The notes under the pieces: model-generated
The model's input: the letters and a program-made list of their open reading frames with translations, nothing else
What the model was told of the DNA's origin: nothing
The model's database searches: none
Translations under genes and position numbers: made by a program
Part shown: positions 1-64,000 of the stretch, piece after piece
How the letters are laid out: the number at the start of each line of letters is the position of its first letter
How positions within the stretch are numbered: the first letter of the stretch is position 1
Origin: an uncultured Caldilineaceae bacterium
GTDB lineage: Bacteria > Chloroflexota > Anaerolineae > Caldilineales > Caldilineaceae
Assembly (NCBI GenBank): GCA_958295915.1
Contig: OY282381.1
Span: 1,820,722 to 1,884,721, forward strand
Reading direction: 5' to 3'
Length of the DNA stretch: 64,000 nt

Positions 1-1783
1 AGTCGGAGCGGACGACCGGCTCGGCAGACATGATTAGCTGGTATCTCTCCTCCATGGCGGCAGCTTCGATCTTAATTGTAAAATGCCGATCAAAGCGGAA
101 CTCGCCCTCCCAGAGGCTCCCTTCGTCAGTGAACTGGCCGGTCCTGATGCGGGTGATGGCGTACTCCGGGAGGGCGATGGCCGCCATACACTTGCCCTCG
201 AATATCACGCCGCGCCACTCGAAGTCAAAATCCAGGTTGTCGAAGTCGTACCGCTTGCGATGGTCGGGCAGGTCATCCTCGTCCGCGGGAATCAGGTGCA
301 GAAAGAACAACGCCTCCGTATCCGCCGGCGCGCACGGCTCCTTAAAATAGAACAAGCTGTTTTCGTTGACATATACGTCGAAGTCGGAGCGGATTATAGG
401 ATCGCCGACTTCGCCGCTAAGAAATTGGTTGGCGGACGGGCTGAACTTCGCCGTCCAAATGGCGTCCTCGGCCCAAACGCCAACGTGTTGGCCGGTGCGG
501 ATGACGCTGATGCTGGCGTGCTCAGGGAGGGGGAAAGTCGCTATGCACCTCCCATCGGACCTCGCGCCGCGCCAGCCAAAGAGAAAGCCACCGTGAAGGC
601 GACCGGCATAGACATTCGCGTTGTCGAAGATGACGTGCAAATAGAAGTGCGGCTCCGTATCCGCCGGCGCGCACGGCTCCTTAAAATAGAACAATCGATT
701 CTCAATCAGATAGACGTCAAAATCGGAGCGGACGACCGGCTCGGCAGACATGATTAGCTGGTATCTCTCCTCCATGGCGGCAGCTTCGACCTTAATTGTG
801 AAATACTGCAAAAGCGCCAATCCGATACTGCCAACCATCGCCAAAGAGCACACCATCGGCCAGGAAGGCATCAGCGTCTTCAAGCTCTTCGGGATCGCGC
901 GAATGCCGAACTGGGGGCATCCCGCCGCGCGCCGTCCCTGAGCCAGCAATAGTTCGAGAGCATAGAAAAGGCAGGCCATGCCGAACAGATACTCGTACAC
1001 CTCATTTATACGACCGACGTAGCTATGCTTGTGCACATACGAGAGAGCCAGAACGAGCGCCACGGTTACAACCGTGGCAATGAACAATCTGGCTTGCCCG
1101 GAAAGCAGCGTGTAGATGACAAAGATCAGAAGCAGCGCCCTCTCCTTGTCGATCGTGTATCCGTGAAACCGCGTATAGGACAGCGCCAGCAGAAAGCCCA
1201 ATATCAGCAGCATTGATGGCAGTGGAATCCCGAAGAGCGTATCTTTCCGACAGCAGAAAGCAACGCCGGTTGCCAGGCACAGCAACAGCATCCCATACGT
1301 GCCAATTGTCGCGACGTGTACCAGCGCTGTATTGTTGTGAACATTGAATTGGTTCTGGGCGTTCAAGCCCATCAGAAAATCGGGCGTCGTGAAGCCGAAT
1401 ATGCGCTGTCCCCAATTGATTTCTTCGCCGGCGACGAACACCAGCGCAAGACCGCCGAGAATATAGATGTAGCGTGGCAAGGCGCTCCGCTCCACCCAAG
1501 CCGTGGCGAACAGCAAAAGACCCGCCAGGAGATACAGGCCAGCGGTGAGATTCTCCACCCAGTGGTCTTCCTCGCTCAGCGCAGAGTAGCGCCACGGGTC
1601 GGTAACCATGAGATAGCTGAAGAAAAATACGTTCAGACACAGAAAGAGGTATCCGAGGACAGAAATCTTGCTGTCGAAGCTCTTCACCCCCCGTACGTAT
1701 GTTCTATAACGGGCGACAAGGGCGCGCCAGAGAGTATTCAGAGCCGGGCCGTTGGGCATAGTCAGGTTCATTTTCTGTTTCAT
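1..1783 (-). CDS. GT-C-like polytopic membrane protein with repeated C-terminal domain, partial
   Basis: The reading frame is open on the minus strand from an ATG at 1783 to the left window edge, 594 codons without a stop, so the C-terminus is missing. Residues 1-40 are basic and cytoplasmic. About seven hydrophobic segments follow to residue 325, with an EEINWGQRIFG motif between two of them. After residue 345 the protein is soluble and probably extracytoplasmic. It is made of a module of about 120 residues with the pattern RSDFDVYxxEN, LFYFKEPCAPADTE, and IRTGQ near its end. Copies begin near residues 350 and 465, and a third begins at the window edge. The same module ends the protein at 28776-31223, which has a clear GT-C N-terminus. 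The family of the membrane half is therefore inferred by analogy, and the substrate is unknown. A four-unit type A repeat array lies directly upstream of the ATG. Confidence 0.75.
   Translation of the reverse strand, partial: MKQKMNLTMPNGPALNTLWRALVARYRTYVRGVKSFDSKISVLGYLFLCLNVFFFSYLMVTDPWRYSALSEEDHWVENLTAGLYLLAGLLLFATAWVERSALPRYIYILGGLALVFVAGEEINWGQRIFGFTTPDFLMGLNAQNQFNVHNNTALVHVATIGTYGMLLLCLATGVAFCCRKDTLFGIPLPSMLLILGFLLALSYTRFHGYTIDKERALLLIFVIYTLLSGQARLFIATVVTVALVLALSYVHKHSYVGRINEVYEYLFGMACLFYALELLLAQGRRAAGCPQFGIRAIPKSLKTLMPSWPMVCSLAMVGSIGLALLQYFTIKVEAAAMEERYQLIMSAEPVVRSDFDVYLIENRLFYFKEPCAPADTEPHFYLHVIFDNANVYAGRLHGGFLFGWRGARSDGRCIATFPLPEHASISVIRTGQHVGVWAEDAIWTAKFSPSANQFLSGEVGDPIIRSDFDVYVNENSLFYFKEPCAPADTEALFFLHLIPADEDDLPDHRKRYDFDNLDFDFEWRGVIFEGKCMAAIALPEYAITRIRTGQFTDEGSLWEGEFRFDRHFTIKIEAAAMEERYQLIMSAEPVVRSD
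3..803. repeat. 720-bp spaced internal gene duplication
   Basis: About 80 bases at 3-83 recur at 723-803 with only a few changes, and a stretch of about 35 bases near 318-352 recurs near 657-691. Both lie in the coding region of the left-edge membrane protein. The near identity at DNA level suggests a recent tandem duplication of a two-module (about 240-residue) segment. Confidence 0.8.
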
Positions 1784-1784
1784 T

Positions 1785-1900
1785 GTCGCGCCCTACAGTG
1801 GCGCGCATTCCTTGTCGCGCCCTACAGTGGCGCGCATTCCTTGTCGCGCCCTACAGTGGCGCGCATTCCTTGTCGCGCCCCACTGTGGCGCGCAAAACAA
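1785..1900 (+). repeat. Type A repeat, four tandem 29-bp units
   Basis: Four copies begin at 1785, 1814, 1843 and 1872. Each contains CGCGCC, a 7-base loop CTACAGT (CCACTGT-like in the last), and GGCGCG, able to form a 6-bp hairpin, followed by CATTCCTT or, in the last unit, CAAAACAA. The array abuts the start codon at 1783 of the minus-strand membrane gene and so lies in its leader. The rest of 1901-2127 before the cupin gene shows nothing else recognisable. Confidence 0.9.
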
Positions 1901-2127
1901 TTTGCCCCTCCAATTATGCAGCGTAAAGTATAGCATAGGGAAACAACCCGCCCTCCCCTCACTACCGATCAAAATTACGCGCGATGCAAGGCTGAACCCG
2001 CCTCGACACACAGGGAATTGTTTGCCATCAACCGTTTATGATATTCTTGAAAAGGCGCGTCCAAAAAATACAGCAGACGACAGCGCGCCAGCAGCAACCG
2101 TTCGTTCACAGACAAAGGAGCAACAAA

Positions 2128-2451
2128 ATGGCCCATGAGCATGCAAAACCCGGAGTCGTGATCGACCTCAATACCTTTGGCGAGACAACGACGACCGCCC
2201 TTATCAAAGAACGGAAGTTCGAGGCGATTCGCATCGTTCTCAAGTCAGGCAAATCAATCCCTCCGCACAAAGTGGATGGCCCAATCACAGTGCATTGTCT
2301 CAGCGGCAAATGCACCTTCTTCGTGGACAAAGAGCCACGAGAGTTGGTTCCGGGCTCCTGGCTCTATTTGCAGGGTGGCGCGATGCATGCCTTGGAAGCG
2401 GAAAAAACAAGCATACTGTTGGTGACTATTCTGTTTGAGAAGAGCGACTAG
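2128..2451 (+). CDS. Small cupin-domain protein
   Basis: A 107-residue single-domain cupin. An AAAGGAG ribosome site at 2114-2120 fixes the ATG at 2128. An ATG in the same frame at 2038 has no such site. The beta-barrel pattern is visible: EAIRIVLKSGKSIPPHKVDG (motif 1, with one His), VHCLSGKCTFFVDKEPREL, then PGSWLYLQGGAMHALEA (motif 2, with His). Only some of the usual metal ligands are present, so it may be a sugar/small-molecule-binding or degenerate cupin, not a dioxygenase. It stands alone on the plus strand. Its stop overlaps by four bases the stop of the convergent gene at 2448. The substrate cannot be told. Confidence 0.8.
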   Translation: MAHEHAKPGVVIDLNTFGETTTTALIKERKFEAIRIVLKSGKSIPPHKVDGPITVHCLSGKCTFFVDKEPRELVPGSWLYLQGGAMHALEAEKTSILLVTILFEKSD

Positions 2452-2696
2452 CGATCGGCATCGGTTCCTTCACGTCGTTCAGCGGCAATCTCATACAGAT
2501 CTTCTCCAGTAATATTGTGGGGAAGATTGTCGAGGCGTTTGGTCAGAGTGATCAACTCGGTTTCGCTTATCCCCGATCTTCCGTTGAATACCGTCCCGGC
2601 GGGGATCGATCCCTGCCGCCGCTGTTTAAGGTTATACGGCAGCCCGAGGAGCGTTGAAATTACTCCTGACTCCGAGGGTTCTTTCGCTATCTTCAT
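2448..2696 (-). CDS. Hypothetical 82-residue protein, coupled to small membrane protein
   Basis: I do not recognise this protein. It is 82 residues, soluble, with no signal peptide. The C-terminal third is acidic (TGEDLYEIAAERREGTDADR). Its ATG overlaps the stop of the upstream gene at 2693 in an ATGA arrangement, which indicates translational coupling and supports its being real. Together with that 54-residue membrane protein it forms a two-gene unit behind a good promoter at 2912-2940. It may be an accessory or toxin/antitoxin-sized pair, but nothing in the sequence proves a function. Confidence 0.55.
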   Translation of the reverse strand: MKIAKEPSESGVISTLLGLPYNLKQRRQGSIPAGTVFNGRSGISETELITLTKRLDNLPHNITGEDLYEIAAERREGTDADR

Positions 2697-2857
2697 CCAG
2701 CGACCGGCGCCACGGCGCCGGCCACCACCATGAAACCCAGCACAGCCAGTGCAGCCATCATGATGATGACCATATAGCTCCGCCGCGTCGCTGCGCGCTC
2801 AGCAGCCAATTCAGATTCCAACTCGATACGCGTCATCTTCTTGATATCCCTGGCCAT
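2693..2857 (-). CDS. Small single-pass membrane protein, 54 residues
   Basis: The ATG at 2857 is preceded by an AGGAGGA ribosome site, so the frame that continues upstream to 3034 is not translated. Residues 1-27 are charged and probably helical (KKMTRIELESELAAERAATR). Residues 28-51 form one hydrophobic segment (MVIIMMAALAVLGFMVVAGA). The layout is a cytoplasmic amphipathic helix plus a C-terminal tail anchor. It is the first gene of a two-gene unit with 2448-2696. The family is not recognised. Confidence 0.65.
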   Translation of the reverse strand: MARDIKKMTRIELESELAAERAATRRSYMVIIMMAALAVLGFMVVAGAVAPVAG

Positions 2858-2911
2858 GCGTTCTCCTCCTGGGATCCCTGCCCGTTTGGGTGAATCGTAT
2901 CCTATGATCCC

Positions 2912-2940
2912 AAAATAGCACACTTGTTCTAATTTGTCAA
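2912..2940 (-). promoter_or_regulatory. Sigma-70-type promoter for the 2857-2448 unit
   Basis: On the minus strand TTGACA (2935-2940) is separated by 17 bases from TATTTT (2912-2917). Transcription would begin near 2905, about 48 bases before the ATG at 2857. Confidence 0.7.
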
Positions 2941-3359
2941 GACCCAAATTCCAAGTAGAAAATATTGAAACGAGAGCTGTGTTGGCGAACGTACCGAGAA
3001 CGACCGCAATAGATGGCTGCAGCGTAAGGCACACTACAGCCCAGGGCTATCCATTGTGGCATACTTACCTTGGACGCGTTTGTGACCTGCCTCTGCGCAA
3101 CGTCCGGACGCGCAAAGAGTGCGCGGAGCCGCAAACTCAGGAAGGCCCGGAATCGTCCCGGTGGCTTGACAGAGATCCAGCGCCGACGACGGTGGGCTAT
3201 TCGGGCTTTCGCATGATGCGCAAAACCTGCGGTGTGCTCAGCCCGAACCCAGGGGTTGCTCCTACGCGCTGAATCTGGCTCAGTTCACACAGGAAGCCTT
3301 ATCAACTTCTTCGCGCCTCTCTCGCGCAGAGGCGCATTCAACAAACCCAAGGGGGTTCC
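2941..3359. other. Intergenic region with one type B-like hairpin
   Basis: I see no convincing gene between the promoter at 2940 and the ATG at 3360. Short frames here have no ribosome site and no recognisable protein. The one structured feature is a hairpin at 3313-3342 (GCGCCTCT ... AGAGGCGC followed by ATTCAA), a reversed variant of the type B repeat. An AAGGGGG ribosome site at about 3348-3354 serves the next gene. Confidence 0.6.
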
Positions 3360-4802
3360 ATGCCAAAGAATCGTTTTGCGCGCCAATTCGGTATTCCCGC
3401 CAATTCAACATCTGATTATGATCTGTGTGATCAGACGCTCATACCTCTCTGTAGGGCGCGACACAGATGGATTCAGCTCTCGATCCTGCTTATGATCGCA
3501 CCGCTCATCCTGATGGCCTGCGCTCCTATAGTGCCAGAAGATCCGCCAGCGCCGGCCGCGGCGCCCGCTGATTCTGACACCAGCTCTACCGATTCTGCCA
3601 CTAGGGACGACGCCAGCGAGGCGGCACAGATGCCCAGCAGCGACGTCGCGCCCAACAGTGACGTCGCGCCCAACAATGGCGTCGCGCCCAACAATGGCGC
3701 GCCATTCAACAATTTGGGCGTGCCCAAATCCGGTGGAGAGCTGATCAACGACGACTCTCCCCCTCCGTTCCACGCCTACGGCTTCACAACGGATTTCTCG
3801 CGGCGCACAGTATCTTGGGACTCAATTCTCTCCGGTGGGCCGCCCAAAGACGGCATTCCGGCGGTGGACAATCCGCAATTCGAGGCTGTCGCGAACGGGG
3901 ACGAATGGTTGCAGGACCCGGAGCCGGTGATCATATTCAGCAGCGGTGACGTGGACCGGGCCTATCCGTTGAGCATTCTCATCTGGCACGAAATCGTCAA
4001 CGACGAAGTGAACGGACAGCCGGTGACCATTACGTTCTGCCCGCTCTGCAATTCCAGCATCGTCTTTGATCGCAACTTTGACGGCCAAATTCTCGATTTT
4101 GGCACCACCGGGCGGCTGCGCCACAGCGACCTGATTATGTACGACCGCCAGACAGAGACCTGGTGGCAGCAGTTCACCGGAGAAGGGATCATCGGCCAGT
4201 ACGCCGGCCAGCAATTGGAGTTTCTCTCCAGCCAGGTGATCTCCTGGGCAGACTTCAAAGCACGCTATCCGGACGGTGATGTGCTGGCGCGGCCGAACAT
4301 GCCGCGGAACTACGGATACAACCCGTATGTGGGCTATGACAGCACAGCCAGACCCTTTCTCTTCCTGGGCAAACCCGACCCGCGCCTGGCGCCGGCCGAA
4401 CGGGTTGTCGGCCTGACGACGGAAACTGAGGCCATCGCCTATCCGTTCACAGTGTTGCAAGAAGTGGGTGTTATCCACGACTCGTTCGGTGGGGCTGAGT
4501 TCACTATCTTCCACAAAGCTGGCATGGCCAGCGCGCTAGATACCACTATCATCAGCAGAGGTAGAGATATCGGAGCAGTGTCTGTCTTCGAACGCCATCT
4601 CGGAGAGCGGCTCCTGACTTTCTCTGCCAACGAGGATGGAACATTCAGCGACGCAGAAACAGGCACTATTTGGAACATTCTGGGCGAGGCCATCGACGGC
4701 CCTCTGGCCGGCGAGAAATTGACCCCTGTTCTGCATTTCGATCACTTCTGGTTTGCCTGGGCCGCCTTCTTCCCAGCAACAGAACTCTACAGTCCGGGGT
4801 AA
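3360..4802 (+). CDS. DUF3179-family lipoprotein with repeat-interrupted signal peptide
   Basis: The 480-residue protein carries the DUF3179 signature: YPLSILIWHEIVNDEVNGQP, FCPLCNSSIVFDR, then WWQQFTGEGI and a YGYNPYVGYD segment. Function is unknown in the family. The CPLC pair is typical. The start at 3360 has an AAGGGGG ribosome site. Residues 1-5 (MPKNR) are followed by about 30 residues encoded by a long-form type A repeat. Only then comes the hydrophobic core and lipobox (IAPLILMAC). Removing the repeat would join MPKNR to WIQLSILLMIAP, a normal lipoprotein signal. Residues about 95-120 (APNSDVAPNNGVAPNNGAP) come from tandem type A half-units. The mature protein is expected at the outer face of the membrane. 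Confidence 0.85.
   Translation: MPKNRFARQFGIPANSTSDYDLCDQTLIPLCRARHRWIQLSILLMIAPLILMACAPIVPEDPPAPAAAPADSDTSSTDSATRDDASEAAQMPSSDVAPNSDVAPNNGVAPNNGAPFNNLGVPKSGGELINDDSPPPFHAYGFTTDFSRRTVSWDSILSGGPPKDGIPAVDNPQFEAVANGDEWLQDPEPVIIFSSGDVDRAYPLSILIWHEIVNDEVNGQPVTITFCPLCNSSIVFDRNFDGQILDFGTTGRLRHSDLIMYDRQTETWWQQFTGEGIIGQYAGQQLEFLSSQVISWADFKARYPDGDVLARPNMPRNYGYNPYVGYDSTARPFLFLGKPDPRLAPAERVVGLTTETEAIAYPFTVLQEVGVIHDSFGGAEFTIFHKAGMASALDTTIISRGRDIGAVSVFERHLGERLLTFSANEDGTFSDAETGTIWNILGEAIDGPLAGEKLTPVLHFDHFWFAWAAFFPATELYSPG
3373..3460 (-). repeat. Type A repeat, long form, inside a signal peptide
   Basis: Two type A half-palindromes (TTTTGCGCGCC and CTGTAGGGCGCGAC) flank an insert that begins AATTCGGTATTCCCGCC and ends GCTCATACCTCT. 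The same layout recurs at 9298-9385 and, with the insert doubled, at 11171-11325. Here it is translated in frame as residues 5-35 of the DUF3179 lipoprotein. Confidence 0.85.
3643..3715 (+). repeat. Type A half-units in coding sequence
   Basis: Three or four short direct units of the kind GTCGCGCCCAACA(G/A)TG, ending in GGCGCGCC, are translated as a VAPN(N/S) repeat in the linker after the lipobox of the DUF3179 protein. Confidence 0.7.
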
Positions 4803-4827
4803 CAGACCAACGCAAAATGACCAAAAC

Positions 4828-4856
4828 TGCCGACCGTTCAAAACGGACGGTCGGCA
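4828..4856 (+). terminator. Strong hairpin after the DUF3179 gene
   Basis: TGCCGACCGT (4828-4837) pairs perfectly with ACGGTCGGCA (4847-4856) around a 9-base loop, 25 bases after the stop codon. No U-run follows, so it could be a terminator of weak type or an mRNA-stabilising end. Confidence 0.5.
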
Positions 4857-4858
4857 GC

Positions 4859-4887
4859 GTCGCGCCCTACAGCGGCGCGCAATACAA
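4859..4887 (+). repeat. Type A repeat, single unit
   Basis: One hairpin unit (CGCGCC-CTACAGC-GGCGCG) followed by CAATACAA lies between two convergent genes, directly after the hairpin at 4828-4856. Confidence 0.85.
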
Positions 4888-4927
4888 CTTCCCGCCCACC
4901 AACGAATGCCTGTCTGGTTACGCCCAT

Positions 4928-5731
4928 TTACGGCTGCCAGCAGCTTCCGGTCAGGGGTAGCTCCTGAATATCCAGGGCCGTGACCCCTGTCCGATCGAGC
5001 ATCACTCGGTAGCGACGCCAGGGCAGATAAAAATACGTATATCCCCGCAGGCAGACCTGCGCCTGGGGCTGATCGATGCCACCGAAAACATCAGGCGCGC
5101 CCAAGGGAATATAGCGGATATCCTCCAGGGCCAGACGATGGACCCACAGACCGGTTACACGGTAGGTAGTTTCGGCGGCTCGGCGGGCATTGACCGAGAG
5201 CCGCAACTCCTCGCCGGTCACATATGCCGCAGGTGGCCTGAAGTAGCGGGGCAGCAGCCCCCAGGGCAGCAGAAAGAACGCCAGAAAAAACAGCAGACGA
5301 AAGCGACAGCCCCTCTCACGCAATTCGACGGCCTCGCTCAGAAGACGCCAAACCACTGTGCTGCTGAACCACATCAGCCACAGCAGCAGCAGGTTCAGGA
5401 CAAAATCGATCATATAAATCTGTACTGTACCGCTGGGCGCCATCGTGGCGAAGGGGAGAGGATAACCGATGCGCCCGAAGCAAAGATCGACGCATCCAGC
5501 GCTGTGAGGCGGCACGACGAACAGATAAAACGCTGCTACATTCAGCAGCATGCTGATCAGGAGTGTGCTGGCAAAGATTGCATACCAACGGCTCGTCTGC
5601 TGAGACCACCAGATCAACAGCAATACGCCCAGAACAACTCCGATGAACGCCAGAATCAGGTCAGTTATGCCGGCGAAATGAATCCAGTCATCTGGCCAGA
5701 CAGCGATGCCTGCCAGGGCCGTCACCGTCAT
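4928..5731 (-). CDS. Polytopic membrane protein of unknown function
   Basis: The ATG at 5731 overlaps the stop of the upstream gene (ATGA), so the longer frame to 5839 is not used. The protein is 267 residues. It has hydrophobic segments near residues 18-40, 46-70, 105-135 and 150-172. A soluble C-terminal part (about 95 residues) contains GYTYFYLPWRRYRVMLD. Residues around 75-95 hold three cysteines (SAGCVDLCFG) in a loop that may be extracytoplasmic. The family is not recognised. It is the last gene of a three-gene leftward operon (9129-4928) of envelope proteins and presumably acts with the two anchored proteins upstream. Confidence 0.65.
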   Translation of the reverse strand: MTVTALAGIAVWPDDWIHFAGITDLILAFIGVVLGVLLLIWWSQQTSRWYAIFASTLLISMLLNVAAFYLFVVPPHSAGCVDLCFGRIGYPLPFATMAPSGTVQIYMIDFVLNLLLLWLMWFSSTVVWRLLSEAVELRERGCRFRLLFFLAFFLLPWGLLPRYFRPPAAYVTGEELRLSVNARRAAETTYRVTGLWVHRLALEDIRYIPLGAPDVFGGIDQPQAQVCLRGYTYFYLPWRRYRVMLDRTGVTALDIQELPLTGSCWQP

Positions 5732-8292
5732 CGCTGGCGAATCCGAACGTTGCCGGCATAGCGCTGCCAACAGAGAAAGATGCGATCGAAATGCTCTGGC
5801 AGTTGACCGATCATCTGTGGCTGCCCAGCGCCACTCCACTCTTCCAGTCGCGGATTGTTGTTTTGCGCGCCACTGTGGAGCGCGACCCCGTTGCCCGACC
5901 GTACAGTGAGCAATACTGATCCATCCGCGCAGGCGGCATAATCCCCGATCACAGTACCTGGTGGATACAAATACGACGAAAGGTTCGGAACAGTTTGCCG
6001 CAAATCCACCTCGGTAATGCCGAATATATCCAGCGAAAAGACGCCTTGAGGAGAGAAGCGACTGCGGGCAAGCACGAGCCGGTCATCATCCCGCCAAGCC
6101 ACCTTGGGAGCGAAAAACTCGAATCGGGTTTCGGTCTGCGCGCGCAAGCGGCCACGGGCTCCGCTTCCGTTCGCGGGCAGGTCCTGCACCCACAGTTGAT
6201 TGGACGGACGCACAAAACCGGCGGTCAGGCTCGGGTGCTGCGGATCGAATGCCAGATGGGCGAGACGGCTGTCATCAGGGCTGAGCTGAAACGGCCCGCG
6301 ATAGATGTCTGCGCGCGCCAGCCGGCTCGATTCGAGCTCTCCGTTTATGTCCAGGTCGATGCGATACAGGCCGGTAAACTGACGCCCTGCGTCGATATCA
6401 GCGGTATCAATGATAAATGAACGGACGTCTCCGGCGCCGGACGCCACCGCGATCAACGATGGTTCAATGGCGCGGTTGGCTCTGCCTCCCAACAGGGATG
6501 TAGAAGCCTGCACCCGCAGAACGATCTGCTCGGCCCGACTGTCGTAGTGCCATAGCCGCCATTGGGCCAGCCCCACCTGCGACATTTCAATCCACCAGAG
6601 ATCGCCGCGTTCATCCGCGGCAATCCCCCGCACACTCTGGAATGGATGTGTCTGGATCGCCAGACCTTTGCCGTCTCCCCGCACATACAGGAACCCATTT
6701 CGGTCCGCCGGTGCGTTGGCATTGGGGATAACGAATCCATTTGCGCCGCTACGGACGGCCAGCACAGTCTGACCGGCCTCTCTGATGGCTGCCACCGTGC
6801 CATCTTGCTGCAAGAGAAAGACGCCGGACTCCCCCCGCTTCCCCAGAAGCGCGACGGCCTGCCCGCTCTGCCAGGCCGCGCCAAAGATGGGCACATCCGT
6901 GCGCGTAACCCGCTGGAACGAAGGCGGGGCGATGACGCGAACGCTGGAGACAGTGACTTGATTTGCGCCAGGTCGCGCCCGGCAGTGGCGCGCAACACAA
7001 CTTTTTGCCTGTTGACCCGCCACATAGACCCGGGCGCCCGGCCAGAGAAAATCGGAGCGGGCAGGCAGCCATTCACCGCGGGACGCGCCAAAGATGCCGC
7101 TCCACATCGACACCTGCTCCTCGAGCGGCTCGATATTCAGCAGCAGAACCTCACCGTTGTCCGTGCGAACGAAGATCGGTTCCATAGGATTAGCCGGGAC
7201 AACATCGCCGAGAACGGTAGCGACAAACTCACCGGCTTGGGGTGGGGCGACCTGCGCAGGGTGTAGGACCACAGCAGACGATTCCGTCGGCAAATCGTGA
7301 AGAGCCGGCAACGGCGCTACCTGTGTGGTTATCGCCGTTGCCGTGGGCATGTCTGTCACCGTTGCCGTGGGCGTGCTCGCCGCCGTTGCCGCAACCGGTG
7401 TAGATGTCTGCCTGATCTGAATGCCTGGCGGGCGCGAGCCGAACGGGCGAATGCGAATGCCCTCATCTGTGTAACGGTGGAGTGTCGTCAAATCGCCATC
7501 GACTTCTATCAGTTCGATAGCCATCCAACCTTCCTTCCCATCCAATTCCGTCCTCGGATCCGTCACTTTCAACAGGGCCCATGCGCCGTTGGCCGTAATG
7601 CCGCCTAGCGTGACACGGATACCCTCGCCCAAACGCGCGAATACATCATCCTGTGTGGATGGGCCAGCCCGCAGCCGGGCGGGGAACAAATTGACGCGCC
7701 CCGCAACATTGTCGGGAGCCCCAATTTCAATATCCGAGGGAAAGACGCTGATCGGCACATACACGTTCGTCGCTGTCGCTGAAACGGTGGGCGTTGCCGA
7801 CAGGCTGGCTGTCGCCGTTGCCGTAGACGTGAACGTGGGTGTATCTGTTGCCGTGGAGGTGGAGGTGAACGTGGGCGTAGACGTGGGTGTGACCGTCACC
7901 GTTGCCGTGGGGAGTTCAGTCGGAAAGGTTGTATTGCGCGCTACTGTATTGCGCGCTACTGTATTGCGCGCCACTGTAGGGCGCGCCACTTCTGTATGGG
8001 TCGCTATCAGCGTTGCAGTTGCGCTGGCAGTCGGTTTATCCGTTGGCCGTAGCGGCGTGCCTGTGGGAAGGCGAACGTCCGCCTGACTGGCGCCCGTCTG
8101 CTCTGCTGGCAGCGCCGCAGCGGTAGTCTGTACGCTTGCGCCCGTCAGCAAGTCGGCCGGATCTCTGTCGCCTAGGGAGAGAAATAGAGACACAAAGATG
8201 ACGAAAACAACGCCGACCGCCAGTAGATTTACCTGTATCGACCTGCGGGCAGCAGCCAGAATTTTCTGCAAACGCAAGAACCTATCGTTCAT
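5728..8292 (-). CDS. Membrane-anchored SH3 / beta-propeller protein
   Basis: An 854-residue protein with an AGGA ribosome site before the ATG. One membrane segment lies at about residues 21-42 (VNLLAVGVVFVIFVSLFLSL). A Thr/Pro/Ala-rich linker follows at about 50-175. A bacterial SH3-like domain lies at about 185-260 (FPARLRAGPSTQDDVFARLG, GWMAIELIEVDG), then a second TP-rich linker. A large C-terminal part reads like a WD40/YVTN-type propeller (GIAADERGDLWWIEM, SPDDSRLAHLAFDP, VAWRDDDRLVLARS). The role is probably extracytoplasmic sensing or wall binding, but this is inference. Type A repeats are translated in frame at three places (residues about 102-121, 432-440 and 803-812), in both orientations. 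It is the middle gene of the 9129-4928 operon. Confidence 0.75.
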   Translation of the reverse strand: MNDRFLRLQKILAAARRSIQVNLLAVGVVFVIFVSLFLSLGDRDPADLLTGASVQTTAAALPAEQTGASQADVRLPTGTPLRPTDKPTASATATLIATHTEVARPTVARNTVARNTVARNTTFPTELPTATVTVTPTSTPTFTSTSTATDTPTFTSTATATASLSATPTVSATATNVYVPISVFPSDIEIGAPDNVAGRVNLFPARLRAGPSTQDDVFARLGEGIRVTLGGITANGAWALLKVTDPRTELDGKEGWMAIELIEVDGDLTTLHRYTDEGIRIRPFGSRPPGIQIRQTSTPVAATAASTPTATVTDMPTATAITTQVAPLPALHDLPTESSAVVLHPAQVAPPQAGEFVATVLGDVVPANPMEPIFVRTDNGEVLLLNIEPLEEQVSMWSGIFGASRGEWLPARSDFLWPGARVYVAGQQAKSCVARHCRARPGANQVTVSSVRVIAPPSFQRVTRTDVPIFGAAWQSGQAVALLGKRGESGVFLLQQDGTVAAIREAGQTVLAVRSGANGFVIPNANAPADRNGFLYVRGDGKGLAIQTHPFQSVRGIAADERGDLWWIEMSQVGLAQWRLWHYDSRAEQIVLRVQASTSLLGGRANRAIEPSLIAVASGAGDVRSFIIDTADIDAGRQFTGLYRIDLDINGELESSRLARADIYRGPFQLSPDDSRLAHLAFDPQHPSLTAGFVRPSNQLWVQDLPANGSGARGRLRAQTETRFEFFAPKVAWRDDDRLVLARSRFSPQGVFSLDIFGITEVDLRQTVPNLSSYLYPPGTVIGDYAACADGSVLLTVRSGNGVALHSGAQNNNPRLEEWSGAGQPQMIGQLPEHFDRIFLCWQRYAGNVRIRQR
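5857..5885 (-). repeat. Type A repeat in coding sequence
   Basis: One unit is translated on the minus strand as VALHSGAQNNN near the C-terminus of the 854-residue protein. Confidence 0.85.
6972..7000 (+). repeat. Type A repeat in coding sequence
   Basis: One unit (loop CGGCAGT), oriented opposite to the gene, is translated as CVARHCRARPGA at residues about 432-440 of the 854-residue protein, between two segments that read as regular beta structure. Confidence 0.85.
7929..7988 (-). repeat. Type A half-unit array in coding sequence
   Basis: Three 15-base units (TTGCGCGCTACTGTA) followed by GGGCGCGCC are translated as RPTVARNTVARNTVARNT in the first Thr/Pro-rich linker of the 854-residue protein. 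Confidence 0.85.
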
Positions 8293-8352
8293 CGTTTTCC
8301 TACACAGAGGTGTTCCAGCGCGCTTCCGTGACCGGACTGTATCCTGCTGTTG

Positions 8353-9129
8353 TCAATTCTGAATCGTCACCGTCACTCGACAGGGTTCCGGATAGTTGCC
8401 GCTGGTGTCCACCACCACTAGCTGAATTGTGTACGTGCCGTCTGCCCATGCGCTGCTGTTCAGGTTACCGAGTAGCCCGCCGACCACTGGGCTTTCAGCG
8501 CCATCGAAATAACTGAAGATCTGATTGGCGCCGCTGGCTGCCCACTCCAGCTTATAGAAGTCGAACTGATCGTGCTGGGCCGTACCGACAATCGACACAA
8601 CTCCGCTTACGATCGCGCCGTTTCCAGGCGAAAGTATGGCCGCGCGCCCGTCCGGGCACAGGGCCGGGGAGACAGCAGGGGGCTGCGGCGTGGGGGTCGG
8701 CACAAGCTCTGGCTGCCTAGCTTGCTGTCGAGTATCCGGCAAAGGTGTAGGTAAACTGCGGGTCGGGGTCGCTGTTGGCTGTTCCGGCGTAAATGTCGGC
8801 GTCGGGATCAGAGCCGATAGGGACTCAGTGGCGGGTGTCAAGGAGACGCTTGGCGCTGCGAGAAGCGTCGATGACTCCGCCACGTTCATTGCCGCGCGCA
8901 GAGTTGTGCTGGCAAAATACGTAACGCCCATCACCACAAGCATCAATAGCGCAGAGAGAAAAATGCTATACAGATCGCCGATGGCTTTGTCTCGTTCCAA
9001 GGAAAAAACCGCCTGGCGCCGCTCGGCGCGCGCCTGCCACGTGCGATACAGTTGAAATAGCGCCAGCAGACCACACGCTGCATAAATATAGGGCGCAATG
9101 TTGGCAATGGCCTCGACGAGAAAATCCAT
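8353..9129 (-). CDS. Membrane-anchored protein with Ig-like C-terminal domain
   Basis: A 258-residue protein. Hydrophobic segments lie at about residues 8-28 and 54-78, with a basic cytoplasmic loop between them (RTWQARAERRQ). A Pro/Thr-rich linker covers about 100-150 (PTPTFTPEQPTATPTRSLPT). The last 100 residues look like an all-beta, Ig-like or bacterial Big-type fold (AILSPGNGAIVSGVVSIVGT ... WADGTYTIQLVVVDTSGNYP). A Cys near residue 155 and one near residue 249 could form a disulphide. It is the first gene of the 9129-4928 operon. The next start codon is 61 bases downstream. A type A unit sits upstream at 9174-9195. It is a cell-surface protein of unknown role. Confidence 0.65.
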   Translation of the reverse strand: MDFLVEAIANIAPYIYAACGLLALFQLYRTWQARAERRQAVFSLERDKAIGDLYSIFLSALLMLVVMGVTYFASTTLRAAMNVAESSTLLAAPSVSLTPATESLSALIPTPTFTPEQPTATPTRSLPTPLPDTRQQARQPELVPTPTPQPPAVSPALCPDGRAAILSPGNGAIVSGVVSIVGTAQHDQFDFYKLEWAASGANQIFSYFDGAESPVVGGLLGNLNSSAWADGTYTIQLVVVDTSGNYPEPCRVTVTIQN

Positions 9130-9173
9130 TGACAGATTCTGAACAGGAAGCCGATTGGCGACAGTATCGTTTG

Positions 9174-9195
9174 ACGCGCCACTGTAGGGCGCGAC
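9174..9195 (-). repeat. Type A repeat, single unit
   Basis: CGCGCC-ACTGTAG-GGCGCG hairpin in the leader of the leftward envelope operon. Confidence 0.85.
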
Positions 9196-9297
9196 GCGGA
9201 TGAAATGAGCCGTTCACAAGTAGTCTACCGTAGCGACGCAGTTCCGCCAAAAAGGGCCGATTTCTACAGAAGCGGTAGCGTCACAGGAAAATCGTCG

Positions 9298-9405
9298 TTT
9301 GCGCGCCAATTCGGTATTCCCGCCAATTCAATATCTGATTATGATTTGTGCGATCAGGCGCTCATACCTCACTGTGGAGCGCTTCTATGTCGCGCTCCAC
9401 AGATG
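9298..9405 (-). repeat. Type A repeat, long form plus trailing half-unit
   Basis: TTTGCGCGCC, the insert (AATTCGGTATTCCCGCC ... GCTCATACCTC), then ACTGTGGAGCGC, followed by another half-unit GTCGCGCTCCACAG. The insert differs from the copy at 3373 by only a few bases. Confidence 0.9.
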
Positions 9406-9407
9406 CT

Positions 9408-9436
9408 TTGCTGTTTCCCTACGAATCGGCTATTAT
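9408..9436 (+). promoter_or_regulatory. Promoter for gamma-glutamyltransferase gene
   Basis: TTGCTG (9408-9413), 17-base spacer, TATTAT (9431-9436). The -35 box begins just after the end of the long-form type A repeat. Confidence 0.55.
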
Positions 9437-9485
9437 AAAAGCCCATTCTAGTTGACCGCACCGAAATGAACGAAAAGATCGGCCC

Positions 9486-11159
9486 ATGAACTACGATTTC
9501 GTCTTCCGCTCCCGTCGCAGCAACCTGTTGGCGCGCAATGGACTGGTCGCCACCAGCCAGCCACTGGCTGCCCAGGCTGGCTTGACTATTCTGCAGGCGG
9601 GAGGCAACGCAGCCGACGCCGCGATTGCCACAGCCGCAGCATTGAACGTCGTCGAACCGACCTCCACCGGCATCGGCGGCGACTGTTTTGCCCTCTACTG
9701 GGATGCGAAAACCAAACGAGTGACTGCGCTCAACGGTTCCGGACGCTCCGCAGCCGCCGCCTCCATCGACGAACTGCGCCGACTCGGCTATACGCGCATG
9801 CCCCAATATACCGGACACAGCGTCAGCATCCCCGGTACCGTAGCCGGTTGGAGCGATCTGCTGGAAAGACACGGCACGATGACACTGGCCGAAGTGCTGG
9901 GGCCGGCTATTCGCCTGGCTGAAGAGGGCTATCCAGTCACCGAATGGATTGGGCAAAGCTGGGCCGCGCAGACAGCAAAGCTTCTGCGCGCCCCGGATTG
10001 GATCAGCAGCGATCTGGACAACGGGCCGGAGCAGCCTAGCGGCAATGAACTGCTCATCGACGGCCGCGCGCCGCGCGCCGGGCAAGTGATGCGCCTTCCT
10101 ACTTTGGGCCAAACGCTGCGGGCCATCGCCGCTGACGGCAAGAAAGCGATTTACACAGGCGAGTTTGCGCGCAAGTTGAGCGAGCATGTGCAGCGGTATG
10201 GCGGCTGGATCACGCCAAAAGACATGGCAGCCCATACAAGCTCCTGGCACGATCCAATTACCGCCGATTTCGGTGACGTTCGCCTATACGAATGTCCGCC
10301 CAACGGTCAGGGGCTGGCGGCAATTATCGCCGCCAATCTGGCCGCCGGCTTCGATCTGGCGCAGATGTCCAGCGTCGATCGCCTGCACACACTGGTAGAG
10401 TGTATGCGCATCGGCTATGCAGAGGCCCGGCAGTGGGTTTGCGACACCCATCTCGTCTCGATTCCTCTGGACGCACTCACCAGCAGGGTCTATGCCGATC
10501 AACGACGGCAGGAGATCCACCGGCAACGGGCTGCTACGTCTATATCGTATGGCTATCCAATGGCCGGCTCGGATACGGTCTATCTGACCACCGCGGACGG
10601 TCAAGGAAACGCGTGCAGTTTCATTAACAGCCTCTATCAAGGGGCCGGTAGTGGATTGGTTGTGCCCGGCAGCGGCGTCAGCCTCCAAAACCGGGCGGCT
10701 CTCTTCGTCCTCGCCCCCGACCATCCCAACTGCCTCGCCCCCAACAAGCGCCCCTATCACACAATCATTCCCGCCATGACCACCCGCGGCGGCGCGTTGC
10801 ACGCCAGCTTTGGTGTGATGGGCGGCTATATGCAACCCCAGGGACATCTGCAGATGTTGGTGAATATGGCCAGCCTGGATATAAACCCCCAACAGGCGCT
10901 GGATATGCCCCGCTGGGCGCTAAGTGGCCCGCATACAGAGCTGGGCGCAGATGAACCCGGCGGCCAGGTGCTAATCGAAGAAGGCTGGGAGTACGACGCC
11001 CTGGCGGAGATGGCCCGCCGCGGACACCGGCTGATCCCGGTCAACGGGTCAGGCAGGGCCGGGTTCGGCGGTGGACAGATTATTATGCGGGACCCGGAAA
11101 CCGGTGTTCTGATTGGGGGCAGCGATCCGCGCAAGGATGGCTGTGCTGTCGGCTGGTAA
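9486..11159 (+). CDS. Gamma-glutamyltransferase family protein
   Basis: A 557-residue Ntn-hydrolase of the GGT family. The N-terminal part shows GLVATSQPLAAQAGLTILQAGGNAADAAIA and TGIGGDCFALY, typical of the family. The likely catalytic Thr is residue 364 (GSDTVYLTTADGQGN), at the usual autocleavage point, followed by FINSLYQGAGSGLVVPGSG, which replaces the lid loop. The enzyme would cleave itself into large and small subunits and transfer or hydrolyse gamma-glutamyl groups. No signal peptide is visible, so it appears cytoplasmic, like the short bacterial GGT-like enzymes (cephalosporin acylase-type) and not the periplasmic form. It is a single gene behind its own promoter. Confidence 0.88.
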   Translation: MNYDFVFRSRRSNLLARNGLVATSQPLAAQAGLTILQAGGNAADAAIATAAALNVVEPTSTGIGGDCFALYWDAKTKRVTALNGSGRSAAAASIDELRRLGYTRMPQYTGHSVSIPGTVAGWSDLLERHGTMTLAEVLGPAIRLAEEGYPVTEWIGQSWAAQTAKLLRAPDWISSDLDNGPEQPSGNELLIDGRAPRAGQVMRLPTLGQTLRAIAADGKKAIYTGEFARKLSEHVQRYGGWITPKDMAAHTSSWHDPITADFGDVRLYECPPNGQGLAAIIAANLAAGFDLAQMSSVDRLHTLVECMRIGYAEARQWVCDTHLVSIPLDALTSRVYADQRRQEIHRQRAATSISYGYPMAGSDTVYLTTADGQGNACSFINSLYQGAGSGLVVPGSGVSLQNRAALFVLAPDHPNCLAPNKRPYHTIIPAMTTRGGALHASFGVMGGYMQPQGHLQMLVNMASLDINPQQALDMPRWALSGPHTELGADEPGGQVLIEEGWEYDALAEMARRGHRLIPVNGSGRAGFGGGQIIMRDPETGVLIGGSDPRKDGCAVGW

Positions 11160-11170
11160 AGAGGCAACCA

Positions 11171-11325
11171 TGTCGCGTCCCATAGTGAGGTATGAGCGCC
11201 TGATCACACGAATCATGATCAAATATTGAATTGGCGGGAATACCGAATTGAGGTATGAGCGCCTGATCACACGAATCATAATCAAATGTTGAATTGGCGG
11301 GAATACCGAATTGCGCGCAAACGAC
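11171..11325 (+). repeat. Type A repeat, long form with insert in two tandem copies
   Basis: GTCGCGTCCCATAGT, then two direct copies of the roughly 67-bp insert (each starting GAGGTATGAGCGCC and ending GGCGGGAATACCGAATT), then GCGCGCAAACGACG. The two inserts differ at only a few bases. This shows that the insert is a unit that can be present 0, 1 or 2 times between the palindrome halves. Confidence 0.92.
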
Positions 11326-11435
11326 GATGTCAAACATGGCGCAGAGCTCCCCGCCTGTGGATAGATCAACTGGCATGTGCGCACATTTGTGATATCTGAA
11401 TGGCGCTAAGCATACTACGCAATTGGAGTTATTGA

Positions 11436-12860
11436 ATGGGTCGCAAATTTACGCTGTCGTTTGCGCCGGTTCGCCAGAAGATGCAACAAGCTGGCCTGGA
11501 CGACCTGCTGATCCGTAGCTTCGAGCATTACTATTCCCAGCTCATCGCCGGCGCGACCGGATATATCCCCGGTATACAGGCCCGCCCTCCAGCGAATATA
11601 CCGGACAAATCGACGCTGGCCAATTTCCATGCGCATGGACTGGACGCGCTGAATCGGTTGGTGGTCATCAAACTGAACGGCGGACTCGGCGCCAGTATGG
11701 GGCTAAATGGGCCGAAATCCTTGCTTATGGTGAAAGACGGACTGCGCTTTCTCGATATAATCGTCCGCCATATCCTGCACCTTCGTAAACAGACGGCGCC
11801 CCGACTGCCCCTCATCTTTATGAACAGCCACAGCACGCAAGACGCAACCCGCCAGGCGCTGACGGCCTACCCGGCGCTTACCAGCGATCTGCCCTTGGAC
11901 TTCCTGCAAAACAAAGTGCCGAAGATCTGGCAGGATACCTTCGCGCCGGTGGAATGGCATGCGGACCCCGGAAAGGAGTGGTGTCCGCCCGGTCACGGCG
12001 ATATATACCTGACTCTGCATACCAGCCATTTGCTGGAACAGATGCTCGCTCTCGGCTACGAATATATGTTCGTCAGCAACGCTGACAATTTGGGCGCAAC
12101 AGTCGAGACCGACATTCTCGGCTTTTTCGTTGCCCAGAACCTGCCTTTTCTGATGGAGGTGACGGTCCGCACCGCGGCCGACCGTAAGGGGGGCCACCTG
12201 GCCCAAGGACCAGATGGGCGGCTCCTTCTGCGGGAGATTGCCCAATGCCCGCCGGAGGAGATCGGGCAGTTTCAGGACATCAGACGCTATCGGCTGTTCA
12301 ATACCAACAATCTGTGGATTCATCTACCATCCCTGCAGAAGGCGCTGAACGAACAAGACGGCTTTCTGGATCTGCCGATGATCCGCAATAGCAAGCCGGT
12401 GGATCCCTCTCGGCCCGATTCTCCGCCGGTTTTCCAGTTGGAAACGGCAATAGGGCTGGCGATTTCCGCGTTCGACCGCGCCCAGGTGATCCAAGTGCCT
12501 CGCAATCGTTTTCTGCCGGTCAAGAGATGTAACGATCTGCTGGCCCTACGCTCGGATGCCTACCGGCTGAATCTCCAGCATCGCATCGATCTGCATCCCC
12601 ACCGGGGCACGGGCCGGTTTCCACCCGGCGCGCCTCGTGTCGAGCTGGATGAACGCTTCTATCAGTTCATCGACCAGATCCAGGCGCGCTTCCCCCATGG
12701 ACCGCCTTCACTGATCCGCTGCCGCAGTTTTGCCGTCAAGGGTCCGTACACCTTCGGCGCCGGTGTAACAGTTGAAGGCGATGTGGCGCTGACAAATGAC
12801 TCAGATACGCCAATAGCTATTCCAGACGATGCCGTCCTGACCAGATCGGGCCGCGATTAA
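11436..12860 (+). CDS. UTP--sugar-1-phosphate uridylyltransferase (UDPGP family)
   Basis: A 474-residue enzyme of the eukaryote-like UDPGP family, which makes UDP-glucose or a related UDP-sugar from UTP and sugar-1-phosphate. Seen: KLNGGLGASMGLNGPKSLL (nucleotide-binding loop, near residue 75), WCPPGHGDIY, FVSNADNLGA (metal/sugar site) and a left-handed beta-helix-like C-terminus (RCRSFAVKGPYTFGAGVTVE). GGAG at 11424-11427 supports the ATG at 11436. It probably feeds the nearby glycan genes (GT2, polyprenyl-phosphate sugar transferase, GT-C proteins). The stop TAA touches a type A insert remnant shared with the convergent gene. Confidence 0.88.
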   Translation: MGRKFTLSFAPVRQKMQQAGLDDLLIRSFEHYYSQLIAGATGYIPGIQARPPANIPDKSTLANFHAHGLDALNRLVVIKLNGGLGASMGLNGPKSLLMVKDGLRFLDIIVRHILHLRKQTAPRLPLIFMNSHSTQDATRQALTAYPALTSDLPLDFLQNKVPKIWQDTFAPVEWHADPGKEWCPPGHGDIYLTLHTSHLLEQMLALGYEYMFVSNADNLGATVETDILGFFVAQNLPFLMEVTVRTAADRKGGHLAQGPDGRLLLREIAQCPPEEIGQFQDIRRYRLFNTNNLWIHLPSLQKALNEQDGFLDLPMIRNSKPVDPSRPDSPPVFQLETAIGLAISAFDRAQVIQVPRNRFLPVKRCNDLLALRSDAYRLNLQHRIDLHPHRGTGRFPPGAPRVELDERFYQFIDQIQARFPHGPPSLIRCRSFAVKGPYTFGAGVTVEGDVALTNDSDTPIAIPDDAVLTRSGRD

Positions 12861-12865
12861 ATTCA

Positions 12866-12903
12866 GCATTCCCGCCAGTTCAACACGAAGAGCGCTCATA
12901 CTT
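12866..12903 (-). repeat. Type A insert remnant spanning two gene ends
   Basis: ATTCAGCATTCCCGCCAGTT and GAGCGCTCATACTTCAC are the two ends of the long-form insert with the middle missing. The remnant fills the gap between two convergent genes and encodes the last residues (VKYERSSC) and stop of the minus-strand gene. Confidence 0.75.
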
Positions 12904-15165
12904 CACGCCATGCCCGCGCCGCCGGCGCATCAGATTGAACAGCAGAGACTTTCCCCAGTGATAGCCATGCCACAGGAACGGGCTGGGCGACCAGTCCCAC
13001 GCCCCCGTATGCACGGCCATTCGGGCCGCAAAGCCCTCCTTAAAATGCCATACGCCCTGGAGTGGATCGTTCGGATCGTCTGGATTCGATGGCGCGCCCC
13101 ACCAGTTGTAGATGGTGCAGCCCTGGGCTTTGGCCCACTGCAGTGCCCGCCACTGCAACAGATGATTGGGCATATCGCGTCGCCGCCGATCACTGCTGGC
13201 CCCGTTGAAATAGAGAGCCTGGTGGCCATGACGCAACAGAAACAGCCCGGCGACAGGCAACGCTTCCTGCGGATGCTCCGCCAAGAGCAGCGCCCCGCCC
13301 GTAGGCGTCTCGCCGGCATCTTGCATCTCCAGAAACATACGCCACAACGCGTCGTAATACGTAAACGGGCGGATCAGAAAGCCATCTCGCTCGCTGGTCT
13401 CCTGGTAGAGCCGATAAAAGATCGGCAGATCCGCAACACCGCCACAGCGGACAGTAAGGCCCCGCCGCTGGGCCAGCCGTATGTTATAGCGCCATTTGCC
13501 TTTGAACGAGGCCAACAGTGCATCATCAGTCTGGACGACGTCCGTAAAGCCGGTGTTTTTGAATTGAATCTGCTCCGGGCTGAATCGCCAGTTGCGCTGA
13601 GCCAGCAGCGATATCAGCCGCTGCCCATTTGGGCTTTTCTCCACGACATCGGGATCGATCTTCACCTGTAAACAACCTCGCCGTCGGGTCAGTTCTTCGA
13701 TCTGCGCCAACACCAATGCGGTTGCCTCGTCATCTGTCCAATCCAAAACCGGCCCTTTGGGCACGTACGCCACCCGCAGAGGCAATGCCGCTAACGGCTG
13801 ACGCCACAGAAACTGGAACGCGCCCAAAACCTGCTCACCTCGATGCACAGACCAACGCTCGACACGCCAACCGCTGCCGGCCTTGACCGCGCCCCACGTC
13901 CAACTCTGCAGCGCGTGGCCGGCATGCGGCGGCAGTTGCGCCAGCAACTCTTCCCACGCCGCTGCCGTCACCACCGGCTCCAAATCCACTCGCCGCGCGC
14001 GCGCCGGGCGGGGCGGCGCCGTCCTCATGTTTTCGTTTCCTACCTCTTTGCCAGCTAGCTTCTGAATCTTCACAGCCCGATCCTTCGCCAGCAAAACGCC
14101 CCGATAGAGGCCATAGACAGACAGGCGTAAGGGCAGGTCCCAGGCGCCGACCGTGCGCTCAACTGCTCCGCCAAAGCCCTGTTTGAAACGGAACACGCCC
14201 CACAAATCCCCCACCGGGAACGCCTTCACATCCACCGGCAGATTCTCGGCGTAAACGACCCGGCGCCCCTCATCCCAGAGACCGGTGGCAATGGCGCCAA
14301 TTTCATCGGGGATGCCCCACAGATCATAACGGACGCAGCCATGCTCCTTTGCCCACCGCATCGCCTCCCACTGGAGCGCGTGATTGGGCATCAGATTGCG
14401 GTGGCGGTTGTTGCTGGCGCCCCACAGATAGCAGGCGTTGGAAGCGGTAGCGAACACCGCAATGCTGGCCAGAGGATCGCCTTTGTAGGAGGCCAGCAGA
14501 AAAGTGCCCCACCGAGGCGCCAGCAGTTCGTAGGCGGCCCGGTAGTAGTCGGCGCTATGGACGAAAAAGCCGTCCCGCTCACCTGTTTCGTCCATCAATT
14601 GCTGGAAAAGTGGTAGCTCATCCGCCTGGAGTTCCCGTACAGTGACACCCTTACGCGCCGCCAGCCGAATGTTGTAGCGCCATTTGCTTTTCATCCGCGC
14701 CAGGATTGCGCCGCTGTCCGGGCGCAGATCGACGACAACTGTGCTGCGAGGTTGGACCGTCTGAGGGCTGGGATGAAAGCCGGCCGCCCAGAGTCGCTGT
14801 CGGTTCGATGCAGTGTCCAGCAGATGCGGTTCAATCTTCAGAACGAACGCGCCCTCCTGCCGGGCAACAGCGCGCATGCGCGCAACAATCGCTTTTATCA
14901 GCGCCTCGTCAGACCAATCCACAAGCGGGCCTCTGGGGATGTAGGCCAGAACTTGGCCCGCGGTCCTACGGAAGAGAACGTGCGCTCCGGCCCGAGTCGC
15001 ACTGCCGTCTGCCGACGGCAGGCGAACCCGACGAGCCCACCAACCGAAGCGACATTTCAGGGCTGCCCATTCATTGGTCTGCAAGAGATGGCCGGCCGCA
15101 TGGCCGCTGACGAACTCGCTCCAATCTTCTGCTTGACTTGCCACTGCTCCCCCGGTCTTTCCCAA
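12880..15165 (-). CDS. Tandem FemAB-like aminoacyltransferase (two domains fused)
   Basis: A 761-residue protein made of two FemAB/FemX-type GNAT-fold units, about residues 10-375 and 400-755. Each shows the same order of motifs: LQTNEWAALK or LQSWTWGAVK near the start, VLAYIPRGPLVDWSDE or VAYVPKGPVLDWTDDE, KGKWRYNIRLAQRRG, YLWGAS or YFNGAS, LQWEAMRWAKEHGC or [14 protein letters not shown], and a closing W-x-FKxGFGG block. FemAB enzymes add amino acids to the lipid II peptide using aminoacyl-tRNA. A fused pair could add two residues in turn, which is inference. The start is uncertain: TTG at 15165 or GTG at 15144 near a GGGGGAG. The stop codon lies in a type A remnant. Confidence 0.85.
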   Translation of the reverse strand: MGKTGGAVASQAEDWSEFVSGHAAGHLLQTNEWAALKCRFGWWARRVRLPSADGSATRAGAHVLFRRTAGQVLAYIPRGPLVDWSDEALIKAIVARMRAVARQEGAFVLKIEPHLLDTASNRQRLWAAGFHPSPQTVQPRSTVVVDLRPDSGAILARMKSKWRYNIRLAARKGVTVRELQADELPLFQQLMDETGERDGFFVHSADYYRAAYELLAPRWGTFLLASYKGDPLASIAVFATASNACYLWGASNNRHRNLMPNHALQWEAMRWAKEHGCVRYDLWGIPDEIGAIATGLWDEGRRVVYAENLPVDVKAFPVGDLWGVFRFKQGFGGAVERTVGAWDLPLRLSVYGLYRGVLLAKDRAVKIQKLAGKEVGNENMRTAPPRPARARRVDLEPVVTAAAWEELLAQLPPHAGHALQSWTWGAVKAGSGWRVERWSVHRGEQVLGAFQFLWRQPLAALPLRVAYVPKGPVLDWTDDEATALVLAQIEELTRRRGCLQVKIDPDVVEKSPNGQRLISLLAQRNWRFSPEQIQFKNTGFTDVVQTDDALLASFKGKWRYNIRLAQRRGLTVRCGGVADLPIFYRLYQETSERDGFLIRPFTYYDALWRMFLEMQDAGETPTGGALLLAEHPQEALPVAGLFLLRHGHQALYFNGASSDRRRRDMPNHLLQWRALQWAKAQGCTIYNWWGAPSNPDDPNDPLQGVWHFKEGFAARMAVHTGAWDWSPSPFLWHGYHWGKSLLFNLMRRRRGHGVKYERSSC

Positions 15166-15166
15166 A

Positions 15167-15215
15167 TTTTTAGTAGTCAGTGAACTGCAGTTACTAAAAA
15201 CTAGAAACTAAAAAC
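15167..15215. repeat. Type C repeat (GTCAGTGAACTGCAGT and A-rich tail)
   Basis: AGTAGTCAGTGAACTGCAGT followed by short ACTAAAAACTAGAAACTAAAA stutters. Related segments with CCACTGCAGT occur at 23183, 24598, 31246 and 34808. Confidence 0.65.
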
Positions 15216-15459
15216 TAAATCACAAACGCCTACACCGATCATACCATAACGACCTGCGTAAAATGGAACGCCGACAACGCAGCCAGACAACTCGGACACA
15301 GCATCCCCGGCAACAGGCGCCAGCGGTTCAGCCTCATCTGGTAGAGTGAGAACGGATTCAATTTGACACGGATACGGGTCACTGTTATCGTCAAATCCGT
15401 GCCATAATCCATTCTGCATTCGTTGACCCGCACACCCAGTGGTCCGAATATATCGCGCT
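15216..15459. other. Intergenic stretch, no supported gene
   Basis: Frames are open here on the minus strand, including one with a CPSC motif. None has a ribosome site or a recognised domain, and all run into the repeat array at 15460-15715. I see nothing I can support. Confidence 0.5.
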
Positions 15460-15715
15460 CCAGCGCGCAAAACAACGTCGCGCTCCATAGCAGCGCGCAA
15501 AACAATATCGCGCTCCATAGCAGCGCGCAAAATAACGTCGCGCTCCGCAGCGCGCAAAACAATGTCGCGCTCCACAGCAGCGCGCAAAACAATGTCGCGC
15601 TCCATAGCAGCGCGCAAAACAATGTCGCGCTCCATAGCAGCGCGCAAAATAACGTCGCGCTCCACAGTAGCGCGCAAAAAACGTCGCGCTCCACAGTAGC
15701 GCGCAAAACAACCTT
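15460..15715. repeat. Type A tandem array, about nine 27-30-bp units
   Basis: Units of the form GCGCGCAAAACAATGTCGCG + CTCCATAGCA repeat about nine times, mostly at 30-bp spacing with one 27-bp and some shorter units. There are no unique spacers, so this is not a CRISPR array. Because 30 is a multiple of three, several frames stay open on both strands across the array. It lies upstream of modA. Confidence 0.9.
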
Positions 15716-15795
15716 GTACCCGAGCGCAGGCGGATTTCGCGGATTTCATTGGCAGCCAGCGCATTCAGTTCGTTTGCCTCAAACACCACGTATCA

Positions 15796-16731
15796 ATGAA
15801 TAAGGAAGAGAGTTTGCAGAGGGGCGCGCTTTCGCAGGATCGGACGTTTTGGCGCGCGTATGCGCCTGGAATGGCTGCCGCTATTCTGTCAGGCGCCCTG
15901 CTGCTGATCGGCGGCTGTCGTGGACCCGCAACGAACAAAGTGGTGTCAACCACAGGAGTGGTCACGATTTTCGCGGCCGCGTCCCTTACCAATGTCTTCC
16001 AACAGATAGCCCAATCCTTCACCGATATCGGCCATACTGGTGAAATTGTGTTCAACTTTGCCGGTTCCCAGCAACTTGCCGGTCAACTGCGCGAGGGCGC
16101 TAGCGCCGATGTCTTCGCCTCCGCCAACGAGACGCAGATGCAGGCAGCGATCGAGTCAGGGCGAGTCGAGCAGACCAGTGTGAAGACCTTCGCCTGCAAT
16201 CGGTTGGTCGTCGCGGTCGGTAGTTCGAAGGGCACATTCGCCGCATCTCCGCTGGCAAACGAACCCTTCGGAGAGCAGATCGATTCCCTACTGGAGTTGG
16301 CAAAGCCTGGACATAAAATTATTGTCGGCGCTGAAGCGGTTCCCATCGGACGTTACACCCGCCAATTTCTGGCCAATGCGGATGCAGACAATCAGCTTGG
16401 CCCCAGCTTTCGCGCCGGCTTCGAGGCCAATATCGTATCAGAGGAACAGAACGTGCGGGTCATTCTCAGCAAAGTGCAGGTAGGAGAGGCCGATGCTGGC
16501 GTAGTCTACGCCAGTGATGTCGTTGGTGTCACAGATATGCAACACATAGAGATTCCGGCCCATTTGAACATTTCTGCAACCTATCCTATCGGGCTGGTCC
16601 AGGACGGGCCACAGCCCAAACAGGCCTCAGCCTTCGTTGCCTATCTATTCTCCGAAAAAAGCGCAGCCGTGTTGGAATCGTACGGGTTCTCCACCCAATG
16701 CCGGGAGGCATCTGACCGTGGGAACGAATGA
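15796..16731 (+). CDS. modA: Molybdate ABC transporter substrate-binding lipoprotein
   Basis: A 311-residue periplasmic-type binding protein. A hydrophobic segment at about residues 25-42 ends in a lipobox (LLIGGC). The mature part opens VTIFAAASLTNVFQQIAQSF, then NFAGSQQLAGQLREGASADVFASAN, and ends with an FSEKSAAVLESYGF block. These are the ModA signatures for molybdate/tungstate capture. No strong ribosome site precedes the ATG at 15796, and a start at about 15871 (GGAATGGCT) is possible. It overlaps modB by 14 bases. No modC ATPase gene follows. Confidence 0.87.
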   Translation: MNKEESLQRGALSQDRTFWRAYAPGMAAAILSGALLLIGGCRGPATNKVVSTTGVVTIFAAASLTNVFQQIAQSFTDIGHTGEIVFNFAGSQQLAGQLREGASADVFASANETQMQAAIESGRVEQTSVKTFACNRLVVAVGSSKGTFAASPLANEPFGEQIDSLLELAKPGHKIIVGAEAVPIGRYTRQFLANADADNQLGPSFRAGFEANIVSEEQNVRVILSKVQVGEADAGVVYASDVVGVTDMQHIEIPAHLNISATYPIGLVQDGPQPKQASAFVAYLFSEKSAAVLESYGFSTQCREASDRGNE

Positions 16732-17590
16732 AGCGGCAGAGACGATTCGTATCCGTGTCGGGCAGGCGCGGCACGCCCAAGGAGCCTCCACACCCCGACA
16801 GTGGATAGGTATCGGTCTGTTCTGGTCGGCCGTACCGATGATCCTCTTCCTGATTCTGCCCCTGTTGGCGCTCATATGGCGGGCAGATCTGGCCGATATC
16901 GGCATACATCTGACCCAGCCGGTGGCCCGCCGGGCGATCTTTCTCAGCTTGTGGACTTCGGCCACAGCAACGCTTCTGACCGTTCTTTTCGGCACGCCTC
17001 TGGCGCTGCTGATGGCCCGGCGACGTTTTCCCCTGCGCCGAGCGCTGGACACAGTCATCGATCTGCCAACGGTTTTACCCCCGGCGGTGGCGGGTCTGGC
17101 GCTGCTGATGGCCTTTGGCCGCCGGGGGATGCTGGGCCAGAGCCTATCTGTGGCCGGACTGGAAATCGCCTTTACGTCTCTGGCCGTGATTTTGGCCCAA
17201 CTTTTCGTCGCCTCGCCGTACTACATCCGTGCCGCCATTGGCGGCTTCAGCCGTAGCGAAGTGGAGCTGGAGGAAGCCGCTACCTTGGACGGAGCCGACA
17301 ACCGGCAGGTCTTCCGTTTTGTGACGGTCCCTCTGGCCCGCGCCTCTTTACTGGGCGGGCTGGTGATGACTTGGGCCAGAGCGCTGGGAGATTTCGGCGC
17401 TACCATCCTTTTCGCTGGCAACTACCCAGGGCGCACGCAAACGATGCCCCTGGCCATCTATATCGGCTTTGAACTGGATCTAGACGTGGCTTTGGCGTTG
17501 TCGGTTGTGCTGATGGCGACCGCTTTTGGCATTTTGTTACTGGTGAAATGGCTTCTAGGCCGAACCGACGAGGGGAATCAACAGGGATAG
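16718..17590 (+). CDS. modB: Molybdate ABC transporter permease
   Basis: A 290-residue permease. A GTG at 16718, nine bases after GGGAGG (16703-16708), is chosen over the upstream ATG at 16637, which lies deep inside modA. Six hydrophobic segments are visible from about residue 27. The ATPase-contact EAA loop reads EEAATLDGADNRQVFRFVTV near residue 190, and it is followed by the RALGDFGATILFAGN signature of ModB. It forms the membrane channel for oxyanion import together with ModA. The ATPase ModC must be encoded elsewhere, since the next gene is ftcD. Confidence 0.88.
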   Translation: MGTNEAAETIRIRVGQARHAQGASTPRQWIGIGLFWSAVPMILFLILPLLALIWRADLADIGIHLTQPVARRAIFLSLWTSATATLLTVLFGTPLALLMARRRFPLRRALDTVIDLPTVLPPAVAGLALLMAFGRRGMLGQSLSVAGLEIAFTSLAVILAQLFVASPYYIRAAIGGFSRSEVELEEAATLDGADNRQVFRFVTVPLARASLLGGLVMTWARALGDFGATILFAGNYPGRTQTMPLAIYIGFELDLDVALALSVVLMATAFGILLLVKWLLGRTDEGNQQG

Positions 17591-17604
17591 AGAGCGCACT
17601 TGAG

Positions 17605-18555
17605 ATGGATGAAAACGTGCTGATTGAGGCAGTGCCGAACTTTTCCGAGGGCAGACGCACGGATGTCATCGACGAGTTGACAGCAGCGATTCAGGCGCCC
17701 GAGGTGCAGCTGCTCCATCGCGCCAGCGACTGGGACCATAACCGCACAGTTCTGACTATCGCCGGCCCGCCGCAGGCTGTGCTGAGGGGGCTATTCAAAG
17801 CGATCGAAGTGGCCATCGTCCGCATTGACCTGGGTCGGCAGCAGGGGGCGCATCCACGATTGGGCGCGGCGGATGTGGTTCCACTGGTGCCGATTCGCAA
17901 TATTTCGCTGGACGAATGCGTTGTCCTTGCTCGCCAATTGGGTCGTCAAATCGGGAATGAGTTGGATCTGCCCGTTTACCTATATGCAGCAGCCGCTACC
18001 AGACCGGAGCGGCGCAATCTGGCCGATATCCGCCGGGGAGAGTACGAAGCGCTAAGACAAGAGATCCATCGGCCGGCGCGTCTGCCTGATTTCGGCCCGG
18101 CCAAGATCGGCCCGGCGGGGGCGGTAATCGTCGGAGCCCGATCCTTTCTCATCGCCTTCAATGTCTTCTTGCGCACGGCCGATGTAGCGGTGGCCAAAGC
18201 TATCGCCCGCCAAATTCGGGAGAGCAGTGGCGGTCTGCCGGCGGTCAAAGCCCTAGGCCTCCTCGTAGATGGACAGGCCCAGGTGAGTATGAATCTGGTC
18301 GATTTTCTCACGACACCACCTCACGCGGTGGTGGAGGCCATTCAGCGGGAAGCCATCCACCTGAACACTGAAATCGACCGCAGTGAACTGATTGGCCTCA
18401 TTCCCCAGGATGCGGTATTGGCGGCTGCGGCCAGCGCTCTGCTTCTGCCGGATCTGACCACCGACCGAATCCTGGAGGTCGCCTTGTGTCAACAGACCGG
18501 CTCGCTCTGTCGCGCGCCACAGTGGCGCGCAAAACGATGCTTTGGCGAAAGATGA
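17605..18555 (+). CDS. ftcD: Glutamate formimidoyltransferase
   Basis: A 316-residue enzyme of the formiminotransferase family, without the cyclodeaminase domain. It transfers a formimino group between N-formimino-glutamate and tetrahydrofolate in histidine breakdown. Seen: IEAVPNFSEGRR at the N-terminus, SDWDHNRTVLT, a GAHPRLGAADVVPLVPIRN block, and the VKALGLLVDGQAQVSMNLVD block. The ATG at 17605 starts the conserved N-terminus. The longer frame to 17548 overlaps modB. The last 15 residues (LCRAPQWRAKRCFGER) come from a type A repeat running into the stop, so the native C-terminus has been replaced or lengthened. Confidence 0.88.
   Translation: MDENVLIEAVPNFSEGRRTDVIDELTAAIQAPEVQLLHRASDWDHNRTVLTIAGPPQAVLRGLFKAIEVAIVRIDLGRQQGAHPRLGAADVVPLVPIRNISLDECVVLARQLGRQIGNELDLPVYLYAAAATRPERRNLADIRRGEYEALRQEIHRPARLPDFGPAKIGPAGAVIVGARSFLIAFNVFLRTADVAVAKAIARQIRESSGGLPAVKALGLLVDGQAQVSMNLVDFLTTPPHAVVEAIQREAIHLNTEIDRSELIGLIPQDAVLAAAASALLLPDLTTDRILEVALCQQTGSLCRAPQWRAKRCFGER
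18509..18537 (+). repeat. Type A repeat forming the ftcD C-terminus
   Basis: CGCGCGCCACAGTGGCGCGC plus AAAACGA, translated as CRAPQWRAKR just before the ftcD stop. Confidence 0.85.
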
Positions 18556-18575
18556 ATGCCGTGTTAGAATGGGTT

Positions 18576-18616
18576 CAGTATACAGTAGACGATTCCTGCC
18601 GAAAGGCAGTATACTG
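18576..18616. other. Inverted repeat between ftcD and the GT2 gene
   Basis: CAGTATAC (18576-18583) and GTATACTG (18609-18616) are inverted about 25 bases apart. The second half is itself the palindrome CAGTATACTG. It could be an operator or part of a promoter, but nothing links it to a regulator. Confidence 0.3.
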
Positions 18617-18649
18617 TTCTATCTCTGCCGCCTGCACAGAGCAGACCAT

Positions 18650-18679
18650 GTCGCGCCTCACAGTGGCGCGCAAAACGAT
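18650..18679 (+). repeat. Type A repeat, single unit
   Basis: TCGCGCCTCACAGTGGCGCG followed by CAAAACGATT, 27 bases upstream of the GT2 start. Confidence 0.85.
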
Positions 18680-18705
18680 TCTTGCACTCGGATGCTGGGA
18701 ACGCA

Positions 18706-19722
18706 ATGCGCACAATGGAATCTCCTCGCCATATCGCCTGGCGAAAATGGATAGAGACGACCGGCTCGCCATCAGCGGACATCAGGAGCCCGGACCTGGC
18801 GGTTATCATTCTCAATTACAACACCAGCGCGCTTCTAGACAGTTGTCTGACATCAGTGTTTGCTTCTGTCGGTCGTTTTTCCTACACTGTCTGTGTTGTA
18901 GACAACGCCAGCCGCGACGACAGCGCGGCCATGGTAAGCAATCGTTTCCCCCAAGCCGGTTGGATCGTTGCGGAAAGGAATTTGGGCTTTAGCGCGGGCA
19001 ACAATCTGGCTTTGCGCCAACTTGGCTTCGAGGATACTGGCGCGATCTCGTCCACCGCAGACCTGCCCCGCTACACGCTTCTGCTGAATGTGGACACTGT
19101 CTTATCGCCGACAGCTCTGGCCGACATGATCCGCTTTATGGACGCGCGGCCAAACGTGGGCATTGCTGGCCCACGGGTACGACGACCAGATGGCGCCCTG
19201 GATCTGGCCTGCCGACGTAGCTTTCCAACCCCTTGGGTGAGCTTCTATCGCCTGACCGGGCTTAGCCGGCTTTTTCCTCAAAGCCCCCGCTTCAATGCCT
19301 ATAATCTGAGCTACCTTCCGGAAGACGCAGTTCATCCGGTGGATTCGGTTGTGGGCGCTTACATGCAGGTGCGAGGGGAAGCGATCCAGCAGGTGGGGCT
19401 GTTGGACGAGACCTATTTTATGTACGGCGAAGATCTTGATTGGGCGAAGCGTATCAAAGACGCTGGCTGGGAAGTCTGGTACAATGGGAAGGTGGAGATC
19501 ACACATATTAAAAAGGCGTCCAGCCGCAAAAGCCGCAAGGCGCGCCGTGCTTTTTACGAGGCGATGTGGATCTTCTATCGCAAGCACTACCGGGCCGATA
19601 GTTCCTGGGCGCTGGACAAACTGATCTGGCTAAGTATTGCACTGATAGGTGGCGTGGACGTAGCCACCCGCCTGTGGAAACTACGACAGGAACGGGATCT
19701 GCAACACCATCGACACGCATAA
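18706..19722 (+). CDS. Family 2 glycosyltransferase
   Basis: A 338-residue GT2 enzyme of the rhamnosyltransferase-like group. Seen: DLAVIILNYNTSALLDSCLT (start of the GT-A fold), VVDNASRDDSA (nucleotide site), NLGFSAGNNLAL, LLNVDTVLSP (DxD-like), and GLLDETYFMYGEDLDWAKRI (acceptor/metal region). A hydrophobic C-terminal segment (LDKLIWLSIALIGGVDVATR) may associate with the membrane. Starts are ambiguous: ATG 18706 behind GGGA, an earlier TTG at 18682, or ATG 18715. The stop TAA shares a base with the next start (TAATG), so it is coupled to the sugar-phosphate transferase downstream, which suggests one exopolysaccharide or wall glycan pathway. Confidence 0.87.
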   Translation: MRTMESPRHIAWRKWIETTGSPSADIRSPDLAVIILNYNTSALLDSCLTSVFASVGRFSYTVCVVDNASRDDSAAMVSNRFPQAGWIVAERNLGFSAGNNLALRQLGFEDTGAISSTADLPRYTLLLNVDTVLSPTALADMIRFMDARPNVGIAGPRVRRPDGALDLACRRSFPTPWVSFYRLTGLSRLFPQSPRFNAYNLSYLPEDAVHPVDSVVGAYMQVRGEAIQQVGLLDETYFMYGEDLDWAKRIKDAGWEVWYNGKVEITHIKKASSRKSRKARRAFYEAMWIFYRKHYRADSSWALDKLIWLSIALIGGVDVATRLWKLRQERDLQHHRHA

Positions 19723-21308
19723 TGTGGAAGTCATCTGTTCAGCCGTCTTCAGATGTTGAGGAACACCTGACAAAATTGCGGCCAACCGCAACCGATACTT
19801 GGGATGGTCCGGCGCCGGACCGATCGCGGGAGCAGGGCTTATCCTCCAGTTCAAACGGCACATACTCGAGCCGACGCGCGCAACGGCCGAGCTTGCTTAA
19901 ACGTGCCCAATTGCTGTTCGTGCTGTCTCTGGCATTGGTGGATGTGGGGAGCACTTGGCTGGCGTTCTATCTGGCCCATCGCCTTACGGACCTGAACCTG
20001 ACCCCCCGCCTCATGGAACTGCAATCGGATATCGTCATCGGGCCATTTGTGGAGTTCCTGCCCCTACCGCTGACACAATCGATCCTGCTCCTATCGATCT
20101 TTCTCTCGCAGCGCTTGTACCAACGCCGCCGGCCCCTCGGACATCTGGACGAGATTGTTCGCGCCGCCAAACTGACGACGCTCTGCACCCTTCTCACCGT
20201 CGCCTGTATAAGTCTCTTTCTGCGAGATTTCGTGTACCACCGCACACTCCTGGGCTATGCCTGGTTGCTCAATATAATTTTGTTGACCTTCGGGCGAACG
20301 TTGCACGCTCAGTTGCAATGGAATGCCCAGTCCAGAGGCATCGGCGACGATCGGGTACTGGTCATCGGTGGCGGTGACACCGGTCGCATGGTTCTGCAAA
20401 AAATTCAGGACAATCCGAAGCTAGGCTTTCAGCTGGTCGGTGTCGTCGATAACAGCGGCAGCCGCTCCGTGCTCAATGTGCCGGTATTGGGTAGCGTCGT
20501 CGACATCCCTGGCATCATCGACGAATTCGCTATCGACGAAGTGATCATCGCCCTCCCGGAAAATACCCATCAAGAGCTAATCGGCATCATTAGCCTGTGT
20601 GAGCGGGAAAAAGTCGGCATTCAGGTGCTGCCGGATGCCTTCGAAATTATGGCCAGCGAAGTGACGATCGGCCACCTCGGCGGGCTACCTCTGCTCACAA
20701 TCCGCGATGTGGCCCTACAGGGTTGGAAACTGACCCTCAAACGGGGCATGGATCTAGTGGGCAGTGCCATTGGGCTGGTGTTTCTGAGCCCGTTTCTGTT
20801 GCTGGTGGCGCTGCTGATCAAACTGGATAGCCCCGGCCCGGTCTTCTACACGCATGAACGGATGGGGTTAGATGCCAAATCATTCAAAATCCTGAAGTTT
20901 CGCTCCATGCGCGAGGACGCCGAAACATCCGGCCCGGGCTGGACTGTCCCGGATGATCCCCGGCGGACCAAATTGGGCACGTTCATCCGTCGCGCCAATA
21001 TCGATGAATTACCTCAGTTGGTCAATGTCCTGTTCGGTGAAATGAGCCTGGTGGGGCCACGCCCGGAACGCCCCGTCTATGTGGAGCAGTTCCGACAGAT
21101 GATCCCTCGCTATATGGACCGCCACCGGGAAAAGGCCGGTATGACCGGTTGGGCAGCGGTCAATGGGCTGCGGGGGGACACATCCATCGAAGAGCGCACA
21201 AAATACGATCTCTGGTACATCGAAAACTGGTCACTGGCCCTGGACATCACAATTATCATTCGCACACTAGGCCAGTGGCTTCTGGGCACACATAAAAACG
21301 CCTACTGA
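19722..21308 (+). CDS. Polyprenyl-phosphate sugar-1-phosphate transferase (WbaP/EpsL-like)
   Basis: A 528-residue initiating enzyme for exopolysaccharide. It moves a sugar-1-phosphate from UDP-sugar to undecaprenyl phosphate. About four membrane segments lie in residues 60-190. A CoA-binding/Rossmann-like domain follows (RVLVIGGGDTGRMVLQKIQ, near residue 210). A further hydrophobic segment comes near residue 355. The catalytic domain has KRGMDLVGSAIGLVFLSPF, KFRSMREDAETSGPGWT, GTFIRRANIDELPQLVNVL, MSLVGPRPERP and the closing WYIENWSLALDI. The ATG at 19722 overlaps the stop of the GT2 gene. UDP-sugar could come from the UDPGP enzyme at 11436-12860. Confidence 0.9.
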   Translation: MWKSSVQPSSDVEEHLTKLRPTATDTWDGPAPDRSREQGLSSSSNGTYSSRRAQRPSLLKRAQLLFVLSLALVDVGSTWLAFYLAHRLTDLNLTPRLMELQSDIVIGPFVEFLPLPLTQSILLLSIFLSQRLYQRRRPLGHLDEIVRAAKLTTLCTLLTVACISLFLRDFVYHRTLLGYAWLLNIILLTFGRTLHAQLQWNAQSRGIGDDRVLVIGGGDTGRMVLQKIQDNPKLGFQLVGVVDNSGSRSVLNVPVLGSVVDIPGIIDEFAIDEVIIALPENTHQELIGIISLCEREKVGIQVLPDAFEIMASEVTIGHLGGLPLLTIRDVALQGWKLTLKRGMDLVGSAIGLVFLSPFLLLVALLIKLDSPGPVFYTHERMGLDAKSFKILKFRSMREDAETSGPGWTVPDDPRRTKLGTFIRRANIDELPQLVNVLFGEMSLVGPRPERPVYVEQFRQMIPRYMDRHREKAGMTGWAAVNGLRGDTSIEERTKYDLWYIENWSLALDITIIIRTLGQWLLGTHKNAY

Positions 21309-21321
21309 TGGCGGGTGGCCA

Positions 21322-21346
21322 GTAGGGGATGGCCTTGTGCCTGCCC
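21322..21346 (+). repeat. Type D hairpin (CTTGT loop), imperfect
   Basis: GGGGATGGC, CTTGT, GCCTGCCCG pair with two mismatches, between the sugar transferase gene and hrcA. Confidence 0.5.
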
Positions 21347-21383
21347 GTTACGCGCCAGTAACCACTGACCTTGTCCGTAGACA

Positions 21384-22415
21384 ATGACAGACCTTCAACT
21401 AAGCCAGCGTCGCAAACAGTTGCTGCGCATCGTCATCCAGGAATACATAGACACTGTCCAGCCTGTGGGTAGCCAATCGATCGCGCAGAAATACGATTTG
21501 GGGGTCAGTGCAGCGACCATTCGCAATGATCTGGCTGCGCTGGAAAAAGCCGGCCTACTGACCCATCCCCACACCAGCGCCGGACGTATCCCCACCGATG
21601 GAGGCTACCGCTATTTTGTGGCTCATCTTATGGCCCACACAGATCTTCCCTCCCATGAGCGGCGTATGATCCGCCACCAGTTCCATCAGACCCGCCAGGA
21701 GATCGACCAGTGGCTGCGTCTGAGCACAGCCGTGTTGGCCAAAGCCTCTACCGGCGCGGCGCTGGCAACCTCCCCCCGCTCCATGTCCAGACGGGGGGTT
21801 AAGCATCTGGAGTTGATTGGCCTTCAGGATACTGTTGTACTGCTGGTGCTGGTGCTGGCCACAGGCACAGTCAAACAACGATTGATCTCGCTGGAACAGC
21901 CGATTTTCCAAGAAGAACTGAGCCGCGCCAGCAACCACCTCAACGTCGAAATCTCCGGCGCGAACATTGCGGATCTGCCGGCGAAACTGAAGAGATTCAC
22001 CGGTTTCACTCTGGAAGTGGGCGAGCTGGTGCTGAACACATTGCGTCAGTCGGAGGAGCAGATCGGTGAACGTGTTTATCGACACGGGCTGGCCCAGGTA
22101 TTGGAAGCGCCTGAGTTTGCCGACAGGCCAAAGGTGCGCCGGATCGTGCAGGTATTCGAACAGCGCGCGCTGCTGCAAGAGATCTACGACGATATTGTGC
22201 AACTGAGCGACGTGCAGGTAATGATTGCCGGCGAGGGGCGCTTCAGCGATATGCAGGACATCAGTTTGGTCTTGAGCCGCTATGGGGCGCCGGATCGGAT
22301 CAGTGGACTGTTAGGCGTAGTCGGCCCGATGCGAATGCCCTACGGACGCACAATCGGGGCCGTGCGCTATGTAGCAACGCTCCTGAACGAACTGATGCAT
22401 CGGATCTATGGCTAG
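21384..22415 (+). CDS. hrcA: Heat-inducible transcription repressor HrcA
   Basis: A 343-residue HrcA. The N-terminal winged helix reads RRKQLLRIVIQEYIDTVQPV, then GSQSIAQKYDLGVSAATIRNDLAALEKAGLL and HTSAGRIPTDGGYRYFV, which is diagnostic. The C-terminal half has VLVLATGTVKQRLI and a closing GVVGPMRMPYGRTIGAVRYV. In other bacteria HrcA binds CIRCE (inverted TTAGCACTC) at heat-shock operons. I see no CIRCE element upstream of this gene or of grpE. It lies just before grpE, but dnaK and dnaJ do not follow within the window. Confidence 0.93.
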   Translation: MTDLQLSQRRKQLLRIVIQEYIDTVQPVGSQSIAQKYDLGVSAATIRNDLAALEKAGLLTHPHTSAGRIPTDGGYRYFVAHLMAHTDLPSHERRMIRHQFHQTRQEIDQWLRLSTAVLAKASTGAALATSPRSMSRRGVKHLELIGLQDTVVLLVLVLATGTVKQRLISLEQPIFQEELSRASNHLNVEISGANIADLPAKLKRFTGFTLEVGELVLNTLRQSEEQIGERVYRHGLAQVLEAPEFADRPKVRRIVQVFEQRALLQEIYDDIVQLSDVQVMIAGEGRFSDMQDISLVLSRYGAPDRISGLLGVVGPMRMPYGRTIGAVRYVATLLNELMHRIYG

Positions 22416-22452
22416 GGGCAACCCTTGTGTTCGGGCTGAACGCGCCGCAGAT

Positions 22453-22480
22453 GTCGCGCCCTACAGCGGCGCGCAAACAA
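22453..22480 (+). repeat. Type A repeat, single unit
   Basis: TCGCGCCCTACAGCGGCGCGC between hrcA and grpE, preceded at 22411-22432 by a decayed type D stem (GGGGCAACCCTTGTG). Confidence 0.85.
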
Positions 22481-22562
22481 CCTTCGCACGATGCGCGAAG
22501 CCCGAATATTGCCCAGGGTGGGCACAAAACGCCAACCGTACTTTGAGATAACAGGACCCCTT

Positions 22563-23180
22563 ATGAGTCAACAGACAGATCGGGAAAACACACCCCTAGA
22601 GATAGGAAATGGACGGCTACCTGAGGAGACCGCGGACAACGCCAGGGGGCTTGATTTACGCGATGCCCTCAACCTTGAGGACGCTGAAGAAAGACAAGAG
22701 ACGCCGGCAGAGACCATCGCCCGACTTGAATCGGAATTGGCAGAGGCCAAATGTCAGGCCGCCAACGCCATCGACAAAATGCAACGCACTGTCGCCGAAT
22801 ATAAAAACGCCGGCAAGCGCCGAGAGCGCCAGATCCAGGAGCGTATCGGGCGCGCCACAGAGGGAATGATTCGTCAGTTGTTGCCGGTTCTCGATGACCT
22901 GGAATTGGCGTTTCAAAACGTTCCAGCAAAAGTCCCGAGGGAAGAGCGGGCCTGGCTTCAGGGATTCGAGCAGATTCAGCAAAAACTTCTGGACATCCTG
23001 TCCAACGCCGAGGTCGAACCCCTGGCAAAAGATGGCGAATTCGACCCAAACCAGCATGAGGCCATCTCGCATGAGCCGAGCGTAGAGGTCCCCAGCGGGC
23101 ATATCATCCAGACATTGCGCACCGGCTACCGAATCCAAGAGCGGATCCTGCGCCCGGCGCTCGTACGCGTAGCACAGTAA
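22563..23180 (+). CDS. grpE: Nucleotide exchange factor GrpE
   Basis: A 205-residue GrpE. Residues 1-50 are acidic and disordered, and residues about 55-105 form the long coiled-coil (ETIARLESELAEAKCQAANA ... TVAEYKNAGKRRERQ). The C-terminal beta domain carries MIRQLLPVLDDLELAF, GFEQIQQKLLDIL and FDPNQHEAISHEPS, with the closing GYRIQERILRPALVRVA. It opens the DnaK nucleotide site. The ATG at 22563 follows a weak AGGA. The upstream frame to 22491 includes the repeat-derived leader and is not chosen. Confidence 0.92.
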   Translation: MSQQTDRENTPLEIGNGRLPEETADNARGLDLRDALNLEDAEERQETPAETIARLESELAEAKCQAANAIDKMQRTVAEYKNAGKRRERQIQERIGRATEGMIRQLLPVLDDLELAFQNVPAKVPREERAWLQGFEQIQQKLLDILSNAEVEPLAKDGEFDPNQHEAISHEPSVEVPSGHIIQTLRTGYRIQERILRPALVRVAQ

Positions 23181-23182
23181 AT

Positions 23183-23225
23183 GAAAGACCACTAGCCACT
23201 GCAGTTATGGTCGCCCTAACCCACT
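23183..23225 (+). repeat. Type C repeat supplying a start codon
   Basis: CCACTAGCCACTGCAGTTATGGTCGCCC resembles CACTGCAGT and TGCAGTTGTGGTTGCCC elsewhere (34863 onward). Its ATG is the only plausible start of the following GNAT gene. Confidence 0.55.
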
Positions 23226-24208
23226 CCGCAGCCACCAATCCACAGCATGGCATCCGCCCTTTTGATATCGGGCGGGATCTGCGAGCCGTCTCCAGATTGA
23301 TTGCCGACGCTTTCGCTGACGAGTTGGACGAACAAGGCGAAGCCGCGCTGCGAGAACTGCGAATTCTCAGTTATATGAGCGGATTGGTGCGCTTCCTATC
23401 TCGGAGTACAGGTGAGTTTCAGGATGTCTTCAACGGATTCGTCTGGGTGGAGAACAACCGGATAGTGGGCAATGTAACGGTGCAGCGAGCGGCCAGCGGC
23501 AGCAGGCGCTGGCAGATCGCCAATGTGGCAGTATCCCCGGCCTGGCGCGGGCGCGGGATCGGTCGGGCGCTCATGGAGCGCGCATTGGATACCATCCGGG
23601 ATATGGGCGGATCCTGGGCTGTGCTGCAAGTGCGCGGGGAAAATGAGATCGCCCGCGGCCTGTATGAACGGCTTCACTTCGAAAATATGGGCGGCGCCTC
23701 CGAACTGTACGCGTCAGGGACGCCGAAGCCCATCAAGTGGCCAGCGCTGCCCAATCTGCAGCCATTTTCCCCATCCGACAGCAATCTACTCTATGAACTG
23801 GCCACCAGCCGACCCAGCGCCGAATTGCAGTGGTGGCGGGCTGTACGACGAAACGACTTTCAGCTTACTTTGGAAAAACGCATCAGTGAACGATTGAGTC
23901 GGCTCGTCGGTCGGGAGCGGATCTTCCGTTACGCTATCCGTGACTATAGCAACCGCTTTGAAGGCGCGATTCAGGTCACCGCCAGATGCTGGCGAGGTGA
24001 TCACCATATCCGTCTATGGCTGCGACCAGAAGCCCAGCAACGCTACGCGCAGCCCTTAACCCTGAGCGCTCTGTCATTGCTGCAGGAGTCTCCGCGTTGG
24101 CCGCTGCGGGCGTCTGTGAGCACAGAGGACGAAATCGTCGCGGAAACATTGCTGGCCCACGGATTCTCCGTGCGGAGCACCTTGTATACGATGCGTCTGC
24201 GGATGTAG
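23207..24208 (+). CDS. GNAT-family N-acetyltransferase
   Basis: A 333-residue protein whose first half (residues about 14-165) is a GNAT domain. ANVAVSPAWRGRGIGRALME is motif A, binding acetyl-CoA (R/Q-x-x-G-x-G/A), followed by LQVRGENEIARGLYERLHFE (motif B). The second half (about 180-333) looks like a degenerate second GNAT lobe (FLYTMRLR end, LLAHGFSV). The substrate is unknown. It follows grpE by 26 bases and precedes the PF04020 gene by 6 bases, so it is probably co-transcribed with both. The start codon lies in a type C repeat. Confidence 0.8.
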   Translation: MVALTHSAATNPQHGIRPFDIGRDLRAVSRLIADAFADELDEQGEAALRELRILSYMSGLVRFLSRSTGEFQDVFNGFVWVENNRIVGNVTVQRAASGSRRWQIANVAVSPAWRGRGIGRALMERALDTIRDMGGSWAVLQVRGENEIARGLYERLHFENMGGASELYASGTPKPIKWPALPNLQPFSPSDSNLLYELATSRPSAELQWWRAVRRNDFQLTLEKRISERLSRLVGRERIFRYAIRDYSNRFEGAIQVTARCWRGDHHIRLWLRPEAQQRYAQPLTLSALSLLQESPRWPLRASVSTEDEIVAETLLAHGFSVRSTLYTMRLRM

Positions 24209-24214
24209 CTTCGG

Positions 24215-24607
24215 ATGACGCTTCTTCTGCGACTGGTCGGCAATGCCATTGCCTTATATGTGGCGGCAAAGCTGATTGATGGCATTCGGTTCGCCGAAAG
24301 CGGACAGGTGGATGCCGGCAGCCTGCTGGCGGTTGCCCTGATTTTTGGCGTTGTCAACGCTGTCATCAAACCGATTGTCAAAGTGGCCACCTGCCCAGCT
24401 TATGTGCTAACCCTCGGTCTGTTCACATTTGTCGTCAACGCGCTGATGCTACTCCTGACAGGCTGGCTGGCTGCCCGGTTCAACATTACCTTCCGGGTAG
24501 ATGACTTTTGGCCCGCTTTCTGGGGTGCAATCGTTATCAGCTTTGTCAGCTTTCTCCTTAGCATGTTCATCTCCGCCGAAAGCGACGATAAAAGCAGGGG
24601 CCACTAG
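24215..24607 (+). CDS. PF04020-type four-helix membrane protein (phage holin superfamily IV-like)
   Basis: A 130-residue protein with four hydrophobic segments (residues about 4-22, 34-56, 62-86 and 98-118). GVVNAVIKPIVK between segments 2 and 3 and LTLGLFTFVVNALMLLLTGW are characteristic of the family. Function is unproven; the holin name is a family label only, and there are no phage genes nearby. The stop TAG and the preceding GGCCAC belong to a type C repeat. Confidence 0.82.
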   Translation: MTLLLRLVGNAIALYVAAKLIDGIRFAESGQVDAGSLLAVALIFGVVNAVIKPIVKVATCPAYVLTLGLFTFVVNALMLLLTGWLAARFNITFRVDDFWPAFWGAIVISFVSFLLSMFISAESDDKSRGH

Positions 24608-24622
24608 CCACTGCAGTGGAAC
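24598..24622 (+). repeat. Type C repeat supplying a stop codon
   Basis: GGCCACTAGCCACTGCAGTGG, where TAG ends the PF04020 gene. Confidence 0.65.
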
Positions 24623-24672
24623 CATGATTTTATCCTGTCCATCCTATAAATCAGGAGAATCACAGTCAAACC

Positions 24673-26001
24673 ATGCGCGCTACCTTTCTCCACATGGCCG
24701 ACTGCCATCTCGGCCATCGTCAGTACAACAGCAAAGACCGGCAGAACGACTTCACCCGCGCCTATCTCGACATCATTCAGGCGGCCATCGACCACAAGGT
24801 CGATTTTGTCGTACTGGCCGGCGATCTTTTTGAAAAGCGCGCCATCGACGCTCTCACCCTCAACCACGCAATCATCGGACTGGAACGGCTGAAAAAAGCC
24901 GACATCCCCTGCATAGCAGTAGAAGGCAACCATGAATTGGCCTACTACCGGGACAGCATCGGTTGGATGCACTTTCTGGCCGAACGGGAGCTGCTGATGC
25001 TGCTCAACCCGCAGTTTGACGGCGGTCGCGTCACCCTCGCGCCCTACGAGAAACGACAAGGGGCCTATGTAGAACCGCTTCCCGGTCTGCGAATCTACGG
25101 GATTCGTTACTACGGCAGCGCCACGGCTCAGGTCGTCCAAGGGATGGCTGCCGGCCTGGCCACAGCCGACAAGGACGGTGTCGAGTACACTATATTCATA
25201 GCCCACACCGGTATCGAGGACGTGCTTCCCAGGGATACCGGCGGCCTCAGCCACCGGAAACTGGCCCCCTTGCGTCCCCACGTGGACTATCTGGCCCTGG
25301 GCCACATCCACAAACCCTACACCTTCGACAACTGGATTTTTAATCCCGGCAGCCCGGAGACCTGCACCCTCACCGAGGCCGCCTGGCCGCAACGAGGTTA
25401 CTATCTTGTGGATGTGGACACAGAAACGGAGACAAAGCACTGCCCGGTCCTGCACGCCAACCGCCGGCGGCCATTCGAGCGCCTGCACTTCAAGGTCGAT
25501 CATTGCGAGACAGCGGTCGATCTCTCCGACCAGTGCCGGCGCTTTGTGGAACGCAAGCGCCGCGAACACCGATCTGCCGGCGCGCCGGTCGTCGAACTGC
25601 GGCTCTCCGGCGTGCTTCCCTTCGATCGCAGCGCGCTGGCGCTGGAGCCGCTTAAACAGATGGTGGAGGAGATTTACAGGCCGCTGATCTGCCTCGTTCG
25701 CAATGCCACCCAAGCGGCGGAGTTCGCTGTTGCCACCGACCAGCAGCTCAGCCGGCGGGCGTTGGAACGGCAGATCGTTGCCGATCTCCTCGAACGGGAC
25801 AGCCGCTTCCGCGCCCGTAGTGAGGAATGGACCGAACTGACTTTGGCCATCAAACAGTTAGCCGTCACGGGAGCCTCTCCCACTGCGGTGCTGGAGGAGT
25901 TAGCGAACGGCTCCCAGCGCCTGATAGAGGAGAGAGAGAATACCGATCTCACTTCTCACTCCGCTCCCCTCACTTCTCATACGAGAGGCGCGCAATGCTG
26001 A
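24673..26001 (+). CDS. sbcD: Exonuclease SbcCD, nuclease subunit D (Mre11-like)
   Basis: A 442-residue metallophosphoesterase. Seen: FLHMADCHLGH (motif I, D and H), FVVLAGDLFEKRAID (motif II), AVEGNHEL (motif III), IAHTGIE and LGHIHKPY (C-terminal metal ligands). With SbcC it processes hairpins, blocked ends and palindromes in DNA. That is notable in a genome loaded with palindromic repeats. The last 100 residues are the SbcC-binding cap region. It overlaps sbcC by seven bases (ATGCTGA). A possible AGGAG at 24654-24658 is rather far from the ATG. Confidence 0.92.
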   Translation: MRATFLHMADCHLGHRQYNSKDRQNDFTRAYLDIIQAAIDHKVDFVVLAGDLFEKRAIDALTLNHAIIGLERLKKADIPCIAVEGNHELAYYRDSIGWMHFLAERELLMLLNPQFDGGRVTLAPYEKRQGAYVEPLPGLRIYGIRYYGSATAQVVQGMAAGLATADKDGVEYTIFIAHTGIEDVLPRDTGGLSHRKLAPLRPHVDYLALGHIHKPYTFDNWIFNPGSPETCTLTEAAWPQRGYYLVDVDTETETKHCPVLHANRRRPFERLHFKVDHCETAVDLSDQCRRFVERKRREHRSAGAPVVELRLSGVLPFDRSALALEPLKQMVEEIYRPLICLVRNATQAAEFAVATDQQLSRRALERQIVADLLERDSRFRARSEEWTELTLAIKQLAVTGASPTAVLEELANGSQRLIEERENTDLTSHSAPLTSHTRGAQC

Positions 26002-28703
26002 TTCGCTCCCTGACGCTGAAAGATGTCAAGAGCTACACGCTGGCAACGGTGGAATTCAGCCCTGGCACGAACGCAATCGTTGGCGACAATGGATCTGGCA
26101 AAACGACGATTCTGGAAGCCATCGGCTTTGCCCTCTTCGATCGTCTGCCTTATGCCCGGGACGATTTTGTGCGTGAAGGCCGGAGGTCGGCGTGCGTGAC
26201 CGTTGAGTTTCTCAGCGGCTTCGACGAGCGCGTCTATCAGGTGATACGACACTGTGGCAGTGGCAGTAGCAGCGCCTACATGGTCGTCGATCCGGAGCTT
26301 TCCCTGAAAATCTGCGAGGGCAAAATCAATACGTCCCAGTTTTTGCGCCAGCATCTCGGCATCGAGCCGACCACAGATCTGCCGGAACTGTTCAGAAACG
26401 CGGTAGGCGTGCCCCAAGGCAGTTTCACCGCCGCCTTTCTGGAAAGCCCCGGCAGACGCAAGGGCATCTTCGATCCCCTCCTGAAGGTTGCGGAATACCG
26501 CTGGGCCTATGAAAAGCTGCGGGATCCCCTCAGGCTGCTCACCCAGCGCCAGAACGATCAGGCGGTCATCATCAGCGGACTACGGGGACAACTGGACCGG
26601 CTGCCCTCTTTGACCGCGGACGCTGCGGAACTGACCACCCGCATCCGCAATGCAGAGAGGGAATGGAGCGCAACCCAGACCGACTTGGCCACAGCCGAGG
26701 CTTCCCAGCAGACGCTGCAGACGCAGCGGGAGAGACTGCTCGCACTGCAACACACGGCGCAGATGCAGAAGCAGGCAGTGGACGAACAGGAACGGACGCT
26801 GGCCGCGGCCCGGCAATGGCTGACAGAGACCGCAGAGGCGGTGGCGATAATCGAGACCAACCAGGCCGGCCATGAAGCCTACCAGGCTGCGCTACAGACC
26901 CAACGGGCCCTGAACGAACAGCTCGCCCAGCGCCGGCAATTGCAGGAGGAACGGGCTGCCGCCGACAAACGGCTGACCTTGGCCGCAACACAAAAGGCCG
27001 CCCAGGAGCGGACGCTGGCCGAAATCGCAGAGGCGGAGAACACAGCGGCAGCCCTGACGGACGCGGTGGCCGAGCAGGAAACCCTGGAAGCCGCCCTGCG
27101 AGATGCCCAACGTCAGGCGGACCGGCTACAGGATGCCCGGGACCGGGTGCAGCGGGAGCAAGCAGCCGTGGCCGCGGCGGAAAAGCGATGCGCGCAGATG
27201 CGCGCGGATGTAGCCCAGGGCCAGAAGATCGAAGCCTCTCTGGAACCATTGCAGGGCCGCGTGGAAACCTTGCAACAGACAGTGACTGCGGAGCAGGCCA
27301 AAGCGGCCCAGTTGCGGGCTGAACGGGCGACTGTCAATGAGCAGATCACCCAGTTGCAGGCCATGGAAACGGCAATCTGCCCGGTTTGTGAGCAGCCCCT
27401 GCCAGCAGCCCACCGGATGCAACTTCTCGACCGCAACCGGAGCCGGCTGGCCGCGCTGAACGGGGATTCCCAGGCCACAGCAATGACGATTCGCCAGGCC
27501 GAAGCAGCACGGAGGCAAGCCCGATCAACTCTCATCCAGCGGGAGAAAACCCTGCGTTCTCTCCCCCCTCAGAACGCTGTCGCTATCGCTGAAACGGAAC
27601 TGACGGATCTGCGCGGTCGGCTGACCGAAACCATGCGCCAGGCAGCAGCCCTGGCGGAAGCGCCGGGCCGAGTGCAACAGCTACAGCAGTCGTTGACTAC
27701 ACTGAACGATCCACGGCGACGATGGGACGTGGCTCGCCAGCGGGCGGCAGAACGCCAGCAGGTTGAAGATGCTTTGCAGAAGCGCCGCGCAGAGGCCGAG
27801 CGACAGCGAATGACCCTCGCCGCGCTTGATGCGCGCATGCAAGCCTTCGCCGACCTGGACGCAGAGGAAGCGCAGCTCAGTGCCACATTGGACAAGTTTC
27901 AGACGGCCGACGATCTGTACCGTCGCAATTTTGCTGCCGCAGATGCCTTCCCACAGCGCCAGCAAGAGGTCGCCGAGGCCGAGAGCGCGTTGCAGGCCGC
28001 TGAAGCGCTCTACGCAGCCGGACAGGCGCAGTTGGAAGCGGATGAGCGCGAGTTCGACGAAGATCGTTTCCGAGAAGCGGTGGCCCAGGTGGAGGAGATC
28101 CGTAGCCGCAGCGTGCGACTGGAGACAAATTTGGGCCATTGGCGGGAACGCCTGGCGCGGGCGCAAGAGGAGATCGATCAGTTGCAGGCCCAGGCCCACC
28201 AACTCGCTGCTGCCCAAGCCCTTCACAACCGGCTGACGGAGCAACACGATCTTTTGCAGTTCCTGCGTTCGGTTCTGCAGGAAGCCGGCCCGTTCGTAAC
28301 GCAGGCTCTGGTCCAGCAGATCAGCCACGCGGCCAATCAGCTATTCGGCGAAATTATGGAGGACTACACCCGGACACTCCAGTGGCGGGATGACTACGGA
28401 ATTATCCTGGAGGTGGATGGCCGGCGGCGAGAATTTTCCCAGCTTTCCGGCGGGGAGCAGATGACCGCGGCGCTGGCGGTTCGATTGGCCTTGCTCCAAG
28501 AGATGAGCGATATCGCTGTGGCCTTCTTCGACGAGCCGACCGCCAATCTGGACGATGCCCGTCGCAGCTCCCTGGCCCGCCAGATATTGGGAATCCGCGG
28601 CTTTCAGCAACTCTTCGTCATCAGCCACGACGACACATTCGAGCAGGCCACGGAGAATCTGATTCGCGTGGAGAAGAAGAACGGAGTGAGTGAAATTCGT
28701 TGA
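25995..28703 (+). CDS. sbcC: Exonuclease SbcCD, ATPase subunit C (Rad50-like)
   Basis: A 902-residue SMC-like ATPase. Walker A GDNGSGKTTILEAIGFALF lies near residue 35. A Q-loop region follows at FRNAVGVPQGSFTAAFLESP. Long coiled coils run from about 180-440 and 500-780, around the zinc hook CPVCEQPLP (about residue 460). Near the end come the ABC signature QLSGGEQMTAALAVRLAL, Walker B VAFFDEPTANLD and the H-loop FVISHDD. It dimerises with SbcD as an ATP-driven nuclease. The ATG at 25995 starts at the conserved N-terminus (MLIRSLTLKDVKSY). The frame further upstream lies inside sbcD. Confidence 0.93.
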   Translation: MLIRSLTLKDVKSYTLATVEFSPGTNAIVGDNGSGKTTILEAIGFALFDRLPYARDDFVREGRRSACVTVEFLSGFDERVYQVIRHCGSGSSSAYMVVDPELSLKICEGKINTSQFLRQHLGIEPTTDLPELFRNAVGVPQGSFTAAFLESPGRRKGIFDPLLKVAEYRWAYEKLRDPLRLLTQRQNDQAVIISGLRGQLDRLPSLTADAAELTTRIRNAEREWSATQTDLATAEASQQTLQTQRERLLALQHTAQMQKQAVDEQERTLAAARQWLTETAEAVAIIETNQAGHEAYQAALQTQRALNEQLAQRRQLQEERAAADKRLTLAATQKAAQERTLAEIAEAENTAAALTDAVAEQETLEAALRDAQRQADRLQDARDRVQREQAAVAAAEKRCAQMRADVAQGQKIEASLEPLQGRVETLQQTVTAEQAKAAQLRAERATVNEQITQLQAMETAICPVCEQPLPAAHRMQLLDRNRSRLAALNGDSQATAMTIRQAEAARRQARSTLIQREKTLRSLPPQNAVAIAETELTDLRGRLTETMRQAAALAEAPGRVQQLQQSLTTLNDPRRRWDVARQRAAERQQVEDALQKRRAEAERQRMTLAALDARMQAFADLDAEEAQLSATLDKFQTADDLYRRNFAAADAFPQRQQEVAEAESALQAAEALYAAGQAQLEADEREFDEDRFREAVAQVEEIRSRSVRLETNLGHWRERLARAQEEIDQLQAQAHQLAAAQALHNRLTEQHDLLQFLRSVLQEAGPFVTQALVQQISHAANQLFGEIMEDYTRTLQWRDDYGIILEVDGRRREFSQLSGGEQMTAALAVRLALLQEMSDIAVAFFDEPTANLDDARRSSLARQILGIRGFQQLFVISHDDTFEQATENLIRVEKKNGVSEIR

Positions 28704-28775
28704 AAGCGCGTCAACCTTGTAATATACCCGTAGATCCAATGCTTTCGCTTGGGGATATACGGAGCTTTGCGCTGA

Positions 28776-31223
28776 ATGAATCCCAGACGGCAGGAGCCGC
28801 CGGAATCAACGTCTTCAGAGGCGCGAGTAGGGCCTTATGCCAGTTGGATCCGTAAGCAACATGACATACCCCTTCCCGTCCAGGGCCTGCTGAAACGCGC
28901 CGAGCCAATCATCCGCAGCGCTGACCGCCTGCGAACCGCCTTACACGACAGCCCCGGACGGCATCTGCCCTTCGGCCTGTTCCTGCTTGGGACACTTGCC
29001 TACGGCGCTTCGTTCGCCTGGCATATGCTTGCCCACTTCGACCTTGTCAATCTGCTCAGCGATGTAAACGTGTCGGATGACGCCTTCTACTACTTTCAGA
29101 TAGCCAAAAATCTTGCCGCCGGGAGGTTCTCAACCTTTGACGGAGGCATCACCCGCACCAACGGCTACCATCCCCTCTGGATGCTGCTCATCACGCCCTT
29201 CTACTGGGTATTCGACCCAAAGACCGCTCTGCTCGGGATCAAGGCTTTCGAGATTATGCTCACAGCAGGCGGCGTCGCGCTGGTTGTTCTGGCCACCGGC
29301 ATATCGCGCCTGACCTGGATTCTCCTGTTTGCCGTTCTCCCACAGCTCTATCAACATTCGTCCTTCTATAATGGAATGGAAAGCGCCGCCGCGCTGTGTA
29401 TGTTGGGGCTGCTCTTCCTCGCCCTCAGCCTCTTCGCGCGGAACCCAGCGCGGTGGACATGGCTGCTAGCTGCGGTTGTCTTCGCTCTGCCCTGGGCGCG
29501 CCTGGAGTACGTTGCCATAGCGCTGACGGCAACCGCGGCGCTGTGTCTCATTGCGTGGTCATGGCCAGAGAAGCCGTCTGGCGCCTCCAAGATCCATTAC
29601 CCCCTCCCCCCCCGAACATTTGTTCCACTATTCAGCGCGTGCGCGGGCGGCATCCTCGCGTATTTCGTCTACAACCGGCTCGTCTTTGGCGGCTTCATAC
29701 CCGTGAGCGCGGCGTCCAAGCTGGCGTGGTCGCAGTCCCGCTGGGAGCTGGAAGGTGGATACAGCCTCGCGCAGAACTTCCAGGATGTCCTGCAAATTCA
29801 CGCGTTCAATGACGAACTGCTGGTCGCTCTCGCGATCTGCGGCTACCTCCTGCTGGTCTGGTGGTCTGCCCGCCGCTCCCGCAGCCGGGAGGATTGGCTG
29901 CTCCTGATCTTTCTGGTGGGCGCGTTCAGCCTGGCGGCGGGTCATATAGCGAAGTTCGCGCAGACCGTTCTCACTGTGCATCCCTACTGGGGGGATTATG
30001 AGCATTATTTCGCTCCGGCGTATCTGATGAAGGGGCTGTTTGTTCCCATTAGCTGTTACGTCGCCGTTCACTTCATTCGCCGTTTTGTTGGACCGAAGTC
30101 GCGCCACGCGACCCACATTCTGAGCCTGGGGATTGTCATGGCCAGCGCGATTTTTCTGTTCAGACCGGCGGTCATTACGCAACCATTCGCGCATGTTGAC
30201 GATGTGAGCAGGTCTTCTCGTCGGGGCTGGAAGATGACCTCTTACATGGGCACGCAGGTAATGAATCGCGTGCTTCCTGAAGACAGCATAGTCGGTTCGT
30301 GGGACGCTGGCGTCATTGGATACTTTTCGGACTTTCCCGTTGTGAATCTGGACGGCCTCGTGAATTCCTATGACTATCTGCGCGCGCGGCAAGAAGGGAA
30401 TGCAGAATCGTATTATCGAAAGTATGGAATTACGCATTTCGCCAATATCAGGCGTACCGAGCGGAACTCCGATAATACGATTTTTGAAGGTGTTCCGTTT
30501 CTCAGATTTAAAGAGACAGAGTATGAGTTCAAACTCTGGTCCGCTGAGCCGCTGGAGGCGTCATCGGGCGAGTCTGACAACGCCGCCTGGTTCTGGGAGA
30601 GAATAGAGCCCCATTTTGACTACAAGTTGGATGAAGTCGGGGTTCTCGTTGATGACAGGTTGGCGCAGGTTTTCGTGAGAGATTGTGAGCCGGAAGAACT
30701 GCGGGAAAAACTCTTTGTGCTTTCCTGGCGTACCGAAGGGAGCGAAACAGTCGCCAGCGCCCGGTATCCATGGAAGAACGCGAGGGAAAATCACCTGGGG
30801 TTCTGCGTGGATGCTTTTGCACTGCCTGACGACGCGGTTCATCCAGTTCGGATTGAGACAATGTCAGCGCGTGATTACGTCGAGCGGCTCTCCGAAGACG
30901 GCCAGCCGATAATCCGCTCCAATTGGAATGTGTATATCAACGGGAACAATCTCATCTACGTAAAGGATCTGTGCGAACAGGATGACGTTGAGGTAAAGTT
31001 CTTCCTCCACCTGGACCCGGTTGAAGTGAATGACCTCCCCAGCCATCGCAGGCAATACGGTTTTGACAACCTTGATTTTAACCTTGACCGGTATGGCGCG
31101 AGAATCGGCGGGATATGCTTGGCGGTTGTCCCTCTCCCGGCCTACGATATCGCCGAAATCCGCACCGGCCAGTGGATACCCGGTGAGGGGCAGTTGTGGC
31201 AGGCCGGCTACCTCCTGCGGTGA
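28776..31223 (+). CDS. GT-C membrane glycosyltransferase-like protein with C-terminal beta modules
   Basis: An 815-residue protein. The first membrane segment is at about residues 68-88. The loop that follows carries DDAFYYFQIAKNLAAGRFST and GGITRTNGYHPLW, the acidic-pair motif of the lipid-phosphosugar-dependent GT-C/PMT-ArnT fold. About ten more hydrophobic segments reach residue 470. The soluble part then holds a catalytic-side lobe (WDAGVIGYFSDFPVVNLDGL) and two modules of about 120 residues. The last of these (RSNWNVYINGNNLIYVKD ... FDNLDF ... IRTGQW) matches the repeated module of the left-edge gene at 1-1783. It probably glycosylates lipids or secreted proteins at the outer face. GGAG precedes the ATG by 11 bases. 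Confidence 0.82.
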   Translation: MNPRRQEPPESTSSEARVGPYASWIRKQHDIPLPVQGLLKRAEPIIRSADRLRTALHDSPGRHLPFGLFLLGTLAYGASFAWHMLAHFDLVNLLSDVNVSDDAFYYFQIAKNLAAGRFSTFDGGITRTNGYHPLWMLLITPFYWVFDPKTALLGIKAFEIMLTAGGVALVVLATGISRLTWILLFAVLPQLYQHSSFYNGMESAAALCMLGLLFLALSLFARNPARWTWLLAAVVFALPWARLEYVAIALTATAALCLIAWSWPEKPSGASKIHYPLPPRTFVPLFSACAGGILAYFVYNRLVFGGFIPVSAASKLAWSQSRWELEGGYSLAQNFQDVLQIHAFNDELLVALAICGYLLLVWWSARRSRSREDWLLLIFLVGAFSLAAGHIAKFAQTVLTVHPYWGDYEHYFAPAYLMKGLFVPISCYVAVHFIRRFVGPKSRHATHILSLGIVMASAIFLFRPAVITQPFAHVDDVSRSSRRGWKMTSYMGTQVMNRVLPEDSIVGSWDAGVIGYFSDFPVVNLDGLVNSYDYLRARQEGNAESYYRKYGITHFANIRRTERNSDNTIFEGVPFLRFKETEYEFKLWSAEPLEASSGESDNAAWFWERIEPHFDYKLDEVGVLVDDRLAQVFVRDCEPEELREKLFVLSWRTEGSETVASARYPWKNARENHLGFCVDAFALPDDAVHPVRIETMSARDYVERLSEDGQPIIRSNWNVYINGNNLIYVKDLCEQDDVEVKFFLHLDPVEVNDLPSHRRQYGFDNLDFNLDRYGARIGGICLAVVPLPAYDIAEIRTGQWIPGEGQLWQAGYLLR

Positions 31224-31245
31224 GCGCCGAAGCCCTTCACAAATG

Positions 31246-31303
31246 ATCAGTGGCCAGTGAACTGCAGTCGCTGGCCACTAGACACTGGCGACTGACCACT
31301 AAA
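31246..31303. repeat. Type C repeat cluster
   Basis: AGTGGCCAGTGAACTGCAGT, then CGCTGGCCACTAGACACTGG and CGACTGACCACTA, a stutter of CCACT/AGTGG words, between two convergent genes. Confidence 0.6.
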
Positions 31304-31317
31304 CATTGGGATATAGC

Positions 31318-32559
31318 TCACGCCACCGACACCAATATCTGCGCGGCTTTGGGTACTCCACCCAGGGAGGCGAACTCCTCCTGCAAGCTGGCGGCGTTCT
31401 GGCGAGCGGGGGCGTTGCCCGGCAGCATCTTTTGCAGAGCTGCAGTCACAAGAGAGACCGTCATCTGCTTGGGCGGGATATGATATCCGACACCGCTGCG
31501 CACAACCCCTTTGGCCTGCCGCCCCTGGTCTGCAGCCTTAGGCACGACAATCTGCGGAATCCCATGGGTGACCAGGGCGTGGGTCGTGCCGGCGCCGCCA
31601 TGATGGATCGCCCCCGCGGTGTAAGGCAACAATTCCGCAAACCGGACCCGCTCTACCAGTACCGTAGGCTGCGGCAGTCTGCTTCGCAGAGCTGCCACCT
31701 CCTCAGCGCTGAAACCCTTGCCGATCGCCAAAATCGGCACTCCCCCCACCTGCGCCACCGCATGGGCCGCGATAATGAAAAAATTAATATCCTGGGTGAA
31801 AGAAGTCCCGAGGGTGATGAAGATCCATGGGCGGTCCATCGGAAGTTGGTCGAGCCAAGGGGATGCCCGTGGCTGGGCCGGCGGCGCACTACCGCCGACC
31901 ATGCGTGTCTGGGGCAATAGCGGCGTCCCAGCATACCAACGGGGACTCCAATAGGTCAGATGCAGATAGGGCGAACGTAGCGCAGCCGAACCGTCCAGCG
32001 CCCAATTGATGCCAGTAGCGCCAAAATCGGCCAGTAGCGCGCGCACTCGTTCCTGAGCCAACTCACCTACAAAGTCAGCGTCGCGCCCTACAGTGGCGCG
32101 CAAAACATCGCCTTCCGACAACTTCGCTTGGACCGCCGGCCAGCCGGCGATAGCGAACGGCACGTCCAACACTTCTGCAGCAATGCCAGCAGCGGCAGTA
32201 AACATCTCGCTGACGACCACATGCGGGCGGAAGCGCTTGCCTACGTCGATAAGCTCCAGAGTCGCCGCCCGCACTCGTTTCACATCCAACCACTGATCCA
32301 GGGAGCGGATCATGCGCAGTCGCTGAAAATCCTCCTGCGAAGCCGCGTTCAGATCTGCCAGGGGTGGCGGGGGCCAGCGCCAGCCGGTCCCCTGCAGGAT
32401 ATGGCGGCGGACGCCCTGCGCCGCCAGTTCGCTCTGCAGTTCATGACCGGTAGCCCACATGACATCATGACCTTCTCGCGTCAGTTTCGCAGCAGTGGGC
32501 AGATAACCACCCCAGTCCAGATGGCCCGGTAGTTGAGCGGATACACATAGAAAACGCAT
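31318..32559 (-). CDS. Family 1 (UGT/MGT-type) glycosyltransferase
   Basis: A 413-residue GT-B enzyme of the macrolide/erythromycin CIII-like group. The N-terminal domain opens MRFLCVSAQLPGHLDWGGYL. The C-terminal domain shows WIFITLGTSF, then AGAIHHGGAGTTHALVTHGIPQIVVP and DQ, the nucleotide-sugar-binding signature. It would glycosylate a lipid or small molecule. Residues about 150-160 (VLRATVGRD) are a type A repeat translated in frame inside the N-terminal domain. No clear ribosome site; a further type A unit lies just upstream at 32568-32593. Confidence 0.87.
   Translation of the reverse strand: MRFLCVSAQLPGHLDWGGYLPTAAKLTREGHDVMWATGHELQSELAAQGVRRHILQGTGWRWPPPPLADLNAASQEDFQRLRMIRSLDQWLDVKRVRAATLELIDVGKRFRPHVVVSEMFTAAAGIAAEVLDVPFAIAGWPAVQAKLSEGDVLRATVGRDADFVGELAQERVRALLADFGATGINWALDGSAALRSPYLHLTYWSPRWYAGTPLLPQTRMVGGSAPPAQPRASPWLDQLPMDRPWIFITLGTSFTQDINFFIIAAHAVAQVGGVPILAIGKGFSAEEVAALRSRLPQPTVLVERVRFAELLPYTAGAIHHGGAGTTHALVTHGIPQIVVPKAADQGRQAKGVVRSGVGYHIPPKQMTVSLVTAALQKMLPGNAPARQNAASLQEEFASLGGVPKAAQILVSVA
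32080..32107 (+). repeat. Type A repeat in coding sequence (GT1)
   Basis: TCGCGCCCTACAGTGGCGCG plus CAAAAC, read on the minus strand as VLRATVGRD in the glycosyltransferase. Confidence 0.88.
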
Positions 32560-32567
32560 TGTAAACT

Positions 32568-32593
32568 GTTTTGCGCGCCACTGTAGAGCGCGA
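32568..32593 (-). repeat. Type A repeat, single unit
   Basis: TTTTGCGCGCCACTGTAGAG + CGCGAC, nine bases upstream of the GT1 start codon. Confidence 0.85.
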
Positions 32594-32643
32594 CTTTGTG
32601 TGATTATCCAGGATCGACCATCATTTTAGGGAGAATCACAGTT

Positions 32644-34761
32644 TTAACCGTCGCATCCGGACGCCAGGCGAAAGAGGCCGCCGGCGCCAGTGCCGATCCA
32701 AACAGACCCGTCCGGCGCGGTTGTGACTGCCTGAACCGGCCAGTTGTGCATCATCCGTTCGGCGATGATAGCGCCGCCGGCGTTCGCCAGCCGATACAAA
32801 CCCGGATCGCGCCCGTATTGGGCGAAAAAGATTGTGCCATACGCCCATGTGATGCCCGTGGGCGCGGCGGAATTGGGCAAGATCAGCACCGGATCGGTCC
32901 ACCAATCTTTGTGAACCCCGCCCAGCGCCATCGGGAAACCATAGTAAGGGGTAGCATTCTCATCGCCGGCCGTGACAGCAGCAGAGAGCGCGCCCGGGTC
33001 GAGGAGATCGACTTCATCACCCGCGTTGAAATCACCAGGCACGTTTGTGGCTCCGTTGTCAGTAAACCAGATGCGCCCGAGGGGGTCCGCAGCGATGCCG
33101 TAAGGGTTGCGCACACCCCGAGCCGCTGTCTGAAAGACGCCGAGCGCGCGTTCAGCCAGCAATCGATCTAGCCGGGCCCGCACAATCCGGGCCGCGAAAC
33201 GATTGCCGCCAGCCGCCACATTTGTGGCAATCGTCTCTGCCGGCACAGCGCCGTCGCCGGGCACAATGATGCCATCGGAATAGCCGTCCCGCACACCCCC
33301 GGTGGAGATGTACAGCCAACCGTCGCTGATAACGAGACCGTTGTTGGCGTGGAAGAGCCGCCCGGCGACAGCGAAGCCGGCGGCCAAAGGTTCGTAACTG
33401 CCGCCGTCGGGGATGCGTCCCACTTCGCCGGCCCGATTCAGGTACAACGCGCCCGCGTGCCAGGCCATGCCGGTGATGCGACTGGACTCTCGCAGGATCT
33501 CATAGTAACTGTCTTTGGAGACGCTATCCCAGACAACGACTGCGCGGTTAGGATGAAAGGGATCGACCAGAATCTTCGGATCGAAATTGCCAGTGGCCGG
33601 TTGGTCCAGCCCAATAAATAGCCTGCCATCTGGAGCAAAGGCCAGAGAAGTGATGCCGTGGCGGTCTTGCAATTTTGAGGCCAGGTGCTGCTCTGAGCAG
33701 AAGCCGCCTAAAGGAACCAACCAGGGGTCGTCATCAGACGGCGCGCCCAGGTCGAGGGGAGCGGCTTGAATGCCTGCTCTACCGGCAGCGATGCGTATCT
33801 GCGCGCTGCCGGCGTGCCTGCTTGGGTCCGCGGACGTTGCGCTCACCGGCTGCACAGCCGGCAGATAGGCAGCGATCTGCTCGGCATTCGGCATGGTGGC
33901 ACAGCTCGCAGCCAGAGCTAACTGGGCGCTGATATACGGGATAGTGCCGCCGTTCTCGGCGCAATCGTTGGGCGCCCAGTTAAAATCGCCCTCGGACAGA
34001 CGCAGCCACATCTCAGCGGACGGCAGCGGCTCTCTGCCCTGCCTGGTAGCCCCGGCCAGAATCCAATCGTAAATCAGCGCCTTCTCGTCGTCGTTGAGTT
34101 CTCCCACCAGCGGCATCGCGCCGGAGCGGATTTGCAGCCAGAGTTTAGACGCGTCCGGGGCGCCGGGCGCCACAACCGGCCCATTTTGACCGCCGGCCAT
34201 TAATGGTTCATGCTCAGTCACTTGCAGTTCCGCCTGTTGCACAACACTGCTGTGACAAGCGCTGCAGTTCTTTTCAAAGATCGGCTGAATATCCTTATCA
34301 TACCCCGGCGTAGTGAATGGTGTGTGAGGTAAAGAACGGTCGAGGGAGGCGAAAGGGAGCTCTTCCTCCTGACCGAAGATCCCCTCAACCCGTACCAGAG
34401 TTCCGGCGGGGGCACGCCCCAAGCGACAGCTTTCTTGGTGGGGTCGGTTACGTACATTGGCATTGCGCTGCAGCACTGCAAAAACCGGCTGTCCCCCGGC
34501 CAGACAGGCCAAGGCATCCTCCATACCCTCAAGCATTGCAACGTCGGCGACGTCCCCCATCGCATCCGGATAGGCCATGGGCGGTGGCGGCCCAATGTGC
34601 TCGCGGCTGGGCGCTGAAGCAGGGATGACGTTTCCACTGGAACTATCAGGCCAGACGATCGGTTGGAGCGTGCACGCGCCGAGGAACAGGACTGCGCAAA
34701 CGAGCAACGTCGCGCTCCACAGTAGCGCGCAAAACATAGACAGATAGCAACGATGACACAT
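32644..34761 (-). CDS. Haem-binding lipoprotein with sorbosone-dehydrogenase-like propeller
   Basis: A 705-residue protein. The signal peptide ends in the lipobox LFLGAC near residue 30. Its hydrophobic core includes FCALLWSAT, translated from a type A repeat. A planctomycete-type cytochrome c segment follows at about residues 155-240 (YDKDIQPIFEKNCSACHSS, one CxxCH haem site, and a Met-rich GAMPLVG). The C-terminal half, about 350-705, is a glucose/sorbosone dehydrogenase-like propeller (SLAFAPDGRLFIGLD, YGIAADPLGRIWFTDNGATN, VTTAPDGSVWIGTGAGGLF). It is probably an extracytoplasmic sugar or alcohol oxidase passing electrons to its own haem. PQQ-ligand residues cannot be assigned by eye. Confidence 0.78.
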   Translation of the reverse strand: MCHRCYLSMFCALLWSATLLVCAVLFLGACTLQPIVWPDSSSGNVIPASAPSREHIGPPPPMAYPDAMGDVADVAMLEGMEDALACLAGGQPVFAVLQRNANVRNRPHQESCRLGRAPAGTLVRVEGIFGQEEELPFASLDRSLPHTPFTTPGYDKDIQPIFEKNCSACHSSVVQQAELQVTEHEPLMAGGQNGPVVAPGAPDASKLWLQIRSGAMPLVGELNDDEKALIYDWILAGATRQGREPLPSAEMWLRLSEGDFNWAPNDCAENGGTIPYISAQLALAASCATMPNAEQIAAYLPAVQPVSATSADPSRHAGSAQIRIAAGRAGIQAAPLDLGAPSDDDPWLVPLGGFCSEQHLASKLQDRHGITSLAFAPDGRLFIGLDQPATGNFDPKILVDPFHPNRAVVVWDSVSKDSYYEILRESSRITGMAWHAGALYLNRAGEVGRIPDGGSYEPLAAGFAVAGRLFHANNGLVISDGWLYISTGGVRDGYSDGIIVPGDGAVPAETIATNVAAGGNRFAARIVRARLDRLLAERALGVFQTAARGVRNPYGIAADPLGRIWFTDNGATNVPGDFNAGDEVDLLDPGALSAAVTAGDENATPYYGFPMALGGVHKDWWTDPVLILPNSAAPTGITWAYGTIFFAQYGRDPGLYRLANAGGAIIAERMMHNWPVQAVTTAPDGSVWIGTGAGGLFRLASGCDG
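34709..34736 (+). repeat. Type A repeat inside a signal peptide
   Basis: TCGCGCTCCACAGTAGCGCG plus CAAAAC, read on the minus strand as MFCALLWSAT in the hydrophobic core of the lipoprotein signal. Confidence 0.85.
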
Positions 34762-34807
34762 TGAATGAGACCCGATCTGTTATGCCATTGAAATGCTGTA
34801 GAGGCAA

Positions 34808-34935
34808 AGAGTAGTTGCCAGTAGTCAGTTGCCAGCGCTGTTACTGGCAACCACTAAAAATTGCAGTTGTGGTTGCCCAGGGCAGGCGCAAGACCCGCCC
34901 CTACCGGCACTAGCCACTGATCACTGCAGTACACG
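34808..34935. repeat. Type C repeat cluster with decayed type D hairpin
   Basis: AGTTGCCAGTAGTCAGTTGCC and AACCACTAAAAATTGCAGT, then a type D remnant (GGGCAGGCGCAAGACCCGCCC, near 34880-34900), then CACTAGCCACTGATCACTGC. The last part forms the 3' end of ribF. I see no gene in 34762-34920. Confidence 0.6.
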
Positions 34936-35865
34936 GCGAGCGACGGCGATATCGCGCTGGATTTGGGCGACAAGCGCCTCCAGACTGTCAAAACGTCGCT
35001 CATCGCGCAGGCGGGTAACGAAGGAGATGGCCAGTTGCTGTCCGTATAGTTCGCCGGATTCACCCACCGTCGGAAAATCTAGCAGATGGGTTTCGACCCT
35101 GTGCTGGAATCCGTCTACAGTGGGCCGCACACCGATATTTGTAACGCTGGCGCGGGGTGAGATCGAACCAGGATATGCCCAAGTCGCGTAGACGCCATCC
35201 GCGGGTATCAACCTATGAGAAATGGGCCGGATGTTGGCGGTGGGGACGCCAATAGTACGCCCCCGACGCTCCCCCTCCTCGACGATGCCGACGATTTGAT
35301 AGGGCCGCCCCAGCATCTGCGCCGCATCCGACACAGCGCCAGCCAACAGGAGCTGACGGATCTGACGACTGTGGATTTCGCCGTTTGCGCGCCCAACCGG
35401 GTCGATTACTGATATGCCGTAGCCGAGCTGGTCACCCAGCGATCGCAGGACATCGACAGTGCCGGTCCGCCCCCGCCCCAGAGCAAAATCCGGCCCGACA
35501 ACGAGCCGGGCAAGCCCCAACCGCTCCACTAGAATTGCCATGAACTGATCGGGGGTCAATCTGGCAAATTCCCTATCGAACGGCTGAATGATCCCCAAAT
35601 CAAAGCCGCAAGGCTCGATCAGTCGCAGACGTTCCCGCGGTGTAGTCAACAGGCGGAGGGGAATGTCCGGTTGCAGGACGGCCATAGAGTGGGGATCGAA
35701 TGTGAGCAGGGCTGTTTTGGCTGGAGGCGAATGGGCAGCGGCTTCTGTCTGCAAAACGCGCAAAAGCGCTTGATGGCCCAGATGGATACCGTCGAAGTTT
35801 CCAATCGTCAGAAAGGTTGGGCCAGAAAACTGGAGAGTTCGAAGATCACTGCACCAAACTATCAT
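34921..35865 (-). CDS. ribF: Bifunctional riboflavin kinase / FAD synthetase
   Basis: A 314-residue enzyme converting riboflavin to FMN and FMN to FAD. The N-terminal adenylyltransferase has FLTIGNFDGIHLGHQALL (nucleotide HxGH motif) and VVGPDFALGRGRTG. The C-terminal kinase has GRTIGVPTANI and a GVYATWAYP ... TNIGVRPTVDG ... VETHLLDF block. The ATG at 35865 follows the truB stop by one base. The last codons and TGA (VLQ-stop) come from a type C repeat. It is the last gene of the nusA operon. Confidence 0.93.
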   Translation of the reverse strand: MIVWCSDLRTLQFSGPTFLTIGNFDGIHLGHQALLRVLQTEAAAHSPPAKTALLTFDPHSMAVLQPDIPLRLLTTPRERLRLIEPCGFDLGIIQPFDREFARLTPDQFMAILVERLGLARLVVGPDFALGRGRTGTVDVLRSLGDQLGYGISVIDPVGRANGEIHSRQIRQLLLAGAVSDAAQMLGRPYQIVGIVEEGERRGRTIGVPTANIRPISHRLIPADGVYATWAYPGSISPRASVTNIGVRPTVDGFQHRVETHLLDFPTVGESGELYGQQLAISFVTRLRDERRFDSLEALVAQIQRDIAVARRVLQ

Positions 35866-35866
35866 G

Positions 35867-36877
35867 CTAGATCAGCTGTTGGGCAAGCCACTTTTCGGCT
35901 TTCCATATTGTGCCGCTTCCGTTCCCATCAGCCGCCAGCGCGCGCGCAATCCCCAGAAAACGGCCCCGACGATCATAGATAGCAGCGAGGAAGGGCGGGT
36001 CTTGTACCCGCCCTTCCTCCGAAGGGAGCGAGTGGTCGCGATAGATTTTCTGTCCATGGCCCAGGCGGCCCTGTTCCTCTTCACTGACGATCAAACAGGG
36101 CATTCCCAGACCGGCGCCCGGCGTCACCAGCAAATCGGACAGACTGCCGGCGCCGGCAGCCCTTTCAATGGTCGGCGGAATCGATGCATCGGCGACGGAA
36201 AACGGGCCAGCTTCCAATCGGCGCAGATAGCTCAGGTGGGCAACTGTGCCCAATGCCTGGCCCAGTTCATGGGCCAGGCTGCGCACGTAGGCGCCGGCGG
36301 AACAGCGTATCCATAGAAAAATCTGATCCGGCGACACAAAAGAAAGCAGTTTCAGCCCATGAATCGTAACCGACCGCGGCGCTACATCCACAGCCTCGCC
36401 TCGCCGGACTTTGCGATGGAGGCTTTCACCACCTTGCTTCAATGCCGAATAAACCGGCGGCTTTTGTACGATTTGGCCCCGAAAAGCGGCCAGAGCGTCC
36501 TGCACGGCAGCTTCAGTCAAGGACGGAATAGAAGTTCGCGCGACGGTTTGACCGACAGCGTCGTATGTATCAGTGGCCCTACCGAGGGTCACGCCGGCCT
36601 CATATGTCTTGGCGTGTCCCTGATAGTATTCCACCAAGCGGGTAGCAACCCCCAGGCACAACACCAGCAGCCCGCTTGCCATTGGATCCAGTGTGCCGGT
36701 GTGACCGATGCGCCTTTGCCGACTCCAGCGCCGGACTCGCTGCACAATATCGTGGCTGGTCGGCAAGTTCGCAGCGACCAAAGCATCTGCGCCCGATTTG
36801 AGCGAACGTCCAGGTTTATCGACAAGAAGAATTCCGTGTAGATCGCTTGCGGATCTGCCGGCTGCGCCCTTAGCCAC
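35867..36877 (-). CDS. truB: tRNA pseudouridine(55) synthase
   Basis: A 336-residue TruB, making the T-loop pseudouridine of tRNA. Seen: HGILLVDKPGR, RRIGHTGTLDPMASGLLVLCLG (catalytic Asp in GTLDP), KTYEAGVTLGRATDTYDAVG, and SAGAYVRSLAHELGQALG. The family start (near LHGILLVDKP) fits the GTG at 36877, two bases after the nrnA stop. The longer frame to 37054 lies inside nrnA. Residues about 286-298 (EEGRVQDPPFLA) are encoded by a perfect 14-bp-stem type D hairpin placed in frame in the C-terminal RNA-binding region. Confidence 0.92.
   Translation of the reverse strand: MAKGAAGRSASDLHGILLVDKPGRSLKSGADALVAANLPTSHDIVQRVRRWSRQRRIGHTGTLDPMASGLLVLCLGVATRLVEYYQGHAKTYEAGVTLGRATDTYDAVGQTVARTSIPSLTEAAVQDALAAFRGQIVQKPPVYSALKQGGESLHRKVRRGEAVDVAPRSVTIHGLKLLSFVSPDQIFLWIRCSAGAYVRSLAHELGQALGTVAHLSYLRRLEAGPFSVADASIPPTIERAAGAGSLSDLLVTPGAGLGMPCLIVSEEEQGRLGHGQKIYRDHSLPSEEGRVQDPPFLAAIYDRRGRFLGIARALAADGNGSGTIWKAEKWLAQQLI
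35987..36019. repeat. Type D hairpin inside truB, perfect 14-bp stem
   Basis: GAGGAAGGGCGGGT (35987-36000), loop CTTGT, ACCCGCCCTTCCTC (36006-36019). It has the same loop as the hairpin at 62111-62133 but a different, fully self-complementary stem. Confidence 0.88.
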
Positions 36878-36879
36878 CG

Positions 36880-37908
36880 CTAACGACCTGCAAGGCTCTG
36901 GCGACGCATCTCTTGTAATGCTGCCACAACTCGGCTCGACACATCTTGCAACCTGCCCGCAACAGTACAGCCGGCCGCCGGTGGGTGTCCGCCGCCGCCA
37001 AAAGTGAAAGCCACCTGGCTCACATTGAAACCGGGCTTGGCCCGAAAGCTGCATTCGATTAGTTCCTGTCCGCTTTGGGCGAAACGTTGGGAAAATGTAG
37101 CGCTGATGTCAGCCTCTCTCACCGTCACAAGAAAGTTGGCAAGGCCATCGCTCTGGTGAAGTTCGACGCCGCTCTGCTGACGGCTCTCGGCGCTGAGGGT
37201 CGTCCAGATGATACCGTCCTCCATTTGCACACTGGCCAGGCCGGCCCCCCAAAGCTTCAAGAGGCTGAATGATCTGCTATCCAAGGTATTGCGGACGATG
37301 TGACTCAGATCCGCGCCCGCCACCAACAGACGCAAGGTCGCTTGCAGAACATTTGCATCCGTATTGGCCGTCCGAAAACAGAGTGTGTCGGTCACGAGAC
37401 CGGTCAGCAGAGAGACGGCCATCTGTTCAGTGAGCGGCACGTCCAAGGCATCCGCCAGACGGACAAGCATCTGGCATGTGGCTACGGAGCCAACATCTAC
37501 CCAGTTCTCAGTGCCGAAAAACGTATTGGTGATGTGATGGTCAATGACAATGAGCGGAATCTGACTGTGGATTTCGGAGCAATAGACAGTGCCCATCCGG
37601 TCAACACTGGATGTGTCCAGGCAGACGATCAGATCGTAGTTATGGGCGACTGCCGCTGGCCCGATGATCTCCTCCACGCCGGGCAGAAATTGAAACTCTT
37701 GGATGAGATCGTCCTGGAGGGCCAAAACCGGTCGCTTACCCATAGCGCGCAAGATCCAGGCAAGGCCGAGCAGACTGCCGACCGCGTCTCCGTCCGGGCT
37801 TACATGGCTAATGCAGAGGATATGATGACTGGTTTCCAGTAGGTTGAGCAGGAGAGGGGGAGGCGGCGCAAGATCGGCCTGCTGTAACAGGGACACATCA
37901 AGGCTCAT
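36880..37908 (-). CDS. nrnA: DHH phosphoesterase, NrnA-like oligoribonuclease / pAp phosphatase
   Basis: A 342-residue DHH-DHHA1 protein. Seen: CISHVSPDGDAVGSLLGLAW (motif I), VCLDTSSVDRMG (motif II), LIVIDHHITN (DHH motif), and the DHHA1 end TFGGGGHPPAAGCTV. NrnA removes nucleotides from very short RNAs and dephosphorylates pAp. Its place between rbfA and truB is the usual Gram-positive order. The ATG overlaps the rbfA stop (ATGA). Confidence 0.9.
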   Translation of the reverse strand: MSLDVSLLQQADLAPPPPLLLNLLETSHHILCISHVSPDGDAVGSLLGLAWILRAMGKRPVLALQDDLIQEFQFLPGVEEIIGPAAVAHNYDLIVCLDTSSVDRMGTVYCSEIHSQIPLIVIDHHITNTFFGTENWVDVGSVATCQMLVRLADALDVPLTEQMAVSLLTGLVTDTLCFRTANTDANVLQATLRLLVAGADLSHIVRNTLDSRSFSLLKLWGAGLASVQMEDGIIWTTLSAESRQQSGVELHQSDGLANFLVTVREADISATFSQRFAQSGQELIECSFRAKPGFNVSQVAFTFGGGGHPPAAGCTVAGRLQDVSSRVVAALQEMRRQSLAGR

Positions 37909-38303
37909 GCATCCTCTTTCTGAGCGTCGGAGGAGGAGAAATCTTGTTTGCGTATCTCTCGTTCCTCGGCAATGCTCTGCAAAAGCGCATCCACCCGGAC
38001 GGCCTGATCGGGGGTATCGTCGTAATAAAAAAGCAACTCCGGCACGGCGCGGAACGTTACACGCTGGGCCAACTGGCGCCGTAAAAAAGGCGCGGCTCTT
38101 TTCAGTCTGGCAAGAATTGTACTGGGCTGAATCTCGTCGCTATCTTGATGAATATAGACTTTGGCCACGCGCAGATCGCGGCTGACAACGACATTCGTCA
38201 CCGCCAACAACGCCAACGTCGGGTCATCCAATTCGTTGCCAACCAAAATCGATAGTTCTTGATAGAGCAGTTCCGCTGCCCGCTCCTGACGAATTGTAAT
38301 CAT
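37905..38303 (-). CDS. rbfA: 30S ribosome-binding factor RbfA
   Basis: A 132-residue KH-type protein for 16S rRNA 5'-end maturation. Seen: RQERAAELLYQELSILVGNE, TLALLAVTNVVVSRDLRVAKVYI, LKRAAPFLRRQLAQRVTFRA, and VPELLFYYDDTPDQAVRVDALL, which cover the whole family profile. It is followed by a short acidic tail and coupled to nrnA. There are 134 bases without a gene between infB and this gene. Confidence 0.92.
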   Translation of the reverse strand: MITIRQERAAELLYQELSILVGNELDDPTLALLAVTNVVVSRDLRVAKVYIHQDSDEIQPSTILARLKRAAPFLRRQLAQRVTFRAVPELLFYYDDTPDQAVRVDALLQSIAEEREIRKQDFSSSDAQKEDA

Positions 38304-38437
38304 GAAGTGCTATTGTATCGCGTCCCCAATGCAAATGAAAAGTTCCACGAGAAGATGAAATACATAATGGCGAGTGAATCCAACTCTGTTCACCCGCCGT
38401 TGTTCATGACGAGGCCGCCTCTGTGCGCCGCGAACGG

Positions 38438-40324
38438 CTATCGCACCTGTTGTTTCTCAAAGACCTCAATAATATCGCCTTCCTGAAGGTCTGTGTTGAC
38501 ACCGGCCAAGTTGATGCCGCATTCATACCCAGCCCGTACTTCAGTGACGTCTTCGCTAAAGCGCTTGAGGGTTTCGATGGTTGTGGTAATGATCGTCGCG
38601 TCATTACGAATCAGCCGTGCCTGGCTGTGGCGCTTGACAACGCCGTCCAATACCATACAGCCGGCAATCAACCCACCTCGACGCACTCGAAACATCCGAC
38701 GCACCTCTGCGTGACCGCTGACCACTTCCTCGAAAACCGGATCTAACATCCCGTCAAGCGCCAGCTCCACATCCTCGATCATCTTGTAAATAATCTGATA
38801 ATGTCGAATCTCGACGCCGGACTGTTCTGCCCGTACCAGAGCGGCCTTATCTATATGCACACCAAAACCGATGATGATCGCTTGGCTGGCTTCCGCCAAC
38901 ATGACGTCGGATTCAGTAATGTTACCGATAGCCGACTGCATAATTTTAATATTGATCTCATCATTTGAGAGCTGTTCCAAACTGTGCACGATCGGGGCTA
39001 ACGTTCCTTGCGCGTCAGCCCGGACGATAATATGAAGGGTTTCGGTTTCACCCCCTTCGACCCGGGCGAACATATCCTCCAGTGTCATCTGAGGGCGCAT
39101 GGGGCTCTGGGCTTCCTGCGCCTCTCGACTTTGTCGTTCAGCAGCAAGCATGCGGGCAGTTTTGTCATTTTTAACCACTGCAAAAACTTCCCCGGCGCTC
39201 GGAACGCCATTGAGTCCTAAGACGATAGTCGGCGTGCTCGGCTCGGCCGCTTTGATCGGATTCCCTTCGTAGTCAAACATCGCTTTAATGCGTCCCCACG
39301 TGTCGCCGACAATGAGCGAATTGCCTCGTCTAAGGGCGCCGTTCTGCACGAGTAGGGTCGCTGTGATCCCGCGCAACTTATCCAACTCCGCTTCTATCAC
39401 CGTACCGACACATTGGCCTTTGGGATTGGCTCTGTGCTGATTCAGCTCCGCCACCAGCAGAATGTTTTCCAGCAGCTCGTCGACACCGTCACCGTTCAGA
39501 GCGCTGATCGGCACAGTGATGGTCTCGCCGCCCCACTCTTCCGGCGTCAGATTCTCGGCCGATAGCTCTTCCATCACCCGATTTATGTTGGTATTGGGAC
39601 GATCGATCTTGTTAATCGCGACAACAATTGTCACTCCAGCTGCCCTGGCATGGCTGACAGCCTCCCGGGTCTGGGGCATGATACCGTCATCAGCGGCCAC
39701 CACGAGAATGACGATGTCCGTGACCTGCGCGCCCCGCGCTCGCATAGCCGTGAATGCTTCGTGGCCGGGTGTATCCAGAAAGGTGATCTTCTTGCCGTCG
39801 ATCTCCACCTGATAGGCGCCGGTGTGTTGGGTAATGCCGCCAGCCTCCGTATCGACTACGTTGGCGCGGCGAATGCGATCGAGGAGAGTTGTTTTGCCAT
39901 GATCCACATGGCCGAGGACCGCCACGACCGGTGGCCGTTCTACAAGATTTTTAGCCGACTCTTCGGCCACAACGTCTTCGATCATCACCCGTTCTTTGGG
40001 TCTTAGATCCTCTTCCGGCGCCTCTTCAGGGAGATCTTCCTCCACCATCGGCCGTAGCACTTCGATGCCGAGCTCTTCACCAACGATGGCGGCTGTATCG
40101 TGATCGAGAGTCTGATCAATCGGCGCCATAATGCCGAACTGCATCAGTACTTTAATGAGATCGATTGGACTACGATCCATCCGCTCGGCCAATGCGCGGA
40201 CAGTGACATACTCCTCCACAACAATGGAAGAGGGCAGATCGACAGCATCGGCTTCGCCGTTTGAGGCGCCGCCAATCCGCCCATCATTCTGGAACTTCGC
40301 AGGTTCTTTCGTTGCTGTTGCCAT
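38438..40324 (-). CDS. infB: Translation initiation factor IF-2, short form
   Basis: A 628-residue IF-2. The ATG at 40324 follows GGAGAAGGATAGG. Upstream in-frame starts lack a ribosome site. The long disordered N-terminus of other phyla is absent. A single IF2_N-like piece ([20 protein letters not shown]) precedes the GTPase domain: [17 protein letters not shown] (G1), [10 protein letters not shown] (G2), [10 protein letters not shown] (G3), AINKIDRP (G4). The C-terminal domains II-IV follow, ending [17 protein letters not shown]. It places initiator tRNA on the 30S subunit. Confidence 0.94.
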
Positions 40325-40867
40325 TTTTCCTATCCTTCTCCATTTGACGATATCAAGCCACCTTTCAGCCCCGCGCTGCATAAGATTCTTACGCAGAGTT
40401 CAGCCGCCCCTACGGCCTTTGCTTTCTTGGGATACGGGTAACTGAAAAGCGTTCACGCAGCTTGGCGCGTGACTCTTCTCATATTCACGTAACTTTATCA
40501 TTGGGACGAAAGCACACGAGCAGCGATGTATGCGGGGCAGATCAAATGTGGGGCGCCAAGAGGAATTGATGGTGGATAGACAAGTTACTCACACATCTAC
40601 CTCTCGCTTTCCTATGCCCTTCCCTCTCTCCATCCCAAACTGATGTACAGCCAATGTGAGCCCACTATGCCGGTACATTACAGGGAGCGGACAATCGGCT
40701 TCTGTTCATTGTAAGATCCCTATCCATCACATTGCAAAGCAGACAGCGCAATAAGACTATGCAATAAGACTATATAGTATAGCCGGTTTTGAGTAGATAC
40801 ACGAATAACTGTCTTGCGTATTTGAAGCCTGGTCGCGCCCTACAGTGGCGCGCAACACAACCCTTTC
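40325..40867. other. Long gap between ylxR and infB
   Basis: These 543 bases separate two genes that usually abut. No gene is supported. The gap holds a type A unit (40832-40860), a perfect 13-bp direct repeat (GCAATAAGACTAT at 40748-40760 and 40761-40773), and on the minus strand a TATACT -10-like box (40776-40781) without a good -35. It could carry a secondary promoter for infB or a long structured leader. Confidence 0.45.
40832..40860 (+). repeat. Type A repeat, single unit
   Basis: TCGCGCCCTACAGTGGCGCG followed by CAACACAA, directly after the ylxR stop in transcription order. Confidence 0.88.
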
Positions 40868-41197
40868 TCATTGCGGATCTAGGCATGAATCCGCGGTCTC
40901 GTCAGCCATATTCAGCAGACCTGATACGGATGCAGAGAGTGTTTTCAGATTTTCAGCGCTGATTTTCGTCCGCAACGCTCTCTGTAACAAAGAACCGGCC
41001 AGCGCTCTTTCCCAGCAAGTGATCTGCGGATGGACATATGCGCCCCGACCGGCTCTTTTACCAGTCGCATCCAATACAACCCCTTCCGCGACGCGCACCA
41101 AACGGAGCAAGGCGCGCTTACCGCCTGACGCGCGGCAGGCGATGCACATACGCTGGGGAATGCGTTGCGGTTTCGGTCCTTTTGCCCGTTTTGCCAT
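40868..41197 (-). CDS. ylxR: YlxR (DUF448) RNA-binding protein
   Basis: A 109-residue protein with the family signature PQRMCIACRASGGKRALLRLVR, then VLDATGKRAGRGAYVHPQITCWERAL. YlxR proteins are small basic nucleic-acid-binding proteins always found next to nusA and infB. The C-terminal 25 residues are family-atypical. It lies 28 bases after the nusA stop, in the same operon. Confidence 0.9.
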   Translation of the reverse strand: MAKRAKGPKPQRIPQRMCIACRASGGKRALLRLVRVAEGVVLDATGKRAGRGAYVHPQITCWERALAGSLLQRALRTKISAENLKTLSASVSGLLNMADETADSCLDPQ

Positions 41198-41225
41198 GCA
41201 AAACCACTCGCGAATCTACCGACAG

Positions 41226-43034
41226 TTAGATGTCGTACTCATCCTCATTGTAATCGCCATAGTTGACATCTCGTCCCCGTGATCGACGAGATTTCTGACG
41301 TTTTGCCTGCTGCTTCGGCTCTGTCTGGCTGCCGCGCCGGGACTTGTTGCGCTTGCGTTCCTGGGCGCTGAACTCATCATCCAGTTCTTCGGTTGTTTCC
41401 AAAGAATCAAGCAGTTCAGCAGGCACTTCCATCTCGTTCGAGGAACCGATGGCAGACTGCTGATGTTGGCGCGCAGCCATGCGTTTGCGTAGCATATCCG
41501 CCGTAATCACCTGTGGCAGTTCCTCCGCCTGCAGCATATTCTCTTCTTCCGTCGGTTCCTTCTGTACTAGTTCGCCCTCCGGTTCGAGACTCGGTGCAAC
41601 TGTATCCCCATCCGCTTCCTTCTCCACTTCACGGCGATCATCCTCCCGCGGTTCGTCGAGAGCAAGCGCTCCCGGTTCTGAAACAACAAAGTCGTCGAGG
41701 GAAACTATCGGCTGTTCTTCTTCCCGAACAGCCGCCGCCGCCCGCTCGAAAGCGTTTAATGCCTCCTCGGCGTCAATACCAATGACGCGCTCGCCCTCCT
41801 GAGCTGGCAAGGCTTCGGGCCACTCGGCATCCTGCTTCTGGAGCAGCGCCGCGGCCTGACGGAACGCGTCTTCCCTTGTCGCCGATTCATCTTTGCCGCG
41901 CAGAATCTTCTCCGCCATACTGAGCAGGTCTTGTTCACCAGTGGCCAATTGCGCCTGCTCGGCCGCCAGCAAGTCCAATCCCTCTTCGTGGGCTTCGGTT
42001 TCGCTCTTAATGTCAATCCGCCACCCCGTCAGTTTGGCTGCCAGGCGGGCATTTTGCCCGGACTTGCCTATCGCCAGGCTGAGCTGTCGATCCGGCACAA
42101 TGACGATCGCCGTCTTGATAGCGCTCTCTTCTTCCAGGATAACACTCTGTACTTTGGCCGGACCGAGCGCATGAGAAATATAGGTGCGTAGGTTGTTGCT
42201 CCACTCGACGACATCGATCTTTTCGCCGGCCAACTCCGTCACAATATTTTGAATGCGCAAGCCACGCATCCCGACACAGCTACCCACCGGGTCCACGCCA
42301 GGAAGCGTCGCCATCACAGCCACCTTGCTACGCGCGCCTGGCTCCCTGGATATTGCTTTGATCTCGACTGTGCCGTCCCGCACTTCCGGGATCTCTTGCT
42401 CCATCAGCCTGCGGAGGAGATTGCGGTGGGTACGGCTCAGTTTAATCATCGGGCCGCGGCCGCTGCGGTGAACATCCACTACATACAGGCGAATATAGTC
42501 ACCCCGGCGTAGATTTTCCGACGGAATCTGCTCCTCCCGAGGCAGAAGATTCTCGTGTTTATCCTCGATCAGAATGGTGACCGCACCGGATACAAGATCA
42601 ATACTGCGAACCTGAGCAGTGATAATCTCGCCGACTTTGTGGATGAAGTTTTCGTATACTGTATCCCGTTCGGCCTCTCGAATCCGTTGCAAAATCACCT
42701 GCTTGGCGGTCTGTGCCGCAATACGCCCAAAGTTGTCCGGCGTATTTTGCACCAGAACCACATCGCCCAATTCAGTAGAAGGTTTCGTACTTCTAGCATC
42801 GTCTAATAGAATCTCAGTGTTCGGGTTGAGGATGTCTTCGACAACCTCTTTTTCTGCAAACACCTTCATTTCGCCCGTCACCCGGTCCACATCCGCGGTC
42901 ACATTGGCAACGGAGCCGTAATTACGTTTGTAAGCCGAAATGAGCGCGGCCTCGATTGCATCGAAAATCACCTCATTATCGAGGTCCTTATCAACAGCAA
43001 CCTGATTGATCCCAGCAATGAGCGCTTTAGACAT
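41226..43034 (-). CDS. nusA: Transcription termination/antitermination protein NusA
   Basis: A 602-residue NusA. The N-terminal RNA polymerase-binding domain spans about 1-120 ([20 protein letters not shown]). S1 follows at about 130-200, then two KH domains ([20 protein letters not shown] and [20 protein letters not shown]). After about residue 345 comes a long low-complexity extension, first acidic, then very basic ([22 protein letters not shown]) with a DYNEDEYDI end. Such a tail is unusual in length. AGGAG lies 12 bases before the ATG. It is the first gene of the translation operon. rimP, normally just upstream, is absent here. Confidence 0.93.
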
Positions 43035-43234
43035 TTTTGTTCAACTACTCCTGAAAACTTGACGATTCAGTCTTAGGGCAGCGTGTCCGCAGTGGTGGAT
43101 ACCTGCGAGAAAACCAGCAGACACATAGCCCCACTATGTAGCGAGCGATCATATCGCTCTTTCGGTGTAAAGACCGCAACACACATGCGTGGGACAAGCG
43201 CCCCAAACAAATACTGCGGACAGGAATCCCATAG
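43035..43234. other. Probable leader of the nusA operon
   Basis: This stretch between the terminator at 43235-43261 and the nusA start holds no gene. Short inverted words such as GCGATATGATCGC occur, but I cannot pick a promoter with confidence. Confidence 0.35.
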
Positions 43235-43261
43235 AATAAGAAAAGTGGGCGAAACCCACTT
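43235..43261 (-). terminator. Rho-independent terminator upstream of nusA
   Basis: On the minus strand AAGTGGG, loop TTTCG, CCCACTT is followed by TTCTTATT. It ends transcripts arriving from the PstS-like gene and the repeat array before the nusA operon starts. Confidence 0.8.
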
Positions 43262-43376
43262 CAAACACACCACTCTATCAAATCACGTAGGCAAATGCCT
43301 ATTGCCGCCAAGTATAACAGATTCCAGCTCGGAGAGCAACTTTTCGGCGCTGAAAACTGCCGGCGCATCAACACAA

Positions 43377-43524
43377 GTCGCGCCCTACAGTGGCGTGCAA
43401 TACAACAACTCCAGTCGCGCCCCACAGTGGCGCGCAATACAACAACTCCAGTCGCGCCCCACAGTGGCGTGCAATACAACAACTCCAGTCGCGCCCCACA
43501 GTGGCGCGCAATACAACAACTCCA
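43377..43524 (+). repeat. Type A tandem array, four 37-bp units
   Basis: Units start at 43377, 43414, 43451 and 43488. Each has CGCGCC, CTACAGT or CCACAGT, GGCG(C/T)GC, then AATACAACAACTCCA. The same 37-bp unit occurs singly at 60576-60612. The array lies between the PstS-like gene and the terminator. Confidence 0.92.
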
Positions 43525-43573
43525 TAGGTCGTACAGAATCTCTCCGCTTTCCAGCCAGATCGATCTGAGCGCT

Positions 43574-44446
43574 TTATCGGATTGGCGCATGATAGCGCGC
43601 GACAATGCTTTGCCCCTCCGCGCCGAGCGCGAAATCAACAATATCCTGTATGGCCTGATCGCCGTGCTGACGGATGAGCAGATATAGGGGCCGTACCAAC
43701 GGGTAGCGGTGATCGACCAAATCCGCGCCATATGGCATCCGCCCCTCGATAGAAATCGCTTTAACCCTTTTCATCGCCGCGTCCATACCAGGAGCAGAGG
43801 ATTCTCTATTGTGAGAAAGATACGCAGCCGTGACATAGCCGATGGCGGCACGATGAGCGGCCACATACTCTACAACATCGCCGCTGGTAGGCATGACAAC
43901 CGCGGTCAATGCAACCCGCTCCTCGCCCATGATACGATCCTCGAAAAACGCACGCGTCGCGCTGCCGTCCTCGCGACTCACCAGCAGCGCATCATCCGCG
44001 CGGCCGCCAATATCCTGCCAGGTCAGCGCGCTGCCTCTGTACAGATCCCGAATCTGCGCCAGTGTCAGCGCGTCCACCGAGTTTTCGCTGTGAACGATCA
44101 GAGCAATCCCATCCAGTCCGATCGGTATGCGGACGAGCCCAGAAGGCACTTCGTCGTCCGCATAGACTGCGGTGCTGGCTGCAATGTCAACCCGTCCGGA
44201 CGCCACCCACTGTTCGCCCAATCGGCTGCCGCCGCCGCGTAGCCTGAAGAGCATATTGGGTTTGCGCTCACTGTAGGCGGCTGTTAATTCTGTAAGAACC
44301 GGCTGCATTTCTGTCGAACCGGCGATCGTCACAGTGACGGGTGTGGGTGTGGTTGCTGTTGGCTGCGCGCAACCAGCCAGAAGGAAGGCCACGAGCGTCA
44401 GCCATATGAATAGGACAGAGAAGAGACCAAGTTGGAAATTCCGCAA
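43574..44446 (-). CDS. PstS-like phosphate-binding lipoprotein
   Basis: A 290-residue periplasmic binding protein of the PBP_like_2/PstS group. The signal peptide ends in the lipobox LAGC at about residue 25. The mature part opens TVTIAGSTEMQPVLTELTAA, then RGGGSRLGEQWVASGRVDIAAS, LTLAQIRDLYRGSALTWQDI, SREDGSATRAFFED, and a closing VRPLYLLIRQHGDQAIQDIVDF, all typical. It would bind phosphate or a related anion. No permease or ATPase genes are adjacent. The start is a TTG at 44444-44446 that lies at the end of a type A insert; GGCGGG of that repeat could act as its ribosome site. Confidence 0.82.
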   Translation of the reverse strand: MRNFQLGLFSVLFIWLTLVAFLLAGCAQPTATTPTPVTVTIAGSTEMQPVLTELTAAYSERKPNMLFRLRGGGSRLGEQWVASGRVDIAASTAVYADDEVPSGLVRIPIGLDGIALIVHSENSVDALTLAQIRDLYRGSALTWQDIGGRADDALLVSREDGSATRAFFEDRIMGEERVALTAVVMPTSGDVVEYVAAHRAAIGYVTAAYLSHNRESSAPGMDAAMKRVKAISIEGRMPYGADLVDHRYPLVRPLYLLIRQHGDQAIQDIVDFALGAEGQSIVARYHAPIR

Positions 44447-44510
44447 TTCGGTATTCCCGCCAGTTTAATATCTGATCAGGGGTTGGTATGATTGCGCTCA
44501 TACCTCAGCC
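44440..44510 (-). repeat. Type A long-form insert without flanking palindromes
   Basis: CAATTCGGTATTCCCGCC ... ATCTGATCAG ... GCGCTCATACCTCA, diverged in the middle. It lies between uppP and the PstS-like gene and supplies the TTG start of the latter. Confidence 0.75.
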
Positions 44511-44516
44511 AACGAT

Positions 44517-45368
44517 TCATCGAAAACGTAGGGCAAAAAGTATCAGAACCGCGAGACCGACAAGCAGGCAATACACGGAAAACATATACAGGCTGTTACG
44601 GCGCAGATACGCCAGCAGAAACCGGATCGCCACATAGCCGGACACCGCACTGGTGATGAATCCAACCAACAGAGTCGGCAATTCTGCCTGCGCAGCCGCT
44701 GGATCCATAGCCAGCATATCGCCGATCTGCAACAAGCCGGCCCCAAAAAAAATCGGCGCCCCCAGCAAAAAGCTGTAGCGAGCAGCCGCCTCGCGGCGTA
44801 ACCCTTGGGCCAGAGCAATAGCAATCGTCGTCCCGCTGCGACTGATACCAGGCGCCAGAGCCACAGCCTGGGCCAGTCCGATAAGGAAAGACTGCCGCAA
44901 CGACAGCTCCGCCACTGTGGATCGCTGTCCCCAATTGCGGGTCATCCATTCACTGCCGGCCAGCAGCAGCGCTGTCACCGCCAGAAAGCCGCCAGCCGCC
45001 TGCGGTGTATGATACAGTCGTTCTAGCGGATCTTTCAGCAGCAGGCCGGCGATGGTGGCCGGCGCCGACCCCAGGGCAATAAACCAGCCAAGACGGGCGT
45101 TCACATCTGCCAGGGATCGGTTGCTGATGCTGCGCAGGGTAGCCGAGATGACAGTGACAAAATCCCGCCCAAAGACCATTAGAATCGACAGGAGTGTCCC
45201 CCAGTGGACGACTGTATCGAAAAGCAGGGATGAAGACGACCAACCGATCAGCCAGGGCACAATCACCAGATGGCCGCTGCTGCTGATCGGTAGAAATTCG
45301 CTGACGCCCTGCACCAGCCCCAAAACAAACGCTTTGAAAAGTTCAAACAAGAACCATATCTCGTCCAA
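44517..45368 (-). CDS. uppP: Undecaprenyl-diphosphatase
   Basis: A 283-residue membrane phosphatase (BacA type) that recycles undecaprenyl diphosphate for peptidoglycan and glycan synthesis. Seen: KAFVLGLVQGVSEFLPISSSGHLVIV (conserved E-rich motif near residue 25) and LAPGISRSGTTIAIALAQGL (PGxSRSG motif near residue 165), with about eight hydrophobic segments. The start is a TTG at 45368; no better codon precedes the conserved motif. It follows tgt by 21 bases in the same direction. Confidence 0.92.
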   Translation of the reverse strand: MDEIWFLFELFKAFVLGLVQGVSEFLPISSSGHLVIVPWLIGWSSSSLLFDTVVHWGTLLSILMVFGRDFVTVISATLRSISNRSLADVNARLGWFIALGSAPATIAGLLLKDPLERLYHTPQAAGGFLAVTALLLAGSEWMTRNWGQRSTVAELSLRQSFLIGLAQAVALAPGISRSGTTIAIALAQGLRREAAARYSFLLGAPIFFGAGLLQIGDMLAMDPAAAQAELPTLLVGFITSAVSGYVAIRFLLAYLRRNSLYMFSVYCLLVGLAVLILFALRFR

Positions 45369-45389
45369 TGTAAGCAGTGGGCTGGCGTG

Positions 45390-46565
45390 TCACGACGATG
45401 GAGACGCTTCTGACGCTTCTACCCTCCGCCGTCGCTGTTCATGCCGAATCCGTTGGTCGGTGATGCGATAGTCTCGCAAAAATCTGGACTGGAAAGATGC
45501 GAATGTGCCCAGAGAGATCTCCGCCCGAATCCGCTCCATCAACTGTTGCATAAAATGCAGGTTGTGAATCGTTGCCAACCGCAACCCGCTGATTTCACCG
45601 CCATTGAACAGATGACGCAGGTATGCGCGGCCAAAGGTGCGACATGTATAACAGGCGCAATCCTCTTGGATAGGGCGGCTGTCCTCTGCAAAGCGAGCAT
45701 TGCGGATGTTGAGCCGACCGACAGGCGTCAGCAGAGCGCCGTTGCGGGCAATGCGGGTAGGCAGCGCACAGTCGAACAGATCGACGCCCCGAGCGACCGC
45801 CTCCACAATATCTTCTGGCGCGCCGACGCCCATCAGATAGCGGGGCTTGTGAATGGGCAGATGTGGACAGGTAGCGTCCAGCGTGGCGTACATCTGCTCT
45901 TTCGTCTCGCCTACGGCTAACCCGCCGATGGCATAGCCGGGAAAGTCCAATCCGGTCAGAATCCGGGCGCTCTCTGCCCGTAGATCTGGATAGATGCCGC
46001 CCTGCACAATGCCGAACAGCGCCTGATCTGCACGCGAATGAGCCGCTTTACAGCGTTCGGCCCAGGCGTGGGTGCGGGCGAGAGCTTGAGCCAGATAGTC
46101 CGGATCCAGCGGTTCGGCGCACTCATCCAACACCATAGCAATATCCGCGCCCAGCCTCTCTTCGATCGCGATCACCCGTTCCGGTGTAAAACGGTGGGCG
46201 GATCCATCGATATGGCTGCGAAACGTCACGCCATCGTCGTCCAATCGACGACGATGGGCCAGACTGAACACCTGATACCCGCCGGAATCGGTCAGAATCG
46301 GACCGTCCCAGCCCATAAAATTGTGCAACCCACCCATCCGCTCGACCAGACGGTGGCCGGGGCGCAAATAGAGATGATAGGTGTTCGCCAGCAGAATCGA
46401 GATGCCCAACTCTGTCAGATCGCGCGGCTCCAGGGTCTTGACATTGGCCGCGGTGCCCACCGGGGCAAAGGCCGGCATCTCCACTGAGCCGTGGGGTGTG
46501 TGGAATGTGGAGCGGCGGGCTTTGCCATCTGTCCTGTGAATCTGAAACGCGAATCGTGCGGCCAC
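45390..46565 (-). CDS. tgt: tRNA-guanine transglycosylase
   Basis: A 391-residue enzyme inserting preQ1 for G34 in queuosine tRNAs. Seen: FQIHRTDGKARRSTFHTPHGSVEMPAFAPVGT, LANTYHLYLRPG, MGWDGPILTDSGGYQVFSL (catalytic Asp), FGIVQGGIYPDLR, GGLAVGET, RYLMGVGAPEDIVEAVARG (second Asp follows in VDLFDCALPTR), and the zinc site CACYTC. The GTG at 46565 behind GAGGG begins the conserved N-terminus. A TTG at 46613 lies in a type B repeat remnant and is less likely. Confidence 0.93.
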   Translation of the reverse strand: MAARFAFQIHRTDGKARRSTFHTPHGSVEMPAFAPVGTAANVKTLEPRDLTELGISILLANTYHLYLRPGHRLVERMGGLHNFMGWDGPILTDSGGYQVFSLAHRRRLDDDGVTFRSHIDGSAHRFTPERVIAIEERLGADIAMVLDECAEPLDPDYLAQALARTHAWAERCKAAHSRADQALFGIVQGGIYPDLRAESARILTGLDFPGYAIGGLAVGETKEQMYATLDATCPHLPIHKPRYLMGVGAPEDIVEAVARGVDLFDCALPTRIARNGALLTPVGRLNIRNARFAEDSRPIQEDCACYTCRTFGRAYLRHLFNGGEISGLRLATIHNLHFMQQLMERIRAEISLGTFASFQSRFLRDYRITDQRIRHEQRRRRVEASEASPSS

Positions 46566-46610
46566 ATCACCCTCGAGACGAGTTAGTGACAAAAAAGCAG
46601 GAAAAATCTT

Positions 46611-46640
46611 CAATGCGCCTCTGCTCGAAAGAGACGTTAA
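46611..46640 (+). repeat. Type B repeat, decayed
   Basis: AATGCGCCTCTGCTCGAAAG then AGACGTTAACG, so the 3' arm is partly lost. It lies upstream of tgt. Confidence 0.65.
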
Positions 46641-46711
46641 CGCTATCGCATTCTTCCTGCTTTGTCAAAGCAATTGCGCTTCGGTAGCGCGCAGCGAACG
46701 ATGATGTTCAC

Positions 46712-47848
46712 CTAGGTCGCCGCGGCCCTGAGCGGTTTGATTTCCCGCTCCTCGTTATCGGCTCCGTTCAAGGCTGTATCCACAGTCTCTTCTTTCGGCG
46801 CAAGAGGCTGTTCAATGCGCCTCTGCTCGAAAGAAGCGCTATTGATGGGCAATCCAGCCTGCTTCCGGATCTTGCTGTCGATCTGCGCGGCGATATCTGT
46901 TTTTTCGCTGAGAAAGGCCTTGGCGTTTTCCCGGCCCTGACCCAAACGCATATCTCCAAAGCGATAGAAAGCGCCTCGTTTTTCAATGATGTCGAACTCG
47001 ACGCCCAGATCCAAGAGGTCGCCCTGGCTGCTGACACCTTCGTTGTACATAATGTCGAACTCCGCCACCTTGAAGGGCGCAGCCACTTTGTTCTTGCGCA
47101 CTGTCACACGCGTGCGGTTGCCGATCACATTACTGCCCTGCTTGATCGCCTGAATGCGGCGCACATCCAGCCGCACACTCGCATAGAACTTCAGCGCCAG
47201 ACCCCCAGAGGTCGTCTCCGGATTGCCAAACATCACCCCGATTTTCTGGCGTAACTGATTGGTGAAGATCATGCTCGTGTCCGTCGTCTTCACCGCTCCC
47301 ACCAGCTTGCGCAACGCCTGACTCATCAGCCGCGCCTGCAAGCCCATATGACTGTCTCCCATCTCGCCTTCGATCTCAGCACGCGGCACCAGCGCTGCCA
47401 CGCTATCCACCACCACTACATCCATCGTTCCAGAACGCACCAGGGCCTCTGCTATCTCCAGCGCCTGTTCGCCTGTGTCCGGCTGGGATACGTACAGACC
47501 ATCCACATCCACCCCGATCGTGCGCGCATAGGCGGAATCAAGCGCATGTTCCACATCCACAAAGCTGCACACGCCTCCCATCCGCTGCGATTCAGCGATG
47601 ATATGCAGACACAGTGTTGTTTTGCCCGAACTTTCCGGCCCATACACCTCGGCGATGCGCCCGCGCGGTACCCCTCCCACCCCCAGAGCGATGTCCAGGC
47701 TCAGACTCCCCGTGGGGATGGCGCCCACGTCCAACCGGATCGCCTCCCCCAACTTCATGATGATCCCATCCCCATAACGGCGATTGAGATTGGCAATCGT
47801 CATTTCCAACGCTTTGGCCGCTCCACTGTCAGATGATTTCTTAGTCAT
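46712..47848 (-). CDS. recA: Recombinase RecA
   Basis: A 378-residue RecA. Seen: [47 protein letters not shown] (Walker A), [20 protein letters not shown] (Walker B), [19 protein letters not shown] (L2/DNA loop), [24 protein letters not shown] precedes the ATG. A perfect-consensus promoter with an SOS box lies upstream. Residues about 336-345 ([12 protein letters not shown]) in the tail after the core are encoded by a type B repeat, so the C-terminal regulatory tail differs from other RecA proteins. Confidence 0.96.
46813..46840 (+). repeat. Type B repeat inside recA
   Basis: AATGCGCCTCTGCTCGAAAG then AAGCGC, translated on the minus strand as [10 protein letters not shown] in the RecA C-terminal tail. 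Confidence 0.85.
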
Positions 47849-47917
47849 AAATTTTGCTCCTTTGCGGTCTGGTTTCGGTATACTGTGACTGGAATCCCGA
47901 AGAGGATCGATTCAGTC

Positions 47918-47946
47918 ATTATAGAACGCATGTTCGTAAATGTCAA
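47918..47946 (-). promoter_or_regulatory. recA promoter, perfect consensus
   Basis: On the minus strand TTGACA (47941-47946), 17 bases, TATAAT (47918-47923). The start of transcription would be near 47911, about 63 bases before the ATG. Confidence 0.88.
47924..47935. promoter_or_regulatory. SOS box (LexA operator) of recA
   Basis: GAACGCATGTTC (GAAC-N4-GTTC), followed by G, fits the Gram-positive-type LexA site. It lies wholly inside the spacer of the recA promoter, so LexA binding would block polymerase. Confidence 0.85.
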
Positions 47947-47948
47947 AA

Positions 47949-48289
47949 CGGCGCGGTTGCTAAAAACCAAAAACTGGCAACTAAAAACATCTTTCAGAAA
48001 CTGCCCGGAAACCTTCCGACTGTTCGCAAAGCGGGGCGCGCCCTCTGGTCCGCCCATCATCGACCCGATTAGCAGGTCTATGTGAGCGACAGCCGCCAAC
48101 TTGTGCAGAGTATGGAAATCGCGCCTACATGAATGTTTCTTTAGCAGTGCAATTCTTGTCTTTTCGCGGTATTACCGGCTATAATCGGTACGCGATCTTC
48201 AATCCCCTCATGTGGACTACAAGACTCATCCGCTTCAGGCGTGTATAAAGAAGCTCCATCCTACTTTTAAGGCTGACGCTGCAACTCTC
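47949..48289. other. Region between the recA promoter and the next gene
   Basis: An A-rich type C-like stutter (CTAAAAACCAAAAACTGGCAA) occurs at about 47960-47985. The rest up to 48289 holds no supported gene; a GTG-started extension of the next gene to 48212 is possible. Confidence 0.4.
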
Positions 48290-48661
48290 ATGAGCGTAAA
48301 TCGTCGAAAACTGAACAGAGCTTGGGAAACCCTGCGATCCTTACCAGTCCCAGCCATTGGCTCCGATCGTCTGGTCGATCTGCACGATGATCTTCTGCAT
48401 TACGACACCGTGATCGCGCAGGAGATGCGGGAGTATCTGCGGGGCCGTGTTATCAATCGAATCCGCGTGCGGATCGACTGGGAGTTAGAGGACACTCTGC
48501 GGTCGTTCAGGCCACAATCCCTGGCAGAGGTGGAATGCCGTCGGGAATTGCTGCGCTACAAACGGCGCATCGATGACGTGGTGCGCGAATTGCTCCACGG
48601 CGCACTGGATGAAGGGTTGAACGCGCCTCTGCTCGAAAGAGGCGCAAAGCCGACCCGCTAA
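48290..48661 (+). CDS. Hypothetical alpha-helical protein
   Basis: I do not recognise this protein. From the ATG at 48290 it is 123 residues; a GTG at 48212 would make it 149. It is soluble, rich in Arg, Leu and Glu, and probably all helical (RLVDLHDDLLHYDTVIAQEM, RVRIDWELEDTLRSF, ELLRYKRRIDDVVRELLHGA). The last residues (LNAPLLERGAKPTR) are translated from a type B repeat. Neither start has a good ribosome site. It stands alone. Confidence 0.5.
   Translation: MSVNRRKLNRAWETLRSLPVPAIGSDRLVDLHDDLLHYDTVIAQEMREYLRGRVINRIRVRIDWELEDTLRSFRPQSLAEVECRRELLRYKRRIDDVVRELLHGALDEGLNAPLLERGAKPTR
48617..48646 (+). repeat. Type B repeat at a gene end
   Basis: GCGCCTC, TGCTCGAAA, GAGGCGC with a perfect 7-bp stem, translated as APLLERGA at the C-terminus of the hypothetical protein. 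Confidence 0.9.
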
Positions 48662-48736
48662 TCATCGTCGATTTGGTCCTGCAACCAGAGATCGGCAGGG
48701 CCGAAATCGCGCGCTGTAGAGGACTGGTCGAATAGG

Positions 48737-48767
48737 GTTGAATGCGCCTCTGCTCGAAAGAGGCGCG
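48737..48767 (+). repeat. Type B repeat, intergenic
   Basis: TTGAAT followed by GCGCCTC, TGCTCGAAA, GAGGCGC (perfect stem), 24 bases before the end of the convergent EamA gene. Confidence 0.9.
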
Positions 48768-48790
48768 GGTCACCATCAAACAACAACTCA

Positions 48791-49645
48791 CTATAAGATC
48801 ACCATCAGGATTCCACCGAGAGTAATGAGCCCGCCTACGATACTGTTGAGAGAGGGGAGCTCCCGCAGCAGGAGCGCGCCCAGCAGCACACCGCCGAGCA
48901 CCTCCTGGGTGGCGATGAGATTGACATAGGTGGCGTTCACTCGACGCAGAGCCGCGTTGTAGAGGGTATGGCCACACGCCAATGGGAACACACCTAAGCC
49001 GATGATGCTGGCGACAGTGATCCAATTGTAGCTGCCGGGTGTATAGACAACGGCAGCCACGGGCAGCAACCATAGCGCAGCCAGTATGTACACCGATCCC
49101 ACATACCCCAAAAGCGGGTATCGCTCTCGCTGGCTGCGGCCGGCAATGCTGTAGACAGCGAAAGTAATGGCGCTACCCAATGCGAGCAGATCACCGATCA
49201 GCATGCGACGGGTGAAGTTCGGCTCGAATCCGGATAGGACAGCCACACCCAAGACAGCCACGACAATGCCAAGCCACTTGCGCAACGACAAAGGTTCACC
49301 CAACATGAAGCGTGACAGCAGCGCTACGCAGACCGGCGCCGTATACACGATCGCCAAGCTATGAGCGATGGTTGTAAATTCCAGAGAGTAGGCGTAAAAA
49401 AAGAAGTGCAGAGCGGCAACCAGCCCGAAGAGAGCGAAACGGGGCCATTCAGAGCGGGGCGCCAGCGGCTCTCTGCGCAGCAGAACAAGCCCTAACACGA
49501 GAACGCCAGCTACCAACAGACGACCGGCGGCGATCTCGAAAGATGACACCGATCGGGCGGCCCATCGCACCAGTACCGGGCTGACGCTGAAGAAGAGAAC
49601 AGCAATCGCAACCAGCGCCAGACCGCGGCGTTCGTCAGCTGTCAC
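48791..49645 (-). CDS. EamA/DMT-family transporter
   Basis: A 284-residue membrane protein with ten hydrophobic segments in two EamA halves (residues about 12-140 and 150-284). Seen: VLVRWAARSVSSFEIAAGRL in half 1, with the paired glycine-rich end LRKWLGIVVAVLGVAVLSGF, and NLIATQEVLGGVLLGALLLRE followed by IVGGLITLGGILMVIL in half 2. Drug/metabolite exporters of this family move amino acids, sugars or drugs; the substrate is unknown. The start is a GTG at 49645. Confidence 0.87.
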   Translation of the reverse strand: MTADERRGLALVAIAVLFFSVSPVLVRWAARSVSSFEIAAGRLLVAGVLVLGLVLLRREPLAPRSEWPRFALFGLVAALHFFFYAYSLEFTTIAHSLAIVYTAPVCVALLSRFMLGEPLSLRKWLGIVVAVLGVAVLSGFEPNFTRRMLIGDLLALGSAITFAVYSIAGRSQRERYPLLGYVGSVYILAALWLLPVAAVVYTPGSYNWITVASIIGLGVFPLACGHTLYNAALRRVNATYVNLIATQEVLGGVLLGALLLRELPSLNSIVGGLITLGGILMVIL

Positions 49646-49673
49646 AGCATTCGTCCGGATTGGGTAGGGAAGT

Positions 49674-49705
49674 GTTGAATGCGCTTCTGCTCGAAAGAGG
49701 CGCTA
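49674..49705 (+). repeat. Type B repeat, intergenic
   Basis: TTGAAT, GCGCTTC, TGCTCGAAA, GAGGCGC with one G-T pair in the stem, between two minus-strand genes. Confidence 0.88.
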
Positions 49706-49713
49706 GATATCCT

Positions 49714-49842
49714 TTACGCGGCGGGCGTAATCGCCACGTAGACCAGGCTCAGCACCATGCTGAGCGCAATCAGCAGGCTGAGAAAGTAAAATATCTTTTC
49801 ATTGCGGCTCAAGCGGCGGCGGCCACGCCGTCTGCGACTCAT
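49714..49842 (-). CDS. Very small single-pass membrane protein, 42 residues
   Basis: The ATG at 49842 follows AAAGGAG at the right distance, and the frame ends in TAA at 49714. Residues 1-16 are extremely basic (MSRRRRGRRRLSRNEK) and residues 17-38 form one hydrophobic segment (IFYFLSLLIALSMVLSLVYV). The layout, a positively charged cytoplasmic tail plus one helix, is that of a membrane-associated regulator or stress peptide. No family is recognised. It lies upstream of the EamA gene on the same strand and could be co-transcribed with it. Confidence 0.65.
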   Translation of the reverse strand: MSRRRRGRRRLSRNEKIFYFLSLLIALSMVLSLVYVAITPAA

Positions 49843-49925
49843 ACACATCTCCTTTCAGCATGCTACTTCTACAGTCTTTCAGTATAGCACAGGAAGAAAT
49901 CGGTCTATGAATCGAGGATCACGTG

Positions 49926-49957
49926 GGGGGCATCCCATTGCGTAACTGGATGCCCCC
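49926..49957. other. Perfect 10-bp hairpin
   Basis: GGGGGCATCC (49926-49935) and GGATGCCCCC (49948-49957) around a 12-base loop, in the gap between the small membrane protein gene and mazG. It has no U-run on either side. Confidence 0.5.
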
Positions 49958-50031
49958 AAATCTGGGATGCGCCCGGCTGGCCCATTGAACCACGATTCCC
50001 GTCCAATGCGCTGCCTCAACCCACATCGACC

Positions 50032-51069
50032 ATGACAACATACAATACAATCGGAGCAGTGACAACAGGGCTTCAGATCGTCGGCATCGATCTGAATGAA
50101 GGTATACAGATCATCGGGGCGACACGGTTGGCCGAGAGACATCATCCGCCTTTCGATCTAAGCCTGCCGGCTCTGGTGTTCGGCATCACGGATCAGCCGA
50201 CAGCCATATCAATCCGAGATGTGCTGGGCAATGCCTACCCTAACGACCATCTGCTACAGCTCATCTACACAACGGCAGGCTGTTCAATGCGCCTCTGCCC
50301 GGAAGAGGCGCAGAATAGGGCTGGCTTTGCGACCACTCTGCCACTAGCCGATCTGTCTGCACAAACCAACTTTGTCGACAGCGTTTGCCTGTACGTGCCC
50401 CCCCTGCCAAACAGCAGCTATGCCGATCTGCAGGACATAATGGCCCACCTGCGCGCGCCCTACGGTTGCCCCTGGGATCAGGAGCAGACCCTCGCCAACA
50501 CCCGCGCCTTTCTGCTCGACGAGGTGGCCGAGGCGCTGGAGGCGATGGATGCAGAGGATCAACCACATATCGCCGAAGAGTTGGGCGATGTGCTGGGTAT
50601 TATCGCCATGATCGCACAGATCGCCACGGAAGAGAGCCGCTTTCAAATGGCCGACGCGGTACGTTTGAGCGTCGAAAAACTCATCCGCCGCCATCCACAC
50701 GTCTTCGGCGACGATGAGATGGACGATCTGAAACAGCTGGCTGAGCGCTGGGAAGAAATCAAAGCGGAGGAGCGGGCAGACCAAGACAGACCGGAACGCG
50801 GCCCGCTGGATACCGTTCCGGCCGCATTGCCGGCCCTGCGCAAAGCCTTGGCAATGCAATCAAAAGCCGACAAAGCGGGTCTCCTCGACCGCTCTGCCCT
50901 GGCGCAGAGTGATCCGGAACTGGCGCGCCTTTTGCCGGAGGATAGCGACGAACAGGCATTGGGTGAACTCCTGTGGCGGCTGGTCGCCCTGGCCAAAGCC
51001 CGCGGTCTGGACGCCGAAGACGCGCTGCGGGCCTTCATGGTCCGCTGGCGGAAGGATATCAAGGGATGA
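50032..51069 (+). CDS. mazG: MazG nucleoside triphosphate pyrophosphohydrolase with N-terminal methylase remnant
   Basis: A 345-residue protein. Residues about 125-345 are a full MazG: RAPYGCPWDQEQTLANTRAF, LLDEVAEALEAMDAEDQPHIAEELGDVLG (E-E-x-D metal motifs), SVEKLIRRHPHVFGD, and a second, degenerate MazG half to the end. It cleaves non-canonical NTPs to NMP and PPi. Residues about 15-85 (GIQIIGATRLAERHHPPFDL, YPNDHLLQLIY) match the end of the tetrapyrrole methylase domain of YabN-type fusions, without the catalytic N-terminal part. Residues about 84-94 (CSMRLCPEEAQ) are a type B repeat at the domain junction. Confidence 0.85.
   Translation: MTTYNTIGAVTTGLQIVGIDLNEGIQIIGATRLAERHHPPFDLSLPALVFGITDQPTAISIRDVLGNAYPNDHLLQLIYTTAGCSMRLCPEEAQNRAGFATTLPLADLSAQTNFVDSVCLYVPPLPNSSYADLQDIMAHLRAPYGCPWDQEQTLANTRAFLLDEVAEALEAMDAEDQPHIAEELGDVLGIIAMIAQIATEESRFQMADAVRLSVEKLIRRHPHVFGDDEMDDLKQLAERWEEIKAEERADQDRPERGPLDTVPAALPALRKALAMQSKADKAGLLDRSALAQSDPELARLLPEDSDEQALGELLWRLVALAKARGLDAEDALRAFMVRWRKDIKG
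50283..50312 (+). repeat. Type B repeat inside mazG
   Basis: CAATGCGCCTCTGCCCGGAA then GAGGCGCAG, with two loop changes and an intact stem, translated as SMRLCPEEAQ. Confidence 0.85.
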
Positions 51070-51096
51070 TGGGACATCGCCTACGCCAATTTCTCC

Positions 51097-51124
51097 GTCG
51101 CGCCCCACAGTGGCGCGCAAAATG
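51097..51124 (+). repeat. Type A repeat, single unit
   Basis: TCGCGCCCCACAGTGGCGCG then CAAAATGA, between mazG and the tRNA gene. Confidence 0.88.
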
Positions 51125-51202
51125 ATTTGGTATACCTCGACGGTTTCCGCTGCGCATTTGAGCTTAAGGCGCTGGGCATGCTATACTTCAGGCTGCCAAC
51201 TT

Positions 51203-51276
51203 GCCCCGGTAGCTCAGTGGATCAGAGCATCTGACTTCGGATCAGAGGGTCGTGGGTTCGAATCCTACCCGGGGTG
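51203..51276 (+). tRNA. tRNA-Arg (anticodon TCG)
   Basis: A complete cloverleaf can be drawn by eye. The acceptor GCCCCGG pairs with CCGGGGT (one G-U). The D-arm region is GCTCAGTGGATCAGAGC. The anticodon stem TCTGA/TCAGA encloses loop CTTCGGA with anticodon TCG. The T-arm is GTGGG, TTCGAAT, CCTAC, and the discriminator is G. CCA is not encoded. It reads CGA (and by wobble CGG) Arg codons. It stands alone between mazG and the SH3 lipoprotein gene. Confidence 0.93.
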
Positions 51277-51419
51277 CTGACGCCTGTGGCCGACGCAATG
51301 CCACATCTATCAGCCGTTGACGTCGGCGCAAGCGCAGTTGTTCAAGGGCTCTGCTTACGCCTCCGCCTTCACTCATTTCGTGATCATCGCTACCGGCGCG
51401 GCAGCAGCTCAGGATCGAG

Positions 51420-54008
51420 CTACTCGGCCCAGCGCACGCGCCGCACGATCTCCGCCAGTAGCGGTTCCAGCTCAGCAAACTCATCTGCGCGAATGCTGAA
51501 AGTAAGGGCGAAAAATGTCTCCGCATCCGGGGATAGCAGCCACACTTGCCAGATTTCTTCACCGGCGCCGTACTCGCGGTAACGGATGGATACTGCCTTT
51601 TCGCTCAGCGGCCTCAGACCCAGCGCCACCTCGCTGGCTTCCTCGAAACCGTATTTTTGCAATTGGTCGCCGACCAGTTGCGAATATCGATCCAGGGTCA
51701 GACCATCGGCTGGAAAAGAAAAAACAAGCATAAGGTTGTTGGAACTCTGAGCCAACTGGAGTCCAAGCCCGATAACAGCGCCACGGTGACGACGACCGCT
51801 CATGCTGGACACCAACTTGTCCATTTCATCGACATCAAGCCGCTCGCCCTTCTCGGCCGAAAAGATCATCAGGTCAGCCTGGGATGGCTGCGCGGGATCG
51901 AAGTAGTGCCATCCTGGCGGATAGAATAGCGCAAGGCCGCGCGCCTCATCCTCATACGCGCGCCAGCCAGACTGGTCCGCCGCTGGCGCCCTCGTCGCAT
52001 CTTCGGTTGGGGTCACAAACTGGCCGAAAACCCATCCAATCTGAGCGTCATATTCGATCTGCCACCAAGCGCCAGCGACATTCTTGCCGATAGCGGCATA
52101 CTGTTGCCCTGCTGTAGCCGTGCCGATGACGGGATACTTGGCGCCCGGGCCCCCTCGCACATTCATGGTCCGGTTGATTGTCACCATCGGACCGACAGGC
52201 GGTTCGGCCCGTTCGCCCCATTGGACCCGCCGCACAATCTCACTAAGCAACGGCTCCAACCAAGTAAACTTCTGAGCGAATACATCGAAGGCAATCACGA
52301 GAAAGGTCTCTCCATCTGGAGAAAGCAGGACTACCTGCCAGCCGACTATATCCGTGCCCGGCATGGTGCGGATAGCTCCATCTGAGACGACCACGCCACC
52401 GGAACGGTAGCGGATCGATGCCGCCTCTTCCCCTTGGGGCCGCAAACCGGCGACCACTTCAGCGCTTTCCACTTCGACGCCTTCAGTCCCTTCTAACTGG
52501 GCAGCCAGCAGTTGCGCATACTGCTCCAGGACAAGGTCCGCGGCAGGGATAGTGAAGACAGTGAACTGATCGATGTGCACTAAGGCAGACGCCGGGTCGA
52601 ACAGAAAGCCTAAACCGCCGAACTGGTCCTCCTGTTCCTCCGGCGCTAAGAGGCTGATATACGCAGCCAACTCCTCGACTACCGCTTCGGCTATAGCCTG
52701 ATCGCCCATTCGGGGCACAAGCGAGGGCAAGTCGTCCTGTGTGGGGACGAAAAACCATTGCCCAAACGGACCTGGTGGATAGAATAGCGCCAGACCACGC
52801 GCCCTATCATCGAACCGTTGCCAGTCATCTTCTGAAACCCCCGGCGTGTCTCCGATTGGGATCACCAACGGGTTGTGGATCAACACCACCGGAACCGGGC
52901 GCGGAGGCACGGGCGTCGGGAGATCGGCAATCACCTGCACGCTCCCGGCATTGGCTGGGATCACATATTGGGCGGCGACCCAGCCGATCTGGCCGTCAGC
53001 GTCGATTTGCCACCAATCGCCAGTTGGATCCTTGCCTACAATGGGAAACTGTTGCCCGGCTGACGCCGTGCCGATCACAGGATAATCGGCGCCCGGACCA
53101 CTGCGCACGTTCATGCTCCGGTTGATCGTCACCACCGGGCCGACAGGCTGCTCGGCGCCGATCTGTTCGCTCCAGCGCACCCGCTGCACGATCTCACCCA
53201 GCAACGGTTCCAATTCAGCAAAGTCATCACCGCGCATACCGAAGGTGAGGACGAGAAAGGTCTCTGCATCCGGAGACAACACCCCAACCTGCCAGCCGGC
53301 GATCTCCAGGCCCGGCAGATTGTAAAGAGCGCCGTCCGCGCGATAACGGATGGATGCTACCTCGGCGCCCCGGGGCCGCAAACCAGCGATCACTTCCGCG
53401 CCCTCCACATCGATGCCTTCGATCCCATCCAACTGGGCAGCGACCAGTTGCGCGTATAGATGCAGGGGCAGGCCCGCAGCAGAAAGAGAGATGGCGGTGA
53501 TGTTGTTGGCGTACGCCAGACCGGGGGAAGAGCCCGAAGCATACTCGTTTTGCGCGCCATTGTGGGGCGCGACCTGGAAGCCTAAACCGACGAACAGATC
53601 CTCCTGCCGCGCGGCATCGGTCAACGTTGTCAACAACTCGCCTATCGCGTCGGTATTGGCCTGTTCGCCCATCTCAGCCAAGAGGGTTGTCAGGTCATCC
53701 TCTGTGGGATCGAAGAAGAGCCATCCTGGTGGATAGAATATTGACAGGCCGCGCTTCTCATCGACAAATGCCTGCCAGTCAGCGGCGACCGATGGCGTGG
53801 ATGTTGTTGCATGCGCCTCTGCTCGAAAGAGGCGCGAAGCCGTCGGCTCTGGTATGGGTGTGACCGCCGGCGGGGAGGCGGCCATGGTGACCATCTCCTC
53901 CTCCGTGCCCGCCGGACCCGGTGGCGAAGGGGCGACTTGTCCGCAGCCAGAAAAGACAAAAGAAGCGCAGACACATACGATCAGGAACGAACGGTGGGTT
54001 TTTGGCAT
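51420..54008 (-). CDS. Lipoprotein with three repeated domains alternating with two SH3 domains
   Basis: An 862-residue protein. GAGGTGAG precedes the ATG at 54008. The signal ends in the lipobox FSGC. A domain of about 190 residues occurs three times (about residues 75-280, 385-600 and 685-860). Each runs RGL(S/A)(I/L)FYPPG, then LY or LEQYAQLLAAQL, VEGAEVIAGLRP, SIRYR, GWQVGVLSPDAETFLVLTF, and ends in LEPLL(S/A)EIV(R/Q)RVRW. Between them lie two SH3b domains (TINRSMNVRSGPGADYPVIG ... WWQIDADGQIGWVAAQYV; and TINRTMNVRGGPGAKYPVIG). SH3b domains bind cell wall or protein ligands; the repeated domain is unnamed to me. Type B (residues 58-67) and type A (146-155) repeats are translated in frame. 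Confidence 0.8.
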   Translation of the reverse strand: MPKTHRSFLIVCVCASFVFSGCGQVAPSPPGPAGTEEEMVTMAASPPAVTPIPEPTASRLFRAEAHATTSTPSVAADWQAFVDEKRGLSIFYPPGWLFFDPTEDDLTTLLAEMGEQANTDAIGELLTTLTDAARQEDLFVGLGFQVAPHNGAQNEYASGSSPGLAYANNITAISLSAAGLPLHLYAQLVAAQLDGIEGIDVEGAEVIAGLRPRGAEVASIRYRADGALYNLPGLEIAGWQVGVLSPDAETFLVLTFGMRGDDFAELEPLLGEIVQRVRWSEQIGAEQPVGPVVTINRSMNVRSGPGADYPVIGTASAGQQFPIVGKDPTGDWWQIDADGQIGWVAAQYVIPANAGSVQVIADLPTPVPPRPVPVVLIHNPLVIPIGDTPGVSEDDWQRFDDRARGLALFYPPGPFGQWFFVPTQDDLPSLVPRMGDQAIAEAVVEELAAYISLLAPEEQEDQFGGLGFLFDPASALVHIDQFTVFTIPAADLVLEQYAQLLAAQLEGTEGVEVESAEVVAGLRPQGEEAASIRYRSGGVVVSDGAIRTMPGTDIVGWQVVLLSPDGETFLVIAFDVFAQKFTWLEPLLSEIVRRVQWGERAEPPVGPMVTINRTMNVRGGPGAKYPVIGTATAGQQYAAIGKNVAGAWWQIEYDAQIGWVFGQFVTPTEDATRAPAADQSGWRAYEDEARGLALFYPPGWHYFDPAQPSQADLMIFSAEKGERLDVDEMDKLVSSMSGRRHRGAVIGLGLQLAQSSNNLMLVFSFPADGLTLDRYSQLVGDQLQKYGFEEASEVALGLRPLSEKAVSIRYREYGAGEEIWQVWLLSPDAETFFALTFSIRADEFAELEPLLAEIVRRVRWAE
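53545..53572 (-). repeat. Type A repeat in coding sequence
   Basis: TCGTTTTGCGCGCCATTGTGG then GGCGCGAC, read on the minus strand as VAPHNGAQNE in the first repeated domain of the SH3 lipoprotein. The two other domain copies lack these residues. Confidence 0.88.
53806..53836 (+). repeat. Type B repeat in coding sequence
   Basis: ATGCGCCTC, TGCTCGAAA, GAGGCGCG with a perfect stem, read on the minus strand as SRLFRAEAHA in the linker after the lipobox. Confidence 0.88.
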
Positions 54009-54022
54009 GCGATTCACTCACC

Positions 54023-54120
54023 TCGTCGCGTCCCACAGTGAGGGTTAAGCGCAAGCGCACAAATCACAGCTCAGCCCTTGAATTGACGCGCGAAACCCGA
54101 ATCGGCGCGCAACACAACCT
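54023..54120 (+). repeat. Type A repeat, long form, decayed
   Basis: CGTCGCGTCCCACAGTGAGG, then a strongly diverged insert (TTAAGCGCAAGCGCACAAATC, TTGAATTG, CCGAATC), then GGCGCGCAACACAACC. It lies in the leader of the SH3 lipoprotein gene. Confidence 0.65.
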
Positions 54121-54140
54121 TCATAGCGCGCTGGTCCCTA

Positions 54141-54162
54141 TCGCGCCCTACAGTGGCGCGCC

Positions 54163-54178
<16 letters not shown>
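54141..54178 (+). repeat. Type A double unit ending uvrA
   Basis: TCGCGCCCTACAGTGGCGCG directly followed by CCCTACAGTGGCGCGCC. On the minus strand the reading HGAPL-stop uses the CTGTAG of the unit, so the uvrA stop is repeat-derived. Confidence 0.88.
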
Positions 54179-57144
<2,966 letters not shown>

Positions 57145-57185
57145 GCCATTTCCTCTGTCCGCCCGATATGTCGGGCTTACCATAT

Positions 57186-57197
57186 GAACAAATGTTC
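57186..57197. promoter_or_regulatory. SOS box (LexA operator) of uvrA
   Basis: GAACAAATGTTC followed by G, 42 bases upstream of the uvrA ATG. The minus strand carries TAGAAT, a possible -10, just upstream of it. It is the same box type as at recA. Confidence 0.8.
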
Positions 57198-57321
57198 GTT
57201 AGCCGTATTCTACCATCTCTCGCCGCAATCATCCATATAGGAAACTGTATCATACCAAAAATCCCCGGCGCTTGAGAAAGTGCAGGGGACTTCAGAATAT
57301 ATCGACTATAGCGGCAGAAGC

Positions 57322-58005
57322 TCAGGTCTGGTGTTGCCAGGTCGGCTGCGGCTCCCACTCCACCGGATCGTAAAAGGGGCGCAGAGACGGGTTCTGCTTC
57401 CAGTCCAACGCGAAACGGATGCGGGAGGGATGGGAACCGTGCAGAGTGTCCCACGGCGCCTCTTCCGGCGCAAACCAGCCCACCTCGATGGTTTCTCGCG
57501 TGACAATCGGCCTGCCGTCGATGATATGGCCGGCAAACAGCAGGCAATACAGATGATGCAGACCGCTGCCGCCATGCAGGCTGTTATCAAAAATACCGAG
57601 AAAGTCGCTGATCTCCACCCAGCAGCCGGTCTCTTCCCACACTTCCCGCGCCGCGCCCACCCCCGGCAGCTCCCCCACTTCGCAGGCCCCGCCGGGCAAT
57701 GCCCAGCGCCCGTTGTCCCTCCGCCGAATCAACAGAATGCGGCCAGCGTCATCGAAGACGGCTGTATCCACGACCGCGTAAGGGGTGGTGTAACGGGTAT
57801 CCTCGAAGAATTGTCGCTGAATCTCCGGCAGGAGACGCCCGTCCACCAGTCCGGTCAGGTCTGCGGATAGCTCCAGGATCTGCTCATAGCGCTCCCTCTG
57901 ATAGGGATCTTCTACATAGTGCAGGCCCGCGTTGCACAAAGCCCGCAGTTTATCGGCGGTGCGCATGATCGTCTCTGCTGGAGACCGCCCGTCAACAGCT
58001 TTCAT
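57322..58005 (-). CDS. NUDIX hydrolase with N-terminal helper domain
   Basis: A 227-residue protein. Residues about 15-75 match the small helical NUDIX N-terminal domain (LRALCNAGLHYVEDPYQRER ... FFEDTRYTTPY). Residues about 80-200 are the NUDIX fold, with the box GGACEVGELPGVGAAREVWEETGC (G-x5-E-x7-REV-x-EE-x-G). It hydrolyses a nucleoside diphosphate-linked compound; the substrate is unknown. GGAG lies six bases before the ATG. It follows the GNAT gene by ten bases in the same direction. Confidence 0.88.
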   Translation of the reverse strand: MKAVDGRSPAETIMRTADKLRALCNAGLHYVEDPYQRERYEQILELSADLTGLVDGRLLPEIQRQFFEDTRYTTPYAVVDTAVFDDAGRILLIRRRDNGRWALPGGACEVGELPGVGAAREVWEETGCWVEISDFLGIFDNSLHGGSGLHHLYCLLFAGHIIDGRPIVTRETIEVGWFAPEEAPWDTLHGSHPSRIRFALDWKQNPSLRPFYDPVEWEPQPTWQHQT

Positions 58006-58015
58006 GTCCCACTCC

Positions 58016-58573
58016 TCACGATTTCGCTAGGCCCTGGCCCTCTGGAGGGCTTTCAACCAGATCTTTCTGCATCGCCAGCAGGCGCACCAAGCGCTTGCCC
58101 GAGCGGATGCGCTGGGCCTCTCCGCTGAGGACAAAGCCCAGGGATTGAAAAAACTTGAGCGCGCCAGGGTTGAACTGTTCAACCCCCAATCTGACCACAC
58201 GCAAGCCGGCCTCTGCCGCCAGCCACGGTTCCAAAAGCGACCACGCATCGGTCGCCACCCTCTGCCGCTGAAACGGCTCCGCCACCAACACAATGCCGAT
58301 ATAGGCAGTGTCAGGGTCTGGCCAATGCATGCGGAAATCGATCAACCCCACCAGTTGCGCGCCAGATCGGGGATTGCCCGGCTCATTCGCCACCAGTATC
58401 CCTAGCCCCACGCGCCCCGGCTCGGTTTCGATCGCTGCCAGGTCGCGCGCGGCCTGCCCAGCCGGCGCCTGGGCCAGATGATACATCGTCCAATAGGCTG
58501 GAGACAGTTCGTACACTCGTTGAAGCGCGTCCGTGTGCAGCGACGCCTCTAGGGGAAGCAGCGAAATCGTCAT
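58016..58573 (-). CDS. GNAT-family N-acetyltransferase
   Basis: A 185-residue single GNAT domain. Seen: YIGIVLVAEPFQRQRVATDAW (motif A with Q-R-Q-R-V-A, a variant of R/Q-x-x-G-x-G/A), LEPWLAAEAGLRVVRLGVEQ, and FNPGALKFFQSLGFVLSGE (motif B). It is first of a two-gene unit with the NUDIX hydrolase. The substrate is unknown. Confidence 0.83.
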   Translation of the reverse strand: MTISLLPLEASLHTDALQRVYELSPAYWTMYHLAQAPAGQAARDLAAIETEPGRVGLGILVANEPGNPRSGAQLVGLIDFRMHWPDPDTAYIGIVLVAEPFQRQRVATDAWSLLEPWLAAEAGLRVVRLGVEQFNPGALKFFQSLGFVLSGEAQRIRSGKRLVRLLAMQKDLVESPPEGQGLAKS

Positions 58574-58637
58574 TTGTAATATGGATTCGTAATATGGAGA
58601 AGTGCGGGTAGAGAAGTGAGAGGCCGTTTCTCTCTCC

Positions 58638-60449
58638 TTATAACAGCTCTTCCACGCTACGGCGCAGCCCTTTCCACTCGCCTTCGGCGCACCGCAGATC
58701 GACAGCCAGTGTCTCTAGCTTCTCCCGCTCCACCCGCACAAATCGAGTGTACGGCGCAATCGCTTCCCGAATACGTTGAACACTGGCTGTCAGTTCCGAT
58801 TCGAACTGGTGGGTGATAGCCGCATCGAGCCGCTGACGCAGATCACCGATCCGCGCCCGCAGTTGCGCTTTCACCTTTTGGCGCCGATAGGGGAGCACAT
58901 ACAGACCGAGCGCCGCCAGCGCGCTGGCGCCGAGGACGCCGGTTACGTCGAGAAATGTTGTATTCAGAATCACCACCAGAATTGCGCCCAGGCCAATGGC
59001 CCCGACCTCCACTGCCGCTGTCTGGATGATCGCCCGCTGTACATCCTGGGCCAACTTCAGCGCTTCAGCTTCTCGGTCATACGAGTCCACCACCTCTTGC
59101 GCGCTGCGCCCTACACTTTTCAGCAGATTTTGCCGGTTAAAATCAAACTCACCCCGCACCTGACCGATTATCTGGTCTGTATGCTGGAGAGAGCGGCGAT
59201 CGATGAACTCCATCACCGCCTGCCACTGGCGGTAATCCCGGTCGATGAGCCAGTCGATCAGTTCACTGACATGATGTTCGATCTCGCGGCTGGTGTCTGC
59301 CAACACCCGGCGCTCGAATTCACCCCGCAACCGCTCACTGTTCACCAACTCGGCAATTCGGGTAATACGTAGGTGTTCATCAAAAAAACGGTCGCCCCGT
59401 TCAATCAATTCAAAGAGGACGTTATCGACCCGGTCGCTCTGGTACTGGAAGTCCCGGCGCATATCGCTCTGGTATGCCTCCAACTGCTGGTCGATAGCGT
59501 CCAGCGCCTGAAAATCGCCCCTCAGCAGATCCTGACGCTGGCCAGTCACCTGCTGGTACTGGGCGATGAGCGCAGCGGCGATGCCGATTGGATTGGAGAG
59601 TTGCAGGCGCACTCGCTCCCCTGCGTCCAACGCGTCCAGGATGTACTGTTCCAGCGCGCCGAACTGACTCCGCCGCCAGCTGTGGTTTGTGAGCGCAGGA
59701 TCGCTTGATTTCTGCCTCCCCGCCGATTTCCTGCCCGCAGAGACGCCAGCCGACGCGGCCTGTTTGGCCTCCAGCGCCAGGCGCGCGCTGACAGAAAAGA
59801 TCGCTGGCGCAACCCCGAGCAGCTCCTGGGCGTTCTTCTTCACAAATTCCAGAACCTGACCACGCTCCTCCTCCGTGGTCAGTAGTTCGATCTTGTTGAC
59901 AACAATGACGATCTTTTTGCCCCAATCCCGAATCTGTTGCAGAAATGCGCGCTCAGATTCACTGAAAGGTCGGTCGGCGCTGGTGACGAAAAGGACCAGA
60001 TCGCTGCGAGGCACGAAATGTTCAGTGATCTCCTGATGCTGGCGGATGATCGCATTGGTGCCCGGTGTATCGACCAGGTTGACCTCCCGCAGCCAAGGGA
60101 CGGGCAGACGCAGCGTCGCCATGCCCGTGTCTGCGCCGGGCTGCTCGACTGCATCGGTGTGACGAATCAGAATCAACTCGTTGGTCGTCGGCACCACGCC
60201 TTCCAACAGGTAGCGGTCGCCCAGCAGCGCGTTGATGACTGCGCTCTTGCCGGCGTTGAATTCGCCCACCACCACCATCAGGAATAACTCCTCCAACTGG
60301 GCCAAGGCATTGCGAATCAGCGTCAAATCCGCATTGGGCGCGTCCAGGCGCGTCAACGTAACCTGCAGATCTTCCAACAGGCGCCGCTCGTCCTGCAAAA
60401 TTCGACCCTGCTCAACGGTCAATAACTGCTGCACGCGCTCCCTCAACAA
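58638..60449 (-). CDS. Dynamin-like GTPase
   Basis: A 603-residue protein. The GTPase domain spans about residues 50-260: VVVGEFNAGKSAVINALLGD (G1), a Thr in GVVPTTNELI (G2), NLVDTPGTNAI (G3), VVNKIELL (G4). A long helical stalk runs about 280-470, two hydrophobic segments (AVEVGAIGLGAILVVILNTT and FLDVTGVLGASALAALGLYV) near residues 475-515 form a membrane paddle, and a helical tail follows. Bacterial dynamins remodel or protect membranes. An insert at about 250-265 (AGRKSAGRQKSSDPA) is low complexity. The start is a TTG at 60449 behind AAGG; TTG 60446 and GTG 60434 are possible. Confidence 0.85.
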   Translation of the reverse strand: MLRERVQQLLTVEQGRILQDERRLLEDLQVTLTRLDAPNADLTLIRNALAQLEELFLMVVVGEFNAGKSAVINALLGDRYLLEGVVPTTNELILIRHTDAVEQPGADTGMATLRLPVPWLREVNLVDTPGTNAIIRQHQEITEHFVPRSDLVLFVTSADRPFSESERAFLQQIRDWGKKIVIVVNKIELLTTEEERGQVLEFVKKNAQELLGVAPAIFSVSARLALEAKQAASAGVSAGRKSAGRQKSSDPALTNHSWRRSQFGALEQYILDALDAGERVRLQLSNPIGIAAALIAQYQQVTGQRQDLLRGDFQALDAIDQQLEAYQSDMRRDFQYQSDRVDNVLFELIERGDRFFDEHLRITRIAELVNSERLRGEFERRVLADTSREIEHHVSELIDWLIDRDYRQWQAVMEFIDRRSLQHTDQIIGQVRGEFDFNRQNLLKSVGRSAQEVVDSYDREAEALKLAQDVQRAIIQTAAVEVGAIGLGAILVVILNTTFLDVTGVLGASALAALGLYVLPYRRQKVKAQLRARIGDLRQRLDAAITHQFESELTASVQRIREAIAPYTRFVRVEREKLETLAVDLRCAEGEWKGLRRSVEELL

Positions 60450-60532
60450 GAATGTACCTTGGCTTAGACTATTCTAGCACACCCCAAAACCGCAACCGAA
60501 TGACAATGCCGTTCGTGAACTGAGGAGCGTCC

Positions 60533-60561
60533 TTGTACGTTTCCACCAAATTCAGTACAAT
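60533..60561 (+). promoter_or_regulatory. Promoter of the sugar ABC transporter operon
   Basis: TTGTAC (60533-60538), 17 bases, TACAAT (60556-60561). Transcription would begin near 60568, so the type A unit at 60576-60612 lies in the untranslated leader. Confidence 0.65.
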
Positions 60562-60575
60562 CTGGCTTGACAATC

Positions 60576-60612
60576 GTCGCGCCCTACAGTGGCGCGCAAT
60601 ACAACAATTCCA
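60576..60612 (+). repeat. Type A repeat, 37-bp unit in an mRNA leader
   Basis: TCGCGCCCTACAGTGGCGCG followed by CAATACAACAATTCCA, the same 37-bp unit as in the array at 43377-43524. Confidence 0.9.
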
Positions 60613-60643
60613 ACTTTACGCTTTCACCTTGGAGAAAAGAAGC

Positions 60644-62062
60644 ATGAAAACAATGGATGGCAATGTAAATACAACTACCAACTTGAGTCGACGCCGTTTT
60701 TTGCAGTGGAGCGCCGTCGGTATGGGCGGCGCGGCGCTGGCGGCCGCCTGCGCCACCCCCGCTGCCCCGGCAGCCTCTGAGGATGCGGCCGCGCCAGCAG
60801 AGGAGACCGTTGAGATCGCCTGGTGGCATGCCTGGGGCGGCACCACGGGCATGGCAGCTATGGTCGGCGTTGCCGAAGCATTCAACGCAGAGGGACGCTC
60901 CGTCCAGGTAGAGCGCCTCCACGTTCCCGAAATGAATGACAAGCTGCTGGCCGCCATCGCCGGTGGCACGCCGCCGGATGTGGGCGTCTGCTGTGTCCAG
61001 TATGCCCAACTCTACTCACGCGGGGCCGTCATGCCCCTTGATGATTTCATCGACAGAAGCGAGATCATCCAGCACGATGCGTTTGTGGACGGCCTGATCG
61101 AATCGATGCAATGGCAGGGCAGCACCTACGGCGTGCCCGGATTCGAGGCCGGGCCCCGCTACGGATTGATGTACAACAAAGCCCTGGTTGAGGAGGCCGG
61201 CCTGGACGCCAGCCAACTGCCACGCACCTGGGAAGAGATGTTCGAATGGCATGTAGAGCTGACCAGGTTCGATGATGCTGGCAACGTAGAAGTCGTCGGC
61301 TTCGATCCCCGGGATGCCACGGCCGGAAATGGCCCGGCAACCAATATTCCCCAATTCTGGGCCCTTACCTACGGCCTGGATATCTGGGACGCGGAGACCA
61401 ATACCTTCAACTACGACGACGAGCGCTTCATCAGCGCGCTGACGACCCTGAAACGCTTCACCGACCATGTGGGCGTGCAACAGATGGAGTCGTTCCGATC
61501 CAGCTTCAGCGGATGGACGCAAAGCCCCTCCTCCTCGTTTCCGAGCGGCGTACAGGCCATGCTGGTCACAGGCTACTACGCGCCGGGCGAGCTCAGCCAC
61601 TCTGCCCCGGACAAGGAGTTTGGCGTGGGATGGGCGCCGGTGGCGGAGGCCAGAAAAGGCGCGACATTCCAATCCGTAGGCGGCCATCCCATGTACATCC
61701 CCAACGGAGTGGAGAACGTCGACGCCGCCTTCGAGTTCATCGAGTTCTGCACGCAGGACAAGGCCCAGAATGTCATTTTTGAAAACACCGGCTGGCTGGG
61801 TGGACTCAAGGAAATATACGACCCGGACCTGCCAAAATACCAGAAATACTCGGGCCTGGACTGGTTTCTGCGCTCGGTCAACGACGCCACCGAACTGTGG
61901 GCCTGTCCGGTCATCCCCATTCAGGGTTTTGTCAATCAGGAGCGATCTCGCACCTATGAAGCTGTGATCTTTGGCGACAAAGAACCTGAGCAGGCTGCCC
62001 AGGACATGCAGGAGGCTTGCACTGAGGAGATGCGCAAACAGTTCCCAGAGCTGCTGGGCTGA
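60644..62062 (+). CDS. ABC transporter sugar-binding protein (family 1), Tat lipoprotein
   Basis: A 472-residue solute-binding protein. A GGAG-rich site precedes the ATG at 60644; the upstream frame crosses the type A repeat. The signal shows a Tat motif (LSRRRFLQWSAVG) and a lipobox (LAAAC) near residue 35. The mature protein opens VEIAWWHAWGG, with AAIAGGTPPDVGVCCVQYA and a TWEEMFEWHVELTRF block typical of MalE/UgpB-like proteins for sugars or glycerol-3-phosphate. It delivers substrate to the two permeases that follow. No ATPase is seen before the window ends. Confidence 0.9.
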   Translation: MKTMDGNVNTTTNLSRRRFLQWSAVGMGGAALAAACATPAAPAASEDAAAPAEETVEIAWWHAWGGTTGMAAMVGVAEAFNAEGRSVQVERLHVPEMNDKLLAAIAGGTPPDVGVCCVQYAQLYSRGAVMPLDDFIDRSEIIQHDAFVDGLIESMQWQGSTYGVPGFEAGPRYGLMYNKALVEEAGLDASQLPRTWEEMFEWHVELTRFDDAGNVEVVGFDPRDATAGNGPATNIPQFWALTYGLDIWDAETNTFNYDDERFISALTTLKRFTDHVGVQQMESFRSSFSGWTQSPSSSFPSGVQAMLVTGYYAPGELSHSAPDKEFGVGWAPVAEARKGATFQSVGGHPMYIPNGVENVDAAFEFIEFCTQDKAQNVIFENTGWLGGLKEIYDPDLPKYQKYSGLDWFLRSVNDATELWACPVIPIQGFVNQERSRTYEAVIFGDKEPEQAAQDMQEACTEEMRKQFPELLG

Positions 62063-62110
62063 GATGATGATTGGCAATCCGCATCCTGATAGATTTCCGG
62101 CTGTGGTGTA

Positions 62111-62133
62111 GGGGCAACCCTTGTGGTTGCCCC
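62111..62133. repeat. Type D hairpin, perfect 9-bp stem
   Basis: GGGGCAACC (62111-62119), loop CTTGT, GGTTGCCCC (62125-62133), between the binding protein and first permease genes. It may limit read-through or stabilise the upstream mRNA. A 13-15-bp direct repeat with GGGAGATAACTG follows at 62150-62177 and doubles the ribosome site of the next gene. Confidence 0.8.
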
Positions 62134-62178
62134 ACCCCCTGTGATTGGCGCGGGAGATAACTGGCGGGAGATAACTGT

Positions 62179-63090
62179 ATGTACACATTTACAGCACAGA
62201 GGTGGAATCGATCACGCACGCGCAGTCTCCTCAAAGGGCTGGCCTTCATTTCGCCATGGTTGGTAGGCTTTGCCGCCTTTGTGCTCTACCCGATCGCGGC
62301 TTCCGCCTATTACAGCCTGACTCGCTATGATGTATTGCGCGCGCCCCGCTTTATCGGTCTGGAAAACTATATTGAGCTGTTCACAAAAGATGAGATCTTC
62401 CGCACAGTGCTGAGCAACACGGTCTACCTGGTGGTGCTCGGCGTACCCGCGGGCCTGGTGGTCGCCTTCTTGCTGGCCAGCCTGCTCAACCGCAAAATGA
62501 AGGCTCGCCCGCTGTTTCGAACCATCTTTTTCTTGCCTGTCCTTGTCCCGGCTGTGGCCTCAGCCGAGGTCTGGCGCTGGGTATACAACACCAACTACGG
62601 CGTGATCAACGCTATGGTGAAAAGCTGGGGCTTGCCCGTCATCCCCTTCATCTCCTCCATGCAGCTGGCCAAACCGTCCCTGATCCTGATCCACATGTGG
62701 ACCCAGGGCACGGCCATTATCATCTTTCTGGCTGCATTGCAGGACGTGCCCCGCTCGCTCAAAGACGCGGCCCGGGTGGACGGCGCCAACGCCTTGCAAC
62801 GCTTCTGGCACGTCACCATCCCCATCTGCACGCCGGCGATTCTGTTCGTGACGCTCACGGGGATGATCGGCATGTTTCAGTATTTCACCCTGGGCTGGCT
62901 GCTGACCCAGGGCGGCCCCAACGAAGCCACTGAGTTCTTCAGCCTCTATCTCTACCGCAACGCCTTCCAGTATTTTAAGATGGGATACGCCTCGGCCCTG
63001 GCTTGGATTTTGTTTGTGATTATCCTTATCTTCACCCTGCTCATCTTCCGGAGCTCCGCCCGCTGGGTCTACTATGCCGGAGAATCGTAG
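62179..63090 (+). CDS. ABC sugar transporter permease (MalF/UgpA type)
   Basis: A 303-residue permease with six hydrophobic segments (about residues 20-42, 78-102, 110-132, 165-185, 215-240 and 270-290). The EAA loop reads RSLKDAARVDGANALQRFWHVTIP near residue 195. It opens FISPWLVGFAAFVLYPIAAS, the family N-terminus. GGGAG lies eight bases before the ATG. It would form the channel with the next gene. Confidence 0.92.
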   Translation: MYTFTAQRWNRSRTRSLLKGLAFISPWLVGFAAFVLYPIAASAYYSLTRYDVLRAPRFIGLENYIELFTKDEIFRTVLSNTVYLVVLGVPAGLVVAFLLASLLNRKMKARPLFRTIFFLPVLVPAVASAEVWRWVYNTNYGVINAMVKSWGLPVIPFISSMQLAKPSLILIHMWTQGTAIIIFLAALQDVPRSLKDAARVDGANALQRFWHVTIPICTPAILFVTLTGMIGMFQYFTLGWLLTQGGPNEATEFFSLYLYRNAFQYFKMGYASALAWILFVIILIFTLLIFRSSARWVYYAGES

Positions 63091-63165
63091 GGGCAATTCG
63101 GTATTCCCGCCAGTTGACGATTGGTTGATGTGGTTTGTATGATGGCGCTCATACCTCACCCTGTG
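63091..63165 (-). repeat. Type A long-form insert without flanking palindromes
   Basis: CAATTCGGTATTCCCGCCAG ... TGATGGCGCTCATACCTCAC, with a diverged middle part similar to the copy at 44440-44510. It lies between the two permease genes and ends in TGTGGTTGCCC, a type D half-stem. Confidence 0.75.
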
Positions 63166-63189
63166 GTTGCCCGATAGGAGACCACAACT

Positions 63190-64000
63190 ATGCAACGAGC
63201 TGAAGCCAAGCCCAGCAGATCGAGCTGGGAACTTTCCCACAGTCAGAGCATGCTGTTCAAAACCGTGCAGCGGACGCTGTTCTACGTACTCATGGTCGGG
63301 CTGGCCCTGATCTTCGCCGGCCCTCTCCTCTGGATGCTCTCGACTTCATTGAAAACCGACCCCCAAGTGTACCACGTGCCGCCTATCTGGATTCCAAACC
63401 CGGTCCGGCTGGTCAACTACCCAGAAGCGCTCTCCTCCCGGCCCTTCGGCGCCTACACATTCAACACCGTTCGCTACGCCCTGACCGCTGTCGCCGGCGC
63501 TCTTATCTCCAATACGTTGGTGGCCTACGGCTTCTCCCGCATACGCTGGCCAGGGCGGGATCTATTCTTTATCATCTGTCTCTCCACCATGATGATCCCG
63601 TTCCAGGTACGCATGATCCCTCTCTATATCACCTTCAAGAATCTGGATTGGCTCAACTCCTATCTGCCCCTGGTCGTGCCTACTTTCTTTGCCGTCAACG
63701 CCTACTATACGTTTCTGTTGCGCCAGTTCTTCCTGACCATTCCAAGTGAACTGTCGGATGCCGCTCGCGTGGATGGATGCGCCGAGTTGGGTATTCTCCT
63801 CCGCATCATCCTGCCCCTGGCCAAGCCCGCCCTCGCGGTCATCGGGCTGCTCCAGTTCATGTTCGCCTGGGATAACTACATCGGGCCCCTCATTTATCTC
63901 AATACCGAGTCCTTATATCCGATCGCGCTGGGACTCCAACAGTTCCGCACTATGTTCCAGGAAGCGCTCATGTGGCCCTACATGATGGCGGCCAGCACGG
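63190..64000 (+). CDS. ABC sugar transporter permease (MalG/UgpE type), partial
   Basis: 270 codons are present from the ATG at 63190, nine bases after AGGAG; the frame is open at the right edge. Hydrophobic segments lie at about residues 30-52, 95-118, 126-148, 158-182 and 205-225. The EAA loop reads ELSDAARVDGCAELGILLRI near residue 190. The protein begins with a charged tail and AGPLLWMLSTSLKT, typical of MalG-type permeases. It lacks about the last 20-30 residues because of the window end. Confidence 0.92.
   Translation, partial: MQRAEAKPSRSSWELSHSQSMLFKTVQRTLFYVLMVGLALIFAGPLLWMLSTSLKTDPQVYHVPPIWIPNPVRLVNYPEALSSRPFGAYTFNTVRYALTAVAGALISNTLVAYGFSRIRWPGRDLFFIICLSTMMIPFQVRMIPLYITFKNLDWLNSYLPLVVPTFFAVNAYYTFLLRQFFLTIPSELSDAARVDGCAELGILLRIILPLAKPALAVIGLLQFMFAWDNYIGPLIYLNTESLYPIALGLQQFRTMFQEALMWPYMMAAST

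Follow-up and report, generated by a model that had tools for sequence, protein, structure and literature searches.

The window analysed here, a stretch of 64,000 nucleotides (positions 1820722–1884721), lies on a single 5.06-Mb contig whose nearest relatives are Caldilineaceae MAGs (Chloroflexota). Its genes, which include those of a DUF3179 lipoprotein, a formiminotransferase, a glycosyltransferase, MazG and a permease, are interspersed with and interrupted by two short hairpin repeats, A and C, and by a family of longer segments in two forms, S and D (Table 1; brackets denote nesting). An Rfam search of the window returned a tRNA and nothing else. In addition to the window, we have examined the 464-kb stretch that surrounds it and 60 samples of 20 kb from elsewhere in the genome, for a total of 1.66 Mb of sampled sequence. 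Seven relatives are syntenic with the first 21 kb of the window, and the complete relative G015 is syntenic over much of the 464-kb stretch. Copy numbers were compared with 16 other species of the same genus (17 species counting the host).

Table 1. Palindromic repeats and inserted segments in the window.
Position	Strand	Feature
1785..1896	−	Array, four A units, period 29 bp, target-derived spacer AAGGA; nine paralogs with 0–4 units
3198..3247	+	D alone, 50 bp, flanks GGGC / TTGCTCC
3313..3342	−	C hairpin
3373..3460	+	A[S] composite, in-frame insert of 93 bp following codon 4, DUF3179 lipoprotein gene (3360–4802)
3641..3712	−	Degenerate insert of about 51 bp derived from A, in-frame, linker of DUF3179 lipoprotein
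4859..4882	−	A unit, intergenic
5857..5886	+	A unit inserted cleanly and in-frame (30 bp), gene 5728–8292 (−); empty in seven relatives
6972..7001	−	A unit, in-frame +36 bp, gene 5728–8292
7934..7987	+	A array, 15-bp half-unit period, in-frame, gene 5728–8292
9172..9195	+	A unit, intergenic
9298..9385	+	A[S] composite
11171..11325	−	A[S-S] composite, two S in tandem
15460..15706	−	A array, period 30 bp
18509..18532	−	A unit, 3′ end of formiminotransferase gene
22409..22520	−	Palindrome GGGCAA...TTGCCC (E) holding D, which in turn holds A (triple nest)
32080..32103	−	A unit, in-frame, glycosyltransferase gene
40832..40855	−	A unit identical to 24-mer consensus
43377..43511	−	Array, four A units, period 37 bp, locus-specific spacer
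44445..44506	+	S alone, clean 62-bp insertion, G^CA versus G015
46608..50311	+	Six C hairpins: 46608, 46810, 48616, 48737, 49674, 50282 (last in MazG gene, in-frame +36)
53550..53573	+	A unit, 30-bp in-frame insert, SH3-domain protein gene
53806..53835	+	C hairpin
54025..54122 (about)	−	A[S] composite, different S subtype
54140..54178	−	A doublet, 15-bp half-unit period
60576..60599	−	A unit
63095..63157	+	S alone, directly past permease gene

Anatomy and abundance of hairpins A and C

Hairpin A is a 30-bp unit with the plan GTTG-N4-stem-7-nt loop-stem-AC, in which the GTTG tag marks the start of the inserted unit and the stem arms are GCGCGCC and GGCGCG. The consensus of 149 isolated copies reads GTTGTATT-GCGCGCC-ACTGTAG-GGCGCG-AC and is preceded by an A-rich stretch; folded as DNA, the hairpin has a z of −2.5. 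With at most one mismatch allowed, the window contains 25 matches to CGCGCC-N7-GGCGCG, as compared with 1.4 expected and no more than 6 in 100 shuffles. A 24-mer scan allowing up to 6 mismatches located 35 A units in the window (1 match in the reversed 464-kb control sequence), so that the roughly 40 units given in the original prediction was a fair estimate, and the array periods of 29, 30 and 37 bp listed there were also recovered. Hairpin C (GTTGAATGCGCCTCTGCTCGAAAGAGGCGCGAT, 33 bp), a sister family of A, follows the same plan of a GTTG tag and a hairpin with a 7-nt loop.

Extending the search to the whole genome and its relatives, as had been proposed, gave 486 A cores (20 bp, up to 2 mismatches; the reversed pattern had 0 matches in the host genome) versus 0–3 in each of the 16 same-genus species. 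For C the corresponding numbers are 324 in the host and 0–3 in the relatives, where some copies have compensated stems. Carriage by phages or plasmids was rejected, since the A, S and C cores are all absent from viral contigs and plasmids gave no matches.

Per 10 kb, the 464-kb stretch carries 2.8 copies of A, whereas the 60 samples of 20 kb from elsewhere carry about 1.1. This local enrichment, and the fact that hairpins at gene ends could terminate transcription, would suit functional sequences under selection, such as terminators, nucleoid or replication sites, or uptake sequences; however, A is found in one species of 17 and is inserted inside genes on either strand, and its orientation showed no clear pattern relative to GC skew across 61 sampled stretches, making a functional origin highly improbable. 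The unclear skew pattern was also the reason for dropping a replication-linked strand bias of A.

A hairpin resembling A was met in the relatives in another setting. A putative small RNA lies upstream of an acyl-CoA dehydrogenase gene in 16 of 16 relatives, and its first hairpin reads GGCGCG[C/T]C-GC[T/A]GTNG-GGCG[C/T]G[C/T]C or nearly so. The putative RNA is present in the host genome with this first hairpin missing, and in four family outgroups it likewise has no A-like hairpin, the dehydrogenase gene being found nearby in three. Since the host is the sister of the seven sampled congeners in the GGT tree, an A-like unit may long ago have inserted in the ancestor of the congeners and given rise to this hairpin. 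The dehydrogenase tree is weak on its origin, and a chance resemblance to A is possible.

Empty sites, reading frame and arrays

The A loci are empty at syntenic positions in seven relatives, which supports the mobility implied by the original prediction. At window position 5863 the gain is exactly 30 bp and in-frame in a protein gene, where all seven relatives read CGCGGA^ACCC or similar. Neither here nor at position 144072 of the 464-kb stretch is the 30-bp gain flanked by a direct repeat, and no target duplication was found beside A inserts at in-gene sites; for a MITE of a DDE transposon, in contrast, a target-site duplication is expected.

In the 464-kb stretch, exact in-gene gains of 30 bp were found at eight A sites, and the remaining gains are 18, 27, 36, about 51 (degenerate) and 93 bp plus one in-frame array, giving 14 in-frame A or composite loci (8 of 30 bp and 6 of other lengths). 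The 93-bp gain is the composite at 3373 (30 + 63 bp), in-frame near the start of the lipoprotein gene; the C copy in the MazG gene (+36, window 50282) is in-frame as well. A inserts occur on either strand of genes and encode peptides from both orientations, for example SRATVERD and APHSGAQN. At six further A loci, where both flanks match a single stop-to-stop ORF, the insert is out of frame; several of these have stop codons close by and may be intergenic. The resolved in-gene copies of A and C are all in-frame, presumably because selection eliminated the rest.

Nine paralogous gene copies at 1.803–1.823 Mb carry from 0 to 4 A units at one common site. Since the spacer between these units is derived from the target site, the arrays expand by duplication in place. 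Array periods vary by locus, being 15 bp or 28–37 bp.

Nesting of the S/D family

The 63-bp segment found between A halves is a member of the S/D family, whose common ends are AATTCGG...CTCA. The D form has 48 bp and an outer stem of GGGCT/AGCCC, and the S form has 62–64 bp and an outer stem of GGTAT/ATACC, so that the two stems differ by matched changes on both arms. S is absent from all 16 same-genus relatives. As originally described, the segment sits exactly between the A halves at 3373 and 9298, and two tandem copies do so at 11171; a fourth composite near 54025 on the minus strand, with a different S subtype, had been missed. The lone copies described near 44440 and 63091 were placed at 44445 and 63095, the former being a clean 62-bp insertion at G^CA with G015 as the reference.

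In the A[S] and A[D] composites, insertion is invariably at GCGCGC(C)^ACTG or a near variant and in a single orientation, even though several S subtypes as well as D are involved; 0, 1 or 2 copies of S per A occur with identical junctions. D occupies the corresponding position in hairpin C, the bond common to the A and C loops being GCGCC^[A/T]CTG, and A is itself located within several copies of D. Standalone S/D copies favour C on their left side and A on their right. Should S form a circle, its predicted junction would be CCTCAATTCGG.

The original prediction took hairpin and segment for one modular mobile element, formally similar to BOX with its boxB, in which A halves surround 0, 1 or 2 copies of a cassette. 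The composites of all three kinds do share their junctions and a single orientation, but the majority of catalogued S/D copies stand alone outside A halves: about twelve are in contact with A halves, several are in tandem, and C contains three D copies (three catalogue rows near 164–169 kb of the 464-kb stretch are gene paralogs rather than S/D). This standalone majority largely refutes the idea, and the independent 62-bp insertion of S, the nesting of D in C and that of A within D also speak against it, so that a single element is now quite improbable. What stands of the original prediction is the mobility, supported by the empty sites. Still, the nesting is non-random.

A tree of 37 S copies, which is short and weakly resolved, contains 5–8 changes of the ‘nested’ label, and 0 of 200 bootstrap trees had a single origin; amplification of a single composite was rejected on this basis. 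With one bond, one orientation and no single origin of the nested copies, we read the composites as the outcome of repeated insertion at a specific site, which places two tiny elements, and sometimes three, inside one another, although part of them could be co-amplified units.

Mode of movement and related repeats

RAYT/Y1 (PF01797), which the original prediction had proposed to look for, gave 0 matches in the host genome and in the 16 same-genus species, with positive controls detected, leaving no candidate for the enzymatic step. IS110 and reverse transcriptase genes are likewise absent from the host genome, and all three were rejected as movers of A. Y2_Tnp had no match in the host genome, and the control genomes similarly gave none. 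An autonomous element, with a gene enclosed by A halves, was not seen among the sampled A left halves that lack a right half.

The lack of RAYT/Y1, IS110 and reverse transcriptase matches, the missing target duplication, the 15-bp half-unit arrays and the clear in-place expansion of arrays would all be consistent with an origin free of transposition, in which the hairpins spread by template switching at replication forks or by gene conversion from one palindrome to another and the arrays arise by slippage. We consider this unlikely, since the hundreds of dispersed copies, the constant 30-bp unit starting at GTTG and the fixed-bond nesting point to defined ends. Moreover, the flanks of standalone S/D and C copies show no excess of inverted repeats over shuffled pairs, and the slight excess beside A is due to D[A] nests and arrays. 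For the same reason, a general targeting of hairpin loops is unsupported.

Taken together, A and C are probably non-autonomous selfish hairpins and S/D a second, independent tiny family, all multiplied in one species. Both hairpins enter intergenic sequence as well as genes, and no target duplication results. S/D would enter 3′ of C and before A with a strong preference for the loop bond, and this preference would give rise to the ‘modular’ composites, while A arrays subsequently expand by tandem duplication in place. With its start tag and hairpin, its strictly constant length and its insertion without target duplication, A resembles REPs that move as folded single strands, and this anatomy is compatible with single-stranded DNA transposition of the IS200/IS605 type by an HUH enzyme. 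Movement would thus presumably proceed by folded-strand transposition with an HUH-type enzyme acting in trans, one that may since have been lost or be too divergent, unless the enzyme is of another kind. More tentatively, one may think of a two-tier minimal mobile DNA, in which the mechanism that moves the GTTG-tagged hairpins of 30–33 bp would be an undescribed one, distinct from Y1, RT and IS110, and a loop-bond inserter of 48–63 bp would parasitise these hairpins as a safe landing pad.

By description, A resembles the SDR5 repeats of Nostoc (Elhai 2008), dispersed repeats of 21–27 nt that are reported to be mobile. GTAG-tagged REPs are hairpins of 20–40 bp with hundreds of copies and RAYT transposases (PMC3733652, PMC8266576); they are mostly intergenic, with some inside genes, and those of Thermomicrobium roseum (Chloroflexota) occur inside other palindromes (PMC3733652). 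A and C are also short tagged hairpins in hundreds of copies (486 and 324, both above 100), but their tag is GTTG instead of GTAG. A further differs in having no cognate RAYT as in a REPtron, in its 7-nt loop, in its head-to-tail arrays, which are rare in REPs, and in that its loop is targeted by another element. Replacement of GTAG by GTTG abolished cleavage by the tested S. maltophilia RAYT (PMC8266576), which, like the missing Y1/RAYT and the six out-of-frame loci, counts against the proposed reading. Under the guide rule given in PMC8266576, a GTTG tag would be expected to direct cleavage at CA.

CGTC-tagged repeats, including RPE-4 and RPE-6 of Rickettsia, are short hairpins without a linked transposase and often in-frame (PMC3733652). 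A shares these features, whereas its G-C stem and 7-nt loop differ from their A-T stem base, 4–5-nt loop and CGTC tag. As A and C miss both the GTAG and the CGTC definitions, we file them as a variant and not as members. Rickettsia palindromic elements are selfish palindromes that lie in-frame within a large number of genes (PMC2229807, reviewing Ogata 2000), as do the 14 A or composite loci and the C copy in MazG, but those covered there measure 105–146 bp, compared with 30 bp for A and 33 bp for C. Pneumococcal BOX has end modules around a countable boxB, and its repeats are inserted in one another (PMC3049150); the arrangement of end modules around 0, 1 or 2 internal copies is similar, but boxB is the intervening module of BOX whereas S/D is mostly a standalone element. 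Volvox organelle palindromes are short and frequently inserted into one another (PMC2670323), but they lie in organelle, non-coding DNA, and the portion of that paper drawn on here does not describe a fixed insertion bond like that of A.

A is thus a selfish hairpin of the REP kind that carries a GTTG tag, lacks the usual enzyme and has been colonised by another tiny element. At 30 bp, and with clean empty sites seen in close relatives, the unit comes near the lower size limit of mobile DNA, and its inserts rewrite proteins through in-frame blocks of 10 residues. With a burst in one species, 16 empty sister species and nesting at a fixed bond, the movement of REP/RPE-like palindromes becomes directly testable, and tiny elements can act as landing sites of other tiny elements.

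Putative small RNA upstream of an acyl-CoA dehydrogenase gene

A putative small RNA found genus-wide, with promoter-like TTGCTATACT, three hairpins and a T-run, lies upstream of an acyl-CoA dehydrogenase gene, and Rfam gave no match for it. Its first hairpin resembles the 30-bp A hairpin in 16/16 congeners; this A-like form is absent from the genome studied here (G000) and from the family outgroups.

Palindromic family E and its D copies

An additional palindromic family, E (GTAGGGGCAACC...GGTTGCCCC), has GTAG at the end of its palindrome and frequently houses D, a 48-bp tiny element. One such E[D] composite measures ~69 bp and sits in a repeat of which seven similar copies lack it. Another D copy is split by a different element of ~105 bp, which is flanked on both sides by the 7-bp direct repeat AAACCTG and is probably an ordinary MITE.

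Coordinates of the features described
Feature	Window	G000:C1	Relatives
Putative small RNA		3767456-3767530	L236-L252; outgroups L280-L283
Family E	22409-22520	1763733 (E[D])	
Split D copy		1085558	
Tandem repeats in SH3-domain protein gene	51565-53781		
Short tandem arrays			L047: 5321-5474, 20253-20414
Paralogous gene array	1-1900	1803579-1822600	

Tandem repeats and the paralogous gene array

The relative OY282376 (L047) has its own short tandem arrays (periods 14 bp and 18 bp); no such arrays were seen at the matching positions of G000. An SH3-domain protein gene contains three diverged tandem repeats of ~0.9 kb. About nine paralogous gene copies lie in tandem, with 0–4 A units in their flank, always at the same site; this series is a natural record of how the A array grew.
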